Positions 1 to 64,000 of a stretch of DNA of 64,000 bases are shown here, piece by piece (the stretch's first letter is position 1; each line of letters begins with the position of its first letter). The stretch spans positions 1-64,000 of the forward strand of contig CABJBK010000011.1 in assembly GCA_902363825.1 (NCBI GenBank). Reading direction: 5' to 3'. The notes beneath the pieces were generated by a model, which saw nothing but the letters and a program-made list of their open reading frames with translations, was not told where the DNA came from and ran no database searches. This stretch comes from Lachnospiraceae bacterium (lineage in GTDB: Bacteria > Bacillota > Clostridia > Lachnospirales > Lachnospiraceae). Both the position numbers and the translations under genes were made by a program.

Positions 1-180
1 TAGGATATCACCGCCGTTTCTTTTATTGTACCATAAAACGGCAATAACAGCCAGAAATATTTAACTAAATATCAATATGTCAGTACACTAGTATGTGTTG
101 CGTTTCAATTTTCATAAAGATAACCTTTAAGAATAATTGAAGATAACCGTTGTTACATGATTGAAAAGGAGTGAAGGAGT

Positions 181-702
181 ATGCATTTTAAAAAATCTGT
201 TTTAAAAAATCATTTATTGTATAGCATTATAACTTTAATGGCTATAGCAATGCTATTTCCTATTACGGCATTTGCACAAGCTTATGTACAAACATGGGAT
301 CTTGTTGATTCTGGCAAACATCTAGACTATGACGGAAACAGCACTTACATGAGTTATATTAACACTGGGGCTGCCACATGGAATGCATATAAATCTGGAG
401 TAATCAGAAAAGACAGTGCTTTTGTTGTAGAAGATGTATACGTAAGCGATGTCAATGCTTCGAATGGATGGGCAGGCATGACATATTCTAGTGGTAAAAT
501 TGAACTCAATACCTATTATATGAGCGGTTATAGTAATAGTAAAAAACAGAATGTAGCGACACATGAATTGGGACATGCATTAGGGTTGGATCACAGTACT
601 TCAACAGATGTTATGGATGCAGCAATTACGGGACATACTAGTACGCAGGCATTATCTCAAAATGATAAAGATTCATATGATGCCGCATATAATAATTATT
701 AG
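181..702 (+). CDS. Secreted matrixin-type zinc metalloprotease
   Basis: This is a 173-residue exported zinc protease. Residues 1-32 form a signal peptide (two lysines, a hydrophobic core, then AFA before QAY). Near residue 130 the sequence HELGHALGLDH gives the three zinc-binding histidines and catalytic Glu of the HExxHxxGxxH (metzincin) motif. VMDAAI about ten residues later supplies the Met-turn. These features place it with small M10-like matrixins; it has no prodomain or C-terminal binding module. Two overlapping purine-rich ribosome sites precede the ATG. The lipoprotein gene starts 15 bp downstream and both end at the terminator at 1415, so they probably share a transcript. The substrate is unknown. 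Base composition is AT-rich like the rest of 1-5.7 kb. Confidence 0.85.
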   Translation: MHFKKSVLKNHLLYSIITLMAIAMLFPITAFAQAYVQTWDLVDSGKHLDYDGNSTYMSYINTGAATWNAYKSGVIRKDSAFVVEDVYVSDVNASNGWAGMTYSSGKIELNTYYMSGYSNSKKQNVATHELGHALGLDHSTSTDVMDAAITGHTSTQALSQNDKDSYDAAYNNY

Positions 703-717
703 GGGAGGGAGAACGCT

Positions 718-1389
718 ATGAAAAAATCAAGTATCTATGGTATTTTGTCTATTGTTCTTATCGTAGGAATGTTTTTTACAGGATGTGCATCCAAAAATAA
801 TGCAAGTCAACTGAATACAAATGTATCTAACTTGCCAATCCACCAGATGCACGCATCTTTTGTATATGATACTGATAACATTCGCGAAGCTGTTGGTATC
901 TGTGATTACGTATTTGTAGCAAAGGTTGTCAGTTGCGATGGAACCGAGTATCGAAATGTTATAACGACTGAAGATGAAAAAGGAAATCCTAAGGAGGTCG
1001 GTTCGCCTTACACTAATTATACTATTCAGGTTCTCGAAAATATAAAAGGTGAACTTATTACAGATAAACCTATTCCTATTGTTAAACAAGGCGGAATTTC
1101 AGAAAAACAAGATGCTATTTATCTGTTTGAGAATGATTCACTGCCTTCCGAAAATTCCATTTATATCTTTTTGGCATATGCACAAGAGGATGGTTCGTTA
1201 CTAATTTCTGGTCCAAATTCAAATGTAATGTGTAACGATTCGAATATGTATTCTATTAATTCTGTCTCAGAGGAAAAATCAGTTACAGAATACGATGAGT
1301 TTATTACATATAAAGATGCTAATGATAATGAGATTATTCCAGTTGATCGAGAGCGTTATAAATCTATATATGAGACTGACAATAATTAA
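718..1389 (+). CDS. Lipoprotein of unknown function
   Basis: This 223-residue protein has a lipoprotein signal peptide ending in the lipobox FTGC (Cys near residue 23), so it should sit on the outer face of the membrane. The body is beta-rich and has no catalytic motif I recognise. A segment with an IQVLENIKG-type strand, a glycine turn, and then YIFLAYAQEDG resembles the product at 4525-5208 in order and spacing. The two may be distant paralogs at either side of the cluster. A GGGGAGGG ribosome site precedes the ATG. It is co-directional with the protease 15 bp upstream and is followed by a strong terminator. Confidence 0.7.
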   Translation: MKKSSIYGILSIVLIVGMFFTGCASKNNASQLNTNVSNLPIHQMHASFVYDTDNIREAVGICDYVFVAKVVSCDGTEYRNVITTEDEKGNPKEVGSPYTNYTIQVLENIKGELITDKPIPIVKQGGISEKQDAIYLFENDSLPSENSIYIFLAYAQEDGSLLISGPNSNVMCNDSNMYSINSVSEEKSVTEYDEFITYKDANDNEIIPVDRERYKSIYETDNN

Positions 1390-1414
1390 TCATTATTTCT
1401 GAAATATATAGATT

Positions 1415-1457
1415 AAAGATGGCAGGTAGGTGCTTAACCTATCTGCCATCTTTTCGG
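1415..1457 (+). terminator. Rho-independent terminator after protease-lipoprotein unit
   Basis: A 17-bp stem (1415-1431 with 1437-1453, one G-U pair) closes a 5-nt loop and runs into TTTT. It separates the protease/lipoprotein transcript from the peptide transcript. Confidence 0.9.
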
Positions 1458-1480
1458 TTTTATACCTATATGTAGAACAG

Positions 1481-1510
1481 TTCGTGCATGTTGGGCTACC
1501 ATTCGTGCAT
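1481..1510 (+). promoter_or_regulatory. Candidate LytTR (AgrA-type) response-regulator site
   Basis: Two perfect copies of TTCGTGCAT (1481-1489 and 1502-1510) are separated by exactly 12 bp. Two 9-bp direct repeats with a 12-13 bp spacer is the layout known for AgrA and other LytTR-domain regulators. The pair ends 7 bp before the -35 hexamer, where an activator would bind. The repeat sequence itself is not the staphylococcal one. The regulator is not in this window. Confidence 0.6.
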
Positions 1511-1517
1511 AGAGGGA

Positions 1518-1545
1518 TTGAAAAAATTAAATACTCTGTTATATT
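1518..1545 (+). promoter_or_regulatory. Promoter of the AgrD-like peptide transcript
   Basis: The -35 TTGAAA (1518-1523) and -10 TATATT (1540-1545) are separated by 16 bp. The start of transcription should be near 1552, giving a leader of about 65 nt before the peptide start codon. Confidence 0.7.
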
Positions 1546-1571
1546 AAGCACATACCATGGTAAACAAATAA

Positions 1572-1596
1572 AGTTGTCTGTAATTGTCAGACAATT
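1572..1596 (+). other. Leader hairpin abutting the ribosome site
   Basis: TTGTCTG (1574-1580) pairs with CAGACAA (1588-1594), extendable by a G-U and an A-U pair, leaving a 7-nt loop. An alternative 8-1-8 palindrome spans 1581-1597. Both end directly against the AAGGAGG ribosome site at 1597. Structure here could modulate peptide translation; that role is inference. Confidence 0.45.
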
Positions 1597-1618
1597 AAGG
1601 AGGGGGGGGGTGAAAACG

Positions 1619-1765
1619 ATGGACAATAAGCAAGTAAACAAGGCACCCCAGAAAAGTGCCCGTCTCGTACTTCAGGCAGTGACTGCTATTGCTCGAAGTA
1701 ATGCAAATTCATTGTGCCGTGGTTTGTTGTATGAACCAAAAGTACCAACGCAGTTAAAAAAATAA
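1619..1765 (+). CDS. AgrD-like cyclic lactone autoinducer peptide precursor
   Basis: This is a 48-residue precursor. Its C-terminal part reads CRGLL followed by YEPKVPTQLKK. Known AgrD peptides (as I recall, C. perfringens CLWFT then HQPEEPKSL; S. aureus CDFIM then DEVEVPKEL) have a cysteine-started five-residue ring ending in hydrophobic residues, followed by an acidic/proline tail with P-x-x-L. Cys33 begins such a five-residue ring here. The N-terminal 30 residues are basic and then amphipathic, as expected for a leader processed by AgrB. A strong ribosome site (AAGGAGG, then a run of G) lies upstream; an in-frame GTG at 1610 is an alternative start. No agrB, agrC or agrA is visible, so processing and sensing genes must be elsewhere. 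It is co-directional with the secreted protein gene at 1784, 18 bp downstream. Confidence 0.8.
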   Translation: MDNKQVNKAPQKSARLVLQAVTAIARSNANSLCRGLLYEPKVPTQLKK

Positions 1766-1783
1766 GATTGGGAGGAATTGACT

Positions 1784-2203
1784 ATGATGTTAAAAAGTTT
1801 AAAACAGAAGATTGCAAAAGTAGGTATTGGTTTGTTTTGTGCAGGATGTGTATTTCTTTCTTCAGCAGCATATTCTCAGGCGGCATCTTACACCGCTTAT
1901 GCACTTAAACTGAATAAGACTAATAACTTTACCTCTATGCATGCAAAAACAACATCCGATGATTACATCACAAATGAGGTAACAGCAATTACCAATACCT
2001 CTTACGCAAATTTCTGGGCTGTCAATAACAGCAAGAGTAAAATATCTAATAAGTATAAGCAGGGTGTTGGAACAGGATCTTGTAATTTAATCTTTACCAA
2101 GAGCGGTTATAATTCTACTAACACACAGGTCGGTATGGGAATGGAAAATTATCAATCTCAATTATCAACTGCATTTGTAAGTGGAAATGTAGATTTTAGA
2201 TAA
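1784..2203 (+). CDS. Small secreted protein, DUF2712-like
   Basis: This is a 139-residue exported protein. It starts at the ATG 8 nt after GGAGG; a TTG at 1778 is too close. Residues 1-34 are a signal peptide ending in SQAA. The mature part is about 105 residues, rich in Asn, Thr and Ser, without Cys, with alternating beta-type segments (FWAVNN, then KQGVGTG, then VGMGMENY). That pattern reminds me of DUF2712 proteins encoded beside bacteriocin-type ABC transporters, but I could not check this. It shares the promoter at 1518 with the AgrD-like peptide and is followed by a terminator and an ABC transporter. It could be a secreted antimicrobial, a surface protein or a cargo of that transporter. 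Confidence 0.6.
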   Translation: MMLKSLKQKIAKVGIGLFCAGCVFLSSAAYSQAASYTAYALKLNKTNNFTSMHAKTTSDDYITNEVTAITNTSYANFWAVNNSKSKISNKYKQGVGTGSCNLIFTKSGYNSTNTQVGMGMENYQSQLSTAFVSGNVDFR

Positions 2204-2213
2204 CAGAAGGGAT

Positions 2214-2247
2214 GGGCATAAACCTCTTCGTGGGTTTATGCCCTTTT
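2214..2247 (+). terminator. Terminator or attenuator before the ABC genes
   Basis: A perfect 11-bp stem (2214-2224 with 2233-2243) with an 8-nt loop is followed by TTTT. The transporter gene starts about 10 bp later with no visible promoter, so partial readthrough would give abundant peptide mRNA and less transporter mRNA. Confidence 0.85.
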
Positions 2248-2257
2248 GGTAAAGATT

Positions 2258-3088
2258 ATGAAAAAAATGGTTCTTATAGAAATCAAACATTGTATTGATC
2301 GTGCAGAATATAAAGTTGTTTTTATTGCTCTAATGATTTTAAATATTGCTTCGTATATTTTATGTGTAAAAAATGATATAGGAAAAAGTTATCAATTTAT
2401 TCGTTCAGCAAATGAAAATTTCGTATTACAGGGCACTGAAGCGGCATATATTCCATATATAATGTATCTGTTATTGCCTGTTTATGCAACAATTATTGCA
2501 TCACTTTCCTTAATAAGAGAAGAAAAAAGCAATAGTTCAATCCTACTTATTCAAAGAATCGGGAAAAAGAAATATTTAGCAGGAAAATTATTTGGCATTC
2601 TGATTGTAACCTTTTTGACAATAACAATACCAATGCTCATAAATTTATTATTATGCCACTTGACATATCCAATACATGGATATGACAGTGCTTGGGGAGA
2701 ACCTGATTACGCTATAGGTTTGGTATCATATAACGCTGACAATTTTCTTGATATGGTGAGATTGCAACATCCAACTTTATATAATCTAATATACATTTTT
2801 AATTACGGAATTTTTGGCTCGGGATTAGCTATCTTAGCTTATGCTCTTTCATATTATAACAAAATGAAAGTTCTATATTTCGCAAAGATACCTGGTGCTT
2901 TGTTTATATTCTATATTGTTTTTAATTTGATTGTTTCTGTCTTTGGGCTAAATGAATTCTCTATACAAGGTTATATTATGCCTAATGTTCATGGAAATAT
3001 AATAGGAGAAATTGTTCTGATATTGCTTATTTTTGGATTAAGTATTGGCATTATACAGAGAAAAATAAAAAATTATGAAGTTATATAA
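2258..3088 (+). CDS. ABC-2 type transporter membrane subunit 1
   Basis: This is a 276-residue membrane protein with about six hydrophobic segments: near residues 18-36, 75-100, 115-140, 185-205, 215-240 and 255-270. A cytosolic loop IREEKSNSSILLIQR follows the second span, as in ABC-2 permeases. I chose the ATG at 2258; TTG at 2246 would start inside the terminator T-run. The ribosome site is weak. The gene overlaps the next one by 14 bp. With the genes at 3075 and 3881 it forms a two-permease plus ATPase exporter, a format common for bacteriocin export, immunity or lantibiotic resistance. The substrate is unknown. Confidence 0.7.
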   Translation: MKKMVLIEIKHCIDRAEYKVVFIALMILNIASYILCVKNDIGKSYQFIRSANENFVLQGTEAAYIPYIMYLLLPVYATIIASLSLIREEKSNSSILLIQRIGKKKYLAGKLFGILIVTFLTITIPMLINLLLCHLTYPIHGYDSAWGEPDYAIGLVSYNADNFLDMVRLQHPTLYNLIYIFNYGIFGSGLAILAYALSYYNKMKVLYFAKIPGALFIFYIVFNLIVSVFGLNEFSIQGYIMPNVHGNIIGEIVLILLIFGLSIGIIQRKIKNYEVI

Positions 3089-3875
3089 GAAAAAAATTTT
3101 GAATGTTAATGTTGGAAAATGCTTACTAGTATCACTTATAACATTTGTAATTAGATATTTTTATGCTAATGTGTACTTGGGGTTTCATAATAGTCTGGTT
3201 ACAATAACAGAAGGAGTACGTTCACAAATATATTTTGGGGGAATACTAATAGATCATTCGTTTGACCTTATATCTTTATCATTTTTTGCGATTTTGTTTA
3301 TCCTTGAGATTTGTTATCTTACAATGGACTTATTTAATGATGCAAATGATAACATGGTAATTCTACTTCCTCGTTATGGGAAAAAACACATAATTTATAA
3401 GGATATATTAATAAAAATGATATTACGTGACTGTATTGTAGTTGTTTCCGATTATTTGTTTTTTCTTTTTGTAGAGCATACCTCTAATGGCTTAGAAGAT
3501 TTCAAAGTTATTTTTATGCTATTGATAGAGATTTTTCATTTGCAAATGATTAGTTATTTGTTTTCATTTTGGAAAGATTCAATTATAGGATACATCGTTG
3601 CATTTATTGTATTTTTTATTCCAGTAATGGTGTGTGGATTTTATTTTTCAATGGGAAATGTTATATGGAAAATTTGGCATTATTCCTTGCTACATATTCC
3701 TTTATTTAATTGGCATAACAAGCTTATTATATATTATGTCGAAGAAAATTACGAATGGACTACAAGCAATATAGATTTATTGAATTTTAAGTCAAGCTGT
3801 CTCATTTCAGTTATATCATCCGCTGTTTTGGTGTGGATAGGTAAATTTCTTTGCGAAAAAAAACAAATATTGTGA
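3075..3875 (+). CDS. ABC-2 type transporter membrane subunit 2
   Basis: This is a 266-residue membrane protein with about six predicted spans, separated by a short loop containing DANDNMVILLPRYGKK. That loop matches the position of the equivalent segment in the first subunit, so the two may be diverged copies. It overlaps the upstream permease and is followed 5 bp later by the ATPase gene. Very AT-rich. No enzyme motif is visible. It probably forms the heterodimeric membrane domain with the product at 2258-3088. Confidence 0.65.
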   Translation: MKLYKKKILNVNVGKCLLVSLITFVIRYFYANVYLGFHNSLVTITEGVRSQIYFGGILIDHSFDLISLSFFAILFILEICYLTMDLFNDANDNMVILLPRYGKKHIIYKDILIKMILRDCIVVVSDYLFFLFVEHTSNGLEDFKVIFMLLIEIFHLQMISYLFSFWKDSIIGYIVAFIVFFIPVMVCGFYFSMGNVIWKIWHYSLLHIPLFNWHNKLIIYYVEENYEWTTSNIDLLNFKSSCLISVISSAVLVWIGKFLCEKKQIL

Positions 3876-3880
3876 GGTGA

Positions 3881-4525
3881 ATGATATCCATGAATTTATA
3901 TGTAAAATCTATTTCAAAGTCAATTAAAGGTGAAAAAGTGCTTGATGATATCAGTTATACATTTGAATCTGGTAAAATATATGGAATATATGGTAAAAAT
4001 GGTTCAGGTAAAACAATGCTACTCAGAGCCATTGCAGGTTTTATAAATACAGACAAAGGATACATAAAATATAATCACAAGGCATTACATAAAGATATGG
4101 ATGTTTTACCAGATTTAGGAGCTGTTATTGAAAATATTTCTTTTTGGAGTATGTATTCAGGATTTGAAAATTTGAAAATGCTTTCCAATATAAAAGGAAT
4201 TGTATCAGATGAAGAAATATATGAAATAATGATATACTTTGGTCTTGATCCCAAATCAAAGAAAAAAGTAAATAAATATTCATTAGGAATGCGTCAAAAA
4301 CTAGCTCTTTGTCAAGCACTGATGGAACATCCAAAAATTTTGCTTTTGGATGAGCCAACTAACGCATTGGATCAGCATAGCATTGATTTATTTCGTGAAC
4401 GTATATTGGAAGAAAAAAAGAATGATACCATTACTATACTGACAAGCCATAATAAAGAAGATATTGAAATATTAGCGGATGAGAAGATATGCATGGAATT
4501 TGGTAAAATTAAGGAGTTGATGTAA
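3881..4525 (+). CDS. ABC transporter ATP-binding protein
   Basis: This is a 214-residue single ABC domain. The Walker A is GKNGSGKT near residue 38, the signature is YSLGMRQK near residue 133, the Walker B is ILLLDEP near residue 156, and the switch His is in TSHN near residue 188. The compact length and the LGMRQ signature fit the BcrA/YxlF-type exporter class. The first ATG (3881) is very close to the ribosome site GAGGTG; ATG at 3890 is equally likely and would remove three residues. Its stop codon overlaps the next start by one base. It energises the two preceding membrane subunits. Confidence 0.85.
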   Translation: MISMNLYVKSISKSIKGEKVLDDISYTFESGKIYGIYGKNGSGKTMLLRAIAGFINTDKGYIKYNHKALHKDMDVLPDLGAVIENISFWSMYSGFENLKMLSNIKGIVSDEEIYEIMIYFGLDPKSKKKVNKYSLGMRQKLALCQALMEHPKILLLDEPTNALDQHSIDLFRERILEEKKNDTITILTSHNKEDIEILADEKICMEFGKIKELM

Positions 4526-5208
4526 TGAAGAAATTTGTATTAACTATCTGTGTTGTAATCATTTGTATGGTGACAGCCTTATTCTATGGAAAGACTGGGA
4601 TAAAAACAACTACAGGGGTTCATGATCCTGATATTGCTTTATCAGAAAATACAGCTATGGAAATTTTCTATACAGGAGGGCAGAAAACTTCTTACTTTAA
4701 CAATGAAAGTAATTACTCATTGGATGATATGGAAAAAGATTCTTCTTTAATAGCTCGTATAACTGTAACAAATTCTCGTGAAATGAGTTTACGATCAACA
4801 AAAACAATGGTAAAAATAGAGGAAATCTATAAGGATAATTCTGCTAATCTTTCAGTAGGTGACTGTATTTACATTATAGAACCTGTATCATTTGTTAGAG
4901 GTGAAGAATTTTACACTAACGGATGGCAATATCTGAAGACCGAAGATACTTATTTAATATTTTTAAAAAATCTAGGATGTATTGATGGGTATAAATACAC
5001 CAAAGAGGAAGAAAATTCATTTATGCCTGTATCGGAAATATATTCAAAGAGAAATCTAACTCATGATGAAAGTTGTGTGGTTTTTGATTCGGCGGAAACT
5101 CTCTATTCAAGTATATCTATGTTTGCATTTTTGACCTCAGAAAAAACTATAGTAGATAATTATGAGAAAATATGGAAAAACATTACAAATTCAGGTAAGT
5201 ATGAATGA
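4525..5208 (+). CDS. Exported or anchored protein, distant relative of the lipoprotein at 718
   Basis: This is a 227-residue protein with a single N-terminal hydrophobic segment (residues 4-21) but no lipobox cysteine, so it is a secreted or membrane-anchored protein. The region ITVTNSREMSL, KTMVKIEEIYKD, then TEDTYLIFLKNL parallels the layout of the lipoprotein at 718-1389. Function is unknown. It overlaps the ABC ATPase by one base, so it belongs to the transporter operon and could be an accessory or immunity protein. Confidence 0.6.
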   Translation: MKKFVLTICVVIICMVTALFYGKTGIKTTTGVHDPDIALSENTAMEIFYTGGQKTSYFNNESNYSLDDMEKDSSLIARITVTNSREMSLRSTKTMVKIEEIYKDNSANLSVGDCIYIIEPVSFVRGEEFYTNGWQYLKTEDTYLIFLKNLGCIDGYKYTKEEENSFMPVSEIYSKRNLTHDESCVVFDSAETLYSSISMFAFLTSEKTIVDNYEKIWKNITNSGKYE

Positions 5209-5346
5209 TTTAATTATTTATGAATGAATCTCTCCTATTCTATTTCCTGTGAGAAGCGTATCAATGTTAGAAATTCATGGAGATACTGAATTAAGCAATA
5301 TGGAATCATTCAATCTTAAAGAAACTAAAAATGGAGATAATAGAAA

Positions 5347-5709
5347 TTGAATAAAAAGAAATTGGCAAAGAGTGTTGTAGGCATTGCTTTAATTGTAAGT
5401 GTAGCTATACTTATCGTTGTATGTGTTGGAAAAATAAAGCACATTCAGAATAAAAAAAATATTATTGGTACATGGAAGAATGCAAATGCAGAGGAAGTGT
5501 TTACCTTTCAAGAAAATGGAGGACTTGTTGTAAACAAAGATATGCCCGAATTGGGTATTACCTGTGGCAATGCATTATATAGCATATCTTCCTCAAATAT
5601 GATTTTTGTGGAACAGAGAGATAATAGCGTGAATTTTGAGATAGAAGTAGATCAAAACGAATTAACAATCTTCTTTATGGGTCATAAATATTGGGAATTA
5701 ACAAAATAG
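5347..5709 (+). CDS. Small membrane-anchored lipocalin-like protein
   Basis: This is a 120-residue protein with a TTG start preceded by GGAGATAAT. Residues 9-29 form one transmembrane helix. The outside part begins NIIGTWKNANAEEVFTF and continues as alternating beta strands with an IGTWK/ENGG pattern, typical of small lipocalin-like (DUF5640-type) domains found in clostridia. No function is known. It lies 138 bp after the ABC operon in the same AT-rich DNA. Confidence 0.55.
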   Translation: MNKKKLAKSVVGIALIVSVAILIVVCVGKIKHIQNKKNIIGTWKNANAEEVFTFQENGGLVVNKDMPELGITCGNALYSISSSNMIFVEQRDNSVNFEIEVDQNELTIFFMGHKYWELTK

Positions 5710-5889
5710 CAATTGCATATAAAGCGATACTCATGATATCCATAACCATAAAATATAGAGCCGATGAATCACTCGTTATTTCGATTGTGAGTTATCGTCT
5801 CTATTTCATTATTTATGGAAGGGCTAAAGAAATATCGTATTTTATAGAAATACTTTTGACAGATTTCTTCTCATTTTTATGTTCTTTTA

Positions 5890-6132
5890 TCAAGTGCTAT
5901 ACCATTCCATATTCATCGCATTCACCCAATCTTGCATTTCTGAATCAAGATACAAACGGGCATATTCTAGTGGATTGTCAATCGCCAGTGCATCCAACAT
6001 TCGTTGAGAGTTAGGAGTAGTAATCAATCCATCTTCTGCCTTGCCACAGTCAATCCGAAGTATGTAGCCATTGTAATAATTGATGTCTATGATGTTGTGA
6101 TATTTATTATATTCTGCATGAACGATATTCAT
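5890..6132 (-). CDS. Hypothetical protein, DUF6061-like
   Basis: This is an 80-residue soluble protein with a good ribosome site (AAAGGAC) before the ATG. The sequence RIDCGKAEDGL, TTPNSQRMLDALAIDNP, then YARLYLDSEMQ matches my memory of the DUF6061 family of gut Lachnospiraceae; function unknown. It marks the left part of the decayed mobile zone and has no operon partner. Confidence 0.55.
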   Translation of the reverse strand: MNIVHAEYNKYHNIIDINYYNGYILRIDCGKAEDGLITTPNSQRMLDALAIDNPLEYARLYLDSEMQDWVNAMNMEWYST

Positions 6133-6412
6133 ATTGCAAAGTCCTTTCTCTTATCTGTTTCAGTTGTAGAAGCATCTTGACCAGTTCCAGCCGATTATGT
6201 GATTTATATAATGTTATTAGCTGTTACCGGATTTTGCTTCCCTTGTTTTTGCCCTTATGAGGTGTCGTAACACAAGGGAAAAGGATATAACATAAGGGAA
6301 AGTCTAAGGGAAAGCTCACTTGCCAAAACTGTAGTAAAATCAAGGCATTGCGGATTTTATCGTAACACTTTATAATACCAGTTAGGTGTTAAAGAATTGT
6401 AGGTATCAAAAT
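6133..6412 (+). other. Intergenic stretch with AAGGGAAA repeats
   Basis: No gene is visible. The stretch holds four copies of AAGGGAAA or close variants between about 6273 and 6316, and a block (about 6335-6356) whose two 12-mers AGTAAAATCAAG and CATTGCGGATTT recur near 9331-9367 in swapped order. It may be debris of an inserted element. Confidence 0.3.
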
Positions 6413-6805
6413 TTAGATTTTTATATTAAAAAGTACAATTTTAGGGGAAAATGCAACACGAAATGCAACACGGAAAATTCTCCGATCGATATATATGTAG
6501 CTAAGTAGCTCTGCACTATTCGGTTCATAGATTTCCGGTTGCCCTGCTATTACTGGTTTTTGGTATACAAATACCACCATATCATTTCTGACTGGCGGTA
6601 ACTTACTGTTTTCTCTTATTTGGCCTTTATACGCTTCTACAATTATTCCATCTTCCCAACCGCTTTTTTTCAGCTTCGGGAACAAGTTTCCCCAATGTTC
6701 AAAAATTTCTTTATCACTATAATCTAAGTCTTTGAACGCCTCTCTTTTTTGATCGTACTCTTCATATGTCTTAATTTTCAAGAAATCATCTTTCAAACTC
6801 ATCAT
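6413..6805 (-). CDS. Hypothetical protein, possibly 3'-disrupted
   Basis: This open frame encodes 130 residues; ATG 6805 or 6802, with no clear ribosome site. The first 100 residues are a plausible soluble protein. The last 25 are basic and hydrophobic, and the underlying DNA has a 10-bp tandem duplication (ATGCAACACG twice near 6451-6472). The natural C-terminus may therefore be lost. Family not recognised. It sits among orphan genes in the decayed zone. Confidence 0.35.
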   Translation of the reverse strand: MMSLKDDFLKIKTYEEYDQKREAFKDLDYSDKEIFEHWGNLFPKLKKSGWEDGIIVEAYKGQIRENSKLPPVRNDMVVFVYQKPVIAGQPEIYEPNSAELLSYIYIDRRIFRVAFRVAFSPKIVLFNIKI

Positions 6806-6923
6806 CTGTTTTTATAGCAAGAAACTCTTCCTTCTTATCCATTCAATGCCATACTCCTTTCCAAACTCGGTCAAGTGGCCTCACGAATCCGTAAACTAAG
6901 AATTGTTAAAAGTGCTCATTTAA

Positions 6924-7241
6924 TCACTTTAATTCCCAATTAAGCGGACAGCCTCTTCCCATCCATTCCTCATATGTAGCCTCTTCTGGCAATAATCCCC
7001 ACTGCTTCATTATATTAAAATCTGCTTTAGTACGCTTTTCCTTTTCTTCTGGTGTCATTTCTTTCGGATGAGTAAAATTATATTTCTGTTCTTCTGTCAT
7101 CTGACGATTTTCTTCTTCTGTAAAATAAATCTCACTTAATTCCATACGAAGTTTTCTACATTCCTCCGCTGACAATTCTTTTCCTCTCTCCCTTTGCTCA
7201 TCCTTTGGTAATAATAACCATTCTCTTGCTGTTAGTGCCAT
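6924..7241 (-). CDS. Hypothetical acidic coiled-coil protein
   Basis: This is a 105-residue charged protein with a perfect AAGGAGG site 7 nt before ATG. It is rich in Glu and Lys, with helical heptad-like stretches and no Cys or membrane segment. The C-terminus reads GRGCPLNWELK. Family not recognised. It starts 5 bp after the preceding gene, whose TAG stop lies within its ribosome-site region, so these genes are co-translated. Confidence 0.5.
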   Translation of the reverse strand: MALTAREWLLLPKDEQRERGKELSAEECRKLRMELSEIYFTEEENRQMTEEQKYNFTHPKEMTPEEKEKRTKADFNIMKQWGLLPEEATYEEWMGRGCPLNWELK

Positions 7242-7246
7242 TTACT

Positions 7247-7492
7247 CTACCTCCTTAAGCAAAAGATTCCAAACTCCATCATGATCCAGTTGTCTTGATA
7301 TAACTTTAAATTTACATTTTCATTTAATCCTATAGCACTTATATTTCGTCTGTTTTTAAAATCTTGAATGTAGATTTTTACATGCAGCATATCATCCATA
7401 ATCAGAGACGGCAACATCTTATCCAGCCGGAGCCGCTCTATTTCTTCCTCTATCCGCTTCGCCGCTCCCACTGCAGATATGTATGAATGCAA
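7247..7492 (-). CDS. Hypothetical small protein
   Basis: This 81-residue protein starts at a TTG, chosen because GGAGGA lies just upstream. It has an N-terminal amphipathic helix (RIEEEIERLRLDKM) and beta-like C-terminal half. It is not recognised. It is the middle gene of a tight three-gene unit (8068 to 6924). Confidence 0.45.
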   Translation of the reverse strand: MHSYISAVGAAKRIEEEIERLRLDKMLPSLIMDDMLHVKIYIQDFKNRRNISAIGLNENVNLKLYQDNWIMMEFGIFCLRR

Positions 7493-7504
7493 ATATTCCT
7501 CCGC

Positions 7505-8068
7505 TTAAACTCCTTTGTTTAGAACTTGATTATCATTTTTTCTTTCTTGGCTGTCCATTTTGCTATCAATCAATTGAACAACTTCTTCATAATATAAAAT
7601 TTTTGAATATCTTTTATCGTCAAAATAACGTTTTAAAAAATGCATAACGCCCCAAAGGATTAAAAGAAAAATAAACATCTTCGAGACATCTCCTATGGAA
7701 ATTGTAAATGCCTCGCTGATAGTATCAATGCACTCTAAAGCAAACTTCTTCTGATCATCAGCATTTTGGATCAAATTTCCAAATACCGATCCCATAGTGC
7801 TGATATTTTCCACAAACATTGTAGCAAATGCCGTTAAAAGTGAAATTAAAATTACTAAAATATTCGAATTATATGCTGCTAGATAGTCCTTTTCATCCAT
7901 ATGTTTTTCTTTTTTCAACTTAATCTCATATGTTTTCTTCATATTTAAAAGTTCCGATTTTTCGGTCACTGCAATCTCTTCGCTCACTTTTCTTTTCCAT
8001 AATGTATATTCATCTTTTTTTCCCTTATATATTTCCCTGTATTCCTTTAAATTTTTTCGGTCTTCCAT
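7505..8068 (-). CDS. Two-span membrane protein with N-terminal coiled coil
   Basis: This is a 187-residue protein. Residues 1-60 are highly charged and probably coiled coil. Residues 67-88 and 126-147 are hydrophobic spans enclosing a loop with GNLIQNADDQKK, and a charged tail ends at residue 187. It is the first gene of a three-gene unit with 12- and 5-bp gaps. No family is recognised. The small size and operon layout could suit a holin-like, toxin or immunity function, but nothing in the sequence demonstrates it. Confidence 0.5.
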   Translation of the reverse strand: MEDRKNLKEYREIYKGKKDEYTLWKRKVSEEIAVTEKSELLNMKKTYEIKLKKEKHMDEKDYLAAYNSNILVILISLLTAFATMFVENISTMGSVFGNLIQNADDQKKFALECIDTISEAFTISIGDVSKMFIFLLILWGVMHFLKRYFDDKRYSKILYYEEVVQLIDSKMDSQERKNDNQVLNKGV

Positions 8069-8247
8069 ACTTATTCCTCCTCTGATTTGATAAAAAAACT
8101 ATATCATTTATGTATTTTCCCTTCAATTCTTATTAGTCGACATTTTTCGACTTGCGTGCATGACCCCTAGTATATTTTTACGTTTTAAACAAATACTGCT
8201 TGCGCGCTCTCTAAGTTATATAAACTCACCTCATTTTGCGTAAAAAA

Positions 8248-8276
8248 TACCAACCATCGAATATTGACGGTTGGTA
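8248..8276. other. Hairpin upstream of the IS30 remnant
   Basis: TACCAACC (8248-8255) pairs with GGTTGGTA (8269-8276), with two further pairs inside. It lies between the divergent hypothetical operon and the transposase remnant and may be a terminator or part of the insertion sequence. No full inverted repeat was established. Confidence 0.4.
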
Positions 8277-8336
8277 ATATATTTATTTCTCCGTAGTAAC
8301 ATCTAACTCCATAATATTCCATTCTCTTTCTATGCA

Positions 8337-9228
8337 ATGGCTTCTTCTGGCAGACATCCCGCCACAGTGGCACATGAAATCAAAGAAAATAGAACTTATA
8401 TTCATAATACTTATTATCTTGGAAAAGATTGTGTAAATGCCAGAAGAACTAATGTTGTTCGTTATGTGTGTGGAGATTTGGATTGCGAGCAAAATTGCTG
8501 TAAATGCAGATTAGTTGATTGCCAAAAGCATTGTGATAAGTATATTTCCCAGGCTTGTTAAAAAAGGCCAGCCACCAACTCTCATTTATGCTGAACATGA
8601 AAACGAAATGCCGGTATGCTTAAGAACTCTTTATAACTATACCGATTTTGAATATGCTATGAAAGTAAAGTATACAGAGGAAAAAGTAGTAGAAATGGAC
8701 ACTGTTAAAGGCATACGGAAACAAGGAAAAAGACTTCTTTCAATGATCTTTAGAAAGAATAATGTAATGCTATTGTTTTTAATGCTAGGCAGAAAGGCAG
8801 AGTCTGTAAAAAGGGGGGTTGACTATCTTGAGACAGAACTTGGAATAGCGATATTTAGAAGATTATTTCCAGTTATTTTAACCGACAATGGCAGTGAATT
8901 TAAAAAGGTGGATGAGTCAGAACTTACATCTGACAAAGATGGCTTCCTGGTTTATAGAACAAGCCTGTTTTTCTGTGATCCAATGGCTTCATGGCAAAAA
9001 GGACGTATTGAAAAGAATCATGAATTTACCCGTTATGCTATTCCGAGAAAGAGAAGCTTAAATCCTTATAATCAGTATGACATTACGTTGCTTATGAATC
9101 ATATCAACAGCATCAAACGTCCAGAACTTGGTAACAAATGCCCCTATGAATTAATGAGGGTATTAAAAATGCACATCATCCCGCCAGATAAAGTGCATTT
9201 GATGCCAGACTTATTCATTAAAAAGTAA
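8337..9228 (+). pseudogene. IS30-family transposase, degraded
   Basis: Two frames (8337-8561 and 8515-9228) together give a broken IS30-type DDE transposase. The N-terminal helix-turn-helix is lost; the first recognisable part is ATVAHEIKENRTYI followed by the cysteine-rich segment CEQNCCKCRLVDC. A frameshift near 8550 joins to RLVKKGQPPTLIYAEH. After NYTDFEYAMKVKY the sequence jumps to VVEMDTVKG, suggesting an internal deletion. The catalytic residues remain: Asp in EMDTVKG, Asp in LTDNGSEF and Glu in GRIEKNHEF. It is not expected to be active. AGTCGA-containing sequences flank it near 8136 and 9290 but are not convincing terminal repeats. Confidence 0.85.
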
Positions 9229-9376
9229 CTAAAGACTTTGTATGCAGGTAGTAATCGATTTGTCAGTCGATTTTTTACGATTTTTCGACTATTTATTTTA
9301 TGATATGATTAATATGCTATTCTATTAACATTGCGGATTTGCACCCGGTTCGCAGTAAAATCAAGAGGATTTATCT

Positions 9377-9730
9377 ATGAAAACTTGGAAACTTGTATCT
9401 GGAATTTTATCAATCGTTTTATTTTTCATCGTTGGTTTGCAGTCATGCGCAGCCGGAATATCAAACACATTAGAAGCAAATGGCGAAGTTGGCGGCCCTG
9501 CTGGTGTTATTGTTGCAGTTATGCTTTTGTCCGGTGGAATTGTTTCGATTGCAACACGAAAGGGCGGAACGGGTGGTAACATTGCTCTTATCGTCCTCTA
9601 CGGACTTGGTGCTCTTTTCGGCTTCACATTAGCAGGCAGTTATGGTGATTTGATTATCTGGTCAGCATGGTGCTTAATTTGCGCAATTTTAGCATTGATC
9701 TGCCTTATAAAAAAGAAAAACAACAACTAA
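9377..9730 (+). CDS. Small integral membrane protein
   Basis: This is a 117-residue protein with about four hydrophobic spans (residues 6-27, 41-57, 66-83, 90-111) and a Lys/Asn tail. Gly- and Ala-rich helices and a short GEVGGPAG turn resemble small membrane proteins common on Firmicute mobile elements. Function unknown. It has no partner gene. Confidence 0.55.
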   Translation: MKTWKLVSGILSIVLFFIVGLQSCAAGISNTLEANGEVGGPAGVIVAVMLLSGGIVSIATRKGGTGGNIALIVLYGLGALFGFTLAGSYGDLIIWSAWCLICAILALICLIKKKNNN

Positions 9731-9921
9731 ACTTCAAAACGGGTGCACTATTTAATCAAAGTTGCAGGTTCTTTGAAAAATAAGAGACTTTAAACGAAAA
9801 AGCGATACCCTTTATGACATTAAGAAAAAAGAGGGAAGATAATTTCTTATTCTTTTAACAAAAACCTCACTGCGGATCGGATACCAATTAACACTAGGAC
9901 TTGTATTAGGAGAATATTCAT

Positions 9922-10770
9922 ATGTCGATTGAAATAACAAAAGAAAACGTTATCCTGAATAAAAAAGAAGCCATAAAATCATTAAATAAATTGCTTGAAT
10001 ATTATATAAATGATCCTTCTGGGAAACATTTAAAAAAGGCAAATTTAATTTCATATTGGATTAAGGATTATACTCGTTTTATTAATTTCGAAGAATCTTT
10101 TGAGCCAACTAAAAATATTTCATACAAAAGAGGAAATATTGTCAAATTAAATTTTGGTTTTAATATTGGCAGTGAATATGGCGGGCTTCATTATGGCGTT
10201 GTCCTAGATAATCACAACTCTCATAATTCTCCGGTGGTAACAGTCATTCCCCTTACCTCCGTTAAAGCTGATAAAGCGATACACTCAAATAGTGTCGGAT
10301 TGGGAAGCGAAATATATCGTTCGCTAAAAATAAAATACGATACTATTTCCAAAGCTCTTGCTGATGAGCAGGCAGAGATTTCTGAAATGCTTGCGATGTC
10401 AGACGTTCTTTCATCGCTTATGGATGAAGCCATTATCGACACACAAAATTCCGAACGTGACAGTGAAGAATTCAGCAAACATTTACATGATGCAAAAGCA
10501 TATTTAGCCGCGGCAAAAAAACTTCAAGAAGTATTGAAAGCTAAAAGCCAATATAATACCAAAGAAACAGACTATCTTAATAAGATTGGCGAAGAAATAT
10601 CCCATATGAAAGAAGGAAGCATTGCTCTCGTAAACCAAATTACAACAATTAGTAAAATCCGCATTTTTGACCCTCGCAATTTAAAAGGTGTACTTGCAGG
10701 GATTTCCCTTTCGGAAGAAAGTATGGAAAAAATCAACCAAAAAGTAAAAGAATTATACACTTTTCATTAG
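9922..10770 (+). CDS. MazF/PemK-like protein with C-terminal coiled coil
   Basis: This is a 282-residue protein. Residues 65-115 contain KRGNIVKLNFG, HYGVVLDNH and VVTVIPLTS, the beta-barrel signature of the MazF/PemK endoribonuclease superfamily. An N-terminal 60-residue helical part and a long C-terminal coiled coil (about 150-280) are added, so it is more than twice the length of a classic MazF. No antitoxin gene lies beside it. Versions like this occur in prophages and islands. RNase activity cannot be inferred from the barrel alone. It is followed by a terminator at 10892. Confidence 0.65.
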   Translation: MSIEITKENVILNKKEAIKSLNKLLEYYINDPSGKHLKKANLISYWIKDYTRFINFEESFEPTKNISYKRGNIVKLNFGFNIGSEYGGLHYGVVLDNHNSHNSPVVTVIPLTSVKADKAIHSNSVGLGSEIYRSLKIKYDTISKALADEQAEISEMLAMSDVLSSLMDEAIIDTQNSERDSEEFSKHLHDAKAYLAAAKKLQEVLKAKSQYNTKETDYLNKIGEEISHMKEGSIALVNQITTISKIRIFDPRNLKGVLAGISLSEESMEKINQKVKELYTFH

Positions 10771-10891
10771 TTTTAGTAATATTTTTATTGACTACGAGCA
10801 TAATATATCATATAATAAGCTATCTTAGAAGATTTATTTTTCTATAAATATCGCCTTTAGGGCATAAAAGAAGATATTAACTTATTATGTG

Positions 10892-10919
10892 AGAGTCTCG
10901 TAGAAATACGAGGCTCTTT
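10892..10919 (+). terminator. Terminator-like hairpin
   Basis: An 11-bp stem with one G-U pair (10892-10902 with 10907-10917) and a GAAA tetraloop, followed by a short T run, lies 120 bp after the MazF-like gene. Confidence 0.65.
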
Positions 10920-11147
10920 ACGTTATTATAACAAAATAAAAACCACCCCACTTTTCAGCAAGGCGGCATGCTCCTGATGATACAGAAGCCCTAAGCAAGC
11001 ATATTGTATCATTCTCGAAGCAGCTGCACAAGCGGAACACCCATTCCACGCTGGCTGTTATTTTTATACTTATTTTTAGGGAGGAATGCTACATCACGAT
11101 AAAAGGTTATTGTTTACGATGAGAATAATAAGCCTGAATTGATCGAG

Positions 11148-11369
11148 TGCTAACGGACAAACTTGTTCCTCTATCAAATAACAGCATTTACAAACGTTTT
11201 CAGAAGTCGATTTCTGCTGCTGGCATACCATAGACATTCCATGATTTACGGCATGTAAATGCATCCGTAATGACAATTCTCAATGTGCCGATAAATACTT
11301 ACAAGAGCGTCGAGGATAGCGATCTGACCACATCATGAAGAGTACATACATGCAGGCATTTTCCATATC
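11148..11369 (+). pseudogene. Tyrosine recombinase (integrase) remnant
   Basis: The frame from 11148 reads VPLSNNSIYKRFQKSI, a stop, then FHDLRHVNASVMTILNVP, the Arg-containing box of phage/ICE integrases. A frameshift near 11288 continues as KYLQERRG, a stop, then SDHIMKSTYMQAF, the box with the second His and the nucleophilic Tyr. Two nonsense codons and one frameshift make it dead. It ends at the 3' end of the MATE gene, at the visible change from AT-rich to GC-richer DNA. It therefore probably marks the right edge of an old integrated element. The interval 10920-11147 holds further unreadable debris, including a fragment VYDENNKPELIE. Confidence 0.75.
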
Positions 11370-12715
11370 TACTTTTTCACCACCAGCCATTTTCCCTTCC
11401 ATGTATACAATATCATGAGCACCGTGCCAAACGCCCACGAAACCGGATACAGCACAAAAACGCCATCGATCGTGGAAAACAGCGGAAGCACAAACTGGAT
11501 CCAGATGATCCGAAACAGGCAGAGGGAGGTCAGAAGGATCACCATCGGCGGCACACTTTTTCCTGTTCCGCGAACCGTTCCCGCCAGTCCGTGCATAATA
11601 CTGAGCAGGAAATAGAACGGACAGAAATAGCGCATTGCCTGTTTTCCGAACGCGATCACCGCCGCGTCTTTCGTAAACATCCGCATGAGCGGATCCGCAA
11701 AAGTAAGCAGCAGCACTCCTGTCAGTATCGTGTACACAAAACCCATCGCAAGCGTGACCCACATGCCCTTCTTCACGCGGTCGATCTTTCCTGCGCCGTA
11801 ATTCTGCCCGGTAAATGTTGTCACTGCCATGCTGAAGCTCATGACCGGCAGGATGTTGAATCCGTCAATCTTCATATATGCCCCGAATCCCGCCATCGCC
11901 GCAGCACCAAAGCCATTGACACTGGACTGCACGAGCACATTGGAAAACGAGATGACCATATTCTGGATCCCGGTCGGCAGTCCGACTGTGATGATCCGGG
12001 CTGCCATCTTTTTCTGTACCCGGATCTTTCCGAGGCTGACCTGATAATCCGCCGGCACGCGCATCAGAAAAAGCAGGGACAGCACGCAGGAAACAAGCTG
12101 GCTGATGTCCGTTGCGACTGCCGCTCCCGCGACACCCATATGAAGCCCTGCGATCAGCACCAGATCCAATACGATATTCGTAACGGACGCGACCGCCAGA
12201 TAGAGCAGGGAACGCCTGGAATTTCCTGCCGCATTTAAGATCCCCGCCGCCATATTATAAAGTACGCTAAAGATCACACCGCCAAAATAGAGTTTCAGAT
12301 ACAGTGCGGATTCGTCAAACACCTCTGCCGGTGTATGCATCCACCGCAGCAGCTGACTGCTAAAGCAGATTCCGCCCACTGTGATGATCACGCCAAGGAG
12401 CGCCGAGAGTGCGATCGCCGTGTGAACCGCATCCTGTACTCCCTGTTTTTCTTTCGCGCCAAGATACTGCGACACGATCACGCCGGCTCCGACCGCCAGC
12501 CCCTGGCTGAACGCGATCAGAAGGCAGATGATCGAAGTACTCGACCCGACTGCCGCAAGCGCGTTGCTTCCCACAAAATTTCCCACGATAATGGAGTCCA
12601 CGGTATTGTACAGCTGCTGCAGCAGATTACCCAAAATCAGCGGCACCGAAAAGAAAAATATTTTCCTTGCGATGCCGCCTTCTGTCATAAGTTCCGTCTT
12701 ATTGTTATTTTCCAC
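11369..12715 (-). CDS. MATE family multidrug/sodium antiporter
   Basis: This is a 448-residue, twelve-span inner-membrane transporter. The N-terminal PLILGNLLQQLYNTVDSIIV segment and repeated SFSMAVTTFTGQNYGAG block are typical of DinF/NorM-type MATE exporters, which extrude cationic drugs or metabolites with Na+ or H+. The length is normal. It starts at GTG with AAGGTGAT upstream. An extended -10 (TGCTATAAT) lies about 40 bp upstream. Its 3' end abuts the decayed integrase. Confidence 0.9.
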   Translation of the reverse strand: MENNNKTELMTEGGIARKIFFFSVPLILGNLLQQLYNTVDSIIVGNFVGSNALAAVGSSTSIICLLIAFSQGLAVGAGVIVSQYLGAKEKQGVQDAVHTAIALSALLGVIITVGGICFSSQLLRWMHTPAEVFDESALYLKLYFGGVIFSVLYNMAAGILNAAGNSRRSLLYLAVASVTNIVLDLVLIAGLHMGVAGAAVATDISQLVSCVLSLLFLMRVPADYQVSLGKIRVQKKMAARIITVGLPTGIQNMVISFSNVLVQSSVNGFGAAAMAGFGAYMKIDGFNILPVMSFSMAVTTFTGQNYGAGKIDRVKKGMWVTLAMGFVYTILTGVLLLTFADPLMRMFTKDAAVIAFGKQAMRYFCPFYFLLSIMHGLAGTVRGTGKSVPPMVILLTSLCLFRIIWIQFVLPLFSTIDGVFVLYPVSWAFGTVLMILYTWKGKWLVVKK

Positions 12716-12753
12716 TTTCTATCACCTTAATTTCTATCCTCAGACTGTCTGTT

Positions 12754-12762
12754 ATTATAGCA
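12754..12762 (-). promoter_or_regulatory. Extended -10 promoter of the MATE gene
   Basis: On the minus strand the sequence TGCTATAAT is a perfect extended -10 element, about 40 bp before the GTG start. No good -35 is seen, as allowed for extended -10 promoters. Confidence 0.55.
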
Positions 12763-12807
12763 CAGTGGAAAATATTTTTTAATATCAATTTTTAAATGTC
12801 TGCCATT

Positions 12808-13920
12808 TTAGTCCTGCGGTTTGAAATCCCGGATCAGATTCCAGGTTGGCAGTGCGTTTCCTTCGTAATCGAACAGTGCCTGGTTTGCCCATTCATTTCC
12901 GCACGGTCCTTTATCGTTCATGTATTTTAAAGATGCAGGAGTCGCCCATCCGGAACCGGCAACCGGAATCCACGCCGGCTCCCAGTAGAAAAAGCCTTTT
13001 CCCTTGTTTCCTTTGATGTGGCTGATTCGGTTTAAGAAATCTTCCATAAAATCATACTGTCCCTGAACCGTCATCGGATACTCGATCTTTTCCACCAGCT
13101 CCGGTTTGGTCGCGTAGCCTTTTCTCTCATCATCCGAAAGCTTTTCGTAGGTCTTATAATCCTCCATCGTATAGCCCATTGAAACTTCCGCAATCACAAG
13201 ATCCTTTCCGTAACGCTCCGCGATATCATTCATATTGTCTGTCAGCATATCCAGCGTTCCATGCCAGAACGGATAATAGGACAGACCGATGATCTGGAAA
13301 TCTTCGCCGCGCTTTGTGAATTCATCAAACCACTCGCGGTAAAGCGCGTTGTTTCCACCATTGTCAAGATGGATCATGACCGGCACATCCTTCTCCACCG
13401 CGCGCACGCCACGGATACCGGCATTGACGAACTTCGCAATGTTATCATAATTCGGCACCTTTCCTTCCGGCCAGAGCAGCCCGTTGGAAAGCTCGTTTCC
13501 GACCTGCACCATCGTTGTGTTGATGCCGTTTTCTTTGAATACTTTCATCGTGTCTGCAGTAAAATCATAAACTGCCTGTTCCAGCTCTTCTACGCTGTAA
13601 CCTTCCCACGCCTTTGGCTTGATCTGTTTTCCGGGATCTGCCCAGAAATCACTGTAATGGAAATTTAACAGCACACCAAGTCCCGCATCTGTCACTTTTT
13701 TTGCGATCGCAAGCGTGTTCTTTAAGTCATTTTCTCCTGCGCCGTAAGATTCTCCGTTTTCCGACCACGGATCATTCCACAGACGGATACGGATCGTGTC
13801 CACATCATATTTTTTCATGATGTCCAAAATATCCGTTTCCGTTCCATCGACATAATACTTCGCGCCACATTTTTCCAGTTCCAGCAAAGTTGATAAATCC
13901 ATTCCCTTGACAAATTTCAT
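12808..13920 (-). CDS. Cytoplasmic GH53 endo-beta-1,4-galactanase
   Basis: This is a 370-residue glycoside hydrolase family 53 enzyme with no signal peptide. The start at 13920 has GGAG upstream; the open frame extends 25 codons further but that part is not family-like. Family motifs are KGMDLSTLLELEKCGAKYY, TIRIRLWNDPW and NFHYSDFWADPGKQ. The acid/base Glu is in QVGNELSNGLLWPEG and the nucleophile Glu in VIAEVSMGYT. It should cleave imported galacto-oligosaccharides inside the cell, complementing the surface enzyme at 19997-21934. A hairpin at 13982 separates it from the upstream genes, so it may be expressed by readthrough. Confidence 0.9.
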   Translation of the reverse strand: MKFVKGMDLSTLLELEKCGAKYYVDGTETDILDIMKKYDVDTIRIRLWNDPWSENGESYGAGENDLKNTLAIAKKVTDAGLGVLLNFHYSDFWADPGKQIKPKAWEGYSVEELEQAVYDFTADTMKVFKENGINTTMVQVGNELSNGLLWPEGKVPNYDNIAKFVNAGIRGVRAVEKDVPVMIHLDNGGNNALYREWFDEFTKRGEDFQIIGLSYYPFWHGTLDMLTDNMNDIAERYGKDLVIAEVSMGYTMEDYKTYEKLSDDERKGYATKPELVEKIEYPMTVQGQYDFMEDFLNRISHIKGNKGKGFFYWEPAWIPVAGSGWATPASLKYMNDKGPCGNEWANQALFDYEGNALPTWNLIRDFKPQD

Positions 13921-13981
13921 ATCGTTCTCCTTCTTCGTTTTTCTATGTGAAAATCTCCATTTTTCCTTTCCTATTCGAAAA

Positions 13982-14008
13982 CAGCTGCCGCACATTTGTA
14001 CGGCAGCT
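13982..14008 (-). terminator. Hairpin between zinc-ribbon gene and cytosolic GH53
   Basis: An 8-bp perfect stem (AGCTGCCG with CGGCAGCT) is followed on the minus strand by GTTTTC. It is a weak terminator or attenuator within the galactan operon. Confidence 0.6.
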
Positions 14009-14015
14009 TCTGTTT

Positions 14016-14234
14016 TCAGTCAAAATCAAACTTTGTAATTCTCTCGTGCATCGCTTTGTAGCGGAAACGGATCATTTCGTTTTTCTCTAATACGTCCTCT
14101 TCCGTTCCTCTGTACTGGCAGCGGATGCAGCTGTAAATACCGGTATCCTTGTTATAAAACATATCAATGTCCAGATCTCTTAAAAAACAGGATGGGCATC
14201 TATAATTTAATTTGCCTTTGCCAAGTTGAGCCAT
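14016..14234 (-). CDS. Small zinc-ribbon protein
   Basis: This is a 72-residue protein with two CxxC pairs (CPSC near residue 13 and CIRC near residue 36) that should bind one zinc. It starts inside the end of the DUF3863-like gene (28-bp overlap), so translation is coupled. The role is unknown; it might be a nucleic-acid or protein adaptor, or a conserved bystander. The C-terminal half is charged and helical. Confidence 0.6.
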   Translation of the reverse strand: MAQLGKGKLNYRCPSCFLRDLDIDMFYNKDTGIYSCIRCQYRGTEEDVLEKNEMIRFRYKAMHERITKFDFD

Positions 14235-16057
14235 GTCGCAAATACCTCCTTATCTGAGATTGTTTTTCTGTAACCCAATGTGAACATCGGGGAGAATGCA
14301 TATCCTTCTTTTACATAACCTTCCGCTTCCGCGTCAGATGCTGTCATGGATACCCGTGTCTCAATTTCAGGAATGACTGCGGAAACCTCTGTGGCACCCT
14401 TTACGCCTTCTTCACGGCATTTGTATTCGTAATTGATGGTCTTTTCTTCCGGTCCGTCAATCTTTAATGTGATATGGGACATATCTTCGGAATATTCCGT
14501 TGTGCCGTAGCATGCAACCATGTATTCGTTTAAGGTTACTTCTGCGTTCGGATCGCTCATCTCAAGGATCGTTCTCTCGATCTTGATATTGGAAGATCCT
14601 TCCTCGAAGTATTCTTTGGTCTGTAATTTCACAGTCAGATCACGGAACTCGATCGTAACCGGATCCAGTGTAAGGATTCTGGTCTTGCCTTCCTGTGAGA
14701 AGTGTGCGTGTGTCGGGCAGAGGCAAAGATCTACTTCCTCTCCTTTGTAAGAAAGCTTCGCGCTTCTTACGGTTCCTTCTCCTGCGTAGTGTGTGAAATA
14801 ACCTGCGCGGTATTTTTCCTGGATCAGGAATGGGTAGGACGCATCCTGCACATGCTTGGTTCCGATACCAACCGGCCACTCCAGTTTTGCTGCGTAAGGA
14901 CGAAGATCCACGATCGCGCCGCCCTGATCCATATTGACACATGCTCTCATGTACGGATCGCAGTACCAGAATAACTGTTTGTCAGATCCATATAAGATAT
15001 CTCTCCACAGTGCGCATTCCGGCTCATTGTAATTGTTCTGGTTCACGCCCTTCTTCTCACGATAGTAGTCTGCGAACTCAGACATAGTCATATCGATCAG
15101 CTGACCTTCTTTTTTCAGCTTGCCATAGTAAGCGCATCCATCGCTGTAGGATTTGTAGAGAAGCTCATACGGCTGCTCCCAGCGTCCCATCTTGTTCATC
15201 CAGCCCGGTCCGACGAACATCATGTTGTAGGAATATCCGTTGTTGTATTTCTCCAGAGAACGATACTGGTCGATCAGGTTGTACAGATATGGATATTCCC
15301 ATGTCTTGGTATCATAGATCATACCACGGAGTACATTCTGCGGATGTGTTCCGAAGTTGGAGCCATTTCCGTCGTAGCATGCGATCAGGTCGCGGGAAAG
15401 ATGCGGGATCGCTACGATACCACTGTCTTCCTCTTTGTTTGCTGCCGGTGCATGTGTGTTCTGTTTGGACGGGATCCACGGTGCCCATGGGCCGCCATCA
15501 AATAAGGTATACCAGGAGTTGTTGCAGGTATGATATGCTTTCGGGCCTTCCTCCCAACAGGTTGCAACCGCACATTTTACGGTCGGATAAGTTGCCTTGA
15601 TGTAATTGGTCAGATCCGCATCCATATAGTAGGAACCTGTGGATTCCGGATAGAAGCCGAATCTGTCATGGAATTTTTCAAATACGTCGTTTACGATCGC
15701 TTTCTTGTCTTCCATGGAAAACATCCAGATACAGAAATCTTTTGTTTTGTATTTTTCACGGAATTCCTCGCACGGCAGACCAAGTAAGGATAATGCGATC
15801 TCGTCGCCGTATACTTCATGATCGTGTTTTGCGATCTCTACCGCTTCATCATTGAAAAGAGAAGCGTAGGTCATCTGGATCGTTACCTTTAAGCCATTCT
15901 CATGCGCAAGTCTCTGCTGTGTCTTGAAAATATCAAGAGATTCGGTAAGCAGTGCCTTATCTCCGATATCTTCTTCTTTTCCCTGTCCTGTCACAGTCGC
16001 AGAATATTCTGGAACCATTTCCGGACGATGAATAAGATTTAATACGAATTTATCCAT
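14207..16057 (-). CDS. DUF3863/DUF3864-like putative carbohydrate-active protein
   Basis: This is a 616-residue cytosolic protein without signal peptide. The N-terminal half looks like a beta/alpha-barrel: PEMVPEYSATVTGQG, then a KVTIQMTYASLFNDEA strand, FGFYPESTGSYYMDADL, and VKCAVATCWEEGPKAY. The C-terminal half (about 370-616) is beta-rich and suits a sugar-hydrolase accessory domain. From memory this matches the gut-bacterial DUF3863 plus DUF3864 architecture, for which no activity is established. Conserved acidic residues (ESTGSYYMDAD; CWEEGP) are candidate catalytic groups. It lies directly after the galacto-oligosaccharide permeases and before the cytosolic GH53. No beta-galactosidase of a known family is in the locus, so it may act on imported galacto-oligosaccharides. 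Confidence 0.65.
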   Translation of the reverse strand: MDKFVLNLIHRPEMVPEYSATVTGQGKEEDIGDKALLTESLDIFKTQQRLAHENGLKVTIQMTYASLFNDEAVEIAKHDHEVYGDEIALSLLGLPCEEFREKYKTKDFCIWMFSMEDKKAIVNDVFEKFHDRFGFYPESTGSYYMDADLTNYIKATYPTVKCAVATCWEEGPKAYHTCNNSWYTLFDGGPWAPWIPSKQNTHAPAANKEEDSGIVAIPHLSRDLIACYDGNGSNFGTHPQNVLRGMIYDTKTWEYPYLYNLIDQYRSLEKYNNGYSYNMMFVGPGWMNKMGRWEQPYELLYKSYSDGCAYYGKLKKEGQLIDMTMSEFADYYREKKGVNQNNYNEPECALWRDILYGSDKQLFWYCDPYMRACVNMDQGGAIVDLRPYAAKLEWPVGIGTKHVQDASYPFLIQEKYRAGYFTHYAGEGTVRSAKLSYKGEEVDLCLCPTHAHFSQEGKTRILTLDPVTIEFRDLTVKLQTKEYFEEGSSNIKIERTILEMSDPNAEVTLNEYMVACYGTTEYSEDMSHITLKIDGPEEKTINYEYKCREEGVKGATEVSAVIPEIETRVSMTASDAEAEGYVKEGYAFSPMFTLGYRKTISDKEVFATWLNLAKAN

Positions 16058-16085
16058 TTTTCTTTTCTCCTTATTATAAATGTGA

Positions 16086-16931
16086 TTAACCTTTTACTGC
16101 TCCACCTGTAACGCCCTCTACATAGAACTTCTGCATTACTACAAAGAGGATCGAGATCGGTATTGCGATCATTACACCGCCGGCACAGAAGATCGAGAAG
16201 TAATCACCGATCAGGGTCTTCTGAAGCAGGTTGTAAAGTCCGATCGCTACGGTCCAGTCCGCGGAATCTTTGGATTTGATCATGATACGCGCCATAACGA
16301 AATCCATCCACGGGTTTAAGAACGCATTGATGATGGTATACACGATCATCGGTTTGGAAAGCGGAATGATGATCTTTGTAAAAATCGTTGCCTCGGATGC
16401 TCCTTCTAAGCGCGCCGCCTCACGCAGGGAAACCGGGATCGTATCGAAGAATCCCTTCAATACCAGAAATCCGAGTCCGGAACCCGCCGAATAGACAATG
16501 ACCAGTCCTGCAAGTGAATCGGTAAGTCCGAGCATTTTTAATACGAAGTAAACCGCGATCATGGAAAGTACGCCAGGGAACATTCCAAGGATGATCGAAA
16601 AGCTCATGAGCGGTTTTCTTGCCTTAAATCTCATACAGCTGAATGCGTAGGAAACCATCAGTACAAATGCGGATGAAACAATACAGGTAAAAAATGCTAT
16701 GATAAACGTATTTTTAAACCATGCCGGGAAGTTCGCCGCGGTATCTGTTTCAAAGAACAGCTGGTGATAATTTCCAAGTGTCCAGTGTGACGGGAAAAAG
16801 TGCTGGTAGCTTACGCCCTTTGTTGTGGAGAGTGAAGTAACAACCAGCCACACGATCGGGATCAGCCAGATAAATGCGAGAAAAGCAAGTACCAGGTGTC
16901 TTACAATTATTTTCCAAGTTTTCTTTCTCAT
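16086..16931 (-). CDS. Sugar ABC transporter permease, MalG/GanQ type
   Basis: This is a 281-residue inner-membrane permease with six spans. The EAA motif that contacts the ATPase reads EAARLEGASEATIFTKIIIP near residue 170. The C-terminus EGVTGGAVKG is typical of MalG-like subunits. Its start overlaps the stop of the MalF-like gene by one base. Together with the upstream permease and binding protein it imports oligosaccharides; the flanking galactanases point to beta-1,4-galacto-oligosaccharides. No ATPase is encoded here, as usual when a shared MsmK-type ATPase is used. Confidence 0.92.
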   Translation of the reverse strand: MRKKTWKIIVRHLVLAFLAFIWLIPIVWLVVTSLSTTKGVSYQHFFPSHWTLGNYHQLFFETDTAANFPAWFKNTFIIAFFTCIVSSAFVLMVSYAFSCMRFKARKPLMSFSIILGMFPGVLSMIAVYFVLKMLGLTDSLAGLVIVYSAGSGLGFLVLKGFFDTIPVSLREAARLEGASEATIFTKIIIPLSKPMIVYTIINAFLNPWMDFVMARIMIKSKDSADWTVAIGLYNLLQKTLIGDYFSIFCAGGVMIAIPISILFVVMQKFYVEGVTGGAVKG

Positions 16932-18349
16932 TATTGATATACCTCCTCTTTGTCGCCACTGATCATTCTGGTGTAACTAAGCAGTGTAAGAAGGGCACAG
17001 ATAGCGAAGGAAATAATACCGATTACGGACGCCATCTTGTAGTTTGAGTTATCGTTTGTCAATGTGAACAGCCAGGTAATAAGAAGGTCTGTCTCCTTGG
17101 CGTTGGAATTCGCAAACGCCATATTTGCCGTGGCAGTTGTACTGGTGAGCAGGTAAATAACGTTAAAGTTGTTGATGTTTGCGATCACGCCCTGTACCAG
17201 TGACGGTCCACAGATAAACAGGATATACGGCATTGTGATCTTCCAGAAGATCTGCCATTTGTTTGCGCCGTCGATGCGGGCGCTTTCCAGCTGGTCCGTC
17301 GGAATATTCATAAGGATTCCGGTTGCCGATAACATCTGATACGGAACGCCGACCCAGATGTTGATCAAAATGATCATCACATGTGCCCAGCCCGGCTTTG
17401 ACAGAAACGGAATATAACTTCCGGAAACAAGTCCGATGTCGTTGAGCCAGCCGGTCAGTCCGATGTTGGAGCAGAGGGTGTTCACGATACCGTGATCGCT
17501 GAACATTTTACTTACCAGAAGTAAGGTTACGAACTGCGGAATCGCGATCGTTACTACAAAGAGTGATCTCCACATCTTCTTGAAGTAGGTATGCTCATGG
17601 TTGATGAGCTTTGCGAGTAAAATACCGCCGATGAATGTCGTAAATGTCGCGAGCACCGCCCAGATCAGTGTCCATGCCAGGATCCGGATGAACGCGTATG
17701 AAAATGTGATGGTCGTGCCGCCGCTTAACATATCCTTAAAGTTCTGAAGTCCTACCCAGGTAAACAGGTAGTTTGGAGGCATATGATTGATATCATAGTT
17801 TGTAAATGCCACACATGACATGAACAGGATCGGTATGATATTCATCATGATAACGCCGATACTCGGCAGTGTAAGTAAGGTAATGTAAAATTTTCCGTTG
17901 AACAGGGATTTCACATCTTCCCCAAAAGTATTGATGTGTTCTCCTTCTTCCTTCATAAGCTGGAGGCGATATACCGCTTTCATGTTGCTTATGTATAAAA
18001 ATATGAACGCCACGATTACCAGAAGACCCACGATGCCATACAAAAGGATGAGCAGTGAGTTGTCGTAATCATTAACTGTGTTTTTCATGGTCAGCGGATC
18101 AAATGTGGCTTCATACTGTACCGTACCAAGCGTATTCAGATCTTTAATATAATTGATAGAAAAAAGTCCGGTAAACAGGATCACGATCACCTCGATGGCG
18201 GTCATTAGAATTCCCTTTACGATCTGTTTCCGTCCCCAGTATCCGGCACCCAGCACCAACAGGGAAAGCTTGCACCAGATATCGCCCTTTGCCACGGCTT
18301 TTCCGAAATCAGCAAAGTATTTTTTGACTGAATTTAAAAAGGTCTTCAT
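16931..18349 (-). CDS. Sugar ABC transporter permease, MalF/GanP type
   Basis: This is a 472-residue permease. The start at 18349 has AGGGAG 8 nt upstream; an ATG twelve codons earlier lacks a site. An N-terminal extension with two or three spans and a soluble insert (about 80-170) precedes the conserved core, like E. coli MalF. The EAA loop reads ESARIDGANKWQIFWKITMP near residue 360. It pairs with the MalG-like subunit whose gene overlaps its stop codon. Confidence 0.92.
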   Translation of the reverse strand: MKTFLNSVKKYFADFGKAVAKGDIWCKLSLLVLGAGYWGRKQIVKGILMTAIEVIVILFTGLFSINYIKDLNTLGTVQYEATFDPLTMKNTVNDYDNSLLILLYGIVGLLVIVAFIFLYISNMKAVYRLQLMKEEGEHINTFGEDVKSLFNGKFYITLLTLPSIGVIMMNIIPILFMSCVAFTNYDINHMPPNYLFTWVGLQNFKDMLSGGTTITFSYAFIRILAWTLIWAVLATFTTFIGGILLAKLINHEHTYFKKMWRSLFVVTIAIPQFVTLLLVSKMFSDHGIVNTLCSNIGLTGWLNDIGLVSGSYIPFLSKPGWAHVMIILINIWVGVPYQMLSATGILMNIPTDQLESARIDGANKWQIFWKITMPYILFICGPSLVQGVIANINNFNVIYLLTSTTATANMAFANSNAKETDLLITWLFTLTNDNSNYKMASVIGIISFAICALLTLLSYTRMISGDKEEVYQ

Positions 18350-18385
18350 AGATTCACTCCCTATGCGCGTGAATTGAGAATCCAC

Positions 18386-18410
18386 ATGCCCGCCCGCACA
18401 GGGCAGGCAT
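18386..18410 (-). other. Intergenic hairpin after the binding-protein gene
   Basis: ATGCC-C-GCCC pairs with GGGC-A-GGCAT around a 5-nt loop. It lies between the binding-protein and MalF-like genes. It probably stabilises the upstream mRNA segment and gives the usual excess of binding protein; there is no T-run. Confidence 0.55.
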
Positions 18411-18450
18411 ATGGAAGCAATGTTCGTCTTACTATATTTTTATGATGTCA

Positions 18451-19758
18451 TTATTCAGCTACCGGCTGTGTGATACCTGCTACTGCGTCATCTAATACAC
18501 CCTGAAGGTCTGTTGCGCCGTCAACCAGGTTCTGTCCAAGCGCTTTTGCCGGATCCCAGTAGTTCTGTCCTACTACCTGCTGATCTGCGAATTCAGACTG
18601 TGCGGAAAGTGCCGCAAGTGCCGGAGAAGAGATCTGCTCAGCTGCCTTTGTGTTAGCCGGACCTTCTGCTGTTGCATTTCCGATCGTAAGCTGGCTTTCT
18701 TCATTGGTAAGGTACTCAGCAAGAAGCATCGACCATCCAGCATTCTTTGCGTGTGAGTTTACACCAACAAATTTGTAACCTGCGTAAGATCTCATCTGAG
18801 TAGCGGTTCCGTTTACATCGAAGGTAGGCAGTTTGCATGCCGCATAACCATCGCCGTATTTTTCTTCAAAGGAACCTGTATTCCATGTACCGGAAACATA
18901 TGCGCCAAGTGTACCATCATTTAACATGGTGATCGCATCCTGATCTGATACGCTCACAAATGCCGGTGAAGATGTAATGTTTTCAATGCTCTGTGCTACC
19001 GCAAGACCCGTCGCGGAGTTCCAGTCACAGTTATTGGAGTTGTCATCGTTCATGGAAAGTTTGCATCCTGCTCCAGTGAAGAATCCATACAGATACCAGC
19101 CATCTGCTACATTCATACCTACTTTCGTGCCTGCTTGTTCTGCTTTTGCAGTAAGTGCTTCCCATGAAGCTACATCTTCATCTGAGAAGATGTTTGAATC
19201 ATAATAAAGGAAATATCCATTGGAAGCGGTAAGCGGGTAAGCGTAAAGCTTTCCGTCTTTGGTAGCTGCCGCAACTGTTGCCGCTGAGTTCGTCTCTTTC
19301 GGATCATAGGTATAGGTAGCTGCAACTTCCTGAAGTGCGCCTGCGTTTACCAGATCATTGACCTGATCGTCCGCGAATACGAATACGTCTGCTGCCGCAT
19401 CGATATCTTCCAGGATCTTATCCTTTGCGTCTGCCTCGGATACTGCTCCGATCGTGATATTAAAATCTACATCTGAGTACTGCTCCTGGAATTTGTCTGT
19501 CAGTTCTTTCATAACTGTCTGATAAGCTTCCAGTTCTGAGCACCAGAGCTGGATGTCTACGGTTCCGTCTGTTGCAGCGATCAGGTTTGCGATCGCATCA
19601 TCAGATGCCTTGGTATCGCTTGCTGCTGTCTCTGTTGCTGCCGCAGTATCGTTGCTGCTGTTGTCTGTTGTTGTTTCTGTCGCATTGCTGCTTCCGCATG
19701 CAGTTAAAGAAATTACCATGCTTGCTGTAAGTAATGCACTTAATACTTTTTTCTTCAT
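18451..19758 (-). CDS. Galacto-oligosaccharide-type solute-binding lipoprotein
   Basis: This is a 435-residue binding protein with a lipoprotein signal (lipobox LTAC, Cys near 21) and a Ser/Thr/Asn/Ala-rich linker to about residue 55. The body VDIQLWCSELEAYQTVMKEL, ending in AYVSGTWNTGSF and VGVNSHAKNAGW, is that of maltose/galactan-type family 1 binding proteins (MalE/GanS). It is the first gene after a strong promoter with a LacI-type operator. Substrate assignment to beta-1,4-galacto-oligosaccharides rests on the flanking GH53 genes. Confidence 0.9.
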   Translation of the reverse strand: MKKKVLSALLTASMVISLTACGSSNATETTTDNSSNDTAAATETAASDTKASDDAIANLIAATDGTVDIQLWCSELEAYQTVMKELTDKFQEQYSDVDFNITIGAVSEADAKDKILEDIDAAADVFVFADDQVNDLVNAGALQEVAATYTYDPKETNSAATVAAATKDGKLYAYPLTASNGYFLYYDSNIFSDEDVASWEALTAKAEQAGTKVGMNVADGWYLYGFFTGAGCKLSMNDDNSNNCDWNSATGLAVAQSIENITSSPAFVSVSDQDAITMLNDGTLGAYVSGTWNTGSFEEKYGDGYAACKLPTFDVNGTATQMRSYAGYKFVGVNSHAKNAGWSMLLAEYLTNEESQLTIGNATAEGPANTKAAEQISSPALAALSAQSEFADQQVVGQNYWDPAKALGQNLVDGATDLQGVLDDAVAGITQPVAE

Positions 19759-19803
19759 AGAAAAATCCTCCCTGTATTTCTTTTTCGTTCAACCCGTTCC
19801 GCT

Positions 19804-19860
19804 ATTGCGCAATCGGTTGTTCTATGGTCAAAGTATAATACCTCATCTTTTTTGTGTCAA
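19804..19860 (-). promoter_or_regulatory. Promoter and LacI-type operator of the transporter operon
   Basis: On the minus strand, -35 TTGACA (19855-19860), a 17-bp spacer and -10 TATACT (19832-19837) form a near-consensus sigma-A promoter. The element GAACAACCGATTGCGCAAT (19804-19822) follows at about +3 to +21 and contains the palindrome ATTGCGCAAT, typical of LacI-family operators. Position over the start of transcription predicts repression. The same element lies in the galactanase promoter at 22015. Confidence 0.85.
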
Positions 19861-19940
19861 TGTACATGATTTATAATATGTTTTTGTTGTTTTTGTGCAA
19901 TTTGCCATTGTTTATCGTTATTTTTTTAGTGATCTGCTTT

Positions 19941-19967
19941 TTATCCGGTTGCTTGTGCAACCGATAA
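19941..19967 (-). terminator. Hairpin downstream of the surface galactanase gene
   Basis: GGTTGC and GCAACC (19947-19952, 19957-19962) pair around a 4-nt loop, with an outer TTATC/GATAA stem. It lies 30 bp after the galactanase stop codon. No strong T-run follows on the minus strand. Confidence 0.55.
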
Positions 19968-19996
19968 GCCCTTGTAATACCGGCTTTTTCACGCTT

Positions 19997-21934
19997 TTAA
20001 TCCGATATCCGGTTTAATGTAAAATCATCGATCGTTCCCCAGCTGTTCGCATTGCATTTCATGCGCACCCCGATCGTAAGGGTATCTCCGTCCCCGATCC
20101 GGATATTATCCACCTTCGGCTGTTTCCAGTCCGTCCAGGTGGTCAGCATGAAAGCATCCGACCCGATCTCTTCCCCGTTTATCACCGCGTACAGTTCCAG
20201 ATCCGAGGTACTCTCCATATCTCCGTCATGCGCGTCATCCGCTTTTTCCTGATAGTCGGTCGGATCGTTTTCCCCTGCGTAGGAAATTTCCCACATGGAG
20301 CGGTCCACCTCTTCAAATCCCGGATTCTTCACATAATTTACCATCTCTACATCAACATCTGCAGTAACCGCCGTACCATCCGAAAGCGTTCCGTCCACCG
20401 TATAGGTGCCTGCCTTTTTGGTATCGATCGCCGCGACCTGTGACGCGTCCCACGAAACCGGCACCTGCGTATTGGCCGAGCGGTCATTGTATACCACTTC
20501 CACCGTTTCCGGAAGCGTCAGCGCCTCGCCCACATCACGGGAAACTGTCGTCTGCGGGATGAAATCCACTGCGAGCGGCACGGTATGCCCGTCCTTTAAA
20601 TACCGAAATACGTTTAAAGACGGGAGCGGATGTCCGGTAAAGTCAAACATTGCCTGATTATCCCAGGAGCAGCCGCCATAATATACCCCGGCGTCGTCCG
20701 GATCATATTCTGCCGAATAACTGCTTGCCCAGCCGCTTCCGTATTTTTCCCAGAGTGCGGAATTATCCTGATCCTCGCTGCCGACCGGGATCCAGGTTCC
20801 CTCCCAGTAAAATACGCCGAGCACGCCAACTTCATTTGCCGCCGCGCAGATATCACGGATCATGGTTGCCTGGCTCTGCACGGTCGGTGCGTATCCGTCT
20901 ACCGCATCTTCGATCCCGTCAAAGCTGTTTCCAAATCCGTCCCCGTCCTTTTCGGTATAGCAGTAGGATGTTTCCGCGATCACAACCTTCTTTCCGTAAC
21001 GGTCCATGATGTTTTTCGCTACATTCTGCATATTTTCATTTGTGCCGTCCCAGAACGGATAATAGGAAAGTCCGAAAATATCGTAGTCCACTCCGTATTC
21101 TTTTAAGTTCGCCGCCATCGTATCCACTTCCTCATTGTCCTCGATGTTGGTGTAATGCAATACGATCTGGATATCTTTTCCGTAGGAATCGGCGATCTCG
21201 CGCACTGCCCTGCTGCCTGCGCTCAGCAGTCCCATCACTGCCGGGACATCCGTCTCGCCGGACATTCCGTTGTTGATCTCATTTCCCACCTGTACCATTC
21301 CGACATCGACTCCCGCGTCCAGGATCTGTGTCAGGCTCTCCTTTGTAAAATCATAAAGCGCATCCGCTTTCTCATCCGCAGACATGCCTTCCCAGGCTTT
21401 CGGCGCGTGCTGCCGCTTGGGATCTGCCCAAAAATCCGAATAGTGGAAATCAATGTTGACTTTCATCCCATACTGTGTGGCGCGTTTTCCGAGTTCGATC
21501 GCGGTTGCGACATCATTGTCTCCGCCGCCGTAACCATTTCCGTTCTCATCATACGGATTGTTCCAGACACGCAGGCGGATGTAATTCACGCCGGATTCCG
21601 CCAGTGTCTCAAACACATCCTGCTCTTTTCCATCGTAACCGTAGTACTTTGCGCCGCTTTTTTCGACTGAAAGCACTGCCGACGCGTCCATTCCACGGAT
21701 AAAATCATCGGATATGCCCGCAACCGGTTCCACAAAAACGTCACTCCATTCTTCTTCCGCTTCTGCCTCCGCCGGTTCTTCCGTGGTCCGGATCACTTCC
21801 TGCTCTGTTTCCGTCTGTGTCTCCGTACCTGTCTCCGCTGTCGTGGTGCTTTCTGCCCCGCATCCGGACAGGGCACCGGCACATAAGCCTGCACTTAACA
21901 GTGCCGCCACAAGTCTTTTGCTGTTTCTTTTCAT
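19997..21934 (-). CDS. Surface GH53 endo-beta-1,4-galactanase with Ig-like and binding domains
   Basis: This is a 645-residue cell-surface lipoprotein (lipobox LSGC, Cys near 25; acidic linker to about 70). Residues 75-450 are a GH53 barrel: RGMDASAVLSVEKSGAKYYG, NFHYSDFWADPKRQ type motifs, acid/base Glu in MVQVGNEINNGM, nucleophile Glu in VVIAETSYCYT. Residues 465-535 form a bacterial Ig-like (Big_4) domain. Residues 536-645 begin NYVKNPGFEE and end in a beta-sandwich resembling CBM61, a galactan-binding module; that last name is from memory. It degrades pectic galactan outside the cell for the adjacent importer. Its promoter carries the locus operator. Confidence 0.92.
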   Translation of the reverse strand: MKRNSKRLVAALLSAGLCAGALSGCGAESTTTAETGTETQTETEQEVIRTTEEPAEAEAEEEWSDVFVEPVAGISDDFIRGMDASAVLSVEKSGAKYYGYDGKEQDVFETLAESGVNYIRLRVWNNPYDENGNGYGGGDNDVATAIELGKRATQYGMKVNIDFHYSDFWADPKRQHAPKAWEGMSADEKADALYDFTKESLTQILDAGVDVGMVQVGNEINNGMSGETDVPAVMGLLSAGSRAVREIADSYGKDIQIVLHYTNIEDNEEVDTMAANLKEYGVDYDIFGLSYYPFWDGTNENMQNVAKNIMDRYGKKVVIAETSYCYTEKDGDGFGNSFDGIEDAVDGYAPTVQSQATMIRDICAAANEVGVLGVFYWEGTWIPVGSEDQDNSALWEKYGSGWASSYSAEYDPDDAGVYYGGCSWDNQAMFDFTGHPLPSLNVFRYLKDGHTVPLAVDFIPQTTVSRDVGEALTLPETVEVVYNDRSANTQVPVSWDASQVAAIDTKKAGTYTVDGTLSDGTAVTADVDVEMVNYVKNPGFEEVDRSMWEISYAGENDPTDYQEKADDAHDGDMESTSDLELYAVINGEEIGSDAFMLTTWTDWKQPKVDNIRIGDGDTLTIGVRMKCNANSWGTIDDFTLNRISD

Positions 21935-22014
21935 ATTTTCTGTAATCTCCTTCTCTTATGCTCCGCCCGCGCGCATCTATTGCAGCTACACCCGTTTTCT
22001 GCTTCTTTCTGTTT

Positions 22015-22070
22015 TTTGCGCAAGCGGTTGTTCGCTTTTCCAGTGTAAGAGATTCCACTTTTGCTGTCAA
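22015..22070 (-). promoter_or_regulatory. Promoter and LacI-type operator of the surface galactanase
   Basis: On the minus strand, -35 TTGACA (22065-22070), a 17-bp spacer and -10 TACACT (22042-22047) are followed by GAACAACCGCTTGCGCAAA (22015-22033). Seventeen of 19 positions match the element at 19804-19822, at nearly the same distance from the -10. This suggests one repressor for both transcripts. Confidence 0.85.
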
Positions 22071-22122
22071 TGTGCATGATTCATGACAATACTTTATAAT
22101 TTTTGTGTATTTTTACAACAGT

Positions 22123-22163
22123 AAAGCCGGCTGCCTGGAAAATCATTCCAGACAGCCGGCTTT
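22123..22163 (-). terminator. Strong hairpin terminator after the dCMP deaminase gene
   Basis: An 18-bp stem with one mismatch (22123-22140 with 22146-22163) has T-runs on both sides, so it could work in either direction. It ends the comEB transcript. Confidence 0.85.
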
Positions 22164-22186
22164 TTGTTTCTTATATGGTATGCATT

Positions 22187-22672
22187 TTATAACGTTATCT
22201 CTATCTCGCGTCCGGTTCGTTTGTACCGGTAATAACGCACGCCCGCAGCGTCAAGCATACGCTTGGATGCCATCACTGACGGCGTCATCTCATATTTGTC
22301 GTCATCATAAACGATCGTCCGTATTCCCGCCTGAATGATCGCTTTGGCACACTCATTGCACGGGAACAGGGTGACATAGAGCTTTGCACCCTCTAAACTA
22401 CCTCCGCGGTAATTTAAAATGGCGTTCAACTCGCTGTGCGTCGTATAAAAATATTTGTTATCGTAGGGTTCTCCCTCCCGCGCCCACGGGAATTCATCAT
22501 CTGAGCAGCCCTTGGGAAACCCGTTGTAGCCCATGGACAGGATCTTGTTGTCCTCACTTACGATACAGGCGCCCACCTGTGTGTGCGGATCCTTGGAACG
22601 CATTCCGGAAAGAACGGCAACCCCCATAAAGTATTCGTCCCAGCTGATATAACCACTTCTCTTATCACTCAT
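22187..22672 (-). CDS. comEB: dCMP deaminase (ComEB family)
   Basis: This is a 161-residue zinc deaminase of pyrimidine salvage: dCMP to dUMP, feeding thymidylate synthesis. Zinc ligands and catalytic Glu are in TTHSELNAIL (His, Glu) and TLFPCNECAK (two Cys). The N-terminal SWDEYFMGVAVLSGMRSKDP and DPHTQVGACIV are family hallmarks. Length is normal. It lies 18 bp downstream of upp, in a pyrimidine/tRNA-modification block conserved in this group. Confidence 0.93.
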   Translation of the reverse strand: MSDKRSGYISWDEYFMGVAVLSGMRSKDPHTQVGACIVSEDNKILSMGYNGFPKGCSDDEFPWAREGEPYDNKYFYTTHSELNAILNYRGGSLEGAKLYVTLFPCNECAKAIIQAGIRTIVYDDDKYEMTPSVMASKRMLDAAGVRYYRYKRTGREIEITL

Positions 22673-22690
22673 GGCAGTCCCTCCGATCCT

Positions 22691-23320
22691 TTATTTTGTA
22701 CCGAAAATACGATCTCCGGCATCTCCGAGTCCCGGAACGATATATCCGTGCTCATTTAACTTTTCATCAAGCGCCCCGACATAGATGTCCACATCCGGAT
22801 GTGCCTCCTGCATTGCCTTTAATCCTTCCGGTGCTGCGATGATGCACATGAAGCGGATATTTTTTACGCCCTTGTCTTTTAACATCTGGATCGCCGCGAT
22901 CGAAGATCCTCCGGTTGCAAGCATCGGATCTACAACAAATACCTCACGGCTCGCGCAGTCTTCCGGCAGTTTGCAGTAATATTCCACCGGTTTTAATGTT
23001 TCCGGATCACGGTAAAGTCCGATATGACCTACTTTTGCCGCCGGGATCATGGTGAGCATTCCATCTACCATGCCAAGCCCTGCGCGTAAAATCGGCACTA
23101 CCGCGAGTTTCTTTCCTTTTAACTCTTTTACTTTTGCCTTGCAGATCGGTGTGTCGATCTCGATCTCGGAGAGCTCTAAATCTCTGGTAGCCTCATAGCA
23201 CATCAGCATCGCGATCTCACTTACCAGGATTCTGAAATCCTTTGTTCCGGTTTCTTTTCTGCGGATCACTCCGATTTTATGCTGGATCATCGGATGATCC
23301 ATGATCATTGTCTTTGCCAT
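22691..23320 (-). CDS. upp: Uracil phosphoribosyltransferase
   Basis: This is a 209-residue enzyme converting uracil and PRPP to UMP. The PRPP loop is [18 protein letters not shown] near residue 127, and the uracil-binding C-terminal segment is [28 protein letters not shown] and the N-terminal [12 protein letters not shown] are family signatures. Full length. It lies 2 bp from the phosphatase-like gene upstream. Confidence 0.96.
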
Positions 23321-23322
23321 TT

Positions 23323-23787
23323 TTATTCTCCTTCGTTCTCATTTAATAATTTTACCAGCTTTTTGATTGTCTGGCGCAATGTCTCAAAACAAAGTCCGTA
23401 AGACTGCAATGTCCCGCCATACGGATTCATGATCTCAAGTTCCTCCCCGACAAGTTCTGTCAGCACACAGACATTTTCCTCTTTTGCGTTCGCACAGATA
23501 TCAAGTACTTTCTGGCACTGCGAACGCTCCATTGTAAGCACCAGCGTATCTTCATCCACGTCCTCATCGCTAAGCTGCGTGGATACATAACCCTCCGTGG
23601 AAACTCCGTTGCTTATCATAACCGCTTCCGCTTTCTGGTTGAGCGGTTCCTGAAATAAAACGACCAGTCCGCGCGCCAAAACCTCCACCGGATGCTTTAA
23701 GGTATATTCTTTTAAGAGCGCTGCCGCCATTGGTGCCCGACAGGTTCCCGCTTCCGCCACAAATATAATGCGTCGGTATATCTTCAT
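23323..23787 (-). CDS. Low-molecular-weight protein phosphatase-like, catalytic residues lost
   Basis: This is a 154-residue LMW-PTP/YwlE fold protein. Active members begin VCTGNTCRSPMA, where the first Cys is the nucleophile of CX5R. Here the loop is [12 protein letters not shown], with Ala in that place. The general-acid loop DPYGG/DPFGG is NPYGG here, so the catalytic Asp is Asn. The rest of the fold is preserved ([28 protein letters not shown]). It is therefore probably a non-enzymatic, ligand- or phosphoprotein-binding form. It is co-transcribed with ywlC-like (13 bp upstream) and upp. Confidence 0.8.
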
Positions 23788-23799
23788 AAAAACCTCCTT

Positions 23800-24849
23800 T
23801 TACACATGGATGACCTGATGTCCCGCCGCCTTTAGCAGCCGGTTCATGATCGCCTGCCCGATCCTCGGTGTCTCAAAACTCTCCGAATAGATCTGTTCGA
23901 CATCCATGTCATCAAACTCCCGAAGGATCCGGTACAGATGTCTCGCGATCGCATCTTCGTCATCCCGCGCTCCAATACTTAAAATTTCCCCTGTTTTATA
24001 GTATTTTTCCGTCTCATCTGTTGCGATGATGCCGACCTTTTTTCCCTGCGCTTCCATTTCCTGCGCAAGCGCGTTGATCTTTTCAACCACCGCGCCGGAT
24101 TCCCCATCTACCAGTACAAGGTCGGCCTTTGGTGCATAATGTTTGTATTTCATTCCCGGCGCTTTCGGTTTCTTTGCAGAATCCGACGCAATGATGCCCG
24201 GGTCTACTTTCACCTCGCCGATCACCTTTTCAATCATCTCCGGCGTAATATAACCGGGACGCAGGATCATCGGCACATCCTCCGTGAGATCCACGATCGT
24301 AGACTCGATCCCGATCCCTACTTCGCCGCCGTCTAGGATCATTGGTATCTTTCCATCGAGATCCAATGCCACATGCTCCGCGAGGGTCGGACTTGGCTTT
24401 CCGGATGTATTCGCGCTTGGTCCCGCGATATAGCCGCCGCCCGCCCGGATAAACGCAAGCGCTACCGGATGTGAAGGCATACGGATCGCAACCGTGTCCA
24501 TGCCTCCCGTCGTCTCATACGGAACTTTTTCGTTTTTGTTTAAGATCATCGTAAGCGGCCCCGGCCAGAACGCATCCGCAAGCTGCACCGCTTCCTTCGG
24601 CACTTCCGTGACAATCTTCTCCAGATCCGCGAAATCGGCGATATGCACGATCAGTGGATTGTCCGACGGACGCCCCTTTGCCGCATAGATCTTGCGCGAA
24701 GAGTCCGCGTCCAGTGCATCTCCCCCGAGTCCATATACCGTCTCCGTCGGAAATGCGACAAGCCCGCCTTCTTTTATAATGTCGCCCGCCCGTCTGATCC
24801 GATCCTCCTCGATATGCTCACTGTCGATTTTCACAATTTCTGTCTTCAT
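23800..24849 (-). CDS. ywlC: L-threonylcarbamoyladenylate synthase (Sua5/YwlC)
   Basis: This is a 349-residue two-domain Sua5 protein that makes threonylcarbamoyl-AMP for the t6A37 modification of ANN-decoding tRNAs. The YrdC domain includes GGLVAFPTETVYGLGGDA, KGRPSDNPLIVHI, GPSANTSGKPSPT and STIVDL. The C-terminal Sua5 domain follows a linker with SPGMKYKHYAP-like PGMKYKHYAP. Length is normal. A promoter lies at 24909-24936, divergent from galM. Confidence 0.94.
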   Translation of the reverse strand: MKTEIVKIDSEHIEEDRIRRAGDIIKEGGLVAFPTETVYGLGGDALDADSSRKIYAAKGRPSDNPLIVHIADFADLEKIVTEVPKEAVQLADAFWPGPLTMILNKNEKVPYETTGGMDTVAIRMPSHPVALAFIRAGGGYIAGPSANTSGKPSPTLAEHVALDLDGKIPMILDGGEVGIGIESTIVDLTEDVPMILRPGYITPEMIEKVIGEVKVDPGIIASDSAKKPKAPGMKYKHYAPKADLVLVDGESGAVVEKINALAQEMEAQGKKVGIIATDETEKYYKTGEILSIGARDDEDAIARHLYRILREFDDMDVEQIYSESFETPRIGQAIMNRLLKAAGHQVIHV

Positions 24850-24908
24850 GTATCTGCCTCGTTCTTCCGATCATTTTGCCTTAAATAAAGACAAACAAAT
24901 TATTTTCT

Positions 24909-24936
24909 ATTATAACACTTTCTAAAAATAAGACAA
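24909..24936 (-). promoter_or_regulatory. Promoter of the ywlC-upp-comEB unit
   Basis: On the minus strand TTGTCT and TATAAT are separated by 16 bp, about 60 bp before the ywlC start. Confidence 0.7.
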
Positions 24937-24941
24937 CCTAC

Positions 24942-24970
24942 TTGCTATGTTTTTGTAATTGTGTCATAAT
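24942..24970 (+). promoter_or_regulatory. Promoter of galM
   Basis: TTGCTA (24942-24947) and CATAAT (24965-24970) are separated by 17 bp, 55 bp upstream of the galM ATG. Confidence 0.6.
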
Positions 24971-25024
24971 AGGCACGTTAGTGGTGTTATGTCTTTTTGA
25001 CATATCCAGTTTGGAGGATAAAAC

Positions 25025-26062
25025 ATGAAAACAACAAAAACTGCATTTGGTACTACTCCGGAAAACCAGACCGTATCTCTTTTCCGTCTGGAAAATGCTT
25101 CCGGCGCATATGTAGAGATCATGGATTACGGCTGCCGTATCATGAGCATTTGTGTACCAGATAAAAAAGGAAATCTGACAGACGTTGCACTTGGTCTTGA
25201 AGATCTTGATACTTATCTGAAAGACGACGCAAGCCTTGGCGCTATCGTTGGTCGTTTTGCCAACCGCATTGCGAACGGTCGTTTTTCCTTAAACGGAAAG
25301 GACTACCAGCTCGCCATCAACAATGGTCCGAATCATTTACATGGCGGTCCGACCGGTTATGGTCAGCGTGTCTGGGACGGCAGATTTTCCGATAACAAAC
25401 TGATTTTTACCAGAACTTCACCAGCCGGCGAAGAAGGCTATCCCGGAACTTTGAATCTTACGATCACCTATGGCTGGTCGGAAGACAACGAGCTGTCTAT
25501 TTCCTACGAGGCAACCACGGATGCCGATACGATCTTAAACCTGACCAACCATGCATATTTCAATTTAAACGGTCATGGCAGCGGAACGGTACTCAATCAC
25601 GAACTGCGCATTGACGCGGACAGCATTACCGAGCTCAATAAGGATCAGGTTCCTACCGGAAACTATATCCCGGTCGATGGAACACCTTTTGATTTCCGCG
25701 AATTAAAAGAGATCGGAAAAGATATCGAAGCCGAAAACGAACAGTTAAAGATCGGTGGAACTTACGACCACAACTTTGTACTGAACGGAACCGGTCTGCG
25801 CGAAGCAGCTGTTTTGCAGTCCAAAGAAAGCGGAATCCGCATGACCTGTTTTACCGATCAGCCGGGACTTCAGCTTTACAGCGCCTGCTATACCCTGCAT
25901 CAGAAGGGCAAGGGCGGCATTGACTACGCGCCTTTCTCCAGCGTATGTTTAGAGACGCAGCATTTCCCGAACGGCATCAACATCGACCATTTCCCTTCGG
26001 TTGTTTTAAAAGCCGGAGAGACATTTAAGTCGCAGACAATGTATCACTTTTCCGTGATGTAA
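25025..26062 (+). CDS. galM: Aldose 1-epimerase (mutarotase)
   Basis: This is a 345-residue enzyme interconverting alpha and beta anomers of galactose and glucose, the first step of the Leloir pathway. Family motifs are GAIVGRFANRIANGRFSLNG, NNGPNHLHGG, TNHAYFNLNGHG (catalytic His), YDHNFVLN and the C-terminal CLETQHFPNGIN (catalytic Glu region). No signal peptide. GGAGG lies upstream of the ATG. Together with the galactan locus 3 kb away it suits galactose catabolism, though it has its own promoter and no copy of the locus operator. Confidence 0.95.
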   Translation: MKTTKTAFGTTPENQTVSLFRLENASGAYVEIMDYGCRIMSICVPDKKGNLTDVALGLEDLDTYLKDDASLGAIVGRFANRIANGRFSLNGKDYQLAINNGPNHLHGGPTGYGQRVWDGRFSDNKLIFTRTSPAGEEGYPGTLNLTITYGWSEDNELSISYEATTDADTILNLTNHAYFNLNGHGSGTVLNHELRIDADSITELNKDQVPTGNYIPVDGTPFDFRELKEIGKDIEAENEQLKIGGTYDHNFVLNGTGLREAAVLQSKESGIRMTCFTDQPGLQLYSACYTLHQKGKGGIDYAPFSSVCLETQHFPNGINIDHFPSVVLKAGETFKSQTMYHFSVM

Positions 26063-26087
26063 TCAAATAGAAAACACTGGAAAAAAG

Positions 26088-26125
26088 AAGCCTGGGATTA
26101 CTTTTTCGTAATCCCGGGCTTTTTA
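26088..26125 (+). terminator. Terminator of galM
   Basis: A 14-bp stem (26088-26101 with 26108-26121; one G-U pair) is followed by TTTT. A-rich sequence on the other flank allows it to serve the convergent amidase gene as well. Confidence 0.88.
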
Positions 26126-26133
26126 AAAAAGAC

Positions 26134-26883
26134 TTACTGCTGCAGGTTTTCAACTGCATCTGTCTCCTCCGTGCCGCTCACCGCTTCCGTGCCTTCTTCC
26201 CCTCCATTTAAGTAGGTAAGGATCCCGTCTTTTATCGCTTCTGCCACTTTATCCTGATATTCCTCGGTAATTAAAAGATTTGCCTCCTCTGTATTACTTA
26301 GGAAGCCACACTCCACGATCACCGTCGGCGTTGGTGTCTTTTTGAGCAGATAATAGCTCTCGTTCGCCTTTGCCATCCGGTCATTATCCGGATCGAGATT
26401 TACACGCAGGCTCTCCTGCAGCGTTTCTGCCAGTTCTTTTCCCTCCGCAGACTGTCCGAAATAAAAAACCTGCGCTCCTTTTACATACTCCTCCGTATAG
26501 CTGTTCTGATGGACACTCACCGTAAACACCGGCATCGCATCTGTAATGATGTCGCAGCGTTTTCGCATGTCCTCCACTTTTTTATTGGATGTCCCCGCGG
26601 AATACAGACCATTTTTGTCTTTTCTGGTCAGTACAATCTTTATGTCCTCTTTTTCCAGCAGTTTCTTTAACTTCAACGCGATCGAAAGATTGATATCTTT
26701 TTCTTTTGCATCATTGATCCCGATCTTTCCCGGATCATCTCCGCCATGTCCGGCATCGATCGCGATGCAGATCTCTTTTTCCTCCGCTTTGCCGTTATTG
26801 ACCAGAACACTTCCTTTCCTTGCGAGAAAAAAAGCGGATGTAAGCAGGATGACTGCCATAACAAGTTCAATCTTCTTTTTCAT
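26134..26883 (-). CDS. N-acetylmuramoyl-L-alanine amidase (Amidase_3, CwlD-like)
   Basis: This is a 249-residue exported zinc amidase that cuts the bond between MurNAc and the stem peptide. Residues 7-22 are a signal or anchor helix. Zinc ligands appear in IAIDAGHGGDDPG (His), the Glu of the KEKDINLSIALKLKK segment, and SVHQNSY (His); the catalytic Glu is in PTVIVECGFLSN. The compact form with no cell-wall-binding domain resembles CwlD of spore cortex formation. A Glu/Thr-rich tail ends the protein. Confidence 0.88.
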   Translation of the reverse strand: MKKKIELVMAVILLTSAFFLARKGSVLVNNGKAEEKEICIAIDAGHGGDDPGKIGINDAKEKDINLSIALKLKKLLEKEDIKIVLTRKDKNGLYSAGTSNKKVEDMRKRCDIITDAMPVFTVSVHQNSYTEEYVKGAQVFYFGQSAEGKELAETLQESLRVNLDPDNDRMAKANESYYLLKKTPTPTVIVECGFLSNTEEANLLITEEYQDKVAEAIKDGILTYLNGGEEGTEAVSGTEETDAVENLQQ

Positions 26884-26942
26884 AAAAAATCCAGAATGTT
26901 TACTTAATCTAAACTATTCATACAATGGATATTTTATGAGAT

Positions 26943-27446
26943 TTACTTTTCCTCTGTAAGATCATACATCTCATGCAGGATTGCTTTTCCGGATGCTGTA
27001 CGAAATACGCGCTCTCCTGCGTTTTTTGCCGCCTCCTTCCCGGCTCCGTCCTCATAGAGATTGACTAAAAAATCCGCTTCCACGAGGATCTGGTAATCCG
27101 CGCCGTCTATTCCGGTATAGGTATGGTGATGTCCGACCAGATAGCAGATACGCGCAATATCCTCCGGGTCGACACCCAGGCGTTCCAGCAGCTTTTTCGC
27201 CTCTGCCGGTCCTTCCTGCTCCTGCAATTTTCCGTTGTTGTATCCATACTTCTCTTCAGAGATCTTGATCCCGATATCGTGCACCAGCGCCGCAAGCTCA
27301 AGCACATACTGCTCCCGCCCGCCAAGGCCTTCCATTTTTCCGATCAGAGACGCATAGCTGTATACCTTTGTAAAATGCTGTATCCTCTTTGCATCGCCTC
27401 TGTAATACTGGATCATCTCCATCATCAGCTTTTCCTGCATATTCAT
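26943..27446 (-). CDS. HD-domain phosphohydrolase
   Basis: This is a 167-residue HD-superfamily protein. Metal ligands are RIQH (His near 22), LVHDIG (His-Asp near 55), LVGHHHTY (His near 104) and VEADFL (Asp near 123). It has no partner domain. Such small HD proteins hydrolyse nucleotides or other phosphoesters; the substrate cannot be read from sequence. It lies 60 bp upstream of the amidase gene in the same direction. Confidence 0.82.
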   Translation of the reverse strand: MNMQEKLMMEMIQYYRGDAKRIQHFTKVYSYASLIGKMEGLGGREQYVLELAALVHDIGIKISEEKYGYNNGKLQEQEGPAEAKKLLERLGVDPEDIARICYLVGHHHTYTGIDGADYQILVEADFLVNLYEDGAGKEAAKNAGERVFRTASGKAILHEMYDLTEEK

Positions 27447-27566
27447 TTATCTATTCATCCTTCCCTTAAAATAAAGTGTGCGCTTACCGCACACTTTCGC
27501 GCGCGCGCGGTATGTTCAACATAAACTTCATCTCCGCGAGCTGCGCATCCCCGCGGAGCGTTTTTG

Positions 27567-27629
27567 AATCATAGGAAGGAATTTCCTATGATTTAAAAAA
27601 CGACAGAGACACCCCTCAGGCGTCCCTGC
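27567..27629 (-). terminator. Two consecutive hairpins after the GH18 gene
   Basis: On the minus strand the first hairpin (27604-27629) pairs CAGGGACGCC with GGGTGTCTCTG, allowing mismatches, and runs into TCGTTTTTT. A second, 11-bp perfect stem (27567-27577 with 27583-27593) follows with T-rich flanks. Confidence 0.75.
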
Positions 27630-27636
27630 CATTTCT

Positions 27637-29382
27637 TTAGTTTACATATTTAATAATCGTATCCCATACGCCCAGATTTTCCAGACCAAGTTTCCAGAAG
27701 GATGCTCCGGCAAGCCCGTTCTCCTTCATGACCTGAAGTTTTAATTCCAGTGAGGACGCATCCTCGATCCATACTTTATAGGTAACACCTGCATTTACAT
27801 ACTCCGCGTAGTTCTGACCATCCGCATCCGACCAGCTTGCAACCGCTCCGTTCGTCGTGAGAAGTTTTTGCACATCATCCATACCAAGCGCCTGGCTGGT
27901 GGTATCGTAGGAAACATAATCATCCGAAGCAGCCTCCACGCTGTCTCCCGCCGTATCCTTCGGTGTGAGTGCCCACACTCTGGTGTAAAACGGCATGCCG
28001 AGCACGATCTGCTCCGCCGGAACTCCCTCGGCGATCGTATCGGAAACACCGTTTTTCACGAAACCGATCGACGCAACCGATCCTGCATCAGAGCCCGCGT
28101 AATGTTCATCATATCCCATGATCACGACATAATCCGCAAATCTTGCCTGTTCCGCGCGGTTATAAAAACTGCTGCTCGCGGTCGGTACATAGTTGTCCAC
28201 CGAAAGAACCAGTCCGTTATTCGCGCATTTCAAAGAAAGTTCGCGGATAAACTGAATATATCCGTCTCCTACCGCGCCTTCCAACGCCTCGAAATCCACA
28301 TTCACGCCGTCAAGGTCATACTGGATCGCCAGCGCAATGATCTGGTTGACCAGATTCTGACGCTTGGAAGTATGTGTCAGCACCTCTGTGGAGCTGGCAT
28401 CCGGATTTTCCAGATTACTGATCAGTCCCCATACTTCCACCCCATTCTGGTGGCAGTAGTTTACATAATCAAGGCTTGCCAGCGATGCCACATCTCCGTT
28501 GCTGTCATTCAGATAAAACCAGGTCGGGGAGATAACGTTCATTCCCTTGGTTGCGGAAAGCACACTTGCAATTTTTCCGTTCGCATCCATATTGGTCACC
28601 TGATGCCAGCCCATGTTGATCGCCGCATCCTTTTTGATATGTGTAAATTCCTCGGTATATCCATTGGTTACGGAAGCCGCTGTTACCGTCTCGGTATCTC
28701 CGACAAATTTTGTCTTTACATATCCGACAACGCCATCCTCCGAAGCGACCTTGCTCCAGGTATCTCCCGTTTCGATCACCGCAAGGTTCTCACCTTTTTT
28801 GACCTGTTTTAAGATCGGGCTTTTGATCCCACCCTTTTCCCGAATCTCCGTGTCCTTTTTTGCCGCTGTCACTTCTTTGTCACCGGCAGCTGTTGTGATG
28901 ACCACCCGGTTCGGGGATTCAAAATAAGTATATGCCATGTTGGTATACTGCTGCACAAAGTCGATCGCCACATAGAGCGTATCTCCATCCACGCGTGCGA
29001 TCGTATAGTCCGTCGCGTTCTCCGCCTTTGTCACAAAATACCGGTTTTCTCCTGCATTCACGGTCACCAGATCTGTCGGTGTCGTATAAAGCAGTACATT
29101 TTCATTTGCGTCCCAGTAAAAGCGCTCATTTAACGCGTCATGAACCGTGTTGTAATCCAGATACGCCTTTCCGTCCACACAGATGCCCTTCGCTTCAAGC
29201 ACTGTGTTATCCTTTATCACCGCCATCTGTTCCTCGCTGGTAAGCGCGTAATAGTCATTCAGATCTTCGACCTCTTTGGTCGGCATATATTTTTTTAAGA
29301 TGCTGCTGCACACCATAAACAGTACGATCACTGCGATCAGCAGAACCACAGCAAGCACCGGAGCAATTTTCTTATTCTTCAA
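27637..29382 (-). CDS. Membrane-anchored GH18 protein with SH3 domain
   Basis: This is a 581-residue protein with an N-terminal membrane anchor (residues 8-28). Residues 65-165 resemble a copper-amine-oxidase-like N-terminal repeat (DGKAYLDYNTV, YVAIDFVQQY). Residues 175-235 are an SH3-type segment (LKQVKKGENLAVIETGDTW). Residues 250-575 are a GH18 barrel with DGVNVDFEALEG, where the last Glu of DxxDxDxE is catalytic. The layout is that of YaaH/YdhD-type cell-wall or spore-peptidoglycan hydrolases (N-acetylglucosaminidases). Terminators flank the gene on both sides, so it is monocistronic. Confidence 0.88.
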   Translation of the reverse strand: MKNKKIAPVLAVVLLIAVIVLFMVCSSILKKYMPTKEVEDLNDYYALTSEEQMAVIKDNTVLEAKGICVDGKAYLDYNTVHDALNERFYWDANENVLLYTTPTDLVTVNAGENRYFVTKAENATDYTIARVDGDTLYVAIDFVQQYTNMAYTYFESPNRVVITTAAGDKEVTAAKKDTEIREKGGIKSPILKQVKKGENLAVIETGDTWSKVASEDGVVGYVKTKFVGDTETVTAASVTNGYTEEFTHIKKDAAINMGWHQVTNMDANGKIASVLSATKGMNVISPTWFYLNDSNGDVASLASLDYVNYCHQNGVEVWGLISNLENPDASSTEVLTHTSKRQNLVNQIIALAIQYDLDGVNVDFEALEGAVGDGYIQFIRELSLKCANNGLVLSVDNYVPTASSSFYNRAEQARFADYVVIMGYDEHYAGSDAGSVASIGFVKNGVSDTIAEGVPAEQIVLGMPFYTRVWALTPKDTAGDSVEAASDDYVSYDTTSQALGMDDVQKLLTTNGAVASWSDADGQNYAEYVNAGVTYKVWIEDASSLELKLQVMKENGLAGASFWKLGLENLGVWDTIIKYVN

Positions 29383-29521
29383 ATATCCTTCCTCCTTGCG
29401 TATTCCTTCTAAACGTTCCTATTATAGCATACCCCAAATAAGAAGCAAAGATTTTCCTGTTTCCAATTTCGTACAAATGGAAAATTTAAGAATTCCTTTA
29501 TATTTGATGATAAAACGAAAC

Positions 29522-29551
29522 ACCTGCGCCGGCTCTTTTGGCAGACGCAGG
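29522..29551 (-). terminator. Hairpin terminator before the GH18 gene
   Basis: ACCTGCG and CGCAGGT (29523-29529, 29545-29551) form the outer stem, with further pairing inside. On the minus strand it runs into GTTTCGTTTT. It ends the kinase/ParA-like transcript. Confidence 0.65.
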
Positions 29552-29601
29552 TATTCCTGTCGGCTTTATCCGAATCAGACATTGAGGATACTCCTTCGGA
29601 T

Positions 29602-29814
29602 CTACTTGCTCTTTACTTTATCAAACCGTAATTCTTTTAACACCCCCTTCTCAAACACATAGTCACGCATATAGACCTCATCTTCGTTGACGGTCATGCG
29701 CTCCGCCGCCGTGGCGGAATCACAGGGATCTCCTTCAAAAAATATCATGATCCCCCTGTTTTCTATGGACTGCAGCTCCATAAACAGGTTTTCCCTTTCA
29801 TTATAATCTGCCAT
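29602..29814 (-). CDS. Hypothetical small protein
   Basis: This is a 70-residue soluble acidic protein (MADYNEREN start; IMIFFEGDPCDSAT in the middle). It is not recognised beyond a likely Lachnospiraceae-conserved short protein. It is the last gene of the unit that begins with the kinase at 31759, 42 bp after the ParA-like gene, so it may act in the same process. Confidence 0.5.
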   Translation of the reverse strand: MADYNERENLFMELQSIENRGIMIFFEGDPCDSATAAERMTVNEDEVYMRDYVFEKGVLKELRFDKVKSK

Positions 29815-29856
29815 TTCTTTTCTCCATTCCCGACCAAAAGTTTTCGTGATACCGGG

Positions 29857-30435
29857 CTATATGCCCCTTGTAAATTCCTTCAGGAATAAAAAATCTTCTC
29901 GTCCAAGCTCATAGGGATCCTGTAAAAACGGGATTGCCCGGAGCGGCACTCCGTATCTTTTCTTAAACTCTTTTTTATCTTCTTTTTTCCCAAATAGCGC
30001 ACAGAATTCCCAATCCGTGTAACCTGCTTCGTTTTTTACAAACTGCATCAAATCATCATACGCCTGCCGCTTCCAGAGGCAGAACGAGCCGACCACGATC
30101 TTTTTGGTACAGCGCAGAAATTCCGCGTAATTGCAGGACCTGTCGCTTCCGAGGTCCAGGATCATATAATCATAATCCCTGCTCATAAGCGCCGGTATCT
30201 GCTTTTTGTCCACGTCCGCGAAATACGTCACGCCAAACAGCCTCTTGTCTGCCGTCACCGGTACACAGGCCAACTGCCCGGTTCCGCTCACATCCAACAG
30301 CTGCACATTACTTCCCGACTCCAGTGAAATGAAATTGGCAAGCGCGACACAAAACTGTGTCACACCCACACCTCTCTCACTTCCGAGTACTCCGACCGTC
30401 CTTTTCGCCGGTTCTCTCCCCGCAAAGGATCCCAC
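29857..30435 (-). CDS. ParA/TadZ-like P-loop protein
   Basis: This is a 192-residue protein. The start is GTG at 30435, 7 nt after AAAGGTGG; the open frame extends to 30750 but that part is antisense-like and overlaps the kinase. The N-terminus VGVLGSERGVGVTQFCVALANF is a deviant P-loop lacking the terminal Lys, followed by a strand LLDVSG and MILDLGS in place of a Walker B. This is the SIMIBI/CpaE-TadZ-like fold, probably with altered nucleotide binding. Its stop lies 42 bp before a small unknown gene. It starts 4 bp after the kinase gene, whose C-terminal domain has the same fold. Confidence 0.6.
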   Translation of the reverse strand: MGSFAGREPAKRTVGVLGSERGVGVTQFCVALANFISLESGSNVQLLDVSGTGQLACVPVTADKRLFGVTYFADVDKKQIPALMSRDYDYMILDLGSDRSCNYAEFLRCTKKIVVGSFCLWKRQAYDDLMQFVKNEAGYTDWEFCALFGKKEDKKEFKKRYGVPLRAIPFLQDPYELGREDFLFLKEFTRGI

Positions 30436-30439
30436 CGGT

Positions 30440-31759
30440 TCACCACCTTTCTTTCTGCAGTAATGTACGGAAAAAGGAAATCTTTGCCGCGTCCACACAA
30501 AACGCGTCCGCATCCAGCGGAAAACAGTACACACGTCTGCCTGCTCTTTTCGCATATTCTCTGGCTGTCTTCTCATCTCCGTAATTGCACACGAGCACAA
30601 GCCCCTCGCAATAACGGTAGCGCTCGATCGCGCTCCATGCTTCTTCTTTTTCCCAGTCTCTTGCGCCAAGCAGCAGAATGATAACATCCGCATACGCGAT
30701 CTGCGCGGTATCTTCCACCTGACATCCATAGTCCGCGATCTCAAAATCAAATGCAGACTCTATATGCCTTTCATCTGTCAGTCCGGTGGCTCCGCAGAAA
30801 TGACCGCTGTACAAAAAGCCGTCTTTTTCCACAATCCTGCGTCTCATTTTTCTGATTTTCCACAATGCCCCGCTGTCATTTGCCTCCCAGTAAAAGCTGC
30901 GCAGCCCTTCCTCATTGAAAAAGCTGTTTAAGGCAATGGAAAAATGTGTGGTTCCGCTTCGGATCCCACTTCCGCATACTGCTATTTTTTTTAAGAGATG
31001 TTCTTCCGTCCGTAATTTTCTTTTGAAGATCTTTTGCCGCTCGAGCAAAACCAGCTCCTGCTTCATTGCTTCCGCAGTCGCATAGCGTTTTTTCATATCC
31101 GTCTGTGTTGCCCTTTGAATAATCCTGCCCAGTCCTCTCGATATCGGAAGACTGGCGTATTCTGACAGAAACGAGAGGATCCGTCCTGCTCCGAAAATAT
31201 CGGTCCAGACACCGGGCTGGTCAGACGTCCACTGCTCCGGCGCGGAAAACTCTTTGGTTCCATACGATGGATACGCGCTCCTTTTGCCATCCAGATAGGC
31301 AGCGATCCCGAAATCCACCAGTCTCACCTGTCCCGCGCACAGAAAAATATGCTCCGGTTTCATGTCCAGATAAAGCAGTGGCGACGGTTTCTGCCCATGC
31401 AGATAGATCAGGATGTCGCACAGCTGAATGCCGATCTGTATGATCTTTTTCTCGGAAATTTTGGATTGATGAAGCGCAAAGGCTTCCAGTGATTCACCCG
31501 CGATGTATTCCTCAATGACATAAATGTTTTTCTCATCTTCTTCGAGATCAAATACAATGGGAATCCCGGGGTGTTTCAGATTTTTCAGAAGCAAAGCTTC
31601 TGACAGAACCGGGGTTGCATCCGCTTCCTTCCGCGGAATCTGCTTGATCGCACGCAAAGCCCCGAGCTTTTGATGTTCTGCAAGATACACGCTGCCGAAC
31701 CCACCGATGCCTATGCATTCCAGGATGCGGTACTTGCCGAACCAGATAGTATTTTGAAT
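30440..31759 (-). CDS. Ser/Thr kinase fused to a ParA-like domain, probable AUU start
   Basis: This is a 439-residue fusion. Residues 8-265 are a eukaryotic-like kinase: glycine loop GIGGFGSVY near 17-25, Lys in ALRAIKQ, catalytic loop YLDMKPEHI (His replaces the usual metal-binding Asn) and DFG. Residues 266-439 start KIAVCGSGIRSGTTHFSIAL, a ParA-like deviant P-loop domain. The glycine loop is encoded upstream of the first in-frame GTG (31690). Between it and an upstream stop there is no ATG, GTG or TTG, but an ATT at 31759 lies 6 nt after a perfect GAGGGAGGG. Translation therefore probably starts at AUU (or AUC at 31762). A start at 31690 would remove the loop. It is cotranscribed with the ParA-like gene. 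Confidence 0.75.
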   Translation of the reverse strand: MQNTIWFGKYRILECIGIGGFGSVYLAEHQKLGALRAIKQIPRKEADATPVLSEALLLKNLKHPGIPIVFDLEEDEKNIYVIEEYIAGESLEAFALHQSKISEKKIIQIGIQLCDILIYLHGQKPSPLLYLDMKPEHIFLCAGQVRLVDFGIAAYLDGKRSAYPSYGTKEFSAPEQWTSDQPGVWTDIFGAGRILSFLSEYASLPISRGLGRIIQRATQTDMKKRYATAEAMKQELVLLERQKIFKRKLRTEEHLLKKIAVCGSGIRSGTTHFSIALNSFFNEEGLRSFYWEANDSGALWKIRKMRRRIVEKDGFLYSGHFCGATGLTDERHIESAFDFEIADYGCQVEDTAQIAYADVIILLLGARDWEKEEAWSAIERYRYCEGLVLVCNYGDEKTAREYAKRAGRRVYCFPLDADAFCVDAAKISFFRTLLQKERW

Positions 31760-31891
31760 GATTTTCCCTCCCTCTCGGGAACCGGAAAAACATCTCTGAT
31801 CCTTTTATACCATATTGTCACTGCTATTTCAAGAATTTTCAGATTTCTTTATAATTTTTATAATTTTTTTATAAATTTTAAAATAGGAACC

Positions 31892-31920
31892 TTGACTTCG
31901 CATACTATATTATATATACT
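31892..31920 (+). promoter_or_regulatory. Promoter of mecA
   Basis: TTGACT (31892-31897), 17 bp, and TATACT (31915-31920) form a strong sigma-A promoter 38 bp upstream of the mecA ATG, in the divergent interval with the kinase operon. Confidence 0.8.
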
Positions 31921-31957
31921 TGTCATTACAAAAATCAGGTGATTTGGAAGTGATATT

Positions 31958-32758
31958 ATGAAGATTGAAAAAGTAAGTGAAAACCAGATTCGATGCACTC
32001 TGACCAAAGAAGACCTCGCAGACCGCAAGCTCCAGATCAGCGAACTCGCCTACGGCACGGAAAGTGCCCGCGCGCTGTTCCGCGAAATGATGCAGCAGGC
32101 TGCTTATCAATATGGATTTGAGGCGGATGATATTCCGTTAATGATCGAGGCGGTACCAATGTCCGCCGACTCCATTGTACTTATCATTACAAAGGTAGAA
32201 TACCCGGAAGAGCTCGACACCCGCTTTTCCAAGTTTTCCAATCCGGGATCCGAGGACGGGTTTGACGCGTTTTCCGATGATGCCGCATCCACCTCGGCTT
32301 CTGCCAGCGCGGATGACATCTTAGACCTTTTCCGCCAGATGCAGGACCGTGAAGATTCCGTGAAAGAAAAGGCGTCGAAAAAGACGGATGATTTTGTTCC
32401 TCTCCCGGAAGCATTAAACCAGAAACGGGAAAATCCCGATCCCCCTGCGGTATCCGTGTTACCGAATCTCACAAAACTGTTTGTGTTCGGAAGTCTCGAC
32501 GAGGTGATCCGGCTTGCGCATATCTTAGACAGCTTTTATGACGAGCAGAACACGCTCTATAAAAGCCCGGATTCCAGCCGTTTTTACCTGGTGCTGACCA
32601 AGGGTTCCCACACCCCGGAGGAATTCAACAAGGTATGCAATATCTTAACGGAGTATTCCCGCCAGGCACGCTACACCGCAGCTGCGGAAGCTTACTTCAC
32701 CGAGCATTTTCCGGTTCTTGTCAAAGATACGGCGCTTCAGACACTTGCCGCTTTATAA
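31958..32758 (+). CDS. mecA: ClpC adaptor protein MecA
   Basis: This is a 266-residue MecA family adaptor that delivers substrates to the ClpCP protease. The N-terminal domain (1-90) has the family start MKIEKVSENQIRCTLTKEDL. A variable acidic linker with SASASADD follows (about 105-160). The C-terminal ClpC-binding domain carries FVFGSLDEVIRLAHIL and SRFYLVL. Length is normal. It is monocistronic between its own promoter and a terminator. Confidence 0.9.
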   Translation: MKIEKVSENQIRCTLTKEDLADRKLQISELAYGTESARALFREMMQQAAYQYGFEADDIPLMIEAVPMSADSIVLIITKVEYPEELDTRFSKFSNPGSEDGFDAFSDDAASTSASASADDILDLFRQMQDREDSVKEKASKKTDDFVPLPEALNQKRENPDPPAVSVLPNLTKLFVFGSLDEVIRLAHILDSFYDEQNTLYKSPDSSRFYLVLTKGSHTPEEFNKVCNILTEYSRQARYTAAAEAYFTEHFPVLVKDTALQTLAAL

Positions 32759-32765
32759 CAGACAG

Positions 32766-32810
32766 AAAAAAAGGATGTCTCACTTGCCTAAAGTGTGGAC
32801 ATCCTTTTTT
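32766..32810 (+). terminator. Bidirectional terminator mecA / DUF1858 gene
   Basis: A long stem (AAAAAAGGATGTC with GACATCCTTTTTT, extended by CACTT/AAGTG) has A-runs and T-runs on opposite sides, serving both convergent genes. Confidence 0.9.
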
Positions 32811-32822
32811 GCTCAACTGATC

Positions 32823-33035
32823 TTATTTATCAGATTTTGCAAGGAAATCGTTGATCTCCTTTACCAGTGAATCCGGCTCAATGCCGTGAACCATTGCGGC
32901 TTCCTCTATGGTCTCCATCTGGGAAGACGGGCATCCCAAGCAATGCATTCCGATGTTAAGCAGGATCGGTGCAATATTCTCATCGATCTGAAGCAGTTCG
33001 CCGATCATAGTCTTTCCTGTAACCTGTGCTGCCAT
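32823..33035 (-). CDS. DUF1858 redox-disulfide protein
   Basis: This is a 70-residue protein of the hybrid-cluster-protein-associated redox-disulfide family. It has the motif HCLGCPSSQMETIEEAA with the CxxC pair near residues 32-35. Such proteins are linked with anaerobic redox stress. GGAGG precedes the ATG. The ferredoxin gene is divergent on the other side. Confidence 0.85.
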   Translation of the reverse strand: MAAQVTGKTMIGELLQIDENIAPILLNIGMHCLGCPSSQMETIEEAAMVHGIEPDSLVKEINDFLAKSDK

Positions 33036-33178
33036 AAATATATCCTCCTTTTGTAATAAAACACAGTGTTCCCACTGTTAATGTGGTTATTATAAGCCCA
33101 AACGGCAAAATATGCAAACCCGTTTTTATTTTTTCTAAAATTGGGCGTTTTATACAGATTTGGTACTTGATTTTGTAC

Positions 33179-33207
33179 TTGTATTCACTGGTTTTTTGTA
33201 TTAGAAT
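33179..33207 (+). promoter_or_regulatory. Promoter of the ferredoxin gene
   Basis: TTGTAT (33179-33184), 17 bp, and TAGAAT (33202-33207) lie 59 bp before the ferredoxin ATG. Confidence 0.65.
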
Positions 33208-33265
33208 ATTCTCAAAGCTACATAGCTTACTATTTTGAATTTCATTATAAAAGGAGGAAAATAAA

Positions 33266-33436
33266 ATGGCATACGTTATTACAGATGCATGTGTATCATG
33301 CGGTACTTGCGAAGGAGAATGTCCAGTTGGAGCAATCTCTGCAGGCGATGGAAAATACGACATCGACGCTACTGCTTGTGTAGAATGTGGAACATGCGCA
33401 GGTGCATGTCCTACCGGAGCTATCGAACAGCAGTAA
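33266..33436 (+). CDS. 2[4Fe-4S] ferredoxin
   Basis: This is a 56-residue clostridial-type ferredoxin. It carries two complete CxxCxxCxxxCP motifs: CVSCGTCEGECP near residue 9 and CVECGTCAGACP near residue 38. It binds two [4Fe-4S] clusters and is the main low-potential electron carrier of anaerobes. AAAGGAGG lies 8 nt before the ATG. It is flanked by its own promoter and a strong terminator, suggesting high monocistronic expression. A 153-codon frame on the opposite strand over this gene is spurious. Confidence 0.97.
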   Translation: MAYVITDACVSCGTCEGECPVGAISAGDGKYDIDATACVECGTCAGACPTGAIEQQ

Positions 33437-33441
33437 TCCAA

Positions 33442-33490
33442 AAAGAAAAGGCGCAGCCTGTCTTATGACAGCCTGTGCCTTTCTTTTTTT
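33442..33490 (+). terminator. Terminator of the ferredoxin gene
   Basis: A roughly 20-bp stem with two mismatches (GGC-CAG-CTGTC with GACAG-CTG-GCC, extended by AAAG/CTTT) and a TTAT loop ends in a run of seven T. Confidence 0.9.
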
Positions 33491-33543
33491 AATGGCAGCC
33501 ACGGATCATAAGCGGGATGCACGAAGCGCATCCAGTCTCTGTC

Positions 33544-34215
33544 TTATGCCTGCTTCGGTTTTAAACTTCTGCTTCGCTTTCTTGCCAGCTGCTTTGCCTG
33601 CTTTTCCATCTGCTTCGCTTCCCGCTTTGCCGCGCGCTTCACGCTTCTTTTTCCCTTCTGGTAAATCCGGATCGTCTCATCGAGCTTCCGGTAGCGTTCT
33701 TCCTCCTGTTCATCCTGTTCGCGCATGAGATAATTCATTTCCTTCAACACCCGGTCTCCTACCTGGTCTCCCACTTCTTTTCCGAGCGCATGGTTGTTTT
33801 CCTCGATCGCGCTTTTTACAATGCTCGTCATTAACATCTGGAACTGCTCCATACGGCTTAACGCCGCCTCGCTCCGTCTGTCCTCGACTGCATGTCCCAC
33901 CTTGCCGGAATGCGCATCCACCACTTCCGTATGTAACGGTTCCGCCGCCGAAAGAAGCTCCCTTGTCTCCGTCTCCACTTCCGGCTCAGTGCTTTTTTCA
34001 TGTACCAGCATCTTGATCGCCTTCAGCTGATATCCTTTTTCTTTCCATTCCTTTATCTTTAAAAACTGTTCAATATTTTCTTTTGTATAATAACGGTGTC
34101 CCAGCTCATTCCGCGGAATGTCAAGTTCCAGTTCCTCTTCCCAGTATCGCAGAACATGGGCTTCCACATTGACCAGACCTGCCGCATCTGAAATCATATA
34201 ACGTACTTTTTCCAC
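33544..34215 (-). CDS. MerR-family helix-turn-helix protein
   Basis: This is a 223-residue protein. Residues 5-75 form a MerR winged helix: ISDAAGLVNVEAHVLRYWEE, then HRYYTKENIEQFLKIKEWK. The remainder is a long charged coiled coil with a very basic Arg/Lys tail after residue 185, without Cys metal-binding sites. It resembles the RacA/YwnB-like MerR variants common in clostridia. Target unknown. A terminator separates it from dnaB upstream. Confidence 0.8.
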   Translation of the reverse strand: MEKVRYMISDAAGLVNVEAHVLRYWEEELELDIPRNELGHRYYTKENIEQFLKIKEWKEKGYQLKAIKMLVHEKSTEPEVETETRELLSAAEPLHTEVVDAHSGKVGHAVEDRRSEAALSRMEQFQMLMTSIVKSAIEENNHALGKEVGDQVGDRVLKEMNYLMREQDEQEEERYRKLDETIRIYQKGKRSVKRAAKREAKQMEKQAKQLARKRSRSLKPKQA

Positions 34216-34307
34216 CAGATCGACCTCCTCACCTTTTCTTTTACCCGTTTATTATATACCATGTCCAATTTTGGTTACAACGTTTTTCGGTCGGGCGCAT
34301 TCGGCAC

Positions 34308-34351
34308 AAAAAAGCAGATACAGCCAGCATTCTGACCGCATCTGCTTTTTT
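34308..34351 (-). terminator. Terminator of the gdpP-rplI-dnaB operon
   Basis: AAAAAAGCAGAT pairs with ATCTGCTTTTTT, with GCCAG/CTGAC pairing inside. It lies 35 bp after dnaB. Confidence 0.88.
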
Positions 34352-34385
34352 CTTTCTATTTTTTGGATGTCGCTGTTTTACACAT

Positions 34386-35720
34386 CTAATTTCTTTCGAG
34401 ATTCGCGAATTTCGTGTACTGTGGCAGCCATACCAGATTGACCGTACCGATTGGGCCATTTCTCTGTTTTGCCAGAATGATCTCCGCGATATTCTTGTTT
34501 TCCGAATCCTTATTGTAATAGTCGTCACGGTAAATGAACATGACGACATCGGCATCCTGCTCGATCGCTCCGGACTCTCGCAAATCGGAAAGCATCGGAC
34601 GGTGATCCGGACGCTGCTCTACCGCTCGCGAAAGCTGTGACAGCGCAATAACCGGAACATTCAGTTCTCTCGCCAGTGCCTTTAAGGAACGTGAAATATC
34701 TGAGATCTCCTGCTGTCTGGAATCCGTGCTTCTGCCGGAGCCTGACATCAGCTGCAGGTAATCGATGATCACAAGCTTCAGATCGTGCTCCAGTTTATAT
34801 TTTCTGCATTTACTGCGAAGCTCTGAGATCGAGATACCCGGCGTATCATCAATGATGAGGTTTGACGCTCCGATGACGCCCGCCGCCTCGATCAGCTTTT
34901 CCCAGTCGGAATCCGCCAGATTTCCGGAACGGAGCACCTGCGCGTCCACGCGCGACTCTAAGGAAAACATACGGTTTACCAGCTGTTCCTTTGACATCTC
35001 GAGCGAGAAGATCGCCGCTGTAAGGTTGCTGTGGAACGCAACGTACTGCGCGATATTTAAAACAAACGCCGTTTTTCCCATAGACGGTCTCGCCGCTACC
35101 AGGATCAGGTCGGACGGCTGAAGTCCCGCCATCTTATAATCGAGATCCACAAATCCGGTCGCGATACCGGTGACATTTCCCTTGGTCTTGGACGCGAGTT
35201 CGATCTTTTCCAGTGTATTGATGACCACCTGCTTGATCGGCACATAATCTCCGCCGCCGCGGTTCTGCAAAAGCTCAAACACCTTTTTTTCCGTGTCCTC
35301 AAGGATCACTTCGAGCGATTCTTTTCCGAGATAACATTCATTTTCGATGTTCTCGGTAACTTTGATCAGCTTTCGTAATACCGCTTTTTCTTTTACGATC
35401 TGCGCGTAATATTTTACATTCGCCGAGGTCGGAACCGCCGCCACAAGATCCCTGACGTACTCGAGGCTGCTGACCTCCGGCGGAACATCTTTTTCTTTTA
35501 ACCTGTTTTGCAGTGTTACCAGATCAGCCGGCTGTCCCTCATTGAACAGTTCCACCATCGCTTCAAACAGCACGCCGTACTGCTGATGATAGAAATCTTC
35601 TTTCAGCAGTATTTCAGATGCCGCAATGATTGCTTCCCTGTCCATGATCATGGAACCGATGACAGACTGCTCTGCCTCGAGGCTGTTTGGCATGACTCTT
35701 TTCATAAGAGCTTCTTCCAT
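34386..35720 (-). CDS. dnaB: Replicative DNA helicase DnaB/DnaC
   Basis: This is a 444-residue hexameric replicative helicase. The N-terminal primase-interacting domain starts MPNSLEAEQSVIGSMI. The Walker A is ARPSMGKTAFVLNIA near residue 206, and Walker B/DnaB motifs are LVIIDYLQLM, SRSLKALARELNVPVIALSQLSR and the Arg-finger region LSDLRESGAIEQDADV. No intein is present. Length is normal. It lies 22 bp after rplI, the conserved Firmicute order. Confidence 0.97.
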   Translation of the reverse strand: MEEALMKRVMPNSLEAEQSVIGSMIMDREAIIAASEILLKEDFYHQQYGVLFEAMVELFNEGQPADLVTLQNRLKEKDVPPEVSSLEYVRDLVAAVPTSANVKYYAQIVKEKAVLRKLIKVTENIENECYLGKESLEVILEDTEKKVFELLQNRGGGDYVPIKQVVINTLEKIELASKTKGNVTGIATGFVDLDYKMAGLQPSDLILVAARPSMGKTAFVLNIAQYVAFHSNLTAAIFSLEMSKEQLVNRMFSLESRVDAQVLRSGNLADSDWEKLIEAAGVIGASNLIIDDTPGISISELRSKCRKYKLEHDLKLVIIDYLQLMSGSGRSTDSRQQEISDISRSLKALARELNVPVIALSQLSRAVEQRPDHRPMLSDLRESGAIEQDADVVMFIYRDDYYNKDSENKNIAEIILAKQRNGPIGTVNLVWLPQYTKFANLERN

Positions 35721-35742
35721 TGAAGAATCCTCCCGTATTTTC

Positions 35743-36189
35743 CTACTGTTCTGTTACTTTTACTCTGAGTGTTCCCATTACCTTCGGGTGCAGCTTGATC
35801 GGTACTTCGTACGTTCCAAGTGCTTTGATGCCGTCATTTACGACCATTTTCTTCTTGTCAAGTTCCAGGCCGAGCTGTTCTTTTACCGCAGCCGCGATCT
35901 CTTTTGTGGAAACGGATCCGAAGGTCTTGCCGTCTTTGCCGGATTTGATCTTTACTTCAACGATCTTGTCCTCAAGATCTTTTGCGAGTTCTTTCGCCGC
36001 CTCTAAATTTTCTTCCGCCACTTTTTCCGCATGCTGGTTCTGAAGCTTCAGATCATTCAAATTCTTTCCGGTTGCCTCCACACCAAGCTTCTTTGGCAGG
36101 ATCATATTTCTTGCATATCCGTCACTGACGTTTACGATCTCTCCTTTTTTTCCAAGGGATTTTACATCCTGTAATAAAATTATCTTCAT
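35743..36189 (-). CDS. rplI: 50S ribosomal protein L9
   Basis: This is a 148-residue L9. The N-terminal domain is MKIILLQDVKSLGKKGEIVNVSDGYARN, followed by NLIPKKLGVEAT-type MILPKKLGVEAT, a central helix and the C-terminal RNA-binding domain. Its start overlaps the gdpP stop by four bases (ATGA), so translation is coupled. Confidence 0.98.
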   Translation of the reverse strand: MKIILLQDVKSLGKKGEIVNVSDGYARNMILPKKLGVEATGKNLNDLKLQNQHAEKVAEENLEAAKELAKDLEDKIVEVKIKSGKDGKTFGSVSTKEIAAAVKEQLGLELDKKKMVVNDGIKALGTYEVPIKLHPKVMGTLRVKVTEQ

Positions 36190-38237
36190 AATTCGATTTC
36201 TCCTTCCTCAATCATTTCATCAATCGTTCGCTGGATCATGCGTTTTGCTTCTTCGATATTGCAGTTGGTAAACTGCGCGCCCGCCTCGCTCAGATGGCCG
36301 CCGCCGCCGAGACGCTCCATGATAAGCTGGACATTGATCTCATCGATGGATCTTGAGCTTACAAAGATCTTGCCCTGATACTGGGTAAGCACAAACGATG
36401 CCTTGATCCCCACGATGTTCAAAAGTTCATTCGCCGCCTGCGCCGCCACAATGGTCGGACTTTCGATCTGCGCCGGATCACATACCGAGATTGCGAACGC
36501 TCCACGGTAAACTTCCGCATGGCGCACGACTTCCGCTCTCGCCTTGTAATCTGTCATATCATTCCGAAGCAGTTTGCGCACTCTGGTCACTTCCGCGCCG
36601 CAGCGTCTTAAGTAAGCCGCCGCCTCAAAGGTACGCACACCGGTCTTTGTCATAAAGTTGCTGGTATCGATCAGGATACCGGCGTAGATACAGTCGGCTT
36701 CCGCCGGCTCTAATTTGATGTCATCCGAAAAATACTGTAATACCTCTGCGATCATCTCACAGGTCGAAGACGCATACGGTTCAATATAGGATAACACCGG
36801 ATTTTCGATCACTTCACTGCCCTGTCTGTGATGATCGAATACCACGATGCTGCGGCATTCTTTCAAAAGCTCCGGACACTCGGTGTAACTCGGGCGGTTG
36901 GTATCCACCACCATGACCAGTGTCTTGTTGTCCACTTCTTCCAGCGCCCGCTCACTCGTCAAAAACATATTTTCCGGATAGCCTTTTTCCGGTGTGAAAC
37001 ACTCTTTGAGCGGACGAAGTGAGGAGGTCACCTCATTCAAAACGATCTGGCAGCGCTTTCCGAGCTCTCTCGCCGCACAGTAGACACCGAGCGCCGCGCC
37101 AAAGGAATCCACGTCGCTGATATTATGTCCCATGACGATCACATGCTCTCTGCTTTCGATCATTTCACGCAGCGCATGTGCCTTTACACGCGCCTTTACA
37201 CGCGTCATCTTCTCTACCTGTTTGGATTTTCCGCCGTAGTAGGAGATCTTTTCCCCTTCCTTTACTACGACCTGATCGCCGCCACGGCCGAGGGCAAGGT
37301 CGATTGCCATACGCGCGTAGTCATAATTCTGGTTATAGCTGCTTCCCTCGTCTCCGATACCGATACTGAGCGTCACCGCCATCTCATTTCCGACCCTGAC
37401 ATTTTTTACGTCCTCAAGCAGGCTGAACTTGTCCTCCTGTAAGCGGCTTAAAAATTTGTGGCGGAACACTACAAAATACTTGTCCTTTTCGATCTTGCGC
37501 ACCAGCGCGTCCACGCCGGAAAAGTATTTGTTGATCTTTCGGTCAACCAGCGCAACCAGAAGCGAGCGCTTGACCTCTTCAATACTGTCGAGCGCCTCGT
37601 CGTAGTTGTCGATATAGATGAGCGAAGCGATCATCCGCTCATCTTTGTTTTCCTGGATATAATGGTTTAATTCTGTCTCATCGAACAGATACATCGCAGT
37701 CAGAAACTGCTCACTCTGCTCAAACGCGATCATATCATTGGCTTCCGCGAGCGTGTCAAAATAGAGCTTGCTCAAAGACGCGCGGTAGATCCGGTCGCCA
37801 AGCGTGATATGGATATCCTCAAACTCATCCTGCTTCTGGAGCAGTTCTTTGGTCACCGACGGAAAGATCGATGTGATCGACTTGTGATAGTTTTTTCCTT
37901 TTCCGGTGATCGCGGTAAACTGTTCATTCACCCAGAGGATCTTTCCGTTATCATCGATCAGAATGTAGGGCACCTCAAACTCATTGAGCAGTTTTTTCTG
38001 CACCGTACCGTACTGCGTCGCGAAATTGATCAGTTCCCTCACAAGAACCGGCTTATTCCGCTGATAGGACAAACATACAATCAAAAAATAGATCCCCGTA
38101 AATATGCTGAACATGCCGCCCGCCAGCGCGTCAACCACATAAAGCGGGATGTTCATCGCCACCAGGAGCACTGTGAGCAGAAGCGGCCAGCACATATAGT
38201 TGCGGAGCCTTCCTTTTAATTTTATATTTCGTTTCAT
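36186..38237 (-). CDS. gdpP: Cyclic-di-AMP phosphodiesterase GdpP
   Basis: This is a 683-residue membrane enzyme hydrolysing c-di-AMP. Two spans lie near residues 12-55. A degenerate PAS domain (about 80-150) and a degenerate GGDEF domain (about 185-320) follow. The DHH domain has MGHNISDVDSFGAALG, MVVDTNR and VVFDHHRQG; the DHHA1 domain ends with GGGGHLSEAGAQ. All metal-binding residues appear intact. It heads the conserved gdpP-rplI-dnaB operon and controls cell-wall and potassium homeostasis through c-di-AMP. Confidence 0.96.
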   Translation of the reverse strand: MKRNIKLKGRLRNYMCWPLLLTVLLVAMNIPLYVVDALAGGMFSIFTGIYFLIVCLSYQRNKPVLVRELINFATQYGTVQKKLLNEFEVPYILIDDNGKILWVNEQFTAITGKGKNYHKSITSIFPSVTKELLQKQDEFEDIHITLGDRIYRASLSKLYFDTLAEANDMIAFEQSEQFLTAMYLFDETELNHYIQENKDERMIASLIYIDNYDEALDSIEEVKRSLLVALVDRKINKYFSGVDALVRKIEKDKYFVVFRHKFLSRLQEDKFSLLEDVKNVRVGNEMAVTLSIGIGDEGSSYNQNYDYARMAIDLALGRGGDQVVVKEGEKISYYGGKSKQVEKMTRVKARVKAHALREMIESREHVIVMGHNISDVDSFGAALGVYCAARELGKRCQIVLNEVTSSLRPLKECFTPEKGYPENMFLTSERALEEVDNKTLVMVVDTNRPSYTECPELLKECRSIVVFDHHRQGSEVIENPVLSYIEPYASSTCEMIAEVLQYFSDDIKLEPAEADCIYAGILIDTSNFMTKTGVRTFEAAAYLRRCGAEVTRVRKLLRNDMTDYKARAEVVRHAEVYRGAFAISVCDPAQIESPTIVAAQAANELLNIVGIKASFVLTQYQGKIFVSSRSIDEINVQLIMERLGGGGHLSEAGAQFTNCNIEEAKRMIQRTIDEMIEEGEIEL

Positions 38238-38366
38238 TATAGTTCTCCCATTTTCATCTCAAAACAGATTTCATGCTATCTGCCATTATAACATTATCTA
38301 TATTTGAAAGAAAGTCTTTTGCCGTAAATTCCTGCCCGTGGATTTTCTGTTGCGAAATTTTCCCGG

Positions 38367-39572
38367 TTAGCGTTTTTCCCCGAAGGTAAAGAACTCTTCC
38401 GCCAGATCATCCGGGGAAAACATGACAAGCACATAATCAAACTTTTCGCTGTTGATGAAATCCTCGATATTTTCCTCATAGTAACGCGGATCGATCAGTG
38501 TGACATTGTGGCACCGCAGTGACGCGAACGCGGCAAACGGGACTGCATAGGAATCCTTGATGATGCAGATATCAAGTCCGTCTGGATTTTCTGTATTTTC
38601 AATGTGCGCGTACGCCTGGTTTCCATACATATATGCCATGTAAAGATCCGTGTCATAAGGAGTTGCCGTGTTGTGTAAAACCGGAGCCGCAACCAGTGCC
38701 TCCTCAAACCGCCCCGTCAGGCTCATATCGGACATGATCGAGGAATCGAGCACATAATCCGTCTCAAATTTCGGATAGATCAGCGTAAAATCATCCGCCT
38801 TTGTGTAATAACGCCCTGCCTTTCTGCCCTGCGAACCGAGGAAACAGTTTTTATAGGTTAAAACATTGTAGTTGTCGATATCCTCATAGAAATCCTCATT
38901 CGTGATCTCTTCGCCGTAACGCTCCTTTAGCTGCTCAAAAAATACATTGGTCGCCCAGAACGCCGTCTCGATCTTCCAGTGATGATCCGTATTGAAAAAC
39001 ACATTCGACATATCCAGTCCGCTGTCCGCAAGATAGTCCCTGAAATCCACGGAGTCTATGCCCGCATCCGCGAGCTGGGCGAGGAACTGGTCTGCCGTCT
39101 CATTTGACATGTTGTACGGAATGCCCTTTGCGTACTCTGTGTGCCCCTTGATATATTTATCCGGCGGCATCACATAAAGCAGCCTGCAGTCTTTATCCCG
39201 GATCGCGCCCTGCAGATTTTTCATGCGCGCGGACAGATCTTTCGTATCGTTCGGCTTTTCGGTAAAGTAGGTATAATGTAATTTTCCTTCCGTATCTTTG
39301 ACCACTTCAAAATCGTTTTCTTCATTTTTGTCCAGGAATTTCTGGATCAGCCCGTAGGCATCAATGAAGTTGTAGCGGTATTTTACATTTTCGTTGATGG
39401 AGGTATCCACGGAAGCGATGAGCTCTGCCGGGTCATCCCCCTCCTCTATCGAGGTCTCCAGTGTTTCCTTTAAGATCGGAAGTTCTTTTTTCGCGTTAAT
39501 TCCGGCATACAAAAAGATGAACAGCAGAAACAGCACCGCGGTAACTCTCTTTTTTGAAATCAGTTCGGTCAT
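38367..39572 (-). CDS. DHHW-family exopolysaccharide O-acetylation protein
   Basis: This is a 401-residue secreted or membrane-anchored protein (one N-terminal helix, residues 10-26). The motif NTDHHWKIETAF near residue 195 is the DHHW signature of AlgX/AlgJ-related SGNH-like acetyltransferases. Ser in the C-terminal CIIKDSYAVPFA segment completes a catalytic Ser-Asp-His type arrangement. It follows the MBOAT gene by 12 bp. The pair transfers acetyl groups to an extracellular polysaccharide, by analogy with AlgI/AlgJ and clostridial CcsH/CcsI. Confidence 0.85.
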   Translation of the reverse strand: MTELISKKRVTAVLFLLFIFLYAGINAKKELPILKETLETSIEEGDDPAELIASVDTSINENVKYRYNFIDAYGLIQKFLDKNEENDFEVVKDTEGKLHYTYFTEKPNDTKDLSARMKNLQGAIRDKDCRLLYVMPPDKYIKGHTEYAKGIPYNMSNETADQFLAQLADAGIDSVDFRDYLADSGLDMSNVFFNTDHHWKIETAFWATNVFFEQLKERYGEEITNEDFYEDIDNYNVLTYKNCFLGSQGRKAGRYYTKADDFTLIYPKFETDYVLDSSIMSDMSLTGRFEEALVAAPVLHNTATPYDTDLYMAYMYGNQAYAHIENTENPDGLDICIIKDSYAVPFAAFASLRCHNVTLIDPRYYEENIEDFINSEKFDYVLVMFSPDDLAEEFFTFGEKR

Positions 39573-39584
39573 TTTTCTGTCTCC

Positions 39585-41012
39585 CTAAAAGTTAAAGTAG
39601 ATAAACGGATTGTAGCTGCCCTTGACAAGATAGGTGACTCCGACTAAGAACACTCCCATCATAAGGATCGGATAGAACGCATTGATGGCAACCGTCGCCC
39701 CGCGCATCTTTCCTTCCACGATCAGCTTGTTGTAACGCTTTCCGACCGGCATGGAAAATAAGATCCCCGCCGCGAAAAACACTCCGTATTCTTTTAAAAA
39801 CATCCACACCGTATCCGTCCAGATCAGGTTCGTTCCCACGCCGAACATGGACTTTATGTATTTTCCGGCGGCGATCAGATCCGGTGAACGGAAGATCGTC
39901 CAGCCCAGGTTCACGATGAACATGGTATAGAGCCATTTTATGACGCCCGGGATCCTCCGCTCCTCAAAGTTTGTGAACCGCTCAAAGACCAGACACACAA
40001 AGTTTAAAAGCCCCCAGAGCAAAAACGTCCACTCCGCGCCGTGCCAGATACCGGTACACAGCCAGACCACCAGCATATTGCGGATCACCTTATCCATATT
40101 GCCCACTTTGGAACCGCCAAGCGGGAAATAGACATATTCCTTAAACCAGTTGCCGAGGGAAATGTGCCATCTGCGCCAGAATTCCCCGATCGACTGGGAA
40201 ATATACGGATAATTGAAGTTTTCCTCAAATTTAAAGCCAAACATCAGCCCCAGACCGATCGCCATATCGGAATAGCCCGAGAAATCGAAAAGGATCTGGA
40301 ACGTATACGCAAAGGATCCGAGCCACGCAAGCGCGACCGGACAGCCGCCGTTTGTATAGGTATTAAAAATATGATCGGCGACGATCGCGAAATTGTTGGC
40401 GAGCAGCACTTTTTTTCCGAATCCGGCAAGAAAACGGCAGACACCGACGGAAAATTTATCCCAGGTCTCCTCCCGGTGTGAGATCTGCTCATCGATCGTC
40501 GAATATTTAACGATCGGTCCCGCGACCAGCTGCGGGAAGAAGGAAATGTATAACGCCACATAAAACGGATTTTTCTGCACCCTTCCGTCCTTTCGGTAGA
40601 CATCAATGACATACGACATCGCCTGAAAGGTAAAGAACGAAATTCCGATCGGCAGTTTCAGATTTAAGAGCGGAATATCCGTGTCCATAGCCATATTCAG
40701 ATTCCGGATCACAAAATCCGTGTATTTAAAGACAAATAAAAGTCCGATATTGAGAAGCACCGTCAAAAGCAGGATCACTTTTACTTTCCGCTTCTGCTCC
40801 CGGTATTTATCCACAAAAAGCGCCAGGATATAGTTTCCCAGAATGGATGCGAGCATGATCAGCACAAACCACGGTTCGCCCCACGCGTAAAAGAAAAGGC
40901 TCGCGATCAGAAGTACGCCGTTTTTGATGGGATAAGAGCGATGGAACAGATAGTACAAAAACAAAACCGCCGGGAAAAAATAGAATAAAAATGTAATACT
41001 CGAAAACAGCAT
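39585..41012 (-). CDS. MBOAT-family O-acyltransferase (AlgI/DltB-like)
   Basis: This is a 475-residue polytopic membrane protein. Characteristic segments are QAMSYVIDVYRK, SFFPQLVAGPIVKY, DFSGYSDMAIGLGLMFGF, RRWHISLGNWFKEYVYFPLGGSK and VWLCTGIWHGAEWTFLLWG, with the catalytic His in the last. It moves acetyl groups across the membrane for the DHHW partner. It is separated from the preceding gene by no bases and from the next by 12, so all four genes form one operon. Confidence 0.95.
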   Translation of the reverse strand: MLFSSITFLFYFFPAVLFLYYLFHRSYPIKNGVLLIASLFFYAWGEPWFVLIMLASILGNYILALFVDKYREQKRKVKVILLLTVLLNIGLLFVFKYTDFVIRNLNMAMDTDIPLLNLKLPIGISFFTFQAMSYVIDVYRKDGRVQKNPFYVALYISFFPQLVAGPIVKYSTIDEQISHREETWDKFSVGVCRFLAGFGKKVLLANNFAIVADHIFNTYTNGGCPVALAWLGSFAYTFQILFDFSGYSDMAIGLGLMFGFKFEENFNYPYISQSIGEFWRRWHISLGNWFKEYVYFPLGGSKVGNMDKVIRNMLVVWLCTGIWHGAEWTFLLWGLLNFVCLVFERFTNFEERRIPGVIKWLYTMFIVNLGWTIFRSPDLIAAGKYIKSMFGVGTNLIWTDTVWMFLKEYGVFFAAGILFSMPVGKRYNKLIVEGKMRGATVAINAFYPILMMGVFLVGVTYLVKGSYNPFIYFNF

Positions 41013-42206
41013 TTATTTCTCCCCCTTATAATATGCATCCACAAATTCTTTTTTGTATTTTCTGTGTTTGTACACATAATGTCCCAGAAACACCACGATG
41101 ATCACAACTGCTGCCACGCGCACTGCCCGGATCAGCGAATCGTCCATAAACGGGCTGTCCTCTGCCACAACCTCCGTCACCCGGTCGGTCGGAAGCATCG
41201 ATGCGTCATAGCCATTCTCTGTCTTCTGCGTCTCTGTCCAGGAGCCTTTTAACGTGATCGTCCTGCGAAATGCCTGACCGGACGCGTCTCTTGCAAATAA
41301 CAGGTATGCTCCGTCCACGGCATCGTTTTTAACCGTGAGCCTTCCGTTTTCATCGATGGACATGCCCTCCGGCGCGCTGCCGTCTTCCGTTTGGATCTCA
41401 TACGTCACAGCCTCATTCTTTTTTAATTCCGTTCCCGCCATGTTGTAAAAGGCAGTGGTATAGTCGGCGATACTCTCTCCCACTGTCGGGCGCAGCACCG
41501 TATCCGCTCCGTTTACTTCAAACCAGTCAAGCGCCTGCATATCTGCATCCGGCAGGATCTGTATCGCTTCTAATGTGACCTGCGCCGTGTCATCCTCCGG
41601 CAGCACAAAGGTAAATCCAAGCCCGTAAATGCCGTCGATCTCTTCTGCCTGCTCAAATATGTCAAACGGAAGGTAGACCTGGCCGTCAAAATCCGCAGGG
41701 ATCGTAAAACTGCCGAGATCTGCCGTTGTTTCCTGCCAGATCTCATCCTCTTTTAAGACCGCTTTTTCTCCGTCGGCTACGACAGACGCTCCGCCCTCCT
41801 GCGGGGCAAGCAGCATATTCATCTTCAATTCCTCTGCCTGCTCATTGACAAGCGATAATACGACACCGCCATACCCTTTGAGATCTTTTTTCGTGTCCTG
41901 AAAGAAGGACAGCGGATACTGCCCTTCTTTCTGTCCTTCTGTGGAAACCGACAGATGCAGCTGCTCCGTCTCCTTATCGTAATCGATCTGCGGTAAAAAC
42001 TCTTCCTTCGCGTCTTCCCCCGCCTCAAATCCGTCCAGTTTCATGGAAATTTCTTTTGGCGGCTCCGCTTTTTTTGCTGCCATGACGGCAGACGGCATAA
42101 AACCGACGCATCCCGCCAGAAACAGACAGCCCATCCCCTTTTTGATCCTATTTTTCAATCTTACTTTTTCCTTATCCGACATTTTTTCTTCTATACTATA
42201 ACTCAT
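41013..42206 (-). CDS. Exported protein with C-terminal anchor, BcsB-like position
   Basis: This is a 397-residue protein. After a charged N-terminus there is a signal helix (about residues 27-44, AVMAA cleavage). The extracellular part contains two beta-rich modules: residues 50-225 are binding-domain-like, and residues 240-335 are Ig-like with TVKNDAVDGAYLLF. One C-terminal transmembrane helix (about 360-380) and a basic tail end it. This topology matches BcsB, though it is about half the length. It overlaps the cellulose synthase gene by 11 bp. I infer a BcsB-like guide role; sequence similarity to BcsB is not demonstrated. Confidence 0.6.
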   Translation of the reverse strand: MSYSIEEKMSDKEKVRLKNRIKKGMGCLFLAGCVGFMPSAVMAAKKAEPPKEISMKLDGFEAGEDAKEEFLPQIDYDKETEQLHLSVSTEGQKEGQYPLSFFQDTKKDLKGYGGVVLSLVNEQAEELKMNMLLAPQEGGASVVADGEKAVLKEDEIWQETTADLGSFTIPADFDGQVYLPFDIFEQAEEIDGIYGLGFTFVLPEDDTAQVTLEAIQILPDADMQALDWFEVNGADTVLRPTVGESIADYTTAFYNMAGTELKKNEAVTYEIQTEDGSAPEGMSIDENGRLTVKNDAVDGAYLLFARDASGQAFRRTITLKGSWTETQKTENGYDASMLPTDRVTEVVAEDSPFMDDSLIRAVRVAAVVIIVVFLGHYVYKHRKYKKEFVDAYYKGEK

Positions 42207-44502
42207 TCATCTCTGAAAATTCATCCAGCGCAAGTACCCGCTCTTTTTTCAGGCTTCGCTTCTGCTCATAACGCATCGCACCGCCAAAGCTGTAATCGCG
42301 GATCCACTGACTGAGCTTTTCCTGCTTCTTTGCATCCCCATGCAGCGCATCATAATTGGTAATGCGGTACAGATACATCTGATCCCCGAACTCATTCTCC
42401 AGATCAAGCTCAAGACGGATCCCTTCACAGAGCGGAACACGAAGCGTATCCTGTCTGCTTCCCGCATAGGAGACCAGCAGATATTTATAGTTATAATTTT
42501 CAATGCTCACTTTAAGCCCGGATTCCGCGACACCGTTCGCCCGGATCGGGATCCTTGCCATCTTGCGATTCTGGAATATCTTTTTCGGCGTTCTTCCCGT
42601 GATGTTCAGCCGCAGGTCATCAAAGCTCGAGGACGATTCGTCGAGATTGACCGGCATCGAGGTAAAATTGTCATAAATGATATAGATATATTCACTTTTA
42701 CTGGACAGCATATCATCAATGGAAAATACATATTTCCACTGATCTCCCTTATGCATAACAAGAACCACCCTGCCCCGCACACGGGCTTCATATTTCCGGT
42801 CATGCACCGTGATAAATACATCTTCCTCATCATCGAAATCTACCGGCTCTTTTAAGAGAACCGATATTCCGCCCTCAGAAGCGTCCTGGCTCATGCCTTC
42901 CGCTGTCACGATCCCGTTGGTAAGCTCACATGCTTCTTTTACTTCCATTCGCTCATACTGACGGTAAGATTTTCTTCCCATGACAAAGAAAATGGACATG
43001 ATGATGTTATAGAAGTTACTGATCAGCCAGAACAGAATGACAAAGTAATCGATCCTTCCGGTATCAAACGTCCAGCGCACGCAGTTCCAGATACCGATCA
43101 CCGACAGCACTGCAAGCAGGATATGCGGGATCGCGTAATACCACGTCCGGTCCTTTTTCTCCGAACTGGTCGACTTTTTTGTGACCTTGAATTTCTTCAT
43201 GGAAATTCCGAACGTCTCAAGCAGTGTCGGTATCATAAGAAACGGAAACAGCACCGTTTCGTACACATTCGTCCACTTGGTCGTGCGGATATTGCGGCTC
43301 ATCATCTTGAGGCAGATGTTACTGCTCAAATACATCGGCAGCCAGAAGATGAGCACCTCGATCAGTGTACAGCGCACAACCATGACGCCGAAGGTTGCAA
43401 ACAGGATCGGCGACATAATGTAGATAAAGCGTTTCCAGGACGCGTACCAGTACCAGACGGATGCCAGATAGTTCGCCCGCTGCGCAAATTTCAACTTTGG
43501 CGTAAAGAGCAAGTGCAGCTTCCGCCCGGTGCAGATACAGCCGCGCGCCCAGCGGACACGCTGTGAGATCAGTGACTTTAAATCCGTCGGTGAGAGTCCT
43601 GACGCAAGCACCTCATTTAATGCGTAACAGACATATCCCTTCTTCTGGATCAAAATTCCGGTCGCAAAATCCTCGGTGATACTCTTCTCGTAAAAGCCGC
43701 CGACATCTTCGAGCGCGCGTCTCGTAATGACGGTATTCGACCCGCCATAGATCACGCTGTTACTTTTGTTTCGCGATACCTGAACATCTTTATAGAAATA
43801 GTCCTGCTCATTCGGGATACGGTTTTCCGAAAACAGATTATACTGAAACAGATCCGGGTTATAAAAGGTCTGCGGTGTCTGGATAAATCCAAGGTGAACC
43901 TGTTCTTCCTCCGGCAGTTCGCGGTTTTTCTTCTCCTGATCCGCGAAGTACGCCATGGTCTTCATCAAAAAATTATGTTTCGGGATCATATCCGCGTCAA
44001 ATGTCGCGATATATGGGGAAGAAGTCACGGACATGGCATGATTCAGGTTTCCTGCCTTCGCGCCCTTATGCTCCTCCCTTTTGATATATCCGACATGCAT
44101 CTGCGCCGCAAGCTCCTCTACTTCTTTCCGGCTTCCGTCATCACAAAAATAGATATGTACCTTACTCTTATCCGGATAATCCATATGGACGCAGCCATTG
44201 ATCGTCCGGTACAAAATCTCGATCGGTTCATTGTAGGTCGCGATCAGTACATCCACCTCCGGATAGTCTTCCGGCTCTACCTTCGGGAATTTCGGATATT
44301 TGATATTACTCATATTAAAGTAATGTACAAATGCTTCTAACATTCCGAGAATCTCAACTACCAGCAGCGCAATGCCGGCAACCAGCGAGAGTATTCCGGA
44401 ATCTGTCGGAACCGTGTAAAAAATTCTCCAATACAGATACAGAAGCGTCCAGCCGATATTAAAGATCATCCAGCTCCTGAATTTGATAACTTCCTTCTTC
44501 AC
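42196..44502 (-). CDS. bcsA: Cellulose synthase-like GT2 with c-di-GMP-binding PilZ domain
   Basis: This is a 768-residue inner-membrane processive glycosyltransferase. Two N-terminal spans are followed by a GT2 domain with VDVLIATYNEP, CDDGS (Asp near 120), FDADM (DxD near 168), TEDFATG (catalytic base near 276) and QRVRW (near 313). More spans follow. RKSYR (near 515) and DASEGG (near 547) are the RxxxR and DxSxxG motifs of a PilZ domain, so synthesis should need c-di-GMP. Downstream genes are the BcsB-like protein and acetylation pair. The product is probably acetylated cellulose or a related beta-glucan. Confidence 0.9.
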   Translation of the reverse strand: MKKEVIKFRSWMIFNIGWTLLYLYWRIFYTVPTDSGILSLVAGIALLVVEILGMLEAFVHYFNMSNIKYPKFPKVEPEDYPEVDVLIATYNEPIEILYRTINGCVHMDYPDKSKVHIYFCDDGSRKEVEELAAQMHVGYIKREEHKGAKAGNLNHAMSVTSSPYIATFDADMIPKHNFLMKTMAYFADQEKKNRELPEEEQVHLGFIQTPQTFYNPDLFQYNLFSENRIPNEQDYFYKDVQVSRNKSNSVIYGGSNTVITRRALEDVGGFYEKSITEDFATGILIQKKGYVCYALNEVLASGLSPTDLKSLISQRVRWARGCICTGRKLHLLFTPKLKFAQRANYLASVWYWYASWKRFIYIMSPILFATFGVMVVRCTLIEVLIFWLPMYLSSNICLKMMSRNIRTTKWTNVYETVLFPFLMIPTLLETFGISMKKFKVTKKSTSSEKKDRTWYYAIPHILLAVLSVIGIWNCVRWTFDTGRIDYFVILFWLISNFYNIIMSIFFVMGRKSYRQYERMEVKEACELTNGIVTAEGMSQDASEGGISVLLKEPVDFDDEEDVFITVHDRKYEARVRGRVVLVMHKGDQWKYVFSIDDMLSSKSEYIYIIYDNFTSMPVNLDESSSSFDDLRLNITGRTPKKIFQNRKMARIPIRANGVAESGLKVSIENYNYKYLLVSYAGSRQDTLRVPLCEGIRLELDLENEFGDQMYLYRITNYDALHGDAKKQEKLSQWIRDYSFGGAMRYEQKRSLKKERVLALDEFSEMNEL

Positions 44503-44536
44503 TCTTTCCCCGCTTTCTATGATTTTTTATGTAGCT

Positions 44537-44565
44537 ATTATAGTTTTTTATGCACTTCACGTCAA
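44537..44565 (-). promoter_or_regulatory. Promoter of the exopolysaccharide operon
   Basis: On the minus strand TTGACG and TATAAT are separated by 17 bp, about 35 bp upstream of the bcsA ATG. Confidence 0.78.
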
Positions 44566-44601
44566 TATTATGCCATGGATCCCTGTTTTTTCCTTACCTG
44601 G

Positions 44602-44656
44602 ATTTTAGGCAGATTTTACATGAGTCGTCTTGCAGATTTTACATACGATTTATAAA
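44602..44656 (+). promoter_or_regulatory. Pho-box-like direct repeats and -10 of the importer operon
   Basis: GCAGATTTTACAT occurs twice (44609-44621, 44632-44644). TTTAGG-N5-TTTACA (44604-44620) matches the TTxACA-N5-TTxACA spacing of Gram-positive PhoP boxes; another TTTACA lies at 44638. TATAAA (44651-44656) can serve as -10; an extended -10 TGCTAATAC at 44669 is an alternative. There is no normal -35, as expected for an activated promoter. PhoP control is inference. Confidence 0.5.
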
Positions 44657-44702
44657 ATAACCAGCATGTGCTAATACAAAATCAAAATTACGGAGGATTA
44701 TT

Positions 44703-45809
44703 ATGAAAAAGAAATTTGTAAGTACGTTACTGGTTCTCAGCGTTATGTCAACCTGTCTGCTCAGTGCCTGTGGATCAAAACCGGCATCGGAGTCTGTGGA
44801 TCTCACCTCAGTTTCCCTGGATACGATCGAGGAAAAGGCGAAGGAAGAAGGAACGATCTCTTCCGTCGGAATGCCGGATGACTGGGCAAACTGGAAAGGC
44901 AGCTGGGAAAGCATCTCAAATACCTACGGTCTTGCGCATGACGATACCGACATGACTTCCGCCGAGGAATTATCCATGTTTGACAGCGAAAAGGACTCCC
45001 CGACCAAGGATATCGGTGATGTTGGTCAGGCTTTTGGTCCGACTGCCATTGATATGGATGTCGTACAGCCTTACAAAGCCTCCACCTGGGATTCCATTCC
45101 GGACTGGGCAAAAGATCCGGACGGCAAATGGACGATCTCGTATCTCGGAACCATGGGAGCCCTGGTCAATAAAAATAATGTTTCGGAAACCATCGACTCC
45201 TGGGAAGCTTTAAAGAACAGCAGCGCAAAGATCACACTGGGTGACGTGTTAAGAGGCGCAAGCTCCCAGATGGCTGTTTTATCCTGCGCCTATGCAATGG
45301 GCGGCGATGCCGAAAATCTCGATCCTGCCTTTGATTATTTCAAGGAACTGGCAAGCGAGGGACGTATCGATGTCGGTGACGGCAGTGTCGAACGCTTGAA
45401 CCGCGGCGAGATTGATGTCCTCGCAACCTGGGATTACCTGACCTTACAGTACCGCGACATCGTAGCTGAAAACAACCCGGATCTCAACATGGAATGCCAC
45501 ATCATGCAGGATGGCGCTGTCCAGTCGGGATACTGCCTTGTCATCAACAAATACGCGCCGCATCCGTATTCTGCCGCTTTAACTGTTGAATATCTGTTAA
45601 GCGATGAGGGACAGATCGAGCGTGCGGAAGGTTACGCAAGACCGATCCGTGAAGATGTCACACTTCCGGATGACTTAAAAGCAAAAATGATCTCTGATGA
45701 CGAGTATACCAACACCATTCCGCTGGCAGACAATGATACCGTCACCAAAGCATGTACCGAGATCGCAAGCAGATGGGAAGAAGAGATCATCCCTCTGATC
45801 GGCGAATAG
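44703..45809 (+). CDS. ABC importer solute-binding lipoprotein
   Basis: This is a 368-residue binding protein with a lipoprotein signal (lipobox LSAC, Cys near 23). The body has the family pattern of Fe3+/spermidine/phosphonate-type binding proteins (Potd/AfuA class): VGMPDDWANWKGSW, LGTMGALVNKNNV, GDVLRGASSQMAV and WDYLTLQYRDI. A GGAGG site lies upstream. It is the first gene of a five-gene operon ending with a PHP-domain enzyme. The substrate is not evident; a phosphorylated or phosphonate compound is suggested by context. Confidence 0.85.
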   Translation: MKKKFVSTLLVLSVMSTCLLSACGSKPASESVDLTSVSLDTIEEKAKEEGTISSVGMPDDWANWKGSWESISNTYGLAHDDTDMTSAEELSMFDSEKDSPTKDIGDVGQAFGPTAIDMDVVQPYKASTWDSIPDWAKDPDGKWTISYLGTMGALVNKNNVSETIDSWEALKNSSAKITLGDVLRGASSQMAVLSCAYAMGGDAENLDPAFDYFKELASEGRIDVGDGSVERLNRGEIDVLATWDYLTLQYRDIVAENNPDLNMECHIMQDGAVQSGYCLVINKYAPHPYSAALTVEYLLSDEGQIERAEGYARPIREDVTLPDDLKAKMISDDEYTNTIPLADNDTVTKACTEIASRWEEEIIPLIGE

Positions 45810-45823
45810 AAGTTGGTGATCCT

Positions 45824-46672
45824 ATGAAATATTTAAAGAAGAACTGGAGGAAACTGGGCTTTTTTCTGCCCTTTTTCCTTTTAATCATTTTTTTCCTGTT
45901 TGTACCGTTTTTTCAGATGTTCGCAAAGAGCTTTTCCACCGGAGAAGAACATCCCGGACTAGACTGGTATATCGAGATCTTCTCCAAAACCAGTTATCTG
46001 GTTGCGATCAAAAACAGCGTCTGGATCGCCGTCTGCGCAACACTTCTTGGCACCGTCATTGATTTTTTCCTTGCGCTCGCACTGACCCATTCATCCAAAC
46101 AAAAAAAGCGGTGGTATCTGTCACTTTTGAATCTCACTTCCACCTTCGCCGGGCTGCCTCTCACGCTGGCATTTATCACGCTCCTCGGAACGGCTGGCGT
46201 GTTTGTTCTGATCGGAAAAAATGCCGGCATTTCCTGGCTTGCCAATTACAACCTGTATTCCTTAAAGGGAATGTTCCTTATTTTTGTTTACTTCCAGATC
46301 CCGATGGGCACGCTTTTGCTGCTCCCGGCTTTTCAGGAGATCAGAAAAGAATGGAAAGAAGCCGCTTTGCTTATGAACTGCAGCGCCTTCCGTTTCTGGC
46401 GAAAGATCGGGCTTCCGATCATGATGCCCTCCATCATGGGTACCGTCAATATGCTTTTCGCAAATGCGCTGATCGCTTATACCACCCCGTATCTGTTAGT
46501 AAACAACGGTGTTCCGCTGTTGCCGATCAAGATCACCGATATGTTTGTGGGAGATGTCAGACAGCGCCCGGAACTTGGCAGTGCGTTATCCATTGTCATG
46601 CTTCTTATCATGCTGCTTGTGCTGGCTTGCACCAACCTGGTCAAAAAATTTTTTCAGAAAGGAAGGGATTAA
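45824..46672 (+). CDS. ABC importer permease 1 (PotB/ThiP-like)
   Basis: This is a 282-residue permease with six spans; the start at 45824 was chosen because the upstream 24 codons overlap the binding-protein gene. The ATPase-contact loop reads EIRKEWKEAALLMNCSAFRF near residue 175, an EAA motif variant. It is part of the operon with the genes at 44703, 46673 and 47479. Confidence 0.88.
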   Translation: MKYLKKNWRKLGFFLPFFLLIIFFLFVPFFQMFAKSFSTGEEHPGLDWYIEIFSKTSYLVAIKNSVWIAVCATLLGTVIDFFLALALTHSSKQKKRWYLSLLNLTSTFAGLPLTLAFITLLGTAGVFVLIGKNAGISWLANYNLYSLKGMFLIFVYFQIPMGTLLLLPAFQEIRKEWKEAALLMNCSAFRFWRKIGLPIMMPSIMGTVNMLFANALIAYTTPYLLVNNGVPLLPIKITDMFVGDVRQRPELGSALSIVMLLIMLLVLACTNLVKKFFQKGRD

Positions 46673-47482
46673 ATGAAAAAGAACCGTATTGCCGGATCCA
46701 TCTGGCAGATCATCGTTGCCTTATTTTTACTCCTTCCACTGACAGTTTCCTTTATCTACTCATTTGCCGGGAGATGGACTTCCATTTTTCCGGAAAATCT
46801 GACGTTCCGGTTTTATGTGGATAAATTTACCGATTCCGCCTTTTTCTTCGGAATCCTCCGCGGCATTTTTATATCGGCGCTCCCGGTCATCCTCGTGAAC
46901 ATCATCATTCTGCTCACGCTTTTCGCGACGATCGTGTATTTCCCGCGCATGGAAAAATACATTCAGGTCTGCTGTATCATACCGACTACGATCAACGGCA
47001 TCATTCTTGCCACTTCGATCCTGTCCACTTACGCGGGAACCGGCACCATATTTTCCAACCGGATCATCATGCTGATCTGCGCATACTGCATTTTCTGCCT
47101 TCCGCTCACCTATCAGGGCATCCGAAACAGCCTGTACGCGGTAAACACGAAAACGCTTCTGGAAGCCGCTTCTATCCTTGGTGCCAACAAGTTTTACGGC
47201 TTTGTAAAGATCATTGTCCCTACGGTCCTGCCGGGTCTTATGAATACGGCGCTCATCAGTTTTTCCGGTCTATTCGGGGATTTCGCCCTGATCAAGATCA
47301 TTGCGTCTTCACAGTATGAGACCGTACAGACCTACCTGTACAAAAACCGGAATACCGATCTGCAGTCATTCAGCGCCGGCGTTGTGATCCTTTTGGTATT
47401 AACTATGATCATCAATCTGACCGTCCATAAATTTGCGGCAAAAAACACCCCTCAGGGGAATAAGGAGGAGCACACCAGATGA
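46673..47482 (+). CDS. ABC importer permease 2 (PotC-like)
   Basis: This is a 269-residue, six-span permease. Its EAA loop reads LLEAASILGANKFYGFVKII near residue 162. It starts directly after the stop codon of the first permease and overlaps the ATPase gene by four bases. It forms the heterodimeric channel with permease 1. Confidence 0.88.
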   Translation: MKKNRIAGSIWQIIVALFLLLPLTVSFIYSFAGRWTSIFPENLTFRFYVDKFTDSAFFFGILRGIFISALPVILVNIIILLTLFATIVYFPRMEKYIQVCCIIPTTINGIILATSILSTYAGTGTIFSNRIIMLICAYCIFCLPLTYQGIRNSLYAVNTKTLLEAASILGANKFYGFVKIIVPTVLPGLMNTALISFSGLFGDFALIKIIASSQYETVQTYLYKNRNTDLQSFSAGVVILLVLTMIINLTVHKFAAKNTPQGNKEEHTR

Positions 47483-48498
47483 GTTACATGGAAATCTCAA
47501 ATTTAGAAAAATCTTTTGATAAAAATGAAGTATTAAAAAACATTTCGCTCACGATCGAGCAGGGCGAATTTGTAAGCCTGCTCGGCCCGTCGGGATGCGG
47601 AAAGTCCACGCTTTTACGCTGTCTCTCCGGTCTGGAGACCATTGATGGCGGGACATTTCTTTTAGACGGAAAGGATGTTACGGAAACACCTGCCCAGACC
47701 AGAAACATCGGAATGGTCTTTCAGCAGTACTCTCTCTTCCCGAACATGACCGTCTGGGATAATTTATCTTTTCCGCTCACGATCCAGAAAATTTCAAAAT
47801 ACGAGCAGAAAGAACGGATCGAGGAAGTACTAAAGATTGTTGGTCTGACCGATAAGAAAAAGGCATATCCCGGAAATCTCTCCGGCGGCCAGCAGCAGCG
47901 TGTCGCCCTCGCGAGAGCGATCGTATCCCGCCCGAAGGTTCTGCTTTTGGACGAACCGTTAAGCGCGATCGATGCCAGACTCCGCAAAAATCTGCAGATA
48001 GAGATAAGACGCATCCAACAGGAATTAAATATCACTACCATCTTTGTCACGCACGATCAGGACGAAGCGATGCTCATGTCGGATCGCATCTGCCTTTTAA
48101 ACGAGGGAAAGATTGAACAGGTCAGCACTCCGATCGAGCTTTACACCAAGCCGAAGACCCGGTTCGCGGCGAGCTTTATCGGACATTATAATGTCCTTTC
48201 CCCGGATGAATTTGTACAGGCGTTCCATACCGCGCCAACGGACAACAAAATGACTGCGATCCGCCCGGAAACGATCCAGATCTCAACCGAAAAGCCGGAA
48301 GAAAATGACCTCATACACACTCTGTCCGGAAGGATCATAAGCAACCGCTCCGTCGGAAACACGCTGCATTACCACATCGATGTAAACGGCATCACGTTTA
48401 AAGTGGACACGCTGTTCCGCAGTTTTGCTTTATACAAAAATGACCAGAACGTATGGCTTTCCTTGGAAAAGCGCAACTGTCTGGCTCTCGAAGATTAA
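47479..48498 (+). CDS. ABC importer ATPase (PotA/FbpC-like)
   Basis: This is a 339-residue importer ATPase. Walker A is GPSGCGKST near residue 36, Q-loop FQQYSLFPNM, signature LSGGQQQRVALARA near residue 133, Walker B VLLLDEPLSA, and switch His in FVTHDQDEAM. A C-terminal TOBE-type regulatory domain (about 240-339) is present, as in PotA and UgpC. It energises the two permeases upstream. Confidence 0.95.
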   Translation: MSYMEISNLEKSFDKNEVLKNISLTIEQGEFVSLLGPSGCGKSTLLRCLSGLETIDGGTFLLDGKDVTETPAQTRNIGMVFQQYSLFPNMTVWDNLSFPLTIQKISKYEQKERIEEVLKIVGLTDKKKAYPGNLSGGQQQRVALARAIVSRPKVLLLDEPLSAIDARLRKNLQIEIRRIQQELNITTIFVTHDQDEAMLMSDRICLLNEGKIEQVSTPIELYTKPKTRFAASFIGHYNVLSPDEFVQAFHTAPTDNKMTAIRPETIQISTEKPEENDLIHTLSGRIISNRSVGNTLHYHIDVNGITFKVDTLFRSFALYKNDQNVWLSLEKRNCLALED

Positions 48499-48512
48499 GG
48501 AGGAATATCTAC

Positions 48513-49586
48513 ATGAAACCTGCAACAAAAATGTTTTCCGAAACCGGTTCCTGGTACAAGGGAAATCTGCACTCTCACACGACCAATTCCGACGGACGCC
48601 TGACACCGGAGCAGTCCGCCGCGTATTACAGGGAACACGGCTATTCCTTTGTCTGCTTTTCCGAGCACGACTACTATACGGATCTCCGCACCAGGTTAGA
48701 CCGCGATGATTTCATCACGCTTCCGGGACTGGAAGCGAGTACCTACCTGATCTCATCCGAAAATCTTTCTGATCTCTTAGATCCTGAAACCAAAAAACGG
48801 GGCTACTGTGACATGACGTTTAAAGAACTCATGGAACTCCGCACCAAAAGAATCGGCGTCCGGGTCAAAAAAGCCCACCACATCCATGGCATTTTGGGAA
48901 CCGGACAGATGCAAAAAGACGCCGGAACCGATGTTTTTACCTCTGACCAGCTTTATCCGATCCGTATCTATTTTGATCACTGGGACGGGGAAACGGCCGC
49001 GCAGACCTTATCCGACAACTTAAAGAAAAAGGGCTGCTTTACTACCTACAACCATCCGATCTGGTCGCGTGTGGATATTGATGAGGTGAAAGACCTCCAG
49101 GGGATCTGGGCGATCGAATGCTACAATTATGACACGGTCAATGAATGCGCGGAAGGCGAAGACACCGTCTTCTTTGACACCATGCTCCGCCATGGAAATG
49201 AAATTTCCTGCTTTGCCTCCGACGACAACCACAACGGCGGCACTTTCGGCGACAGCTTTGGCGGCTTTGTAATGGTAAAATCCGAGAAACTGGATCATGA
49301 GAGTATTGTAAAAAATCTTTTAAACGGAAATTATTATTCGTCGAGCGGTGCCGTCATTACGCAATGGGGCATCCAAAACGGAGAAGTGTATGTAGACTGT
49401 GAAGACGCCGAGCGTGTCAATTTCATCTGCGGCGGCTGCATCGGAAGCAGCAGGACGGTCATGATGGAAAATCAGATCCCTCTGCGCCATGTATCCATCC
49501 CGCTGACCGGTCAGGAAGAATATGTGCGCATCGAAGTAAAAAACACGCTCGGTCAGACCGCCTGGACCAATCCGATCGTGTTTTAA
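48513..49586 (+). CDS. PHP-domain phosphoesterase
   Basis: This is a 357-residue enzyme with a PHP fold. The metal-binding motifs are NLHSHTTNSDG near residue 18, FSEHDYYTD near 47, the Glu of GLEAST near 72, TYNHPIWSR near 182 and ASDDNHNGG near 240. No signal peptide is present, so it acts in the cytosol. AAGGAGG precedes the start; 14 bp separate it from the ATPase gene. It probably hydrolyses the compound, or a phosphorylated product of it, brought in by the importer. Related PHP enzymes act on cyclic phosphates, histidinol phosphate or nucleotides, so the substrate is open. Confidence 0.82.
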   Translation: MKPATKMFSETGSWYKGNLHSHTTNSDGRLTPEQSAAYYREHGYSFVCFSEHDYYTDLRTRLDRDDFITLPGLEASTYLISSENLSDLLDPETKKRGYCDMTFKELMELRTKRIGVRVKKAHHIHGILGTGQMQKDAGTDVFTSDQLYPIRIYFDHWDGETAAQTLSDNLKKKGCFTTYNHPIWSRVDIDEVKDLQGIWAIECYNYDTVNECAEGEDTVFFDTMLRHGNEISCFASDDNHNGGTFGDSFGGFVMVKSEKLDHESIVKNLLNGNYYSSSGAVITQWGIQNGEVYVDCEDAERVNFICGGCIGSSRTVMMENQIPLRHVSIPLTGQEEYVRIEVKNTLGQTAWTNPIVF

Positions 49587-49593
49587 CCTGTTT

Positions 49594-50304
49594 TTAAGCC
49601 ACACGCCTGCGCCTTTTCCTGACGCAAATAAACGCAGCCGCCACGATGACAACCACGCATCCGACCTGATTTGGGGAGATCACGGTATCCTTGTGTACAT
49701 CCCGCAAAAAATCTGTCAGAAACTTTGCCACACTACAGAGGATGATCATCTGCGCGGCGCCGATCTTATTTTTGCATCGGAAAAACAAAAAAAACAGTTG
49801 CAGAAATACGACCGTCTCGATCAGCTGCACCGGAATGGAATCCGCCTGAACGATCTGCCCATTCCGCAGGTATCTGACCGCAAACGGTCCCGTATAGGGG
49901 AGACCTCCACAGCATCCGCCAAACAGACAGCCAAGCTTTGCTATGCTGTATATGAGCGGTAATGCCGTAATGCAGGTCTCCGTTATCTCTGTTCTTTTTT
50001 CCTTAAAGATCACATTATTTAACCAAACCCCAAGAAGCATTCCTGCGGCTCCGCCAAGGCTGGTAAATCCTGCCTCGCGCGGAGTTTTTTGCTGCATCAC
50101 CGACGCAAGAAAATTCCCGCACATCAGAATGGAGATCAGCTCCAGAAACAGGATATACATGATGTATTCCGTCTTTATCCCGCTGTGCTTTAAGCGGACC
50201 GCAATGTAAACCAGTCCGATCAGCACCGAACCGAAAAGACAGATCGCGTAGGGCGCAATGACCCAGCGGTCAAAGTACGATAAGTCGATTGTCATTTCCG
50301 CCAC
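49594..50304 (-). CDS. Lgt-family membrane protein
   Basis: This is a 236-residue, roughly seven-span membrane protein. GGAAGMLLGVW, IAKLGCLFGGCCGGLPYTGPFAVRY-type and LIETVVF segments resemble prolipoprotein diacylglyceryl transferase (Lgt). The canonical HGRxGNFING-like loop is replaced by a cysteine-rich LGCLFGGCCGG, so it may be a paralog rather than the housekeeping Lgt. It starts directly after the stop of the membrane-protein gene upstream and is convergent with the PHP gene. Confidence 0.65.
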   Translation of the reverse strand: MAEMTIDLSYFDRWVIAPYAICLFGSVLIGLVYIAVRLKHSGIKTEYIMYILFLELISILMCGNFLASVMQQKTPREAGFTSLGGAAGMLLGVWLNNVIFKEKRTEITETCITALPLIYSIAKLGCLFGGCCGGLPYTGPFAVRYLRNGQIVQADSIPVQLIETVVFLQLFFLFFRCKNKIGAAQMIILCSVAKFLTDFLRDVHKDTVISPNQVGCVVVIVAAAFICVRKRRRRVA

Positions 50305-50778
50305 CTAATGTAAGATGCATCCCAAAAGATATCCGATCTCTCCGCAGCCCCGTATTCCATAAATACAGCTGTTTATCATCACGCCACACGCTATGACTGC
50401 CACAATGACCCCTACTACGATCAGGATGATCTGCACAATATAGATCCACATGATCACTTTTCCAAACGTACTGTCCGGATAATTCACGCGCACCACGATC
50501 ATAAGCGCCATCGCCACCACAAAGCAGATAAAACGTATCCCTTCTAACAGCACCACGACACCGTTGATCCATGCTCCCTGGCTGTTGACCAGATCAACAA
50601 ACGGTTGAAATATGCGGATATCTGCGATCATTACATACATGATCGAAAACAGCATCGACAGCACCGTTGGTCCGTAACACAAAACGAGGCTTAAAATACA
50701 CAGCTCGTTTGCCTTCTTTTTATCCTGCGGTGTCATTATTTTTTTACTTTGATTCGGCATTCCATTATATGGTTCCAT
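50305..50778 (-). CDS. Small polytopic membrane protein
   Basis: This is a 157-residue membrane protein with four hydrophobic spans (near 28-50, 70-90, 92-112, 118-142) and an N-terminal hydrophilic head with PYNGMPNQSKK. It is not recognised. The stop codon adjoins the start of the Lgt-like gene, so the two are co-translated. Confidence 0.6.
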   Translation of the reverse strand: MEPYNGMPNQSKKIMTPQDKKKANELCILSLVLCYGPTVLSMLFSIMYVMIADIRIFQPFVDLVNSQGAWINGVVVLLEGIRFICFVVAMALMIVVRVNYPDSTFGKVIMWIYIVQIILIVVGVIVAVIACGVMINSCIYGIRGCGEIGYLLGCILH

Positions 50779-50938
50779 AACAACTCCTCTCTCCCCTGAT
50801 TCTTACAAATTTTTCTATTCTTATTATAAAGAAACCTTACTTCCGCGTCTACCCCCATTCTGCACGCGCGCATTTTGTTCTGATTAATTGTCTTCAAATG
50901 GCGTTCCTGCCATTTTCCTCGTTGCTAGTACAAAAAAA

Positions 50939-50978
50939 AGGATATCTGCGTGTCCTTTGCGGATCATGCAGATATCCT
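50939..50978 (-). terminator. Terminator of rpsF-ssb-rpsR
   Basis: AGGATATCTGC pairs perfectly with GCAGATATCCT; on the minus strand it runs into eight T. It lies 20 bp after rpsR. Confidence 0.92.
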
Positions 50979-50997
50979 AAAAAATTCAAGCTCTGAA

Positions 50998-51261
50998 TTA
51001 ATCTGTTACATACGGCATTAAAGCGATATGACGTGCTCTCTTGATTGCTACAGTAAGAGCTCTCTGATGCTTTGCACAATTTCCTGTGATTCTTCTCGGA
51101 AGGATCTTTCCTCTCTCAGAGATGTATCTCTTTAACTTATTCACATCTTTGTAATCGATTGTGTTGTCTTTTCCACAGAATACGCAGACTTTCTTTCTTC
51201 TGTGCATTCCGCCTCTTCTTCTCATTGGCGCATCGCCTCTGTCTGATTTATTAAAAGCCAT
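50998..51261 (-). CDS. rpsR: 30S ribosomal protein S18
   Basis: This is an 87-residue S18. [28 protein letters not shown] core motifs identify it; the CVFCGKD pair plus Cys in GNCAKHQR mark the zinc-binding (C+) form. The N-terminus is extended and Arg-rich. It ends the conserved rpsF-ssb-rpsR operon. Confidence 0.97.
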
Positions 51262-51283
51262 GACTATTACCTCCTAATTAGAT

Positions 51284-51727
51284 TTAGTTAAATGGTAACT
51301 CTTCATCTATTCCATCCGGAATATTCATGAAGCCATCTCCAGCCGCCGCGCTCGGTGACGGACGGTTATCTGCAGGTGCGTATCCGGCATTTTCATTGCT
51401 TGCCGCCTTGCTTTCTGCAAATTCCTGTTCTTCTACGACTACATCTGTCGTATAGACTTTCTGTCCCTCACGGTTCGTATAAGAGCCGGTCTGGATTCTT
51501 CCCGTAATAAGGACTTTCGTTCCCTTACGGAAATATTTTTCTGCAAATTCTCCCTGACGTCCAAATGCCACACAGCCGATAAAATCTGCTGTCTGACCGT
51601 CTCCGTCACGTCGGAATCTTCTATCTACTGCGATTGTATATCGCGCAATTGCTGTTGCCTGTTCACCCTGGGAATAACGTACCTCAGGATCTCTGGTCAA
51701 ACGTCCCATCAGTATTACTTTATTCAT
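51284..51727 (-). CDS. ssb: Single-stranded DNA-binding protein
   Basis: This is a 147-residue SSB. The OB fold starts MNKVILMGRLTRDPEVRYS and includes FIGCVAFGRQGEFAEKYFRKG. The linker is Ala/Pro/Asn-rich, and the acidic tip IPDGIDEELPFN has the typical DDLPF-like end that binds partner proteins. It lies between rpsF and rpsR. Confidence 0.97.
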   Translation of the reverse strand: MNKVILMGRLTRDPEVRYSQGEQATAIARYTIAVDRRFRRDGDGQTADFIGCVAFGRQGEFAEKYFRKGTKVLITGRIQTGSYTNREGQKVYTTDVVVEEQEFAESKAASNENAGYAPADNRPSPSAAAGDGFMNIPDGIDEELPFN

Positions 51728-51748
51728 ACCGCGATCTCCTTCTTTTGC

Positions 51749-52039
51749 TTATGCCTCTTCCTGTCTAACGCATAAGAAACGAAGAACGTTGTCCATGATA
51801 CGGACATTCTGTTCAATCTCTGCCGGAACACCTGGTTCTGCATCGAAAGCGATGAAGTAGTAGAATGCTTCACTCATTTTCTGAATGTCATAAGCAAGTT
51901 TCTTCTTGCCCCATTCATCTACATTTGTGATCGTACCACCACAACGGGTAATGTACTCTTTTGCCTTCTCAACCGTAGCTGTTCTGGCGTCATCTTCGAT
52001 CTTTGCATTAACAACAAGTGCTAACTCGTATTTGTTCAT
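51749..52039 (-). CDS. rpsF: 30S ribosomal protein S6
   Basis: This is a 96-residue S6 starting MNKYELALVVN at 52039, with GGAGG upstream; the longer open frame adds 11 unsupported residues. DEWGKKKLAYDIQK and the C-terminal VMRFLCVR-like VLRFLCVR are family motifs. It is the first gene of the operon. Confidence 0.97.
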   Translation of the reverse strand: MNKYELALVVNAKIEDDARTATVEKAKEYITRCGGTITNVDEWGKKKLAYDIQKMSEAFYYFIAFDAEPGVPAEIEQNVRIMDNVLRFLCVRQEEA

Positions 52040-52112
52040 GCTGTTACCTCCTTTTGGTCTCTGGCCCCTCAACCTGTGGGGAGCAAGGAATTTATTAGTA
52101 TCACGAGGTTAT

Positions 52113-52141
52113 ATGATAACATACCAGCCTGCTGCTTTCAA
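52113..52141 (-). promoter_or_regulatory. Promoter of rpsF-ssb-rpsR
   Basis: On the minus strand TTGAAA and TATCAT are separated by 17 bp. The leader of about 65 nt contains a CCCC/GGGG hairpin (about 52061-52080) that might be an S6:S18 autoregulatory site; the diagnostic bulge was not confirmed. Confidence 0.65.
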
Positions 52142-52180
52142 GCATTTTCTCTGTTTTTTTATACTTTTTATCGTTTTTTC

Positions 52181-52384
52181 TTATTTTTCTTCTCCGGCAT
52201 GCCGCAGTTCCCTGGTATTCTTCTCCACAAGCTTGCGCGGCACCATGATCTGATGTCCGCAGCCCATGCATTTCAGCCTGAAATCCGCTCCGACACGCAA
52301 AATCTCCCATTCGCTGCTGCCGCAGGGATGCTGCTTCTTCAAACGCACAATATCTCCAACTTCATAAATCCGTCGTTCTTCCAT
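52181..52384 (-). CDS. DUF951 protein
   Basis: This is a 67-residue protein of the DUF951 family: YEVGDIVRLKKQHPCGSSEW and GADFRLKCMGCGHQI, with three Cys that may bind a metal. The family is conserved in Firmicutes, often near rpsF or chromosome-partition genes, and may bind nucleic acid. It lies 5 bp after the sirtuin gene. Confidence 0.88.
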   Translation of the reverse strand: MEERRIYEVGDIVRLKKQHPCGSSEWEILRVGADFRLKCMGCGHQIMVPRKLVEKNTRELRHAGEEK

Positions 52385-52389
52385 ATTTC

Positions 52390-53112
52390 CTACACCTCTA
52401 TCTTTGAAAAGATCTCGCCGATACTACCCTGCACCAGAAGATCCGCTCTCGCATCCATCGGTGTCGCAGACTTATTGACCAGCACCAGCTTATTTCCGCG
52501 GTAATAATCAATAAGCCCTGCCGCCGGGTATACCGCAAGTGATGTGCCGCCGATGATGAGCACATCCGCTTCACTGATGTAGCGCACCGCGTCCTCAAGC
52601 GTCTTCTGGTCAAGCCCCTCTTCGTACAAAACGACATCCGGCTTGATCTGTCCGCCGCAGGCGTCACAGGTCGGGATCCCGGTGGAGTTTAAAATATATC
52701 GGGCATCAAAAAGCTTTCCGCAATGTCTGCAATAATTGCGGTGTACACTTCCGTGCAGTTCGAGCACCACTTTACTTCCTGCCGCCTGATGCAGTCCATC
52801 GATATTCTGCGTTACGATCGCCTTTAATTTTCCAGCCTGTTCAAGTTCCGCCAGTTTCTTATGCGCCGCGTTCGGTTTTGCGGTAAGGCAGAGCATTTTA
52901 TCCCGGTAAAAACGGTAAAACTCCTCTGTTTTACTCATGTAAAAACTGTGGCTTAAGATCGTCTCAGGCGGATAGTCATATTTCTGATGATACAGCCCGT
53001 CCACACTGCGGAAATCCGGTATCCCACTCTCGGTTGACACGCCTGCTCCCCCAAAGAAAACAATATTATCACTGTCTGTTATGATCTTTTGTAACTGTTC
53101 GATTTCTCCCAT
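52390..53112 (-). CDS. NAD-dependent protein deacylase (sirtuin)
   Basis: This is a 240-residue sirtuin. AAAGGAG precedes the ATG at 53112. NAD-binding motifs are FFGGAGVSTESGIPDFRS and ITQNIDGLHQAAGS (catalytic His in VLELHGSVHR). Zinc is bound by CRHCG and CDACGG. It removes acyl groups from lysines with NAD. Length matches CobB/SrtN class. Confidence 0.95.
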   Translation of the reverse strand: MGEIEQLQKIITDSDNIVFFGGAGVSTESGIPDFRSVDGLYHQKYDYPPETILSHSFYMSKTEEFYRFYRDKMLCLTAKPNAAHKKLAELEQAGKLKAIVTQNIDGLHQAAGSKVVLELHGSVHRNYCRHCGKLFDARYILNSTGIPTCDACGGQIKPDVVLYEEGLDQKTLEDAVRYISEADVLIIGGTSLAVYPAAGLIDYYRGNKLVLVNKSATPMDARADLLVQGSIGEIFSKIEV

Positions 53113-53302
53113 AGAATCGCTCCTTTCACTCTTAAAACAATCATAGCATATTTTTCGCCCGGCTGATCTTTTATTTTCATATAACATACATTCTCCTAAA
53201 ATTTCATTTTAGGGCGGAAACTCAAGAACAATACATAGATAGCACCGCGTTTATTTTTGTGCTAGAATGAAAATACGTGTCAAACGGAATGTGGAGGTAA
53301 CA

Positions 53303-53941
53303 ATGGCTGGAAAAGTTATTAAAAACGGTCTTCGATGGCTGGTCATATGTATTATAGTCTTTTTAATATCAATCTTTTTACATGAATGTGGTCATGGACT
53401 TGCCAATCATCTGCGCGGTATTTCATGCAGTACTGGATTTAACCGGGTAGGAGATATTTATAAATACCCAAAAGATGTGGATTTTCGCGCAGCGTACCGC
53501 AATGCATCCGAGAGTCTTTTGGACTTTGGAGTGCCGATAACACTTTTACTTGCATCAGCAGGAACATTCTGTGCATGCAGATTGCATGGATGGAGTCAAA
53601 AAATCAGTTGGCCGATTGCAGTTACAAACAGCATGCTGCGTCTGATTCCATGCATATATGTGCTTTTTGTTCCATTATTTACAGGGAACGTATGGAAAGA
53701 AGACGAATATGAAACCGGGCAGTATCTGGCACAGCTGGTCGGATGCTCTGCATTGACCTATTTGCCAGCGTTTGTTTCTGTTCTGATTTCCATAGTCTGT
53801 CTGTTTTTCCTTTTGCATAAGGGAAAGCAAAAAATGTCCCGTTGGATGATTGCAGGATATGCTCTGGTCACACTGCCTGGCTATGATCTCTCACTCTATA
53901 TCGCCAACTGGTTGGATGATTTCATCCGGATCAACTGGTAA
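53303..53941 (+). CDS. HExxH-containing integral membrane protein
   Basis: This is a 212-residue protein starting at 53303 with GGAGG upstream. The first span (about 9-28) ends in LHECGHGLANHL, an HExxH zinc motif at the membrane face, as in M50-type intramembrane proteases. Spans near 70-90, 110-128, 140-165 and 185-205 follow. The second M50 motif (NxxPxPxxDG) is not seen; KYPKDVD and SPLxFG are not equivalent. It could be a divergent protease or a pseudoenzyme. It is convergent with panE, 6 bp apart. Confidence 0.6.
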   Translation: MAGKVIKNGLRWLVICIIVFLISIFLHECGHGLANHLRGISCSTGFNRVGDIYKYPKDVDFRAAYRNASESLLDFGVPITLLLASAGTFCACRLHGWSQKISWPIAVTNSMLRLIPCIYVLFVPLFTGNVWKEDEYETGQYLAQLVGCSALTYLPAFVSVLISIVCLFFLLHKGKQKMSRWMIAGYALVTLPGYDLSLYIANWLDDFIRINW

Positions 53942-53947
53942 TGAGCA

Positions 53948-54907
53948 TTATTTCGCACAGGTTGTCTTTTCCTTTTTCCCCGTATAATCAAAGCGTCCGT
54001 CATTCTTTTCTTCCAATGCTTTTATCATATGGTAGGTGTACTCGTTATACGGCGTCGGTATCCCCAGTTCTTTTCCCATTTTTATCAATGCGCCTGAAAA
54101 CATGTCGATTTCCGTATGCCGCCCCGCATCAATATCCTGAAGTGTCGAGTAGCGTGCCGATGGCGGAACCGCGCTTCCGTGTACGGATGACCCGGCTGCC
54201 TTATTCATATCAATTCCCTTTGCCGCCGCAACCGCTTCTAACTCCTGTCTTAAGCCGTCACTGATTGCCTTCATATGTACGCTGTCCTGATAACAGCCTA
54301 CGCCCGCGCCTAAGATCGCCTGTGGCAGATTGTTGCAGACATTGAGCCGGAATTTGCTCCATATCTCTTCCCTTATGTGCTCCGTGTGACGGAAATGAAT
54401 CCCGGTATCCGCAAAAAGCTCTTCCACCGCACGCACGCGGTCACTGTCATAGGGCGCACTTAGTTCGCCGAAAACGATCCCTATCGTAGTATCCGGGTCA
54501 AAGCAGTAACCCTCACCCTCTTTGTGGGACGCCACTTTGATCAGCGAATACAGCATATGGGAGCTGCCTGCCTTTTCCGCGATCAGTTCCTCGCTGTCCA
54601 CGCCGTTCATAAGACTCATGATGACCGTATTCTCCCCTGTGACTTCCCGTATGCTCTCCAATGCCCCCGGCAGCGCTCCGTATTTTAACGCGACAACAAG
54701 CAGATCCACGCCATGCGCTTCCTTTGGTGTCCAAACTTGCGGACGATAAGTAACACCATTGATCCTGCATCCGTTCTGTTTCAGGCGTCCGGCACGCACT
54801 CCTTCCGCGACAACACCTAACTTTAGATCGCTTTTCCCGGAAAGTCCCCAGATCACATAGGAACCAACCGCACCGGCTCCCAAAACCGCAACTGATCTTA
54901 TCTTCAT
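53948..54907 (-). CDS. panE: 2-dehydropantoate 2-reductase (ketopantoate reductase)
   Basis: This is a 319-residue enzyme of pantothenate/CoA synthesis or a related ketoacid reductase. The start at 54907 has AGGAGG upstream. VAVLGAGAVGSYVIWGL is the NADPH Rossmann motif; VALKYGALPGAL and SLMNGVDSEE are the substrate-site motifs, with catalytic Lys in SKFRLNVCNNLPQAILG. ApbA-fold paralogs are common, so pantoate specificity is likely but not certain. Confidence 0.85.
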   Translation of the reverse strand: MKIRSVAVLGAGAVGSYVIWGLSGKSDLKLGVVAEGVRAGRLKQNGCRINGVTYRPQVWTPKEAHGVDLLVVALKYGALPGALESIREVTGENTVIMSLMNGVDSEELIAEKAGSSHMLYSLIKVASHKEGEGYCFDPDTTIGIVFGELSAPYDSDRVRAVEELFADTGIHFRHTEHIREEIWSKFRLNVCNNLPQAILGAGVGCYQDSVHMKAISDGLRQELEAVAAAKGIDMNKAAGSSVHGSAVPPSARYSTLQDIDAGRHTEIDMFSGALIKMGKELGIPTPYNEYTYHMIKALEEKNDGRFDYTGKKEKTTCAK

Positions 54908-55008
54908 TTGTTTTCCTCCTGCTGTGTTTTTATTCAATTTCTTTTCCCGTCACCATTACAAAAAAAACACCGCCGCAGACTCCAATGGTTCTGTAACGAT
55001 GCTTTTAG

Positions 55009-55082
55009 TTGCGGGGACAGGATTTGAACCTGTGACCTTCGGGTTATGAGCCCGACGAGCTTCCAGACTGCTCCACCCCGCG
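55009..55082 (-). tRNA. Initiator tRNA-fMet (CAT)
   Basis: This 74-nt gene folds as a standard cloverleaf. The anticodon loop is CTCATAA with anticodon CAT. Initiator features are present: a C1-A72 mismatch at the acceptor end (CGCGGGG against CCCCGCA) and three G-C pairs (GGG/CCC) in the anticodon stem. The T arm is ACAGG-TTCAAAT-CCTGT. The 3' CCA is not encoded. Confidence 0.96.
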
Positions 55083-55183
55083 TCAACATTGCTTATTATA
55101 GTCCTTATGAAAGAGAATGTCAAATTTCTTTCGCTTTCTATATAGGATATGCAGTAAAAAACCGCTTTATGACAACTTTTTTT

Positions 55184-55708
55184 CTAAAATTTTCCCGCAA
55201 GCCACACGGATGCCGCGATGCCGACTCCTGTTGCGAGCAGTGCTCCCGCAAGCGTATACCGGGTCTTCTTTATTTTTGCTGTCATAAAATATAATGACAT
55301 CGTATAAAAAACATTTTCCGTTGCGCTCATCATTAAAGATGCCGCCCTGCCCAGATAAGAATCCGCTCCATACTCCTTGTAAATGTCGATCGTGAGTCCG
55401 TTTGCCGCCGAGGAGGAAAACATTTTTACCAGTGCAAGCGGCAGTAACTCGGACGGGAAATGGATCAGGTCTGTAAAAACAGAAAGCTGCTCTGCCAGAA
55501 AGTCCAAAAAACCGGATGCGCGCAGGATACCGACCGCAACCATGAGCCCGATCAGTGTCGGCAGGATACCGATCACCGTCTTAAATCCCTCCGCCGCCCC
55601 CTTGATGAACTGGTCATAAATGTTCTGATGATTCAAAAGCCCCATTCCCACGATATAAAAAGTAAGCAGTGGGATGATCGCGTCCGACAAAAAAAGCAGC
55701 AGCTTCAT
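55184..55708 (-). CDS. spmB: Spore maturation protein B
   Basis: This is a 174-residue membrane protein with the nucleoside-recognition/gate domain: GAAEGFKTVIGILPTLIGLMVAVGILRASG and SSAANGLTIDIYKEYGADSYLG-type segments, with five or so spans. SpmA/SpmB act in spore dehydration. spmA, usually adjacent, is not found next to it; the upstream neighbour is suhB. Confidence 0.9.
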   Translation of the reverse strand: MKLLLFLSDAIIPLLTFYIVGMGLLNHQNIYDQFIKGAAEGFKTVIGILPTLIGLMVAVGILRASGFLDFLAEQLSVFTDLIHFPSELLPLALVKMFSSSAANGLTIDIYKEYGADSYLGRAASLMMSATENVFYTMSLYFMTAKIKKTRYTLAGALLATGVGIAASVWLAGKF

Positions 55709-55813
55709 AGAAATTCACTCCTGATCCCTGTCATTTGTTACATTCTATTCCACTGCCGCCGCTTCTTATGCATGACTTATGCCGAAATCCTCCACTGACA
55801 TGCGTGCAGCCAT

Positions 55814-56584
55814 CTATTCGTTTATGATCGCGCGGATTTCTTCTCCGAGGTGTCCGTTATCCGCGACAATGTTATTGATCGTGCTGGTTAGCCGGATCGG
55901 ATTTCCCTCGTAATCGGTCACATCCCCGCCCGCTTCTCTGATGAGGAGCAGCCCTGCCGCATAATCCCATATTTTTAAATTCCGCTCAAAATACGCCTCT
56001 GTGCTGCCTTCTGCCACATGCGCGAGGTCAAACGCCGCCGAACCGCTTCTTCTGATATCATCACACTGTAAAAAGATCTTTTGAAACACGGCAAAATTGT
56101 CTGCGCCATATTCATGATAATACGGACTGGTTCCGACAGCGATCAGGCTGTGGGAAAGCTCCTTCACGGGGCTTACATGGATCGGCACGCCGTTCTTATA
56201 CGCGCCTTTTCCCGCCTCAGCACAGTAAAGCTCCTCCGTGTACGGATGATAGATGATCCCGAGTACGATCTCACCTTCGCTTGCAAGCGCCACCGACACC
56301 ACGCTCTGGCGGTAGTGATGGATCAGATTGGTCGTTCCGTCAACCGGATCTACGATCCACATCCTGCCTGATACCTGCTCGCCCGCATAGCTCTCTTCCC
56401 CGAGAAATCCGATATCCGGATACATTTTTTTTAATTCCTCCGCCAGAAATTTCTGCACACCGTCATCGACCTGTGTCGCGTAATCCGCCAGTCCCTTGAC
56501 ACGGATATTTCCCACCGCCTCCCTGTCCCGGAAAAACGGTTTTGTCCGCTTTACGACTTCTATAATCTTTTCTGTTTCAACCAT
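55814..56584 (-). CDS. suhB: Inositol-1-monophosphatase family protein
   Basis: This is a 256-residue Mg-dependent phosphatase. Metal-site motifs are GFLGEESYAGE, MWIVDPVDGTTNLIHH and the C-terminal IWDYAAGLLLIREAGG. Members hydrolyse inositol phosphates or related sugar phosphates. Length is normal. Downstream are spmB and upstream the deletion scar at 56.6-57.9 kb. Confidence 0.92.
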   Translation of the reverse strand: MVETEKIIEVVKRTKPFFRDREAVGNIRVKGLADYATQVDDGVQKFLAEELKKMYPDIGFLGEESYAGEQVSGRMWIVDPVDGTTNLIHHYRQSVVSVALASEGEIVLGIIYHPYTEELYCAEAGKGAYKNGVPIHVSPVKELSHSLIAVGTSPYYHEYGADNFAVFQKIFLQCDDIRRSGSAAFDLAHVAEGSTEAYFERNLKIWDYAAGLLLIREAGGDVTDYEGNPIRLTSTINNIVADNGHLGEEIRAIINE

Positions 56585-56656
56585 ATCCCTTTCCTTCTCA
56601 CTTTTCTTTTTTACGACAGAGACGCGATGCGTTCCGCTTAAGATCCGCAGTCATCT

Positions 56657-57045
56657 CTACAGATAGCGCACCGACATGCTCCCATCCGGCGCGACCGCAA
56701 AAGCCACCCCCGCATGCGGCATGAGCCCGTCTGTGTACGGCGGCACATCCGGGACATCGGTAAAATACGTTTTTGTCCCGTACGCATGAAGCATCGAAAG
56801 GACTCCCGGTGCCGCACTCTCATAGCGTCTGTCGCTGGATGCACTGATTATAGCATACTTCGGCGCAACTGCGCCAAGAAGTTCCTCATCCAGTGCGTTT
56901 GCCTGCCCGTGATGCCCCACCTTGAACGTCTCTGCACGGAGCGCTTCCCTGCGCATCTGATATCCCGTAACCTGCGTATCGCCCGGCGCATCCCAAAACG
57001 GAAGCGCTTTCTCGCCAGGATATATGCCGTTGCAAGTCCAAACGA
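56657..57045 (-). pseudogene. 3' fragment of a metallo-beta-lactamase-fold (ComEC-like) gene
   Basis: The frame reads NGIYPGEKALPFWDAPGDTQ, then RAETFKVGHHGQANALDEELL and GTKTYFTDV, the C-terminal part of a ComEC-type MBL hydrolase (KVGHHG is the distal metal motif). The N-terminal HxHxDH half is missing. Its 5' end merges, out of frame, into the sugar permease stub at about 57005-57045, so a deletion joined two unrelated genes. Confidence 0.75.
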
Positions 57046-57324
57046 TAGCGACAGCACAAGCGCCGCGACCGCGTTGATCAGACTGTTTTTTAACGCCGTG
57101 TCAAATCCCTTTTCCACGAAAAGCTGTCTGTAATGTGAAAATGTCACGTTTTTTATCGGAAATACCATTCCGCTCTGGATATCCTCCGTCGGGCTGATGG
57201 ATGTTTTTACCAGCCAGCAGATGGGAAACAGCGTGATAAAAAGCACTGCCGCAAGAATGATTCCCTTTAAGAGAAAGAAACCTCTCTTTTTCCATTTTAC
57301 CAGATTCTTTCTTTTTCCTGTCAC
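57005..57324 (-). pseudogene. 5' fragment of a sugar ABC permease (MalG type)
   Basis: The frame starts MTGKRKNLVKWKKRGFFLL, continues with PICWLVKTSISPTEDI and FSHYRQLFVEKGFD, and ends its family-like part at TAYILARKRFRF, about 105 residues. The EAA loop and last four spans are absent; the frame then runs through the MBL fragment out of phase. It overlaps the end of the GntR remnant by four bases, showing the original operon order regulator-permease. Confidence 0.8.
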
Positions 57325-57909
57325 AGGATCTCCCTCCTTATATGCCGCTTTACAAGATCGGTATTGATATAATCAAACGCGTACATCACCGGTCTGTCCT
57401 GACTGTCAAAATGAAGCTGCTCCGTCAAAATGACCGGACTGTTCAAAAAGCGTTCCGCCTCCATATCCCATTCATTTCTATGGCTGAGCCCCTTTATCGA
57501 ACTCTCCGCGTAAGTAACTTTAAGCCCGCAGTCATCGGAGAGCATTTTTAGGATGCTGCCCGAAAGTCCGCCGTTCTCGCACGGTTTACCACAACGATCT
57601 TCTCATCCCCGGCCAAGCCCATTTTTCTTTGGATGTGACCGGTCGGCAGCTCATGTGTCGTGCTCCGGAACACACTGCCCGCCTGATAACCCGCGTCTTT
57701 TATCATCGTTCCGACCGAAGTGAGCAAAAGCAGCGGATTTTCCATGACCTTTTTATTTTCTGTGACATAAGTCCCCGAACCGTGGAGCGCCCCACGCCGT
57801 ATTCCCGCGCAAGCTCGATCTCCCCCGGGAGCTTCTGTCCGATCTGCCATTCCCCGTTTCTGATTTTTGCCGCAAGTATTTCCGCGACCTGTTCATATCT
57901 GTACTGCAT
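57321..57909 (-). pseudogene. GntR/UTRA-family regulator, broken
   Basis: Three frames carry one protein. The winged helix is MQYRYEQVAEILAAKI, KLPGEIELAREYGVGRSTVRG (57909 to about 57783). The UTRA domain is GTYVTENKKVMENPLLLL, then GHIQRKMGLAGDEKIVVVNR (in another frame to about 57560), and SPVILTEQLHFDSQDRPVMYAFDYINTD (from 57545 to 57321). At least two frameshifts, and probably a short deletion after STVRG, inactivate it. It likely regulated the lost sugar transporter that follows. Confidence 0.82.
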
Positions 57910-57975
57910 CAATTTCTTATCCTTCCTTGCGCAAAAGTTGTCTGACATCTTTTTCCCGACATGAAGGTAAAAAAA

Positions 57976-58006
57976 AGCCGGTCAGAAGTTCTTCTTCTAA
58001 CCGACT
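57976..58006 (-). terminator. Terminator of the cbi operon
   Basis: AGCCGGTCAGAAG (57976-57988) pairs with CTTCTAACCGACT (57994-58006) with G-U pairs; on the minus strand it runs into eight T. The cbiG stop codon lies inside the stem. Confidence 0.88.
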
Positions 58007-59076
58007 GCTGCCCGTATTTTTGCAACCGCAAGCGTGATCCCGTCCCGCGCCTGCTTTTTCAATATCAGTTCTCCTCCGCCGTAGGATTCACAGCCCGCGA
58101 GTGCCGACCGCTCACAGACATTATCCACACCGACTGTCTTTTTTACAAAATCCGAGGACGCAAACGCACCGGATATCTGTTTCAAAACCTCTGCGGAAAA
58201 CGTGTGATAGGGAACTGCCTGATGCGCTGCCCATCCCACGATACCCGCTTCCTCCTTTTTCCGGTCAATGGAAAAAATCCCGGCAACATCTTCTTCCGTA
58301 ATGCCAAGCGCATCCAGGTTTTCCCGGATAAATGCCGCAATCTCGTTCTCCGTCTTTCCCCTTTTGCAGCCGATCCCAAGTACATATTCCTTTGGCTTTA
58401 GCGGAAGTACCGCGTGGGCAAGCGCCTCTTTTTCTGTGGATATCACAAGGTCTGTCTGTCCATCCGGTGGATAAGTCTCCTGCGCGAACTCCTCCGGCAG
58501 TTCTTTAAGCAGCCCCCGAAACTTTGGTGCCACAGAGACTGTGACCGTCTCCTCCTCTAAAACTTTTTCCGAGATTTTTGCGATCCCCCGGCGGTCCAAA
58601 ATTACAAGCGCATGATCCCGCGCAAATACATCCACCGCAAATTTTCCATTCACATCCGTTGCCGTTGTGATCACCGCAGTCGCAGAAAGCCGTGACGCGA
58701 GACGCTCCGCGATCTCATTTGCGCCTCCGACATGACCGGATAAGATCGGGATCACATACTGTCCGCACTCATCCACGACAAGCACCGGACTGTCCTTTAA
58801 TTTGTCGCGCACCGCGCCCGCGATCGCGCGCACCGCGATTCCACACGCCCCGACAAAGATCAGCACGTTTTTTTGTTCAAACTGCTCACCTGCCCACTCC
58901 GCCAGCGGTTTTTCCAAAAAACAGATCCCATGTGCATCCGGATATTCTCTTTCGGTCTCTCCCGCTTTTTTCTGTCCGGTATAAAGCCGGATCTCGTCGT
59001 CCGCACTTAGCACATCCCGGATTTTTTCCGACAGCGCACGCCCTTTTTTTGTAAAGCTGATGACCGCCGTCCTCAT
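57997..59076 (-). CDS. cbiG: Cobalt-precorrin-5A hydrolase CbiG
   Basis: This is a 359-residue enzyme of anaerobic cobalamin synthesis; it opens the delta-lactone of cobalt-precorrin-5A. N-terminal AVISFTKKGRALSEKI, central VGACGIAVRAIAG, DECGQYVIPILSGHVGGANE and the C-terminal YVLGIGCKRGKTENEI, VGVDNVCERSALAG are CbiG_N, mid and CbiG_C signatures. It overlaps cbiF by four bases and ends the operon. Confidence 0.95.
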   Translation of the reverse strand: MRTAVISFTKKGRALSEKIRDVLSADDEIRLYTGQKKAGETEREYPDAHGICFLEKPLAEWAGEQFEQKNVLIFVGACGIAVRAIAGAVRDKLKDSPVLVVDECGQYVIPILSGHVGGANEIAERLASRLSATAVITTATDVNGKFAVDVFARDHALVILDRRGIAKISEKVLEEETVTVSVAPKFRGLLKELPEEFAQETYPPDGQTDLVISTEKEALAHAVLPLKPKEYVLGIGCKRGKTENEIAAFIRENLDALGITEEDVAGIFSIDRKKEEAGIVGWAAHQAVPYHTFSAEVLKQISGAFASSDFVKKTVGVDNVCERSALAGCESYGGGELILKKQARDGITLAVAKIRAAVG

Positions 59077-59831
59077 GATCTCTTCCTCCGAAATTCCGTC
59101 TCAAAATCCGGGTCATACAGCTTTGAGCGCTCATAGCTTCGATGCGCGACCGCCTCTCCGACGAGGACGAGCGCAGTCTTTGTGATATTGTGTACACGCG
59201 CGGTCTCTTCCAGTTCTGCCAGCGTACAAAGATATGCTTCCTCCTCCGGCCAGGTCGCCTTGTATACAAGAGCCGCAGGCGTATCCGCCGGATAGCCGCC
59301 GGCGACAAGCCGCTCTGTGAGCTCCCCGAGTCTTCCGGTGCTCAGATAGATCGCCATGGATGCTCCATGTGCCGCAAAGCTCTCGATGCTCTCTCTCTCC
59401 GGAACCGGCGTTTTCCCCGCCATCCGCGTGATGATAAGCGACTGCGAGATCCCCGGAAGCGTGTATTCCAGATTTAAGGACGCCGCCGCGCCGAAGCACG
59501 CGCTGACACCCGGACAACTCTCATAGGAAATCCCCTTTTCATCGAGGATGTCCATCTGCTCCCGCACCGCTCCGTAAATACTCGGTTCCCCCGTGTGCAG
59601 ACGCACGGTCATCTTCTGTTCCTGTTCCGCCCGCTCCATCACGGCAATGACTTCCTCCAACGTCATGGTCGCGCTGTTAAAAATTTCACAATCCTTCTTC
59701 GCATAAGAAAGAAGTTCTGGATTGACCAGCGAACCTGCGTAAATGATGACATCCGCCTGTTCCAGATAGCGCCTGCCGCGCACTGTGATGAGATCCGGCG
59801 CGCCGGTTCCCGCTCCCACAAAATAAACCAT
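59073..59831 (-). CDS. cbiF: Cobalt-precorrin-4 C11-methyltransferase CbiF
   Basis: This is a 252-residue SAM-dependent tetrapyrrole methylase. VYFVGAGTGAPDLITVRG is the N-terminal SAM motif; TVRLHTGEPSIYGAVREQM and CPGVSACFGAAASL are CobM/CbiF signatures. It acts two steps from CbiG in the corrin ring sequence. It follows cbiD by one base. Confidence 0.95.
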   Translation of the reverse strand: MVYFVGAGTGAPDLITVRGRRYLEQADVIIYAGSLVNPELLSYAKKDCEIFNSATMTLEEVIAVMERAEQEQKMTVRLHTGEPSIYGAVREQMDILDEKGISYESCPGVSACFGAAASLNLEYTLPGISQSLIITRMAGKTPVPERESIESFAAHGASMAIYLSTGRLGELTERLVAGGYPADTPAALVYKATWPEEEAYLCTLAELEETARVHNITKTALVLVGEAVAHRSYERSKLYDPDFETEFRRKRS

Positions 59832-59832
59832 A

Positions 59833-61020
59833 TCAGCCTTCTCCTTTCATGATCGCCAATCCCTGTTGTTTGATCGAAACAAGCAGTTCATGCGCATGCT
59901 CACTCGCCGCAAGCTCTCCAAATTCATTGGAATATAAAATACATTCGATCTCCATTTTCCCGGCGGCGCGCTTATTTAAGTAAAAACAGATCTTTTCCAT
60001 GACACGGCGCATGACTGCTTCCAGTTTTTCCGCATCTTTCAGAAAAGCGAGTGCTTCCTCCGTCGTCACACAGCCCAGGATCTTCTTTGCCAGATCTGCC
60101 TGCACATCTTCCATAAGCGCCGCAGCCGCGAGCAGCTCCATCCGGCAGTCCGCCTCCCTCGAATGGGTATTCATGATCCCGCCCGAGACTTTGATGAGTT
60201 TGCCGATATGACCGGTCATGAGCATGTGCGTAAATCCGTACTCCACCGCCATGTCGATCGTCTGTCCGATGAAATTGCTGCACTTGACACTGCGGTCAAG
60301 ATCGTAATCATACGTCCGTTTCATAAAATCCAACCCGTAGTTTCCCGGCGAAACCGCGACTAACTGCTCTCCAAGCGCCCGGTGCTGCCTTAGTTCCACG
60401 CGGATCGTATCAAGCAGTGCCTGTGCGCTCATCGGTTCCACAATGCCGCTTGTTCCAAGGATGGAAATGCCTCCAACGATCCCCAGTCTCGGATTGAACG
60501 TGCTTTTTGCAAGCTCCCCGCCACCCGGCACTGAGATCTCCACCGCAAGCGCTCCATGGAAATCCAATGCCATACAAACCTCACACACCTCTTTTTCGAT
60601 CATCTCTCTCGGCACATGGTTGATCGCCGCGTTTCCTACCGGCTGATCCAGCCCGGGACGGGTCACACGGCCAACGCCGCTTCCTCCGTCGATCGTGATC
60701 ACAGGCTCTTTTTCCCGCACGTGCTCACTTTGATCCTCCGCGTTTATACCGTCCTGAAACGAGACTGCCGCATAGATGAGTGCCCCGGTCGTGACATCCG
60801 GGTCATCCCCGCCATCCTTTTGCACGGCGCACGAGACTTTCGTCTCCCCACGCACCGGATCACAGATCTTCGCGTGATAGAGGATGCCTTTCGGCGTTTC
60901 GATCGTGATCTCTTTTTTCTCTTTTCCCGTTAAAAGCATATATGCTGCTGCCTTTGCCGCCGCAGCCGCACAGCTTCCCGTTGTGAATCCGTAACGCATC
61001 GGTTCCCCGCTTCCTTCCAT
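59833..61020 (-). CDS. cbiD: Cobalt-precorrin-5B C1-methyltransferase CbiD
   Basis: This is a 395-residue methyltransferase for C1 of the corrin ring. It has the signature GFTTGSCAAAAAKAAA at the N-terminus, ITIDGGSGVGRVTRPGLDQ and STFNPRLGIVGGISILGTSG. An in-frame ATG at 60999 has a better ribosome site (GGAAGGAAGCGGGG) and would remove seven residues. It lies 6 bp after the U32-like gene. Confidence 0.94.
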   Translation of the reverse strand: MEGSGEPMRYGFTTGSCAAAAAKAAAYMLLTGKEKKEITIETPKGILYHAKICDPVRGETKVSCAVQKDGGDDPDVTTGALIYAAVSFQDGINAEDQSEHVREKEPVITIDGGSGVGRVTRPGLDQPVGNAAINHVPREMIEKEVCEVCMALDFHGALAVEISVPGGGELAKSTFNPRLGIVGGISILGTSGIVEPMSAQALLDTIRVELRQHRALGEQLVAVSPGNYGLDFMKRTYDYDLDRSVKCSNFIGQTIDMAVEYGFTHMLMTGHIGKLIKVSGGIMNTHSREADCRMELLAAAALMEDVQADLAKKILGCVTTEEALAFLKDAEKLEAVMRRVMEKICFYLNKRAAGKMEIECILYSNEFGELAASEHAHELLVSIKQQGLAIMKGEG

Positions 61021-61026
61021 CCGTAT

Positions 61027-61998
61027 CTATAAATAATAACAGTTTTTCGTACATCCGCCCCGGAAAAGTTCGGTCCGTACCCGCTTTTGATACCGCGCTG
61101 CCTGCCCGGTTCCCATGCTTTCGACTTCCGCAAGGATCCGGATCGCCCGCCTCGCCTGCATGATGTCCCGCTTTGCATACTCCGCATAATTGCCGCGTCC
61201 CACGATCTTTAAATGCGTGACCCCCGCTTTTTTTAAGTCATATAACGCGCACAGGCCGCAACCGGTCGCCCCGGTCACATAGCCATCCGGTTCCGTTTCC
61301 ACGCATAACCCGGACCTTTCTTCCGCTGCCGCCAGACTGCTTTTCTTTCGCCCATCTATATTTCCAAGTTCATATGGCACATGGCACAGATGCGCAAACT
61401 CATCACAGTGAAAGGAATTGCAGTACGCGCCGGTAAAATGGCACATCTCGTTTAAGAAAAACGCCTCATATTCCGGGATCTCTCCCCTGCATTTTACAAT
61501 GCACGCCCGCATCTGCGCAATACTGTTCTTCCGGTGAAAAATCACGCGGCGAATATCAAATTCTGCGATCTGTGCTAAAAACAGGGAATTGATCTCGGCG
61601 CATTCCCCGCTCAGATGGATATTGCAGGAGATTTTCTGTTCCCGCAGGTATAGGATCAGTGCCGGATCCGCAATGATAAACGTGTCAAATCCGATCTGCA
61701 TACACGCGTCGATAAGTTCTGCGATCTCCTTATACTGCTCGCCTGTGTAATACAGGGAATTCAGGGCTAGTTTCACCGGCACACCGTAACAGTCCACCAT
61801 CTTTTTTAATATTTTCAGTTCCTCAAACGCGCCGATCTGAACGTTGTAATTCATGACTTCGCGCCGGTTTAACGGCTGCATGGTTCCGTATTTTTTACTC
61901 CAGGTAAATGGAACATAGCCGCAGAAAAATTCATCTGCGCCAGCCTCGGCAAACGGAATGTATTCATCTAAAGAACCAAGCCCGGATACGATCTTCAC
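61027..61998 (-). CDS. U32-peptidase-like protein
   Basis: This is a 323-residue protein of the U32/YhbU-like superfamily. The barrel starts EYIPFAEAGADEFFCGYVPF; a family-like cysteine cluster lies at YEAFFLNEMCHFTGAYC and CDEFAHLC, and the end is GATGCGLCALYDLKKAGVTHLKIVGRGN. Multiple Cys suggest an Fe-S cluster, as in UbiU/UbiV. It sits between the cysteine-rich gene upstream and cbiD. Possible roles are hydroxylation or peptidase chemistry; a link to corrinoid synthesis is only contextual. Confidence 0.75.
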   Translation of the reverse strand: MKIVSGLGSLDEYIPFAEAGADEFFCGYVPFTWSKKYGTMQPLNRREVMNYNVQIGAFEELKILKKMVDCYGVPVKLALNSLYYTGEQYKEIAELIDACMQIGFDTFIIADPALILYLREQKISCNIHLSGECAEINSLFLAQIAEFDIRRVIFHRKNSIAQMRACIVKCRGEIPEYEAFFLNEMCHFTGAYCNSFHCDEFAHLCHVPYELGNIDGRKKSSLAAAEERSGLCVETEPDGYVTGATGCGLCALYDLKKAGVTHLKIVGRGNYAEYAKRDIMQARRAIRILAEVESMGTGQAARYQKRVRTELFRGGCTKNCYYL

Positions 61999-62034
61999 AA
62001 CCTTCCATCTCCTTCGTTTTTACGTCTGATATTC

Positions 62035-63414
62035 TTACATCAAATTTAGCACAATGCGGTCCGCTCCGTGCGCAATATAAGAAAAAAGCAGCGTATTTTC
62101 CGTCAGTATCTGTGTGTCATACGAAAACAGCGAATTATATCTTCCGACCATATGCAGATGATCGGGATAGGAAAACACATAGTCCCCGCAATAACGCGGA
62201 CAGGCCTCCGTCTCCCGCTGTCTGCCCCGGCTCCCTTCTCTGCACCTTGCGTAAAGCGGACAGTACTGGGACGTATTGGTCTGATAAAACGGAAAGTGGA
62301 TACTGTTTTTCCCTTCCGGTAATTGTATACAGTATCCACAAGATTCTTGTTCAAAGCGCGTAATCCCATATGTTTTCTTCAGATATTCCCGGTAAAATGA
62401 ACTGTTTAGCGCATTGTCCGCCGGCGGCTCATTCACACCGGAAACCCCGATCTTGTAACGCACGCGCGGATCTTTTCTCCGTTTGTTTAAAAGGACTCCA
62501 AACACCGGCTCAAACCAGGTTCCCCCCTCGCAGATCAGCGAGAGCATTCCCCAGTCGCCCGCCACGATCTCGATCCGGGTCTGCGCCCGGTCACACCATG
62601 CCGCGATCTGATCCAAAAGCTTTCTTGTATCCGCGATCCGTTCTTCCCGCAGATAGGAAAACACCAGCGTGATCTTTAAATGTTCCCGCTTCGCCTTATC
62701 GAAAAGCTCTTTTAATTTCTCCCAGTCCGGAAGCAGATGCGGACAGAACTGATTGCCAATGTAAAGGCGCCCCGGCAGATACTGCGCAAGCGGATGACGG
62801 GAAAGTCCATGCTCTTTCCAGTAATTTTCGTAGAATACCTCTGCCGCTTCCTTTCGATATCGCTCATACAGCTCCGGACGATCCAGCTCTACCGCCAGTT
62901 CTGCCTGATGCTCCCGCAGTGCAAAAAGAAGCCCGGACGCCTCAACCGCCTCCGTGTCGATGTCACCAAACCACGCCGCGCGCTGTTTCTCGAAATCCGT
63001 CGTGATCACATCATCCAGCTTCGCCGGGTATCCGGTATAATCCTCCGAAAGCGCCGCATCATCGCCCGCAAGTTTCTTTTGGATATAATGGTCGTATGCC
63101 ACATAGAGCTTTTGCACCGCTTTTTTGTAGCTTTCCTCCGCGATCTGTACTTCATACTCGAAATAGAACTGCCGCGCCGGATCCGCCCCCCGCTTGGACA
63201 AAATTTCTGTCACCGCCGGATGTTCCAGCACGATCCCGTCATACTGCCCCGCTCTGTCATCATAAAAATAAACTTCCAGCCGGGAAACGGTTCCGATCCG
63301 GTCCGCCGTCCGAAACACCGCCCTGTCTTCTTCCAGTTCCAGGATCCGCACTTCCAGACGCTGTCCGAAATCCTCTGTTATATAACCTGAAATCAGCGCA
63401 AACGGAAACATCAT
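62035..63414 (-). CDS. Unknown cysteine-rich protein next to the U32-like gene
   Basis: This is a 459-residue cytosolic protein. The first 190 residues are charged, with a beta-rich start (LEVRILELEEDRAVFRTAD). The middle (200-330) has barrel-like strands (RLYIGNQFCPHLLPDW, KITLVFSYL, IEIVAGDWGMLS). The C-terminus holds CGYC, CPLYARC and CPRYC, followed by FSYPDHLHMVGRYNSLFSYD. Six or more Cys suggest an Fe-S site. I do not recognise a named family; the barrel and Cys layout suggest a divergent U32-like partner of the next gene, 36 bp downstream. Confidence 0.55.
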   Translation of the reverse strand: MMFPFALISGYITEDFGQRLEVRILELEEDRAVFRTADRIGTVSRLEVYFYDDRAGQYDGIVLEHPAVTEILSKRGADPARQFYFEYEVQIAEESYKKAVQKLYVAYDHYIQKKLAGDDAALSEDYTGYPAKLDDVITTDFEKQRAAWFGDIDTEAVEASGLLFALREHQAELAVELDRPELYERYRKEAAEVFYENYWKEHGLSRHPLAQYLPGRLYIGNQFCPHLLPDWEKLKELFDKAKREHLKITLVFSYLREERIADTRKLLDQIAAWCDRAQTRIEIVAGDWGMLSLICEGGTWFEPVFGVLLNKRRKDPRVRYKIGVSGVNEPPADNALNSSFYREYLKKTYGITRFEQESCGYCIQLPEGKNSIHFPFYQTNTSQYCPLYARCREGSRGRQRETEACPRYCGDYVFSYPDHLHMVGRYNSLFSYDTQILTENTLLFSYIAHGADRIVLNLM

Positions 63415-63432
63415 TGTTATCGGATTTCCTCC

Positions 63433-64000
63433 TTACATGTACTGCCCGAGAAATGAAAAAACACTTTCCCAGTAAGCGTCTCCCAACACATACATCGCCT
63501 CGCCGTGTCCGGCCCCTTCCGCCGTCAGGCTCGTTTTGTTATCCCCCGGCTTTGCCTGATACAGGGTATCCATCATCTCATAGGGAATGAAATCATCCGC
63601 CGTTCCGTGGATGAACATCATCGGTTTTTCACAGGATGCAACCTGTTTTAACGCAGATGCCTCCTTGAACGAATACCTGGCTTTCACGGAAGAAAGCGCG
63701 CTTGCGCTATAAAGAACCGGAAATTCCGGAAGCCCGAACCGGAGCTTTAACTCATTGGAAAAGATATCCCATACACTCGTGTAACCGCAGTCCTCAACAA
63801 ATGCGCACACCTGATCCGGTGTATCTTCCCCGGAAGTCATCATCGTGGTCGCTGCCCCCATGGAAACTCCGTAGAGTACGATTTTTGCCGATGTATCCTG
63901 TCCGGTGACCCAGTCCACCCAGTCAAGTACATCCTTTCTGTCAAGCCAGCCCATACCGACATAATCGCCCTCGCTGTCCCCACAGGCGCGCAGATCCGGC
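63433..64000 (-). CDS. Alpha/beta hydrolase, 5' end outside the window
   Basis: The C-terminal 189 residues are visible; the gene continues beyond 64000 (reading DLRACGDSEGDYVGMGW into the first internal Met). The nucleophile Ser is in LYGVSMGAATT, the Asp in FIHGTADDFIP and the His in EGAGHGEA, giving a complete catalytic triad. It resembles clostridial DUF3887-free YqkD-type serine esterases, often exported with an N-terminal membrane helix, which cannot be seen here. It precedes the cbi-linked genes by 18 bp. Confidence 0.88.
   Translation of the reverse strand, partial: PDLRACGDSEGDYVGMGWLDRKDVLDWVDWVTGQDTSAKIVLYGVSMGAATTMMTSGEDTPDQVCAFVEDCGYTSVWDIFSNELKLRFGLPEFPVLYSASALSSVKARYSFKEASALKQVASCEKPMMFIHGTADDFIPYEMMDTLYQAKPGDNKTSLTAEGAGHGEAMYVLGDAYWESVFSFLGQYM

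Follow-up and report, generated by a model that had tools for sequence, protein, structure and literature searches.

The data presented in this study make it very likely that the agrD gene near the left end of a 64,000-nt stretch of DNA from a Lachnospiraceae bacterium (the window; contig CABJBK010000011.1, positions 1 to 64,000) encodes the precursor of the signal in a quorum-sensing system of the agr type, and that this system resides on a 14.5-kb integrative mobilizable element and works in the manner proposed here. The initial annotation had read agrD as an orphan that goes with a secreted protein and a transporter instead of an agr operon of its own. However, copies of the same element in two other genomes carry agrC-agrA-agrB, and agrD is thus probably part of an agr-type system on a small mobile element and not an orphan. 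The element itself encodes a secreted protease and a secreted protein, and both seem to be under control of the signal. The kind of system is known; the layout is unusual, and it is packaged as a mobile unit that crosses genera. The features visible in the window are given in Table 1, where sec139 is a working name for the gene of a 139-aa secreted protein that comes next after agrD.

Table 1. Features of the element part of the window and of its left border
Feature	Position	Strand	Basis
IS630-type insertion sequence end	1-87	-	93% over 86 bp to IS end in G126; inserted at CTAG (88-91)
Right part of the element (14.5 kb where whole)	88-6413	.	6413 is the element's right end
M10-type (matrixin) metalloprotease, 173 aa	181-702	+	PF00413 36.4 bits, cut-off 24; signal-like start read by eye
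Lipoprotein-like protein, 223 aa	718-1389	+	ORF; lipobox-like start read by eye
Terminator-like hairpin, 17-pair stem	1415-1453	+	Consensus scan; divides protease operon from agrD promoter
LytTR/AgrA-type site TTCGTGCAT-N12-TTCGTGCAT	1481-1510	+	Sequence; near-copy at L003 8137-8166
Promoter-like TTGAAA-16-TATATT, TG ahead of -10	1518-1545	+	Sequence, consensus scan
agrD, 48 aa, ends ...SLCRGLLYEPKVPTQLKK	1619-1765	+	TIGR04223 40.6 bits; 45 homologue clusters
sec139, 139 aa	1784-2203	+	N-terminal hydrophobic helix, predicted mostly beta; 36 homologue clusters
Terminator-like hairpin, 12-pair stem	2214-2243	+	After sec139
ABC permease 1	2258-3088	+	PF12679 30 bits, cut-off 27.2
Membrane protein, probable ABC permease 2	3075-3875	+	Position; 25% homologue at matching place in L005
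ABC ATPase	3890-4525	+	PF00005 105.2 bits; nearest are lantibiotic-protection ATPases, TIGR03740 146.9 bits, below cut-off 309.75
p227, 227 aa, probably membrane-anchored	4525-5208	+	Homologues behind ABC gene in L005, L006, L007
Small protein, 120 aa	5347-5709	+	Weak DUF5640 likeness, below cut-off
DUF6061 small protein	5890-6132	-	PF19537 46.1 bits, cut-off 23.7; near right end of element

The mobile unit was recognised from a profile scan of genome contigs with the sec139 alignment, which gave seven loci, three of them holding window sequence. Two are from Fusicatenibacter saccharivorans D41t1 (locus L001, genome G001) and Roseburia faecis M72 (locus L003, genome G002). The third, L002, is a 4,955-bp contig of a Leptotrichiaceae MAG that is element sequence throughout and may be mis-binned, and it was left uncounted as a further host. 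Window positions 87-6413 correspond to L003 8304-14630, with one mismatch to L003 and two to L001 in 6,327 bp. L001 and L003 have 110-14630 in common at 99.98% identity and differ in both flanks, and we therefore regard the unit as mobile and about 14.5 kb long; the window flank to the right of 6413 differs from the flanks of both. Among 397 sampled family genomes, the closest dnaB to that of the window is 78% alike, and those of F. saccharivorans and R. faecis are only 74% and 73% alike, so the window represents a third lineage. At the level of sequence, the near-identity of the element across genera implies transfer. The GC content is 35% for the whole element in L003, 48% for the host part of the window and 44% to the right of the element in L003.

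The left half of the element holds a tyrosine integrase, an HTH regulator, a Tn916-type excisionase (xis) and a MobA/MobL-like relaxase (25.5 bits, narrowly under the Pfam cut-off of 26.7), followed by agrC-agrA-agrB running leftward. Taken as a whole, the unit thus combines integrase, excisionase and relaxase and occupies different sites, as an integrative mobilizable element does. With regard to type IV secretion, the ORF lists of the element, taken alone, leave no large frame unaccounted for. In L001 a 10-bp repeat (ATTGGAGTTT) lies across both junctions, and a search of the ends in L003 for a repeat of at least 9 bp found none. An open frame at L003 14603-15463 extends across the right end of the element into R. 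faecis host DNA, so the insertion may interrupt an R. faecis gene. To the right of the element in the window, positions 8515-9228 hold an IS30-family transposase-like frame (65.7 bits, NCBIfam cut-off 80) that is possibly a remnant. A plasmid origin was considered and dropped after a megablast of window 1-8200 against plasmids gave 0 matches, as was a phage origin after viral contigs scanned with AgrC and with the sec139 alignment gave no confirmed relative. The single match from a distant search of window 1-8000 against phages was a 4.7-kb faecal "Bacteriophage sp." record without annotation (MT838947.1), 71% alike over 408 bp to window 832-1239, within the gene of the 223-aa lipoprotein-like protein; this protein had no Pfam or NCBIfam family above cut-off.

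The three agr proteins of the element were assigned in L003. AgrB scored 95.3 bits with PF04647 (cut-off 23), and His77 and Cys84, which we take to be its catalytic residues, are kept in all three aligned proteins. AgrA has a LytTR domain (PF04397, 60.1 bits) and a receiver domain (PF00072, 48.6 bits), both over cut-off, and AgrC has a GHKL domain (66.9 bits over residues 339-445) behind a putative N-terminal membrane part read by eye. The NCBIfam equivalog cut-offs were missed by far (AgrB-like 28.5 against 282, AgrA 49.1 against 400). In both L001 and L003 the agrC-agrA-agrB operon points away from the half that carries the protease and agrD genes, and some 3.9 kb lie between agrB and agrD. 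It had been proposed that a genome without AgrB or a LytTR regulator would speak against the agr reading, and both carriers of the same element were found to have them. The F. saccharivorans genome has one match to the AgrB family and one to the AgrD family, both on the element, and six LytTR domains; the R. faecis genome has nine AgrB over cut-off and ten AgrD matches, the element's own included, and 15 LytTR domains. AgrB and AgrD matches of R. faecis M72 lie on contigs C19, C92, C17, C33, C70 and C13 (loci L053-L056, L059 and L060), several of them near contig ends. At L060 (C13), agrB-, agrC- and agrA-like genes lie beside an ABC ATPase and a permease that are distantly like those of the element.

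The statement that no AgrB, AgrC or AgrA lies within the window held up: tblastn of ten proteins against the window gave a best E of 0.07, and AgrB, AgrA and AgrC profiles built from three to four sequences each, run on the 812 stop-to-stop frames with a length of at least 40 aa, gave 0 matches at E <= 10. The reason is that the window starts inside an insertion sequence located between agrC and the protease operon. IS630-family elements are marked by a DDE_3 transposase and a TA-centred target that is duplicated on insertion. A single IS end is visible in the window, and its assignment to IS630 depends on a relative in genome G126 that supplies the rest; this relative is 1,273 bp long with HTH_29 and DDE_3 (79.3 bits) transposase parts in two frames and CTAG at both ends. 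The window begins just outside the expected start codon of the transposase, and the IS-end stretch had matches in 15 of 299 sampled family genomes. The CTAG at window 88-91 is uninterrupted at L003 8305-8308, between the promoter and the start codon of the protease operon; thus, in the window copy this operon is cut off from its AgrA-type promoter.

The position of this insertion raises the question of whether agrD is truly separated in the window's strain, with the IS marking a deletion that removed agrBAC and the remaining agrD surviving as a responder to, or a substrate of, a different agr system in the host. Base 1 of the window is inside the IS and the DNA to its left is out of view, and Lachnospiraceae may hold several AgrBs; with nine over cut-off in R. 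faecis, others could process the element's peptide in that host. However, the visible junction is a plain IS insertion into CTAG with no sign of deletion on the visible side, and L003 has this CTAG undisturbed at the corresponding place, which makes a separated agrD quite unlikely. With agrBAC present on the whole element in L001 and L003, the orphan reading was set aside, and we infer that in the window's own strain these genes lie beyond the IS, to the left of base 1.

The initial annotation was accurate in its coordinates and letters for the repeats, the promoter and agrD. Its reading of the 48-residue product as an AgrD-like precursor is supported by the score with TIGR04223 (quorum_AgrD), well above the cut-off of 19 with 47 of the 48 residues supplied to the scan; a Pfam scan of the peptide gave 0 matches up to an E of 1. 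The Cys-started ring CRGLL is followed by the tail YEPKVPTQLKK, and the Cys and the P-x-x-L of the tail are invariant in all eight aligned precursors. Loss of these residues in homologues had been named as a check on the AgrD reading. Both are retained in 26 of the 45 homologue clusters, 24 with the pattern CR-x(2-4)-YEPxxPxxL and two with YEL in place of YEP, and the remaining 19 hold truncated or fused versions of an identical or almost identical sequence. The ring variants among the relatives are CRGLL, CRGLM and CRGFM.

The twin repeat ahead of the agrD promoter occupies 1481-1489 and 1502-1510, with a gap of 12 bp and a distance of 7 bp from the second repeat to the -35 hexamer, as had been noted for a LytTR-type site. 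The 64-kb window has five start positions, at three distinct places, for exact 9-mer twins separated by 12 bp, whereas 50 first-order Markov sequences gave a mean of 0.26 and a maximum of 2; the other two places are TTTTTTATG and a GC-rich overlapping run. The twin by itself is thus only moderately unlikely. Its placement 7 bp before a promoter, together with a near-copy of the whole site on the same element, puts it beyond chance. This near-copy is TTTGTGCAT-AGTGAGCTACCA-TTCATGCAT-AGAGGTATTGAAA...TATATT at L003 8137-8166, ahead of the protease operon, and the letters surrounding the two sites are also alike. A pattern merged from both sites matched exactly these two element sites in each of the F. 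saccharivorans and R. faecis genomes when no mismatch was allowed. With two mismatches there were eight matches in F. saccharivorans and seven in R. faecis, compared to four and one for the reversed control; there is an excess in R. faecis (7 versus 1), and no host target is claimed. AgrA sites are described as direct repeats directly upstream of P2 and P3 (PMC4227749), and the LytTR repeats described for Streptococcus mutans are 9-bp direct repeats, mostly with a 12-bp gap, 4-11 bp ahead of the -35 (PMC6193735). The predicted layout on the element agrees with these descriptions of AgrA sites (PMC4227749) and LytTR repeats (PMC6193735). Each element would thus have two predicted sites of AgrA-type direct repeats, in front of putatively autoinduced promoters, and the earlier suggestion that agrD is autoinduced appears likely. 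The 5' leader of agrD was considered as a structured RNA and is unremarkable (z -1.12). No Rfam family was over gathering score in window 1-8000, so a known RNAIII-like RNA is absent there.

Two hairpins (1415-1453 and 2214-2243) delimit the protease unit and the agrD-sec139 unit. In the working proposed for the element, AgrB would cleave and cyclise AgrD to a thiolactone, with CRGLL as the probable ring, and this signal would activate AgrC and lead to phosphorylation of AgrA, the LytTR regulator. AgrA would then bind the two 9-mer pairs, each with a 12-bp gap, that stand ahead of the protease-lipoprotein operon and of agrD-sec139, and the signal would be autoinduced, and with it the secreted products. 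The most likely task of the ABC transporter and p227 would be to protect the producer from the secreted product, or else to export that product. The genes and sites, the presence of this DNA at different positions across genera and the IS junction are read directly; processing, ring size, binding, autoinduction, the roles of sec139 and the transporter, and agrBAC in the window's own genome belong to the model.

No Pfam family was above cut-off for sec139. Its predicted fold was left unused as a clue (mean pLDDT 67.5, best PDB E-value 0.011), as the matches ranged over carbohydrate-binding modules, viral capsid proteins and other proteins. By analogy with the lantibiotic-protection ATPases, sec139 and the ABC genes would most likely form a secreted effector with self-protection, though we place this step somewhat short of even; the ABC ATPase also missed the bacteriocin transporter cut-off (L_ocin_972, 94.5 against 254.85). 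The operon with a secreted protein and the proximity of an ABC ATPase that scores best, if below cut-off, with lantibiotic protection would also fit a different role for the AgrD-like peptide, namely as a product (a cyclic peptide with an antibacterial or other effect) and not a signal. However, the peptide scores as a quorum-sensing AgrD, its own promoter bears a LytTR-type site, and a histidine kinase and a LytTR regulator are on the same element. Additionally, the ring varies in relatives, and agr signals vary in ring sequence. A role as product is therefore very unlikely, and the peptide is treated here as a signal.

It was also considered whether the element is mobile while its agr unit is decaying cargo that is non-functional in many carriers. 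The window copy has an IS, and many clusters of agrD and sec139 are altered. In addition to the 19 altered agrD clusters, the 36 sec139 clusters comprise 10 divergent ones and 26 from the same element, of which 24 are cut, shifted or fused and one of the two counted as unaltered is one residue short. Clusters were assigned to the altered, unaltered or divergent group by hand, from segment lists. However, the control gene p227 gave a similar picture (13 clusters, three divergent and eight of the 10 same-element ones altered), so assembly error or biased clustering may account for much of the alteration. When member sequences are counted, most are unaltered (539 of 641 for sec139 and 918 of 1,033 for p227), and of the altered ones (102 of 641 and 115 of 1,033) single clusters give 44 and 107, respectively. 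The genes are also open in L003. Decay of the agr unit in many carriers is thus unlikely. Selection for loss and assembly error are both possible sources of the altered agrD and sec139 clusters; the difference between 24 and eight distinct altered clusters is suggestive, although assembly error and clustering at 90% may both exaggerate it. Since the control is altered too, we do not claim that sec139 is repeatedly inactivated under selection. Many of the clusters P0001-P0080 (window 1619-2203) are the sequence of this element with various changes to agrD and sec139, namely deletions, frameshifts, an inversion or new tails, as in P0027, P0036, P0037, P0045, P0059 (44 members) and P0018 (on a 611-kb contig).

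The preferred reading, an agr-type system on mobilizable DNA, can be compared with several known systems. The element has the same four parts (AgrB, AgrD, AgrC and AgrA) as agrBDCA of Staphylococcus aureus. However, they are in two divergent blocks with agrD in an effector operon away from agrB, and they sit on mobilizable DNA without a known RNAIII-like RNA (window 1-8000). The LytTR regulatory systems of S. mutans and others also have 9-bp repeats, mostly with a 12-bp gap, and positive feedback (PMC6193735). In these systems the partner of the LytTR regulator is a membrane protein, whereas the element has a two-component pair with AgrB and AgrD. Agr genes on mobile DNA are also a feature of Clostridioides difficile agr3 and phage phiCDHM1, which have agrC, agrB and agrD with no agrA found (PMC3901668, PMC5225093). 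In contrast to these, the element carries agrA, sites and target genes together, and does so across genera. A tyrosine integrase with a Tn916-type excisionase at one end, a MobA/MobL-like relaxase and varied sites are shared with Tn916-type integrative mobilizable elements, of which this layout is typical. Their counterpart here has a quorum-sensing unit as cargo, with no resistance gene recognised among the scanned element proteins. No report of this unit was found in the titles and abstract openings of the open-licence literature, and PMC7278147 has AgrD once, in a reference title.

Quorum sensing is usually taken as a property of a species. With signal, sensor, regulator, sites and targets on one near-identical unit, a mobile element may set quorum membership. 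A tentative and rather doubtful extension is that the element is a self-transferring kin-recognition unit: carriers across gut genera would have one peptide in common that they both produce and perceive, and the element would in this way count its own copies across species and turn on protease and effector, with self-protection aboard, only where carriers are common. The single AgrB and single AgrD found in F. saccharivorans D41t1 make a clean test possible in that strain.

Relatives of this layout are found outside the element. With the element's AgrB as query, four of 397 sampled family genomes gave matches at E <= 1e-20, namely the F. saccharivorans and R. faecis genomes and two other Lachnospiraceae, G272 and G342, whose agr loci are L061 and L062 and whose AgrB proteins have 38-39% identity to that of the element. 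The order there is agrB, agrA (62% in G272 and 55% in G342) and agrC (51% and 43%), divergent from agrD. The single operon of agrB, D, C and A seen in S. aureus is absent from L003, L061 and L062, in each of which agrC-agrA-agrB stands opposite agrD. Behind agrD in both genomes are a protein with a signal-like start, two membrane proteins, an ABC ATPase and a DUF5028 protein, to which G272 adds a DUF5027 protein. The membrane proteins are permeases by position, with one of the four reaching a tblastn E of 1e-3 against the permeases of the element. Kinship of sec139 to the secreted proteins of L061 and L062 was rejected (profile comparison probability 1.2%); they have only their position in common. 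The agrD promoters of both genomes align with that of the window. In G272 the 9-mers are CGTTCGTGT and CGTTCGGGT, 21 bp apart, and in the G342 promoter a 9-mer pair with at least 8 of 9 matches was not found, the repeat being degenerate. Relaxase relatives are present in both genomes on contigs other than those of agr.

In a Pseudobutyrivibrio MAG (L004), a sec139 relative lies near a contig end, and a search for further element genes found none at E 1e-3. A cassette of sec139, permease(s), ABC ATPase and a p227-type gene recurs in Clostridium and Paenibacillaceae MAGs at L005 2866-7499, L006 10001-14151 and L007 10001-14213. In L005 a LytTR response regulator is located just upstream of the cassette, and the sole AgrB found in that genome is on another contig.
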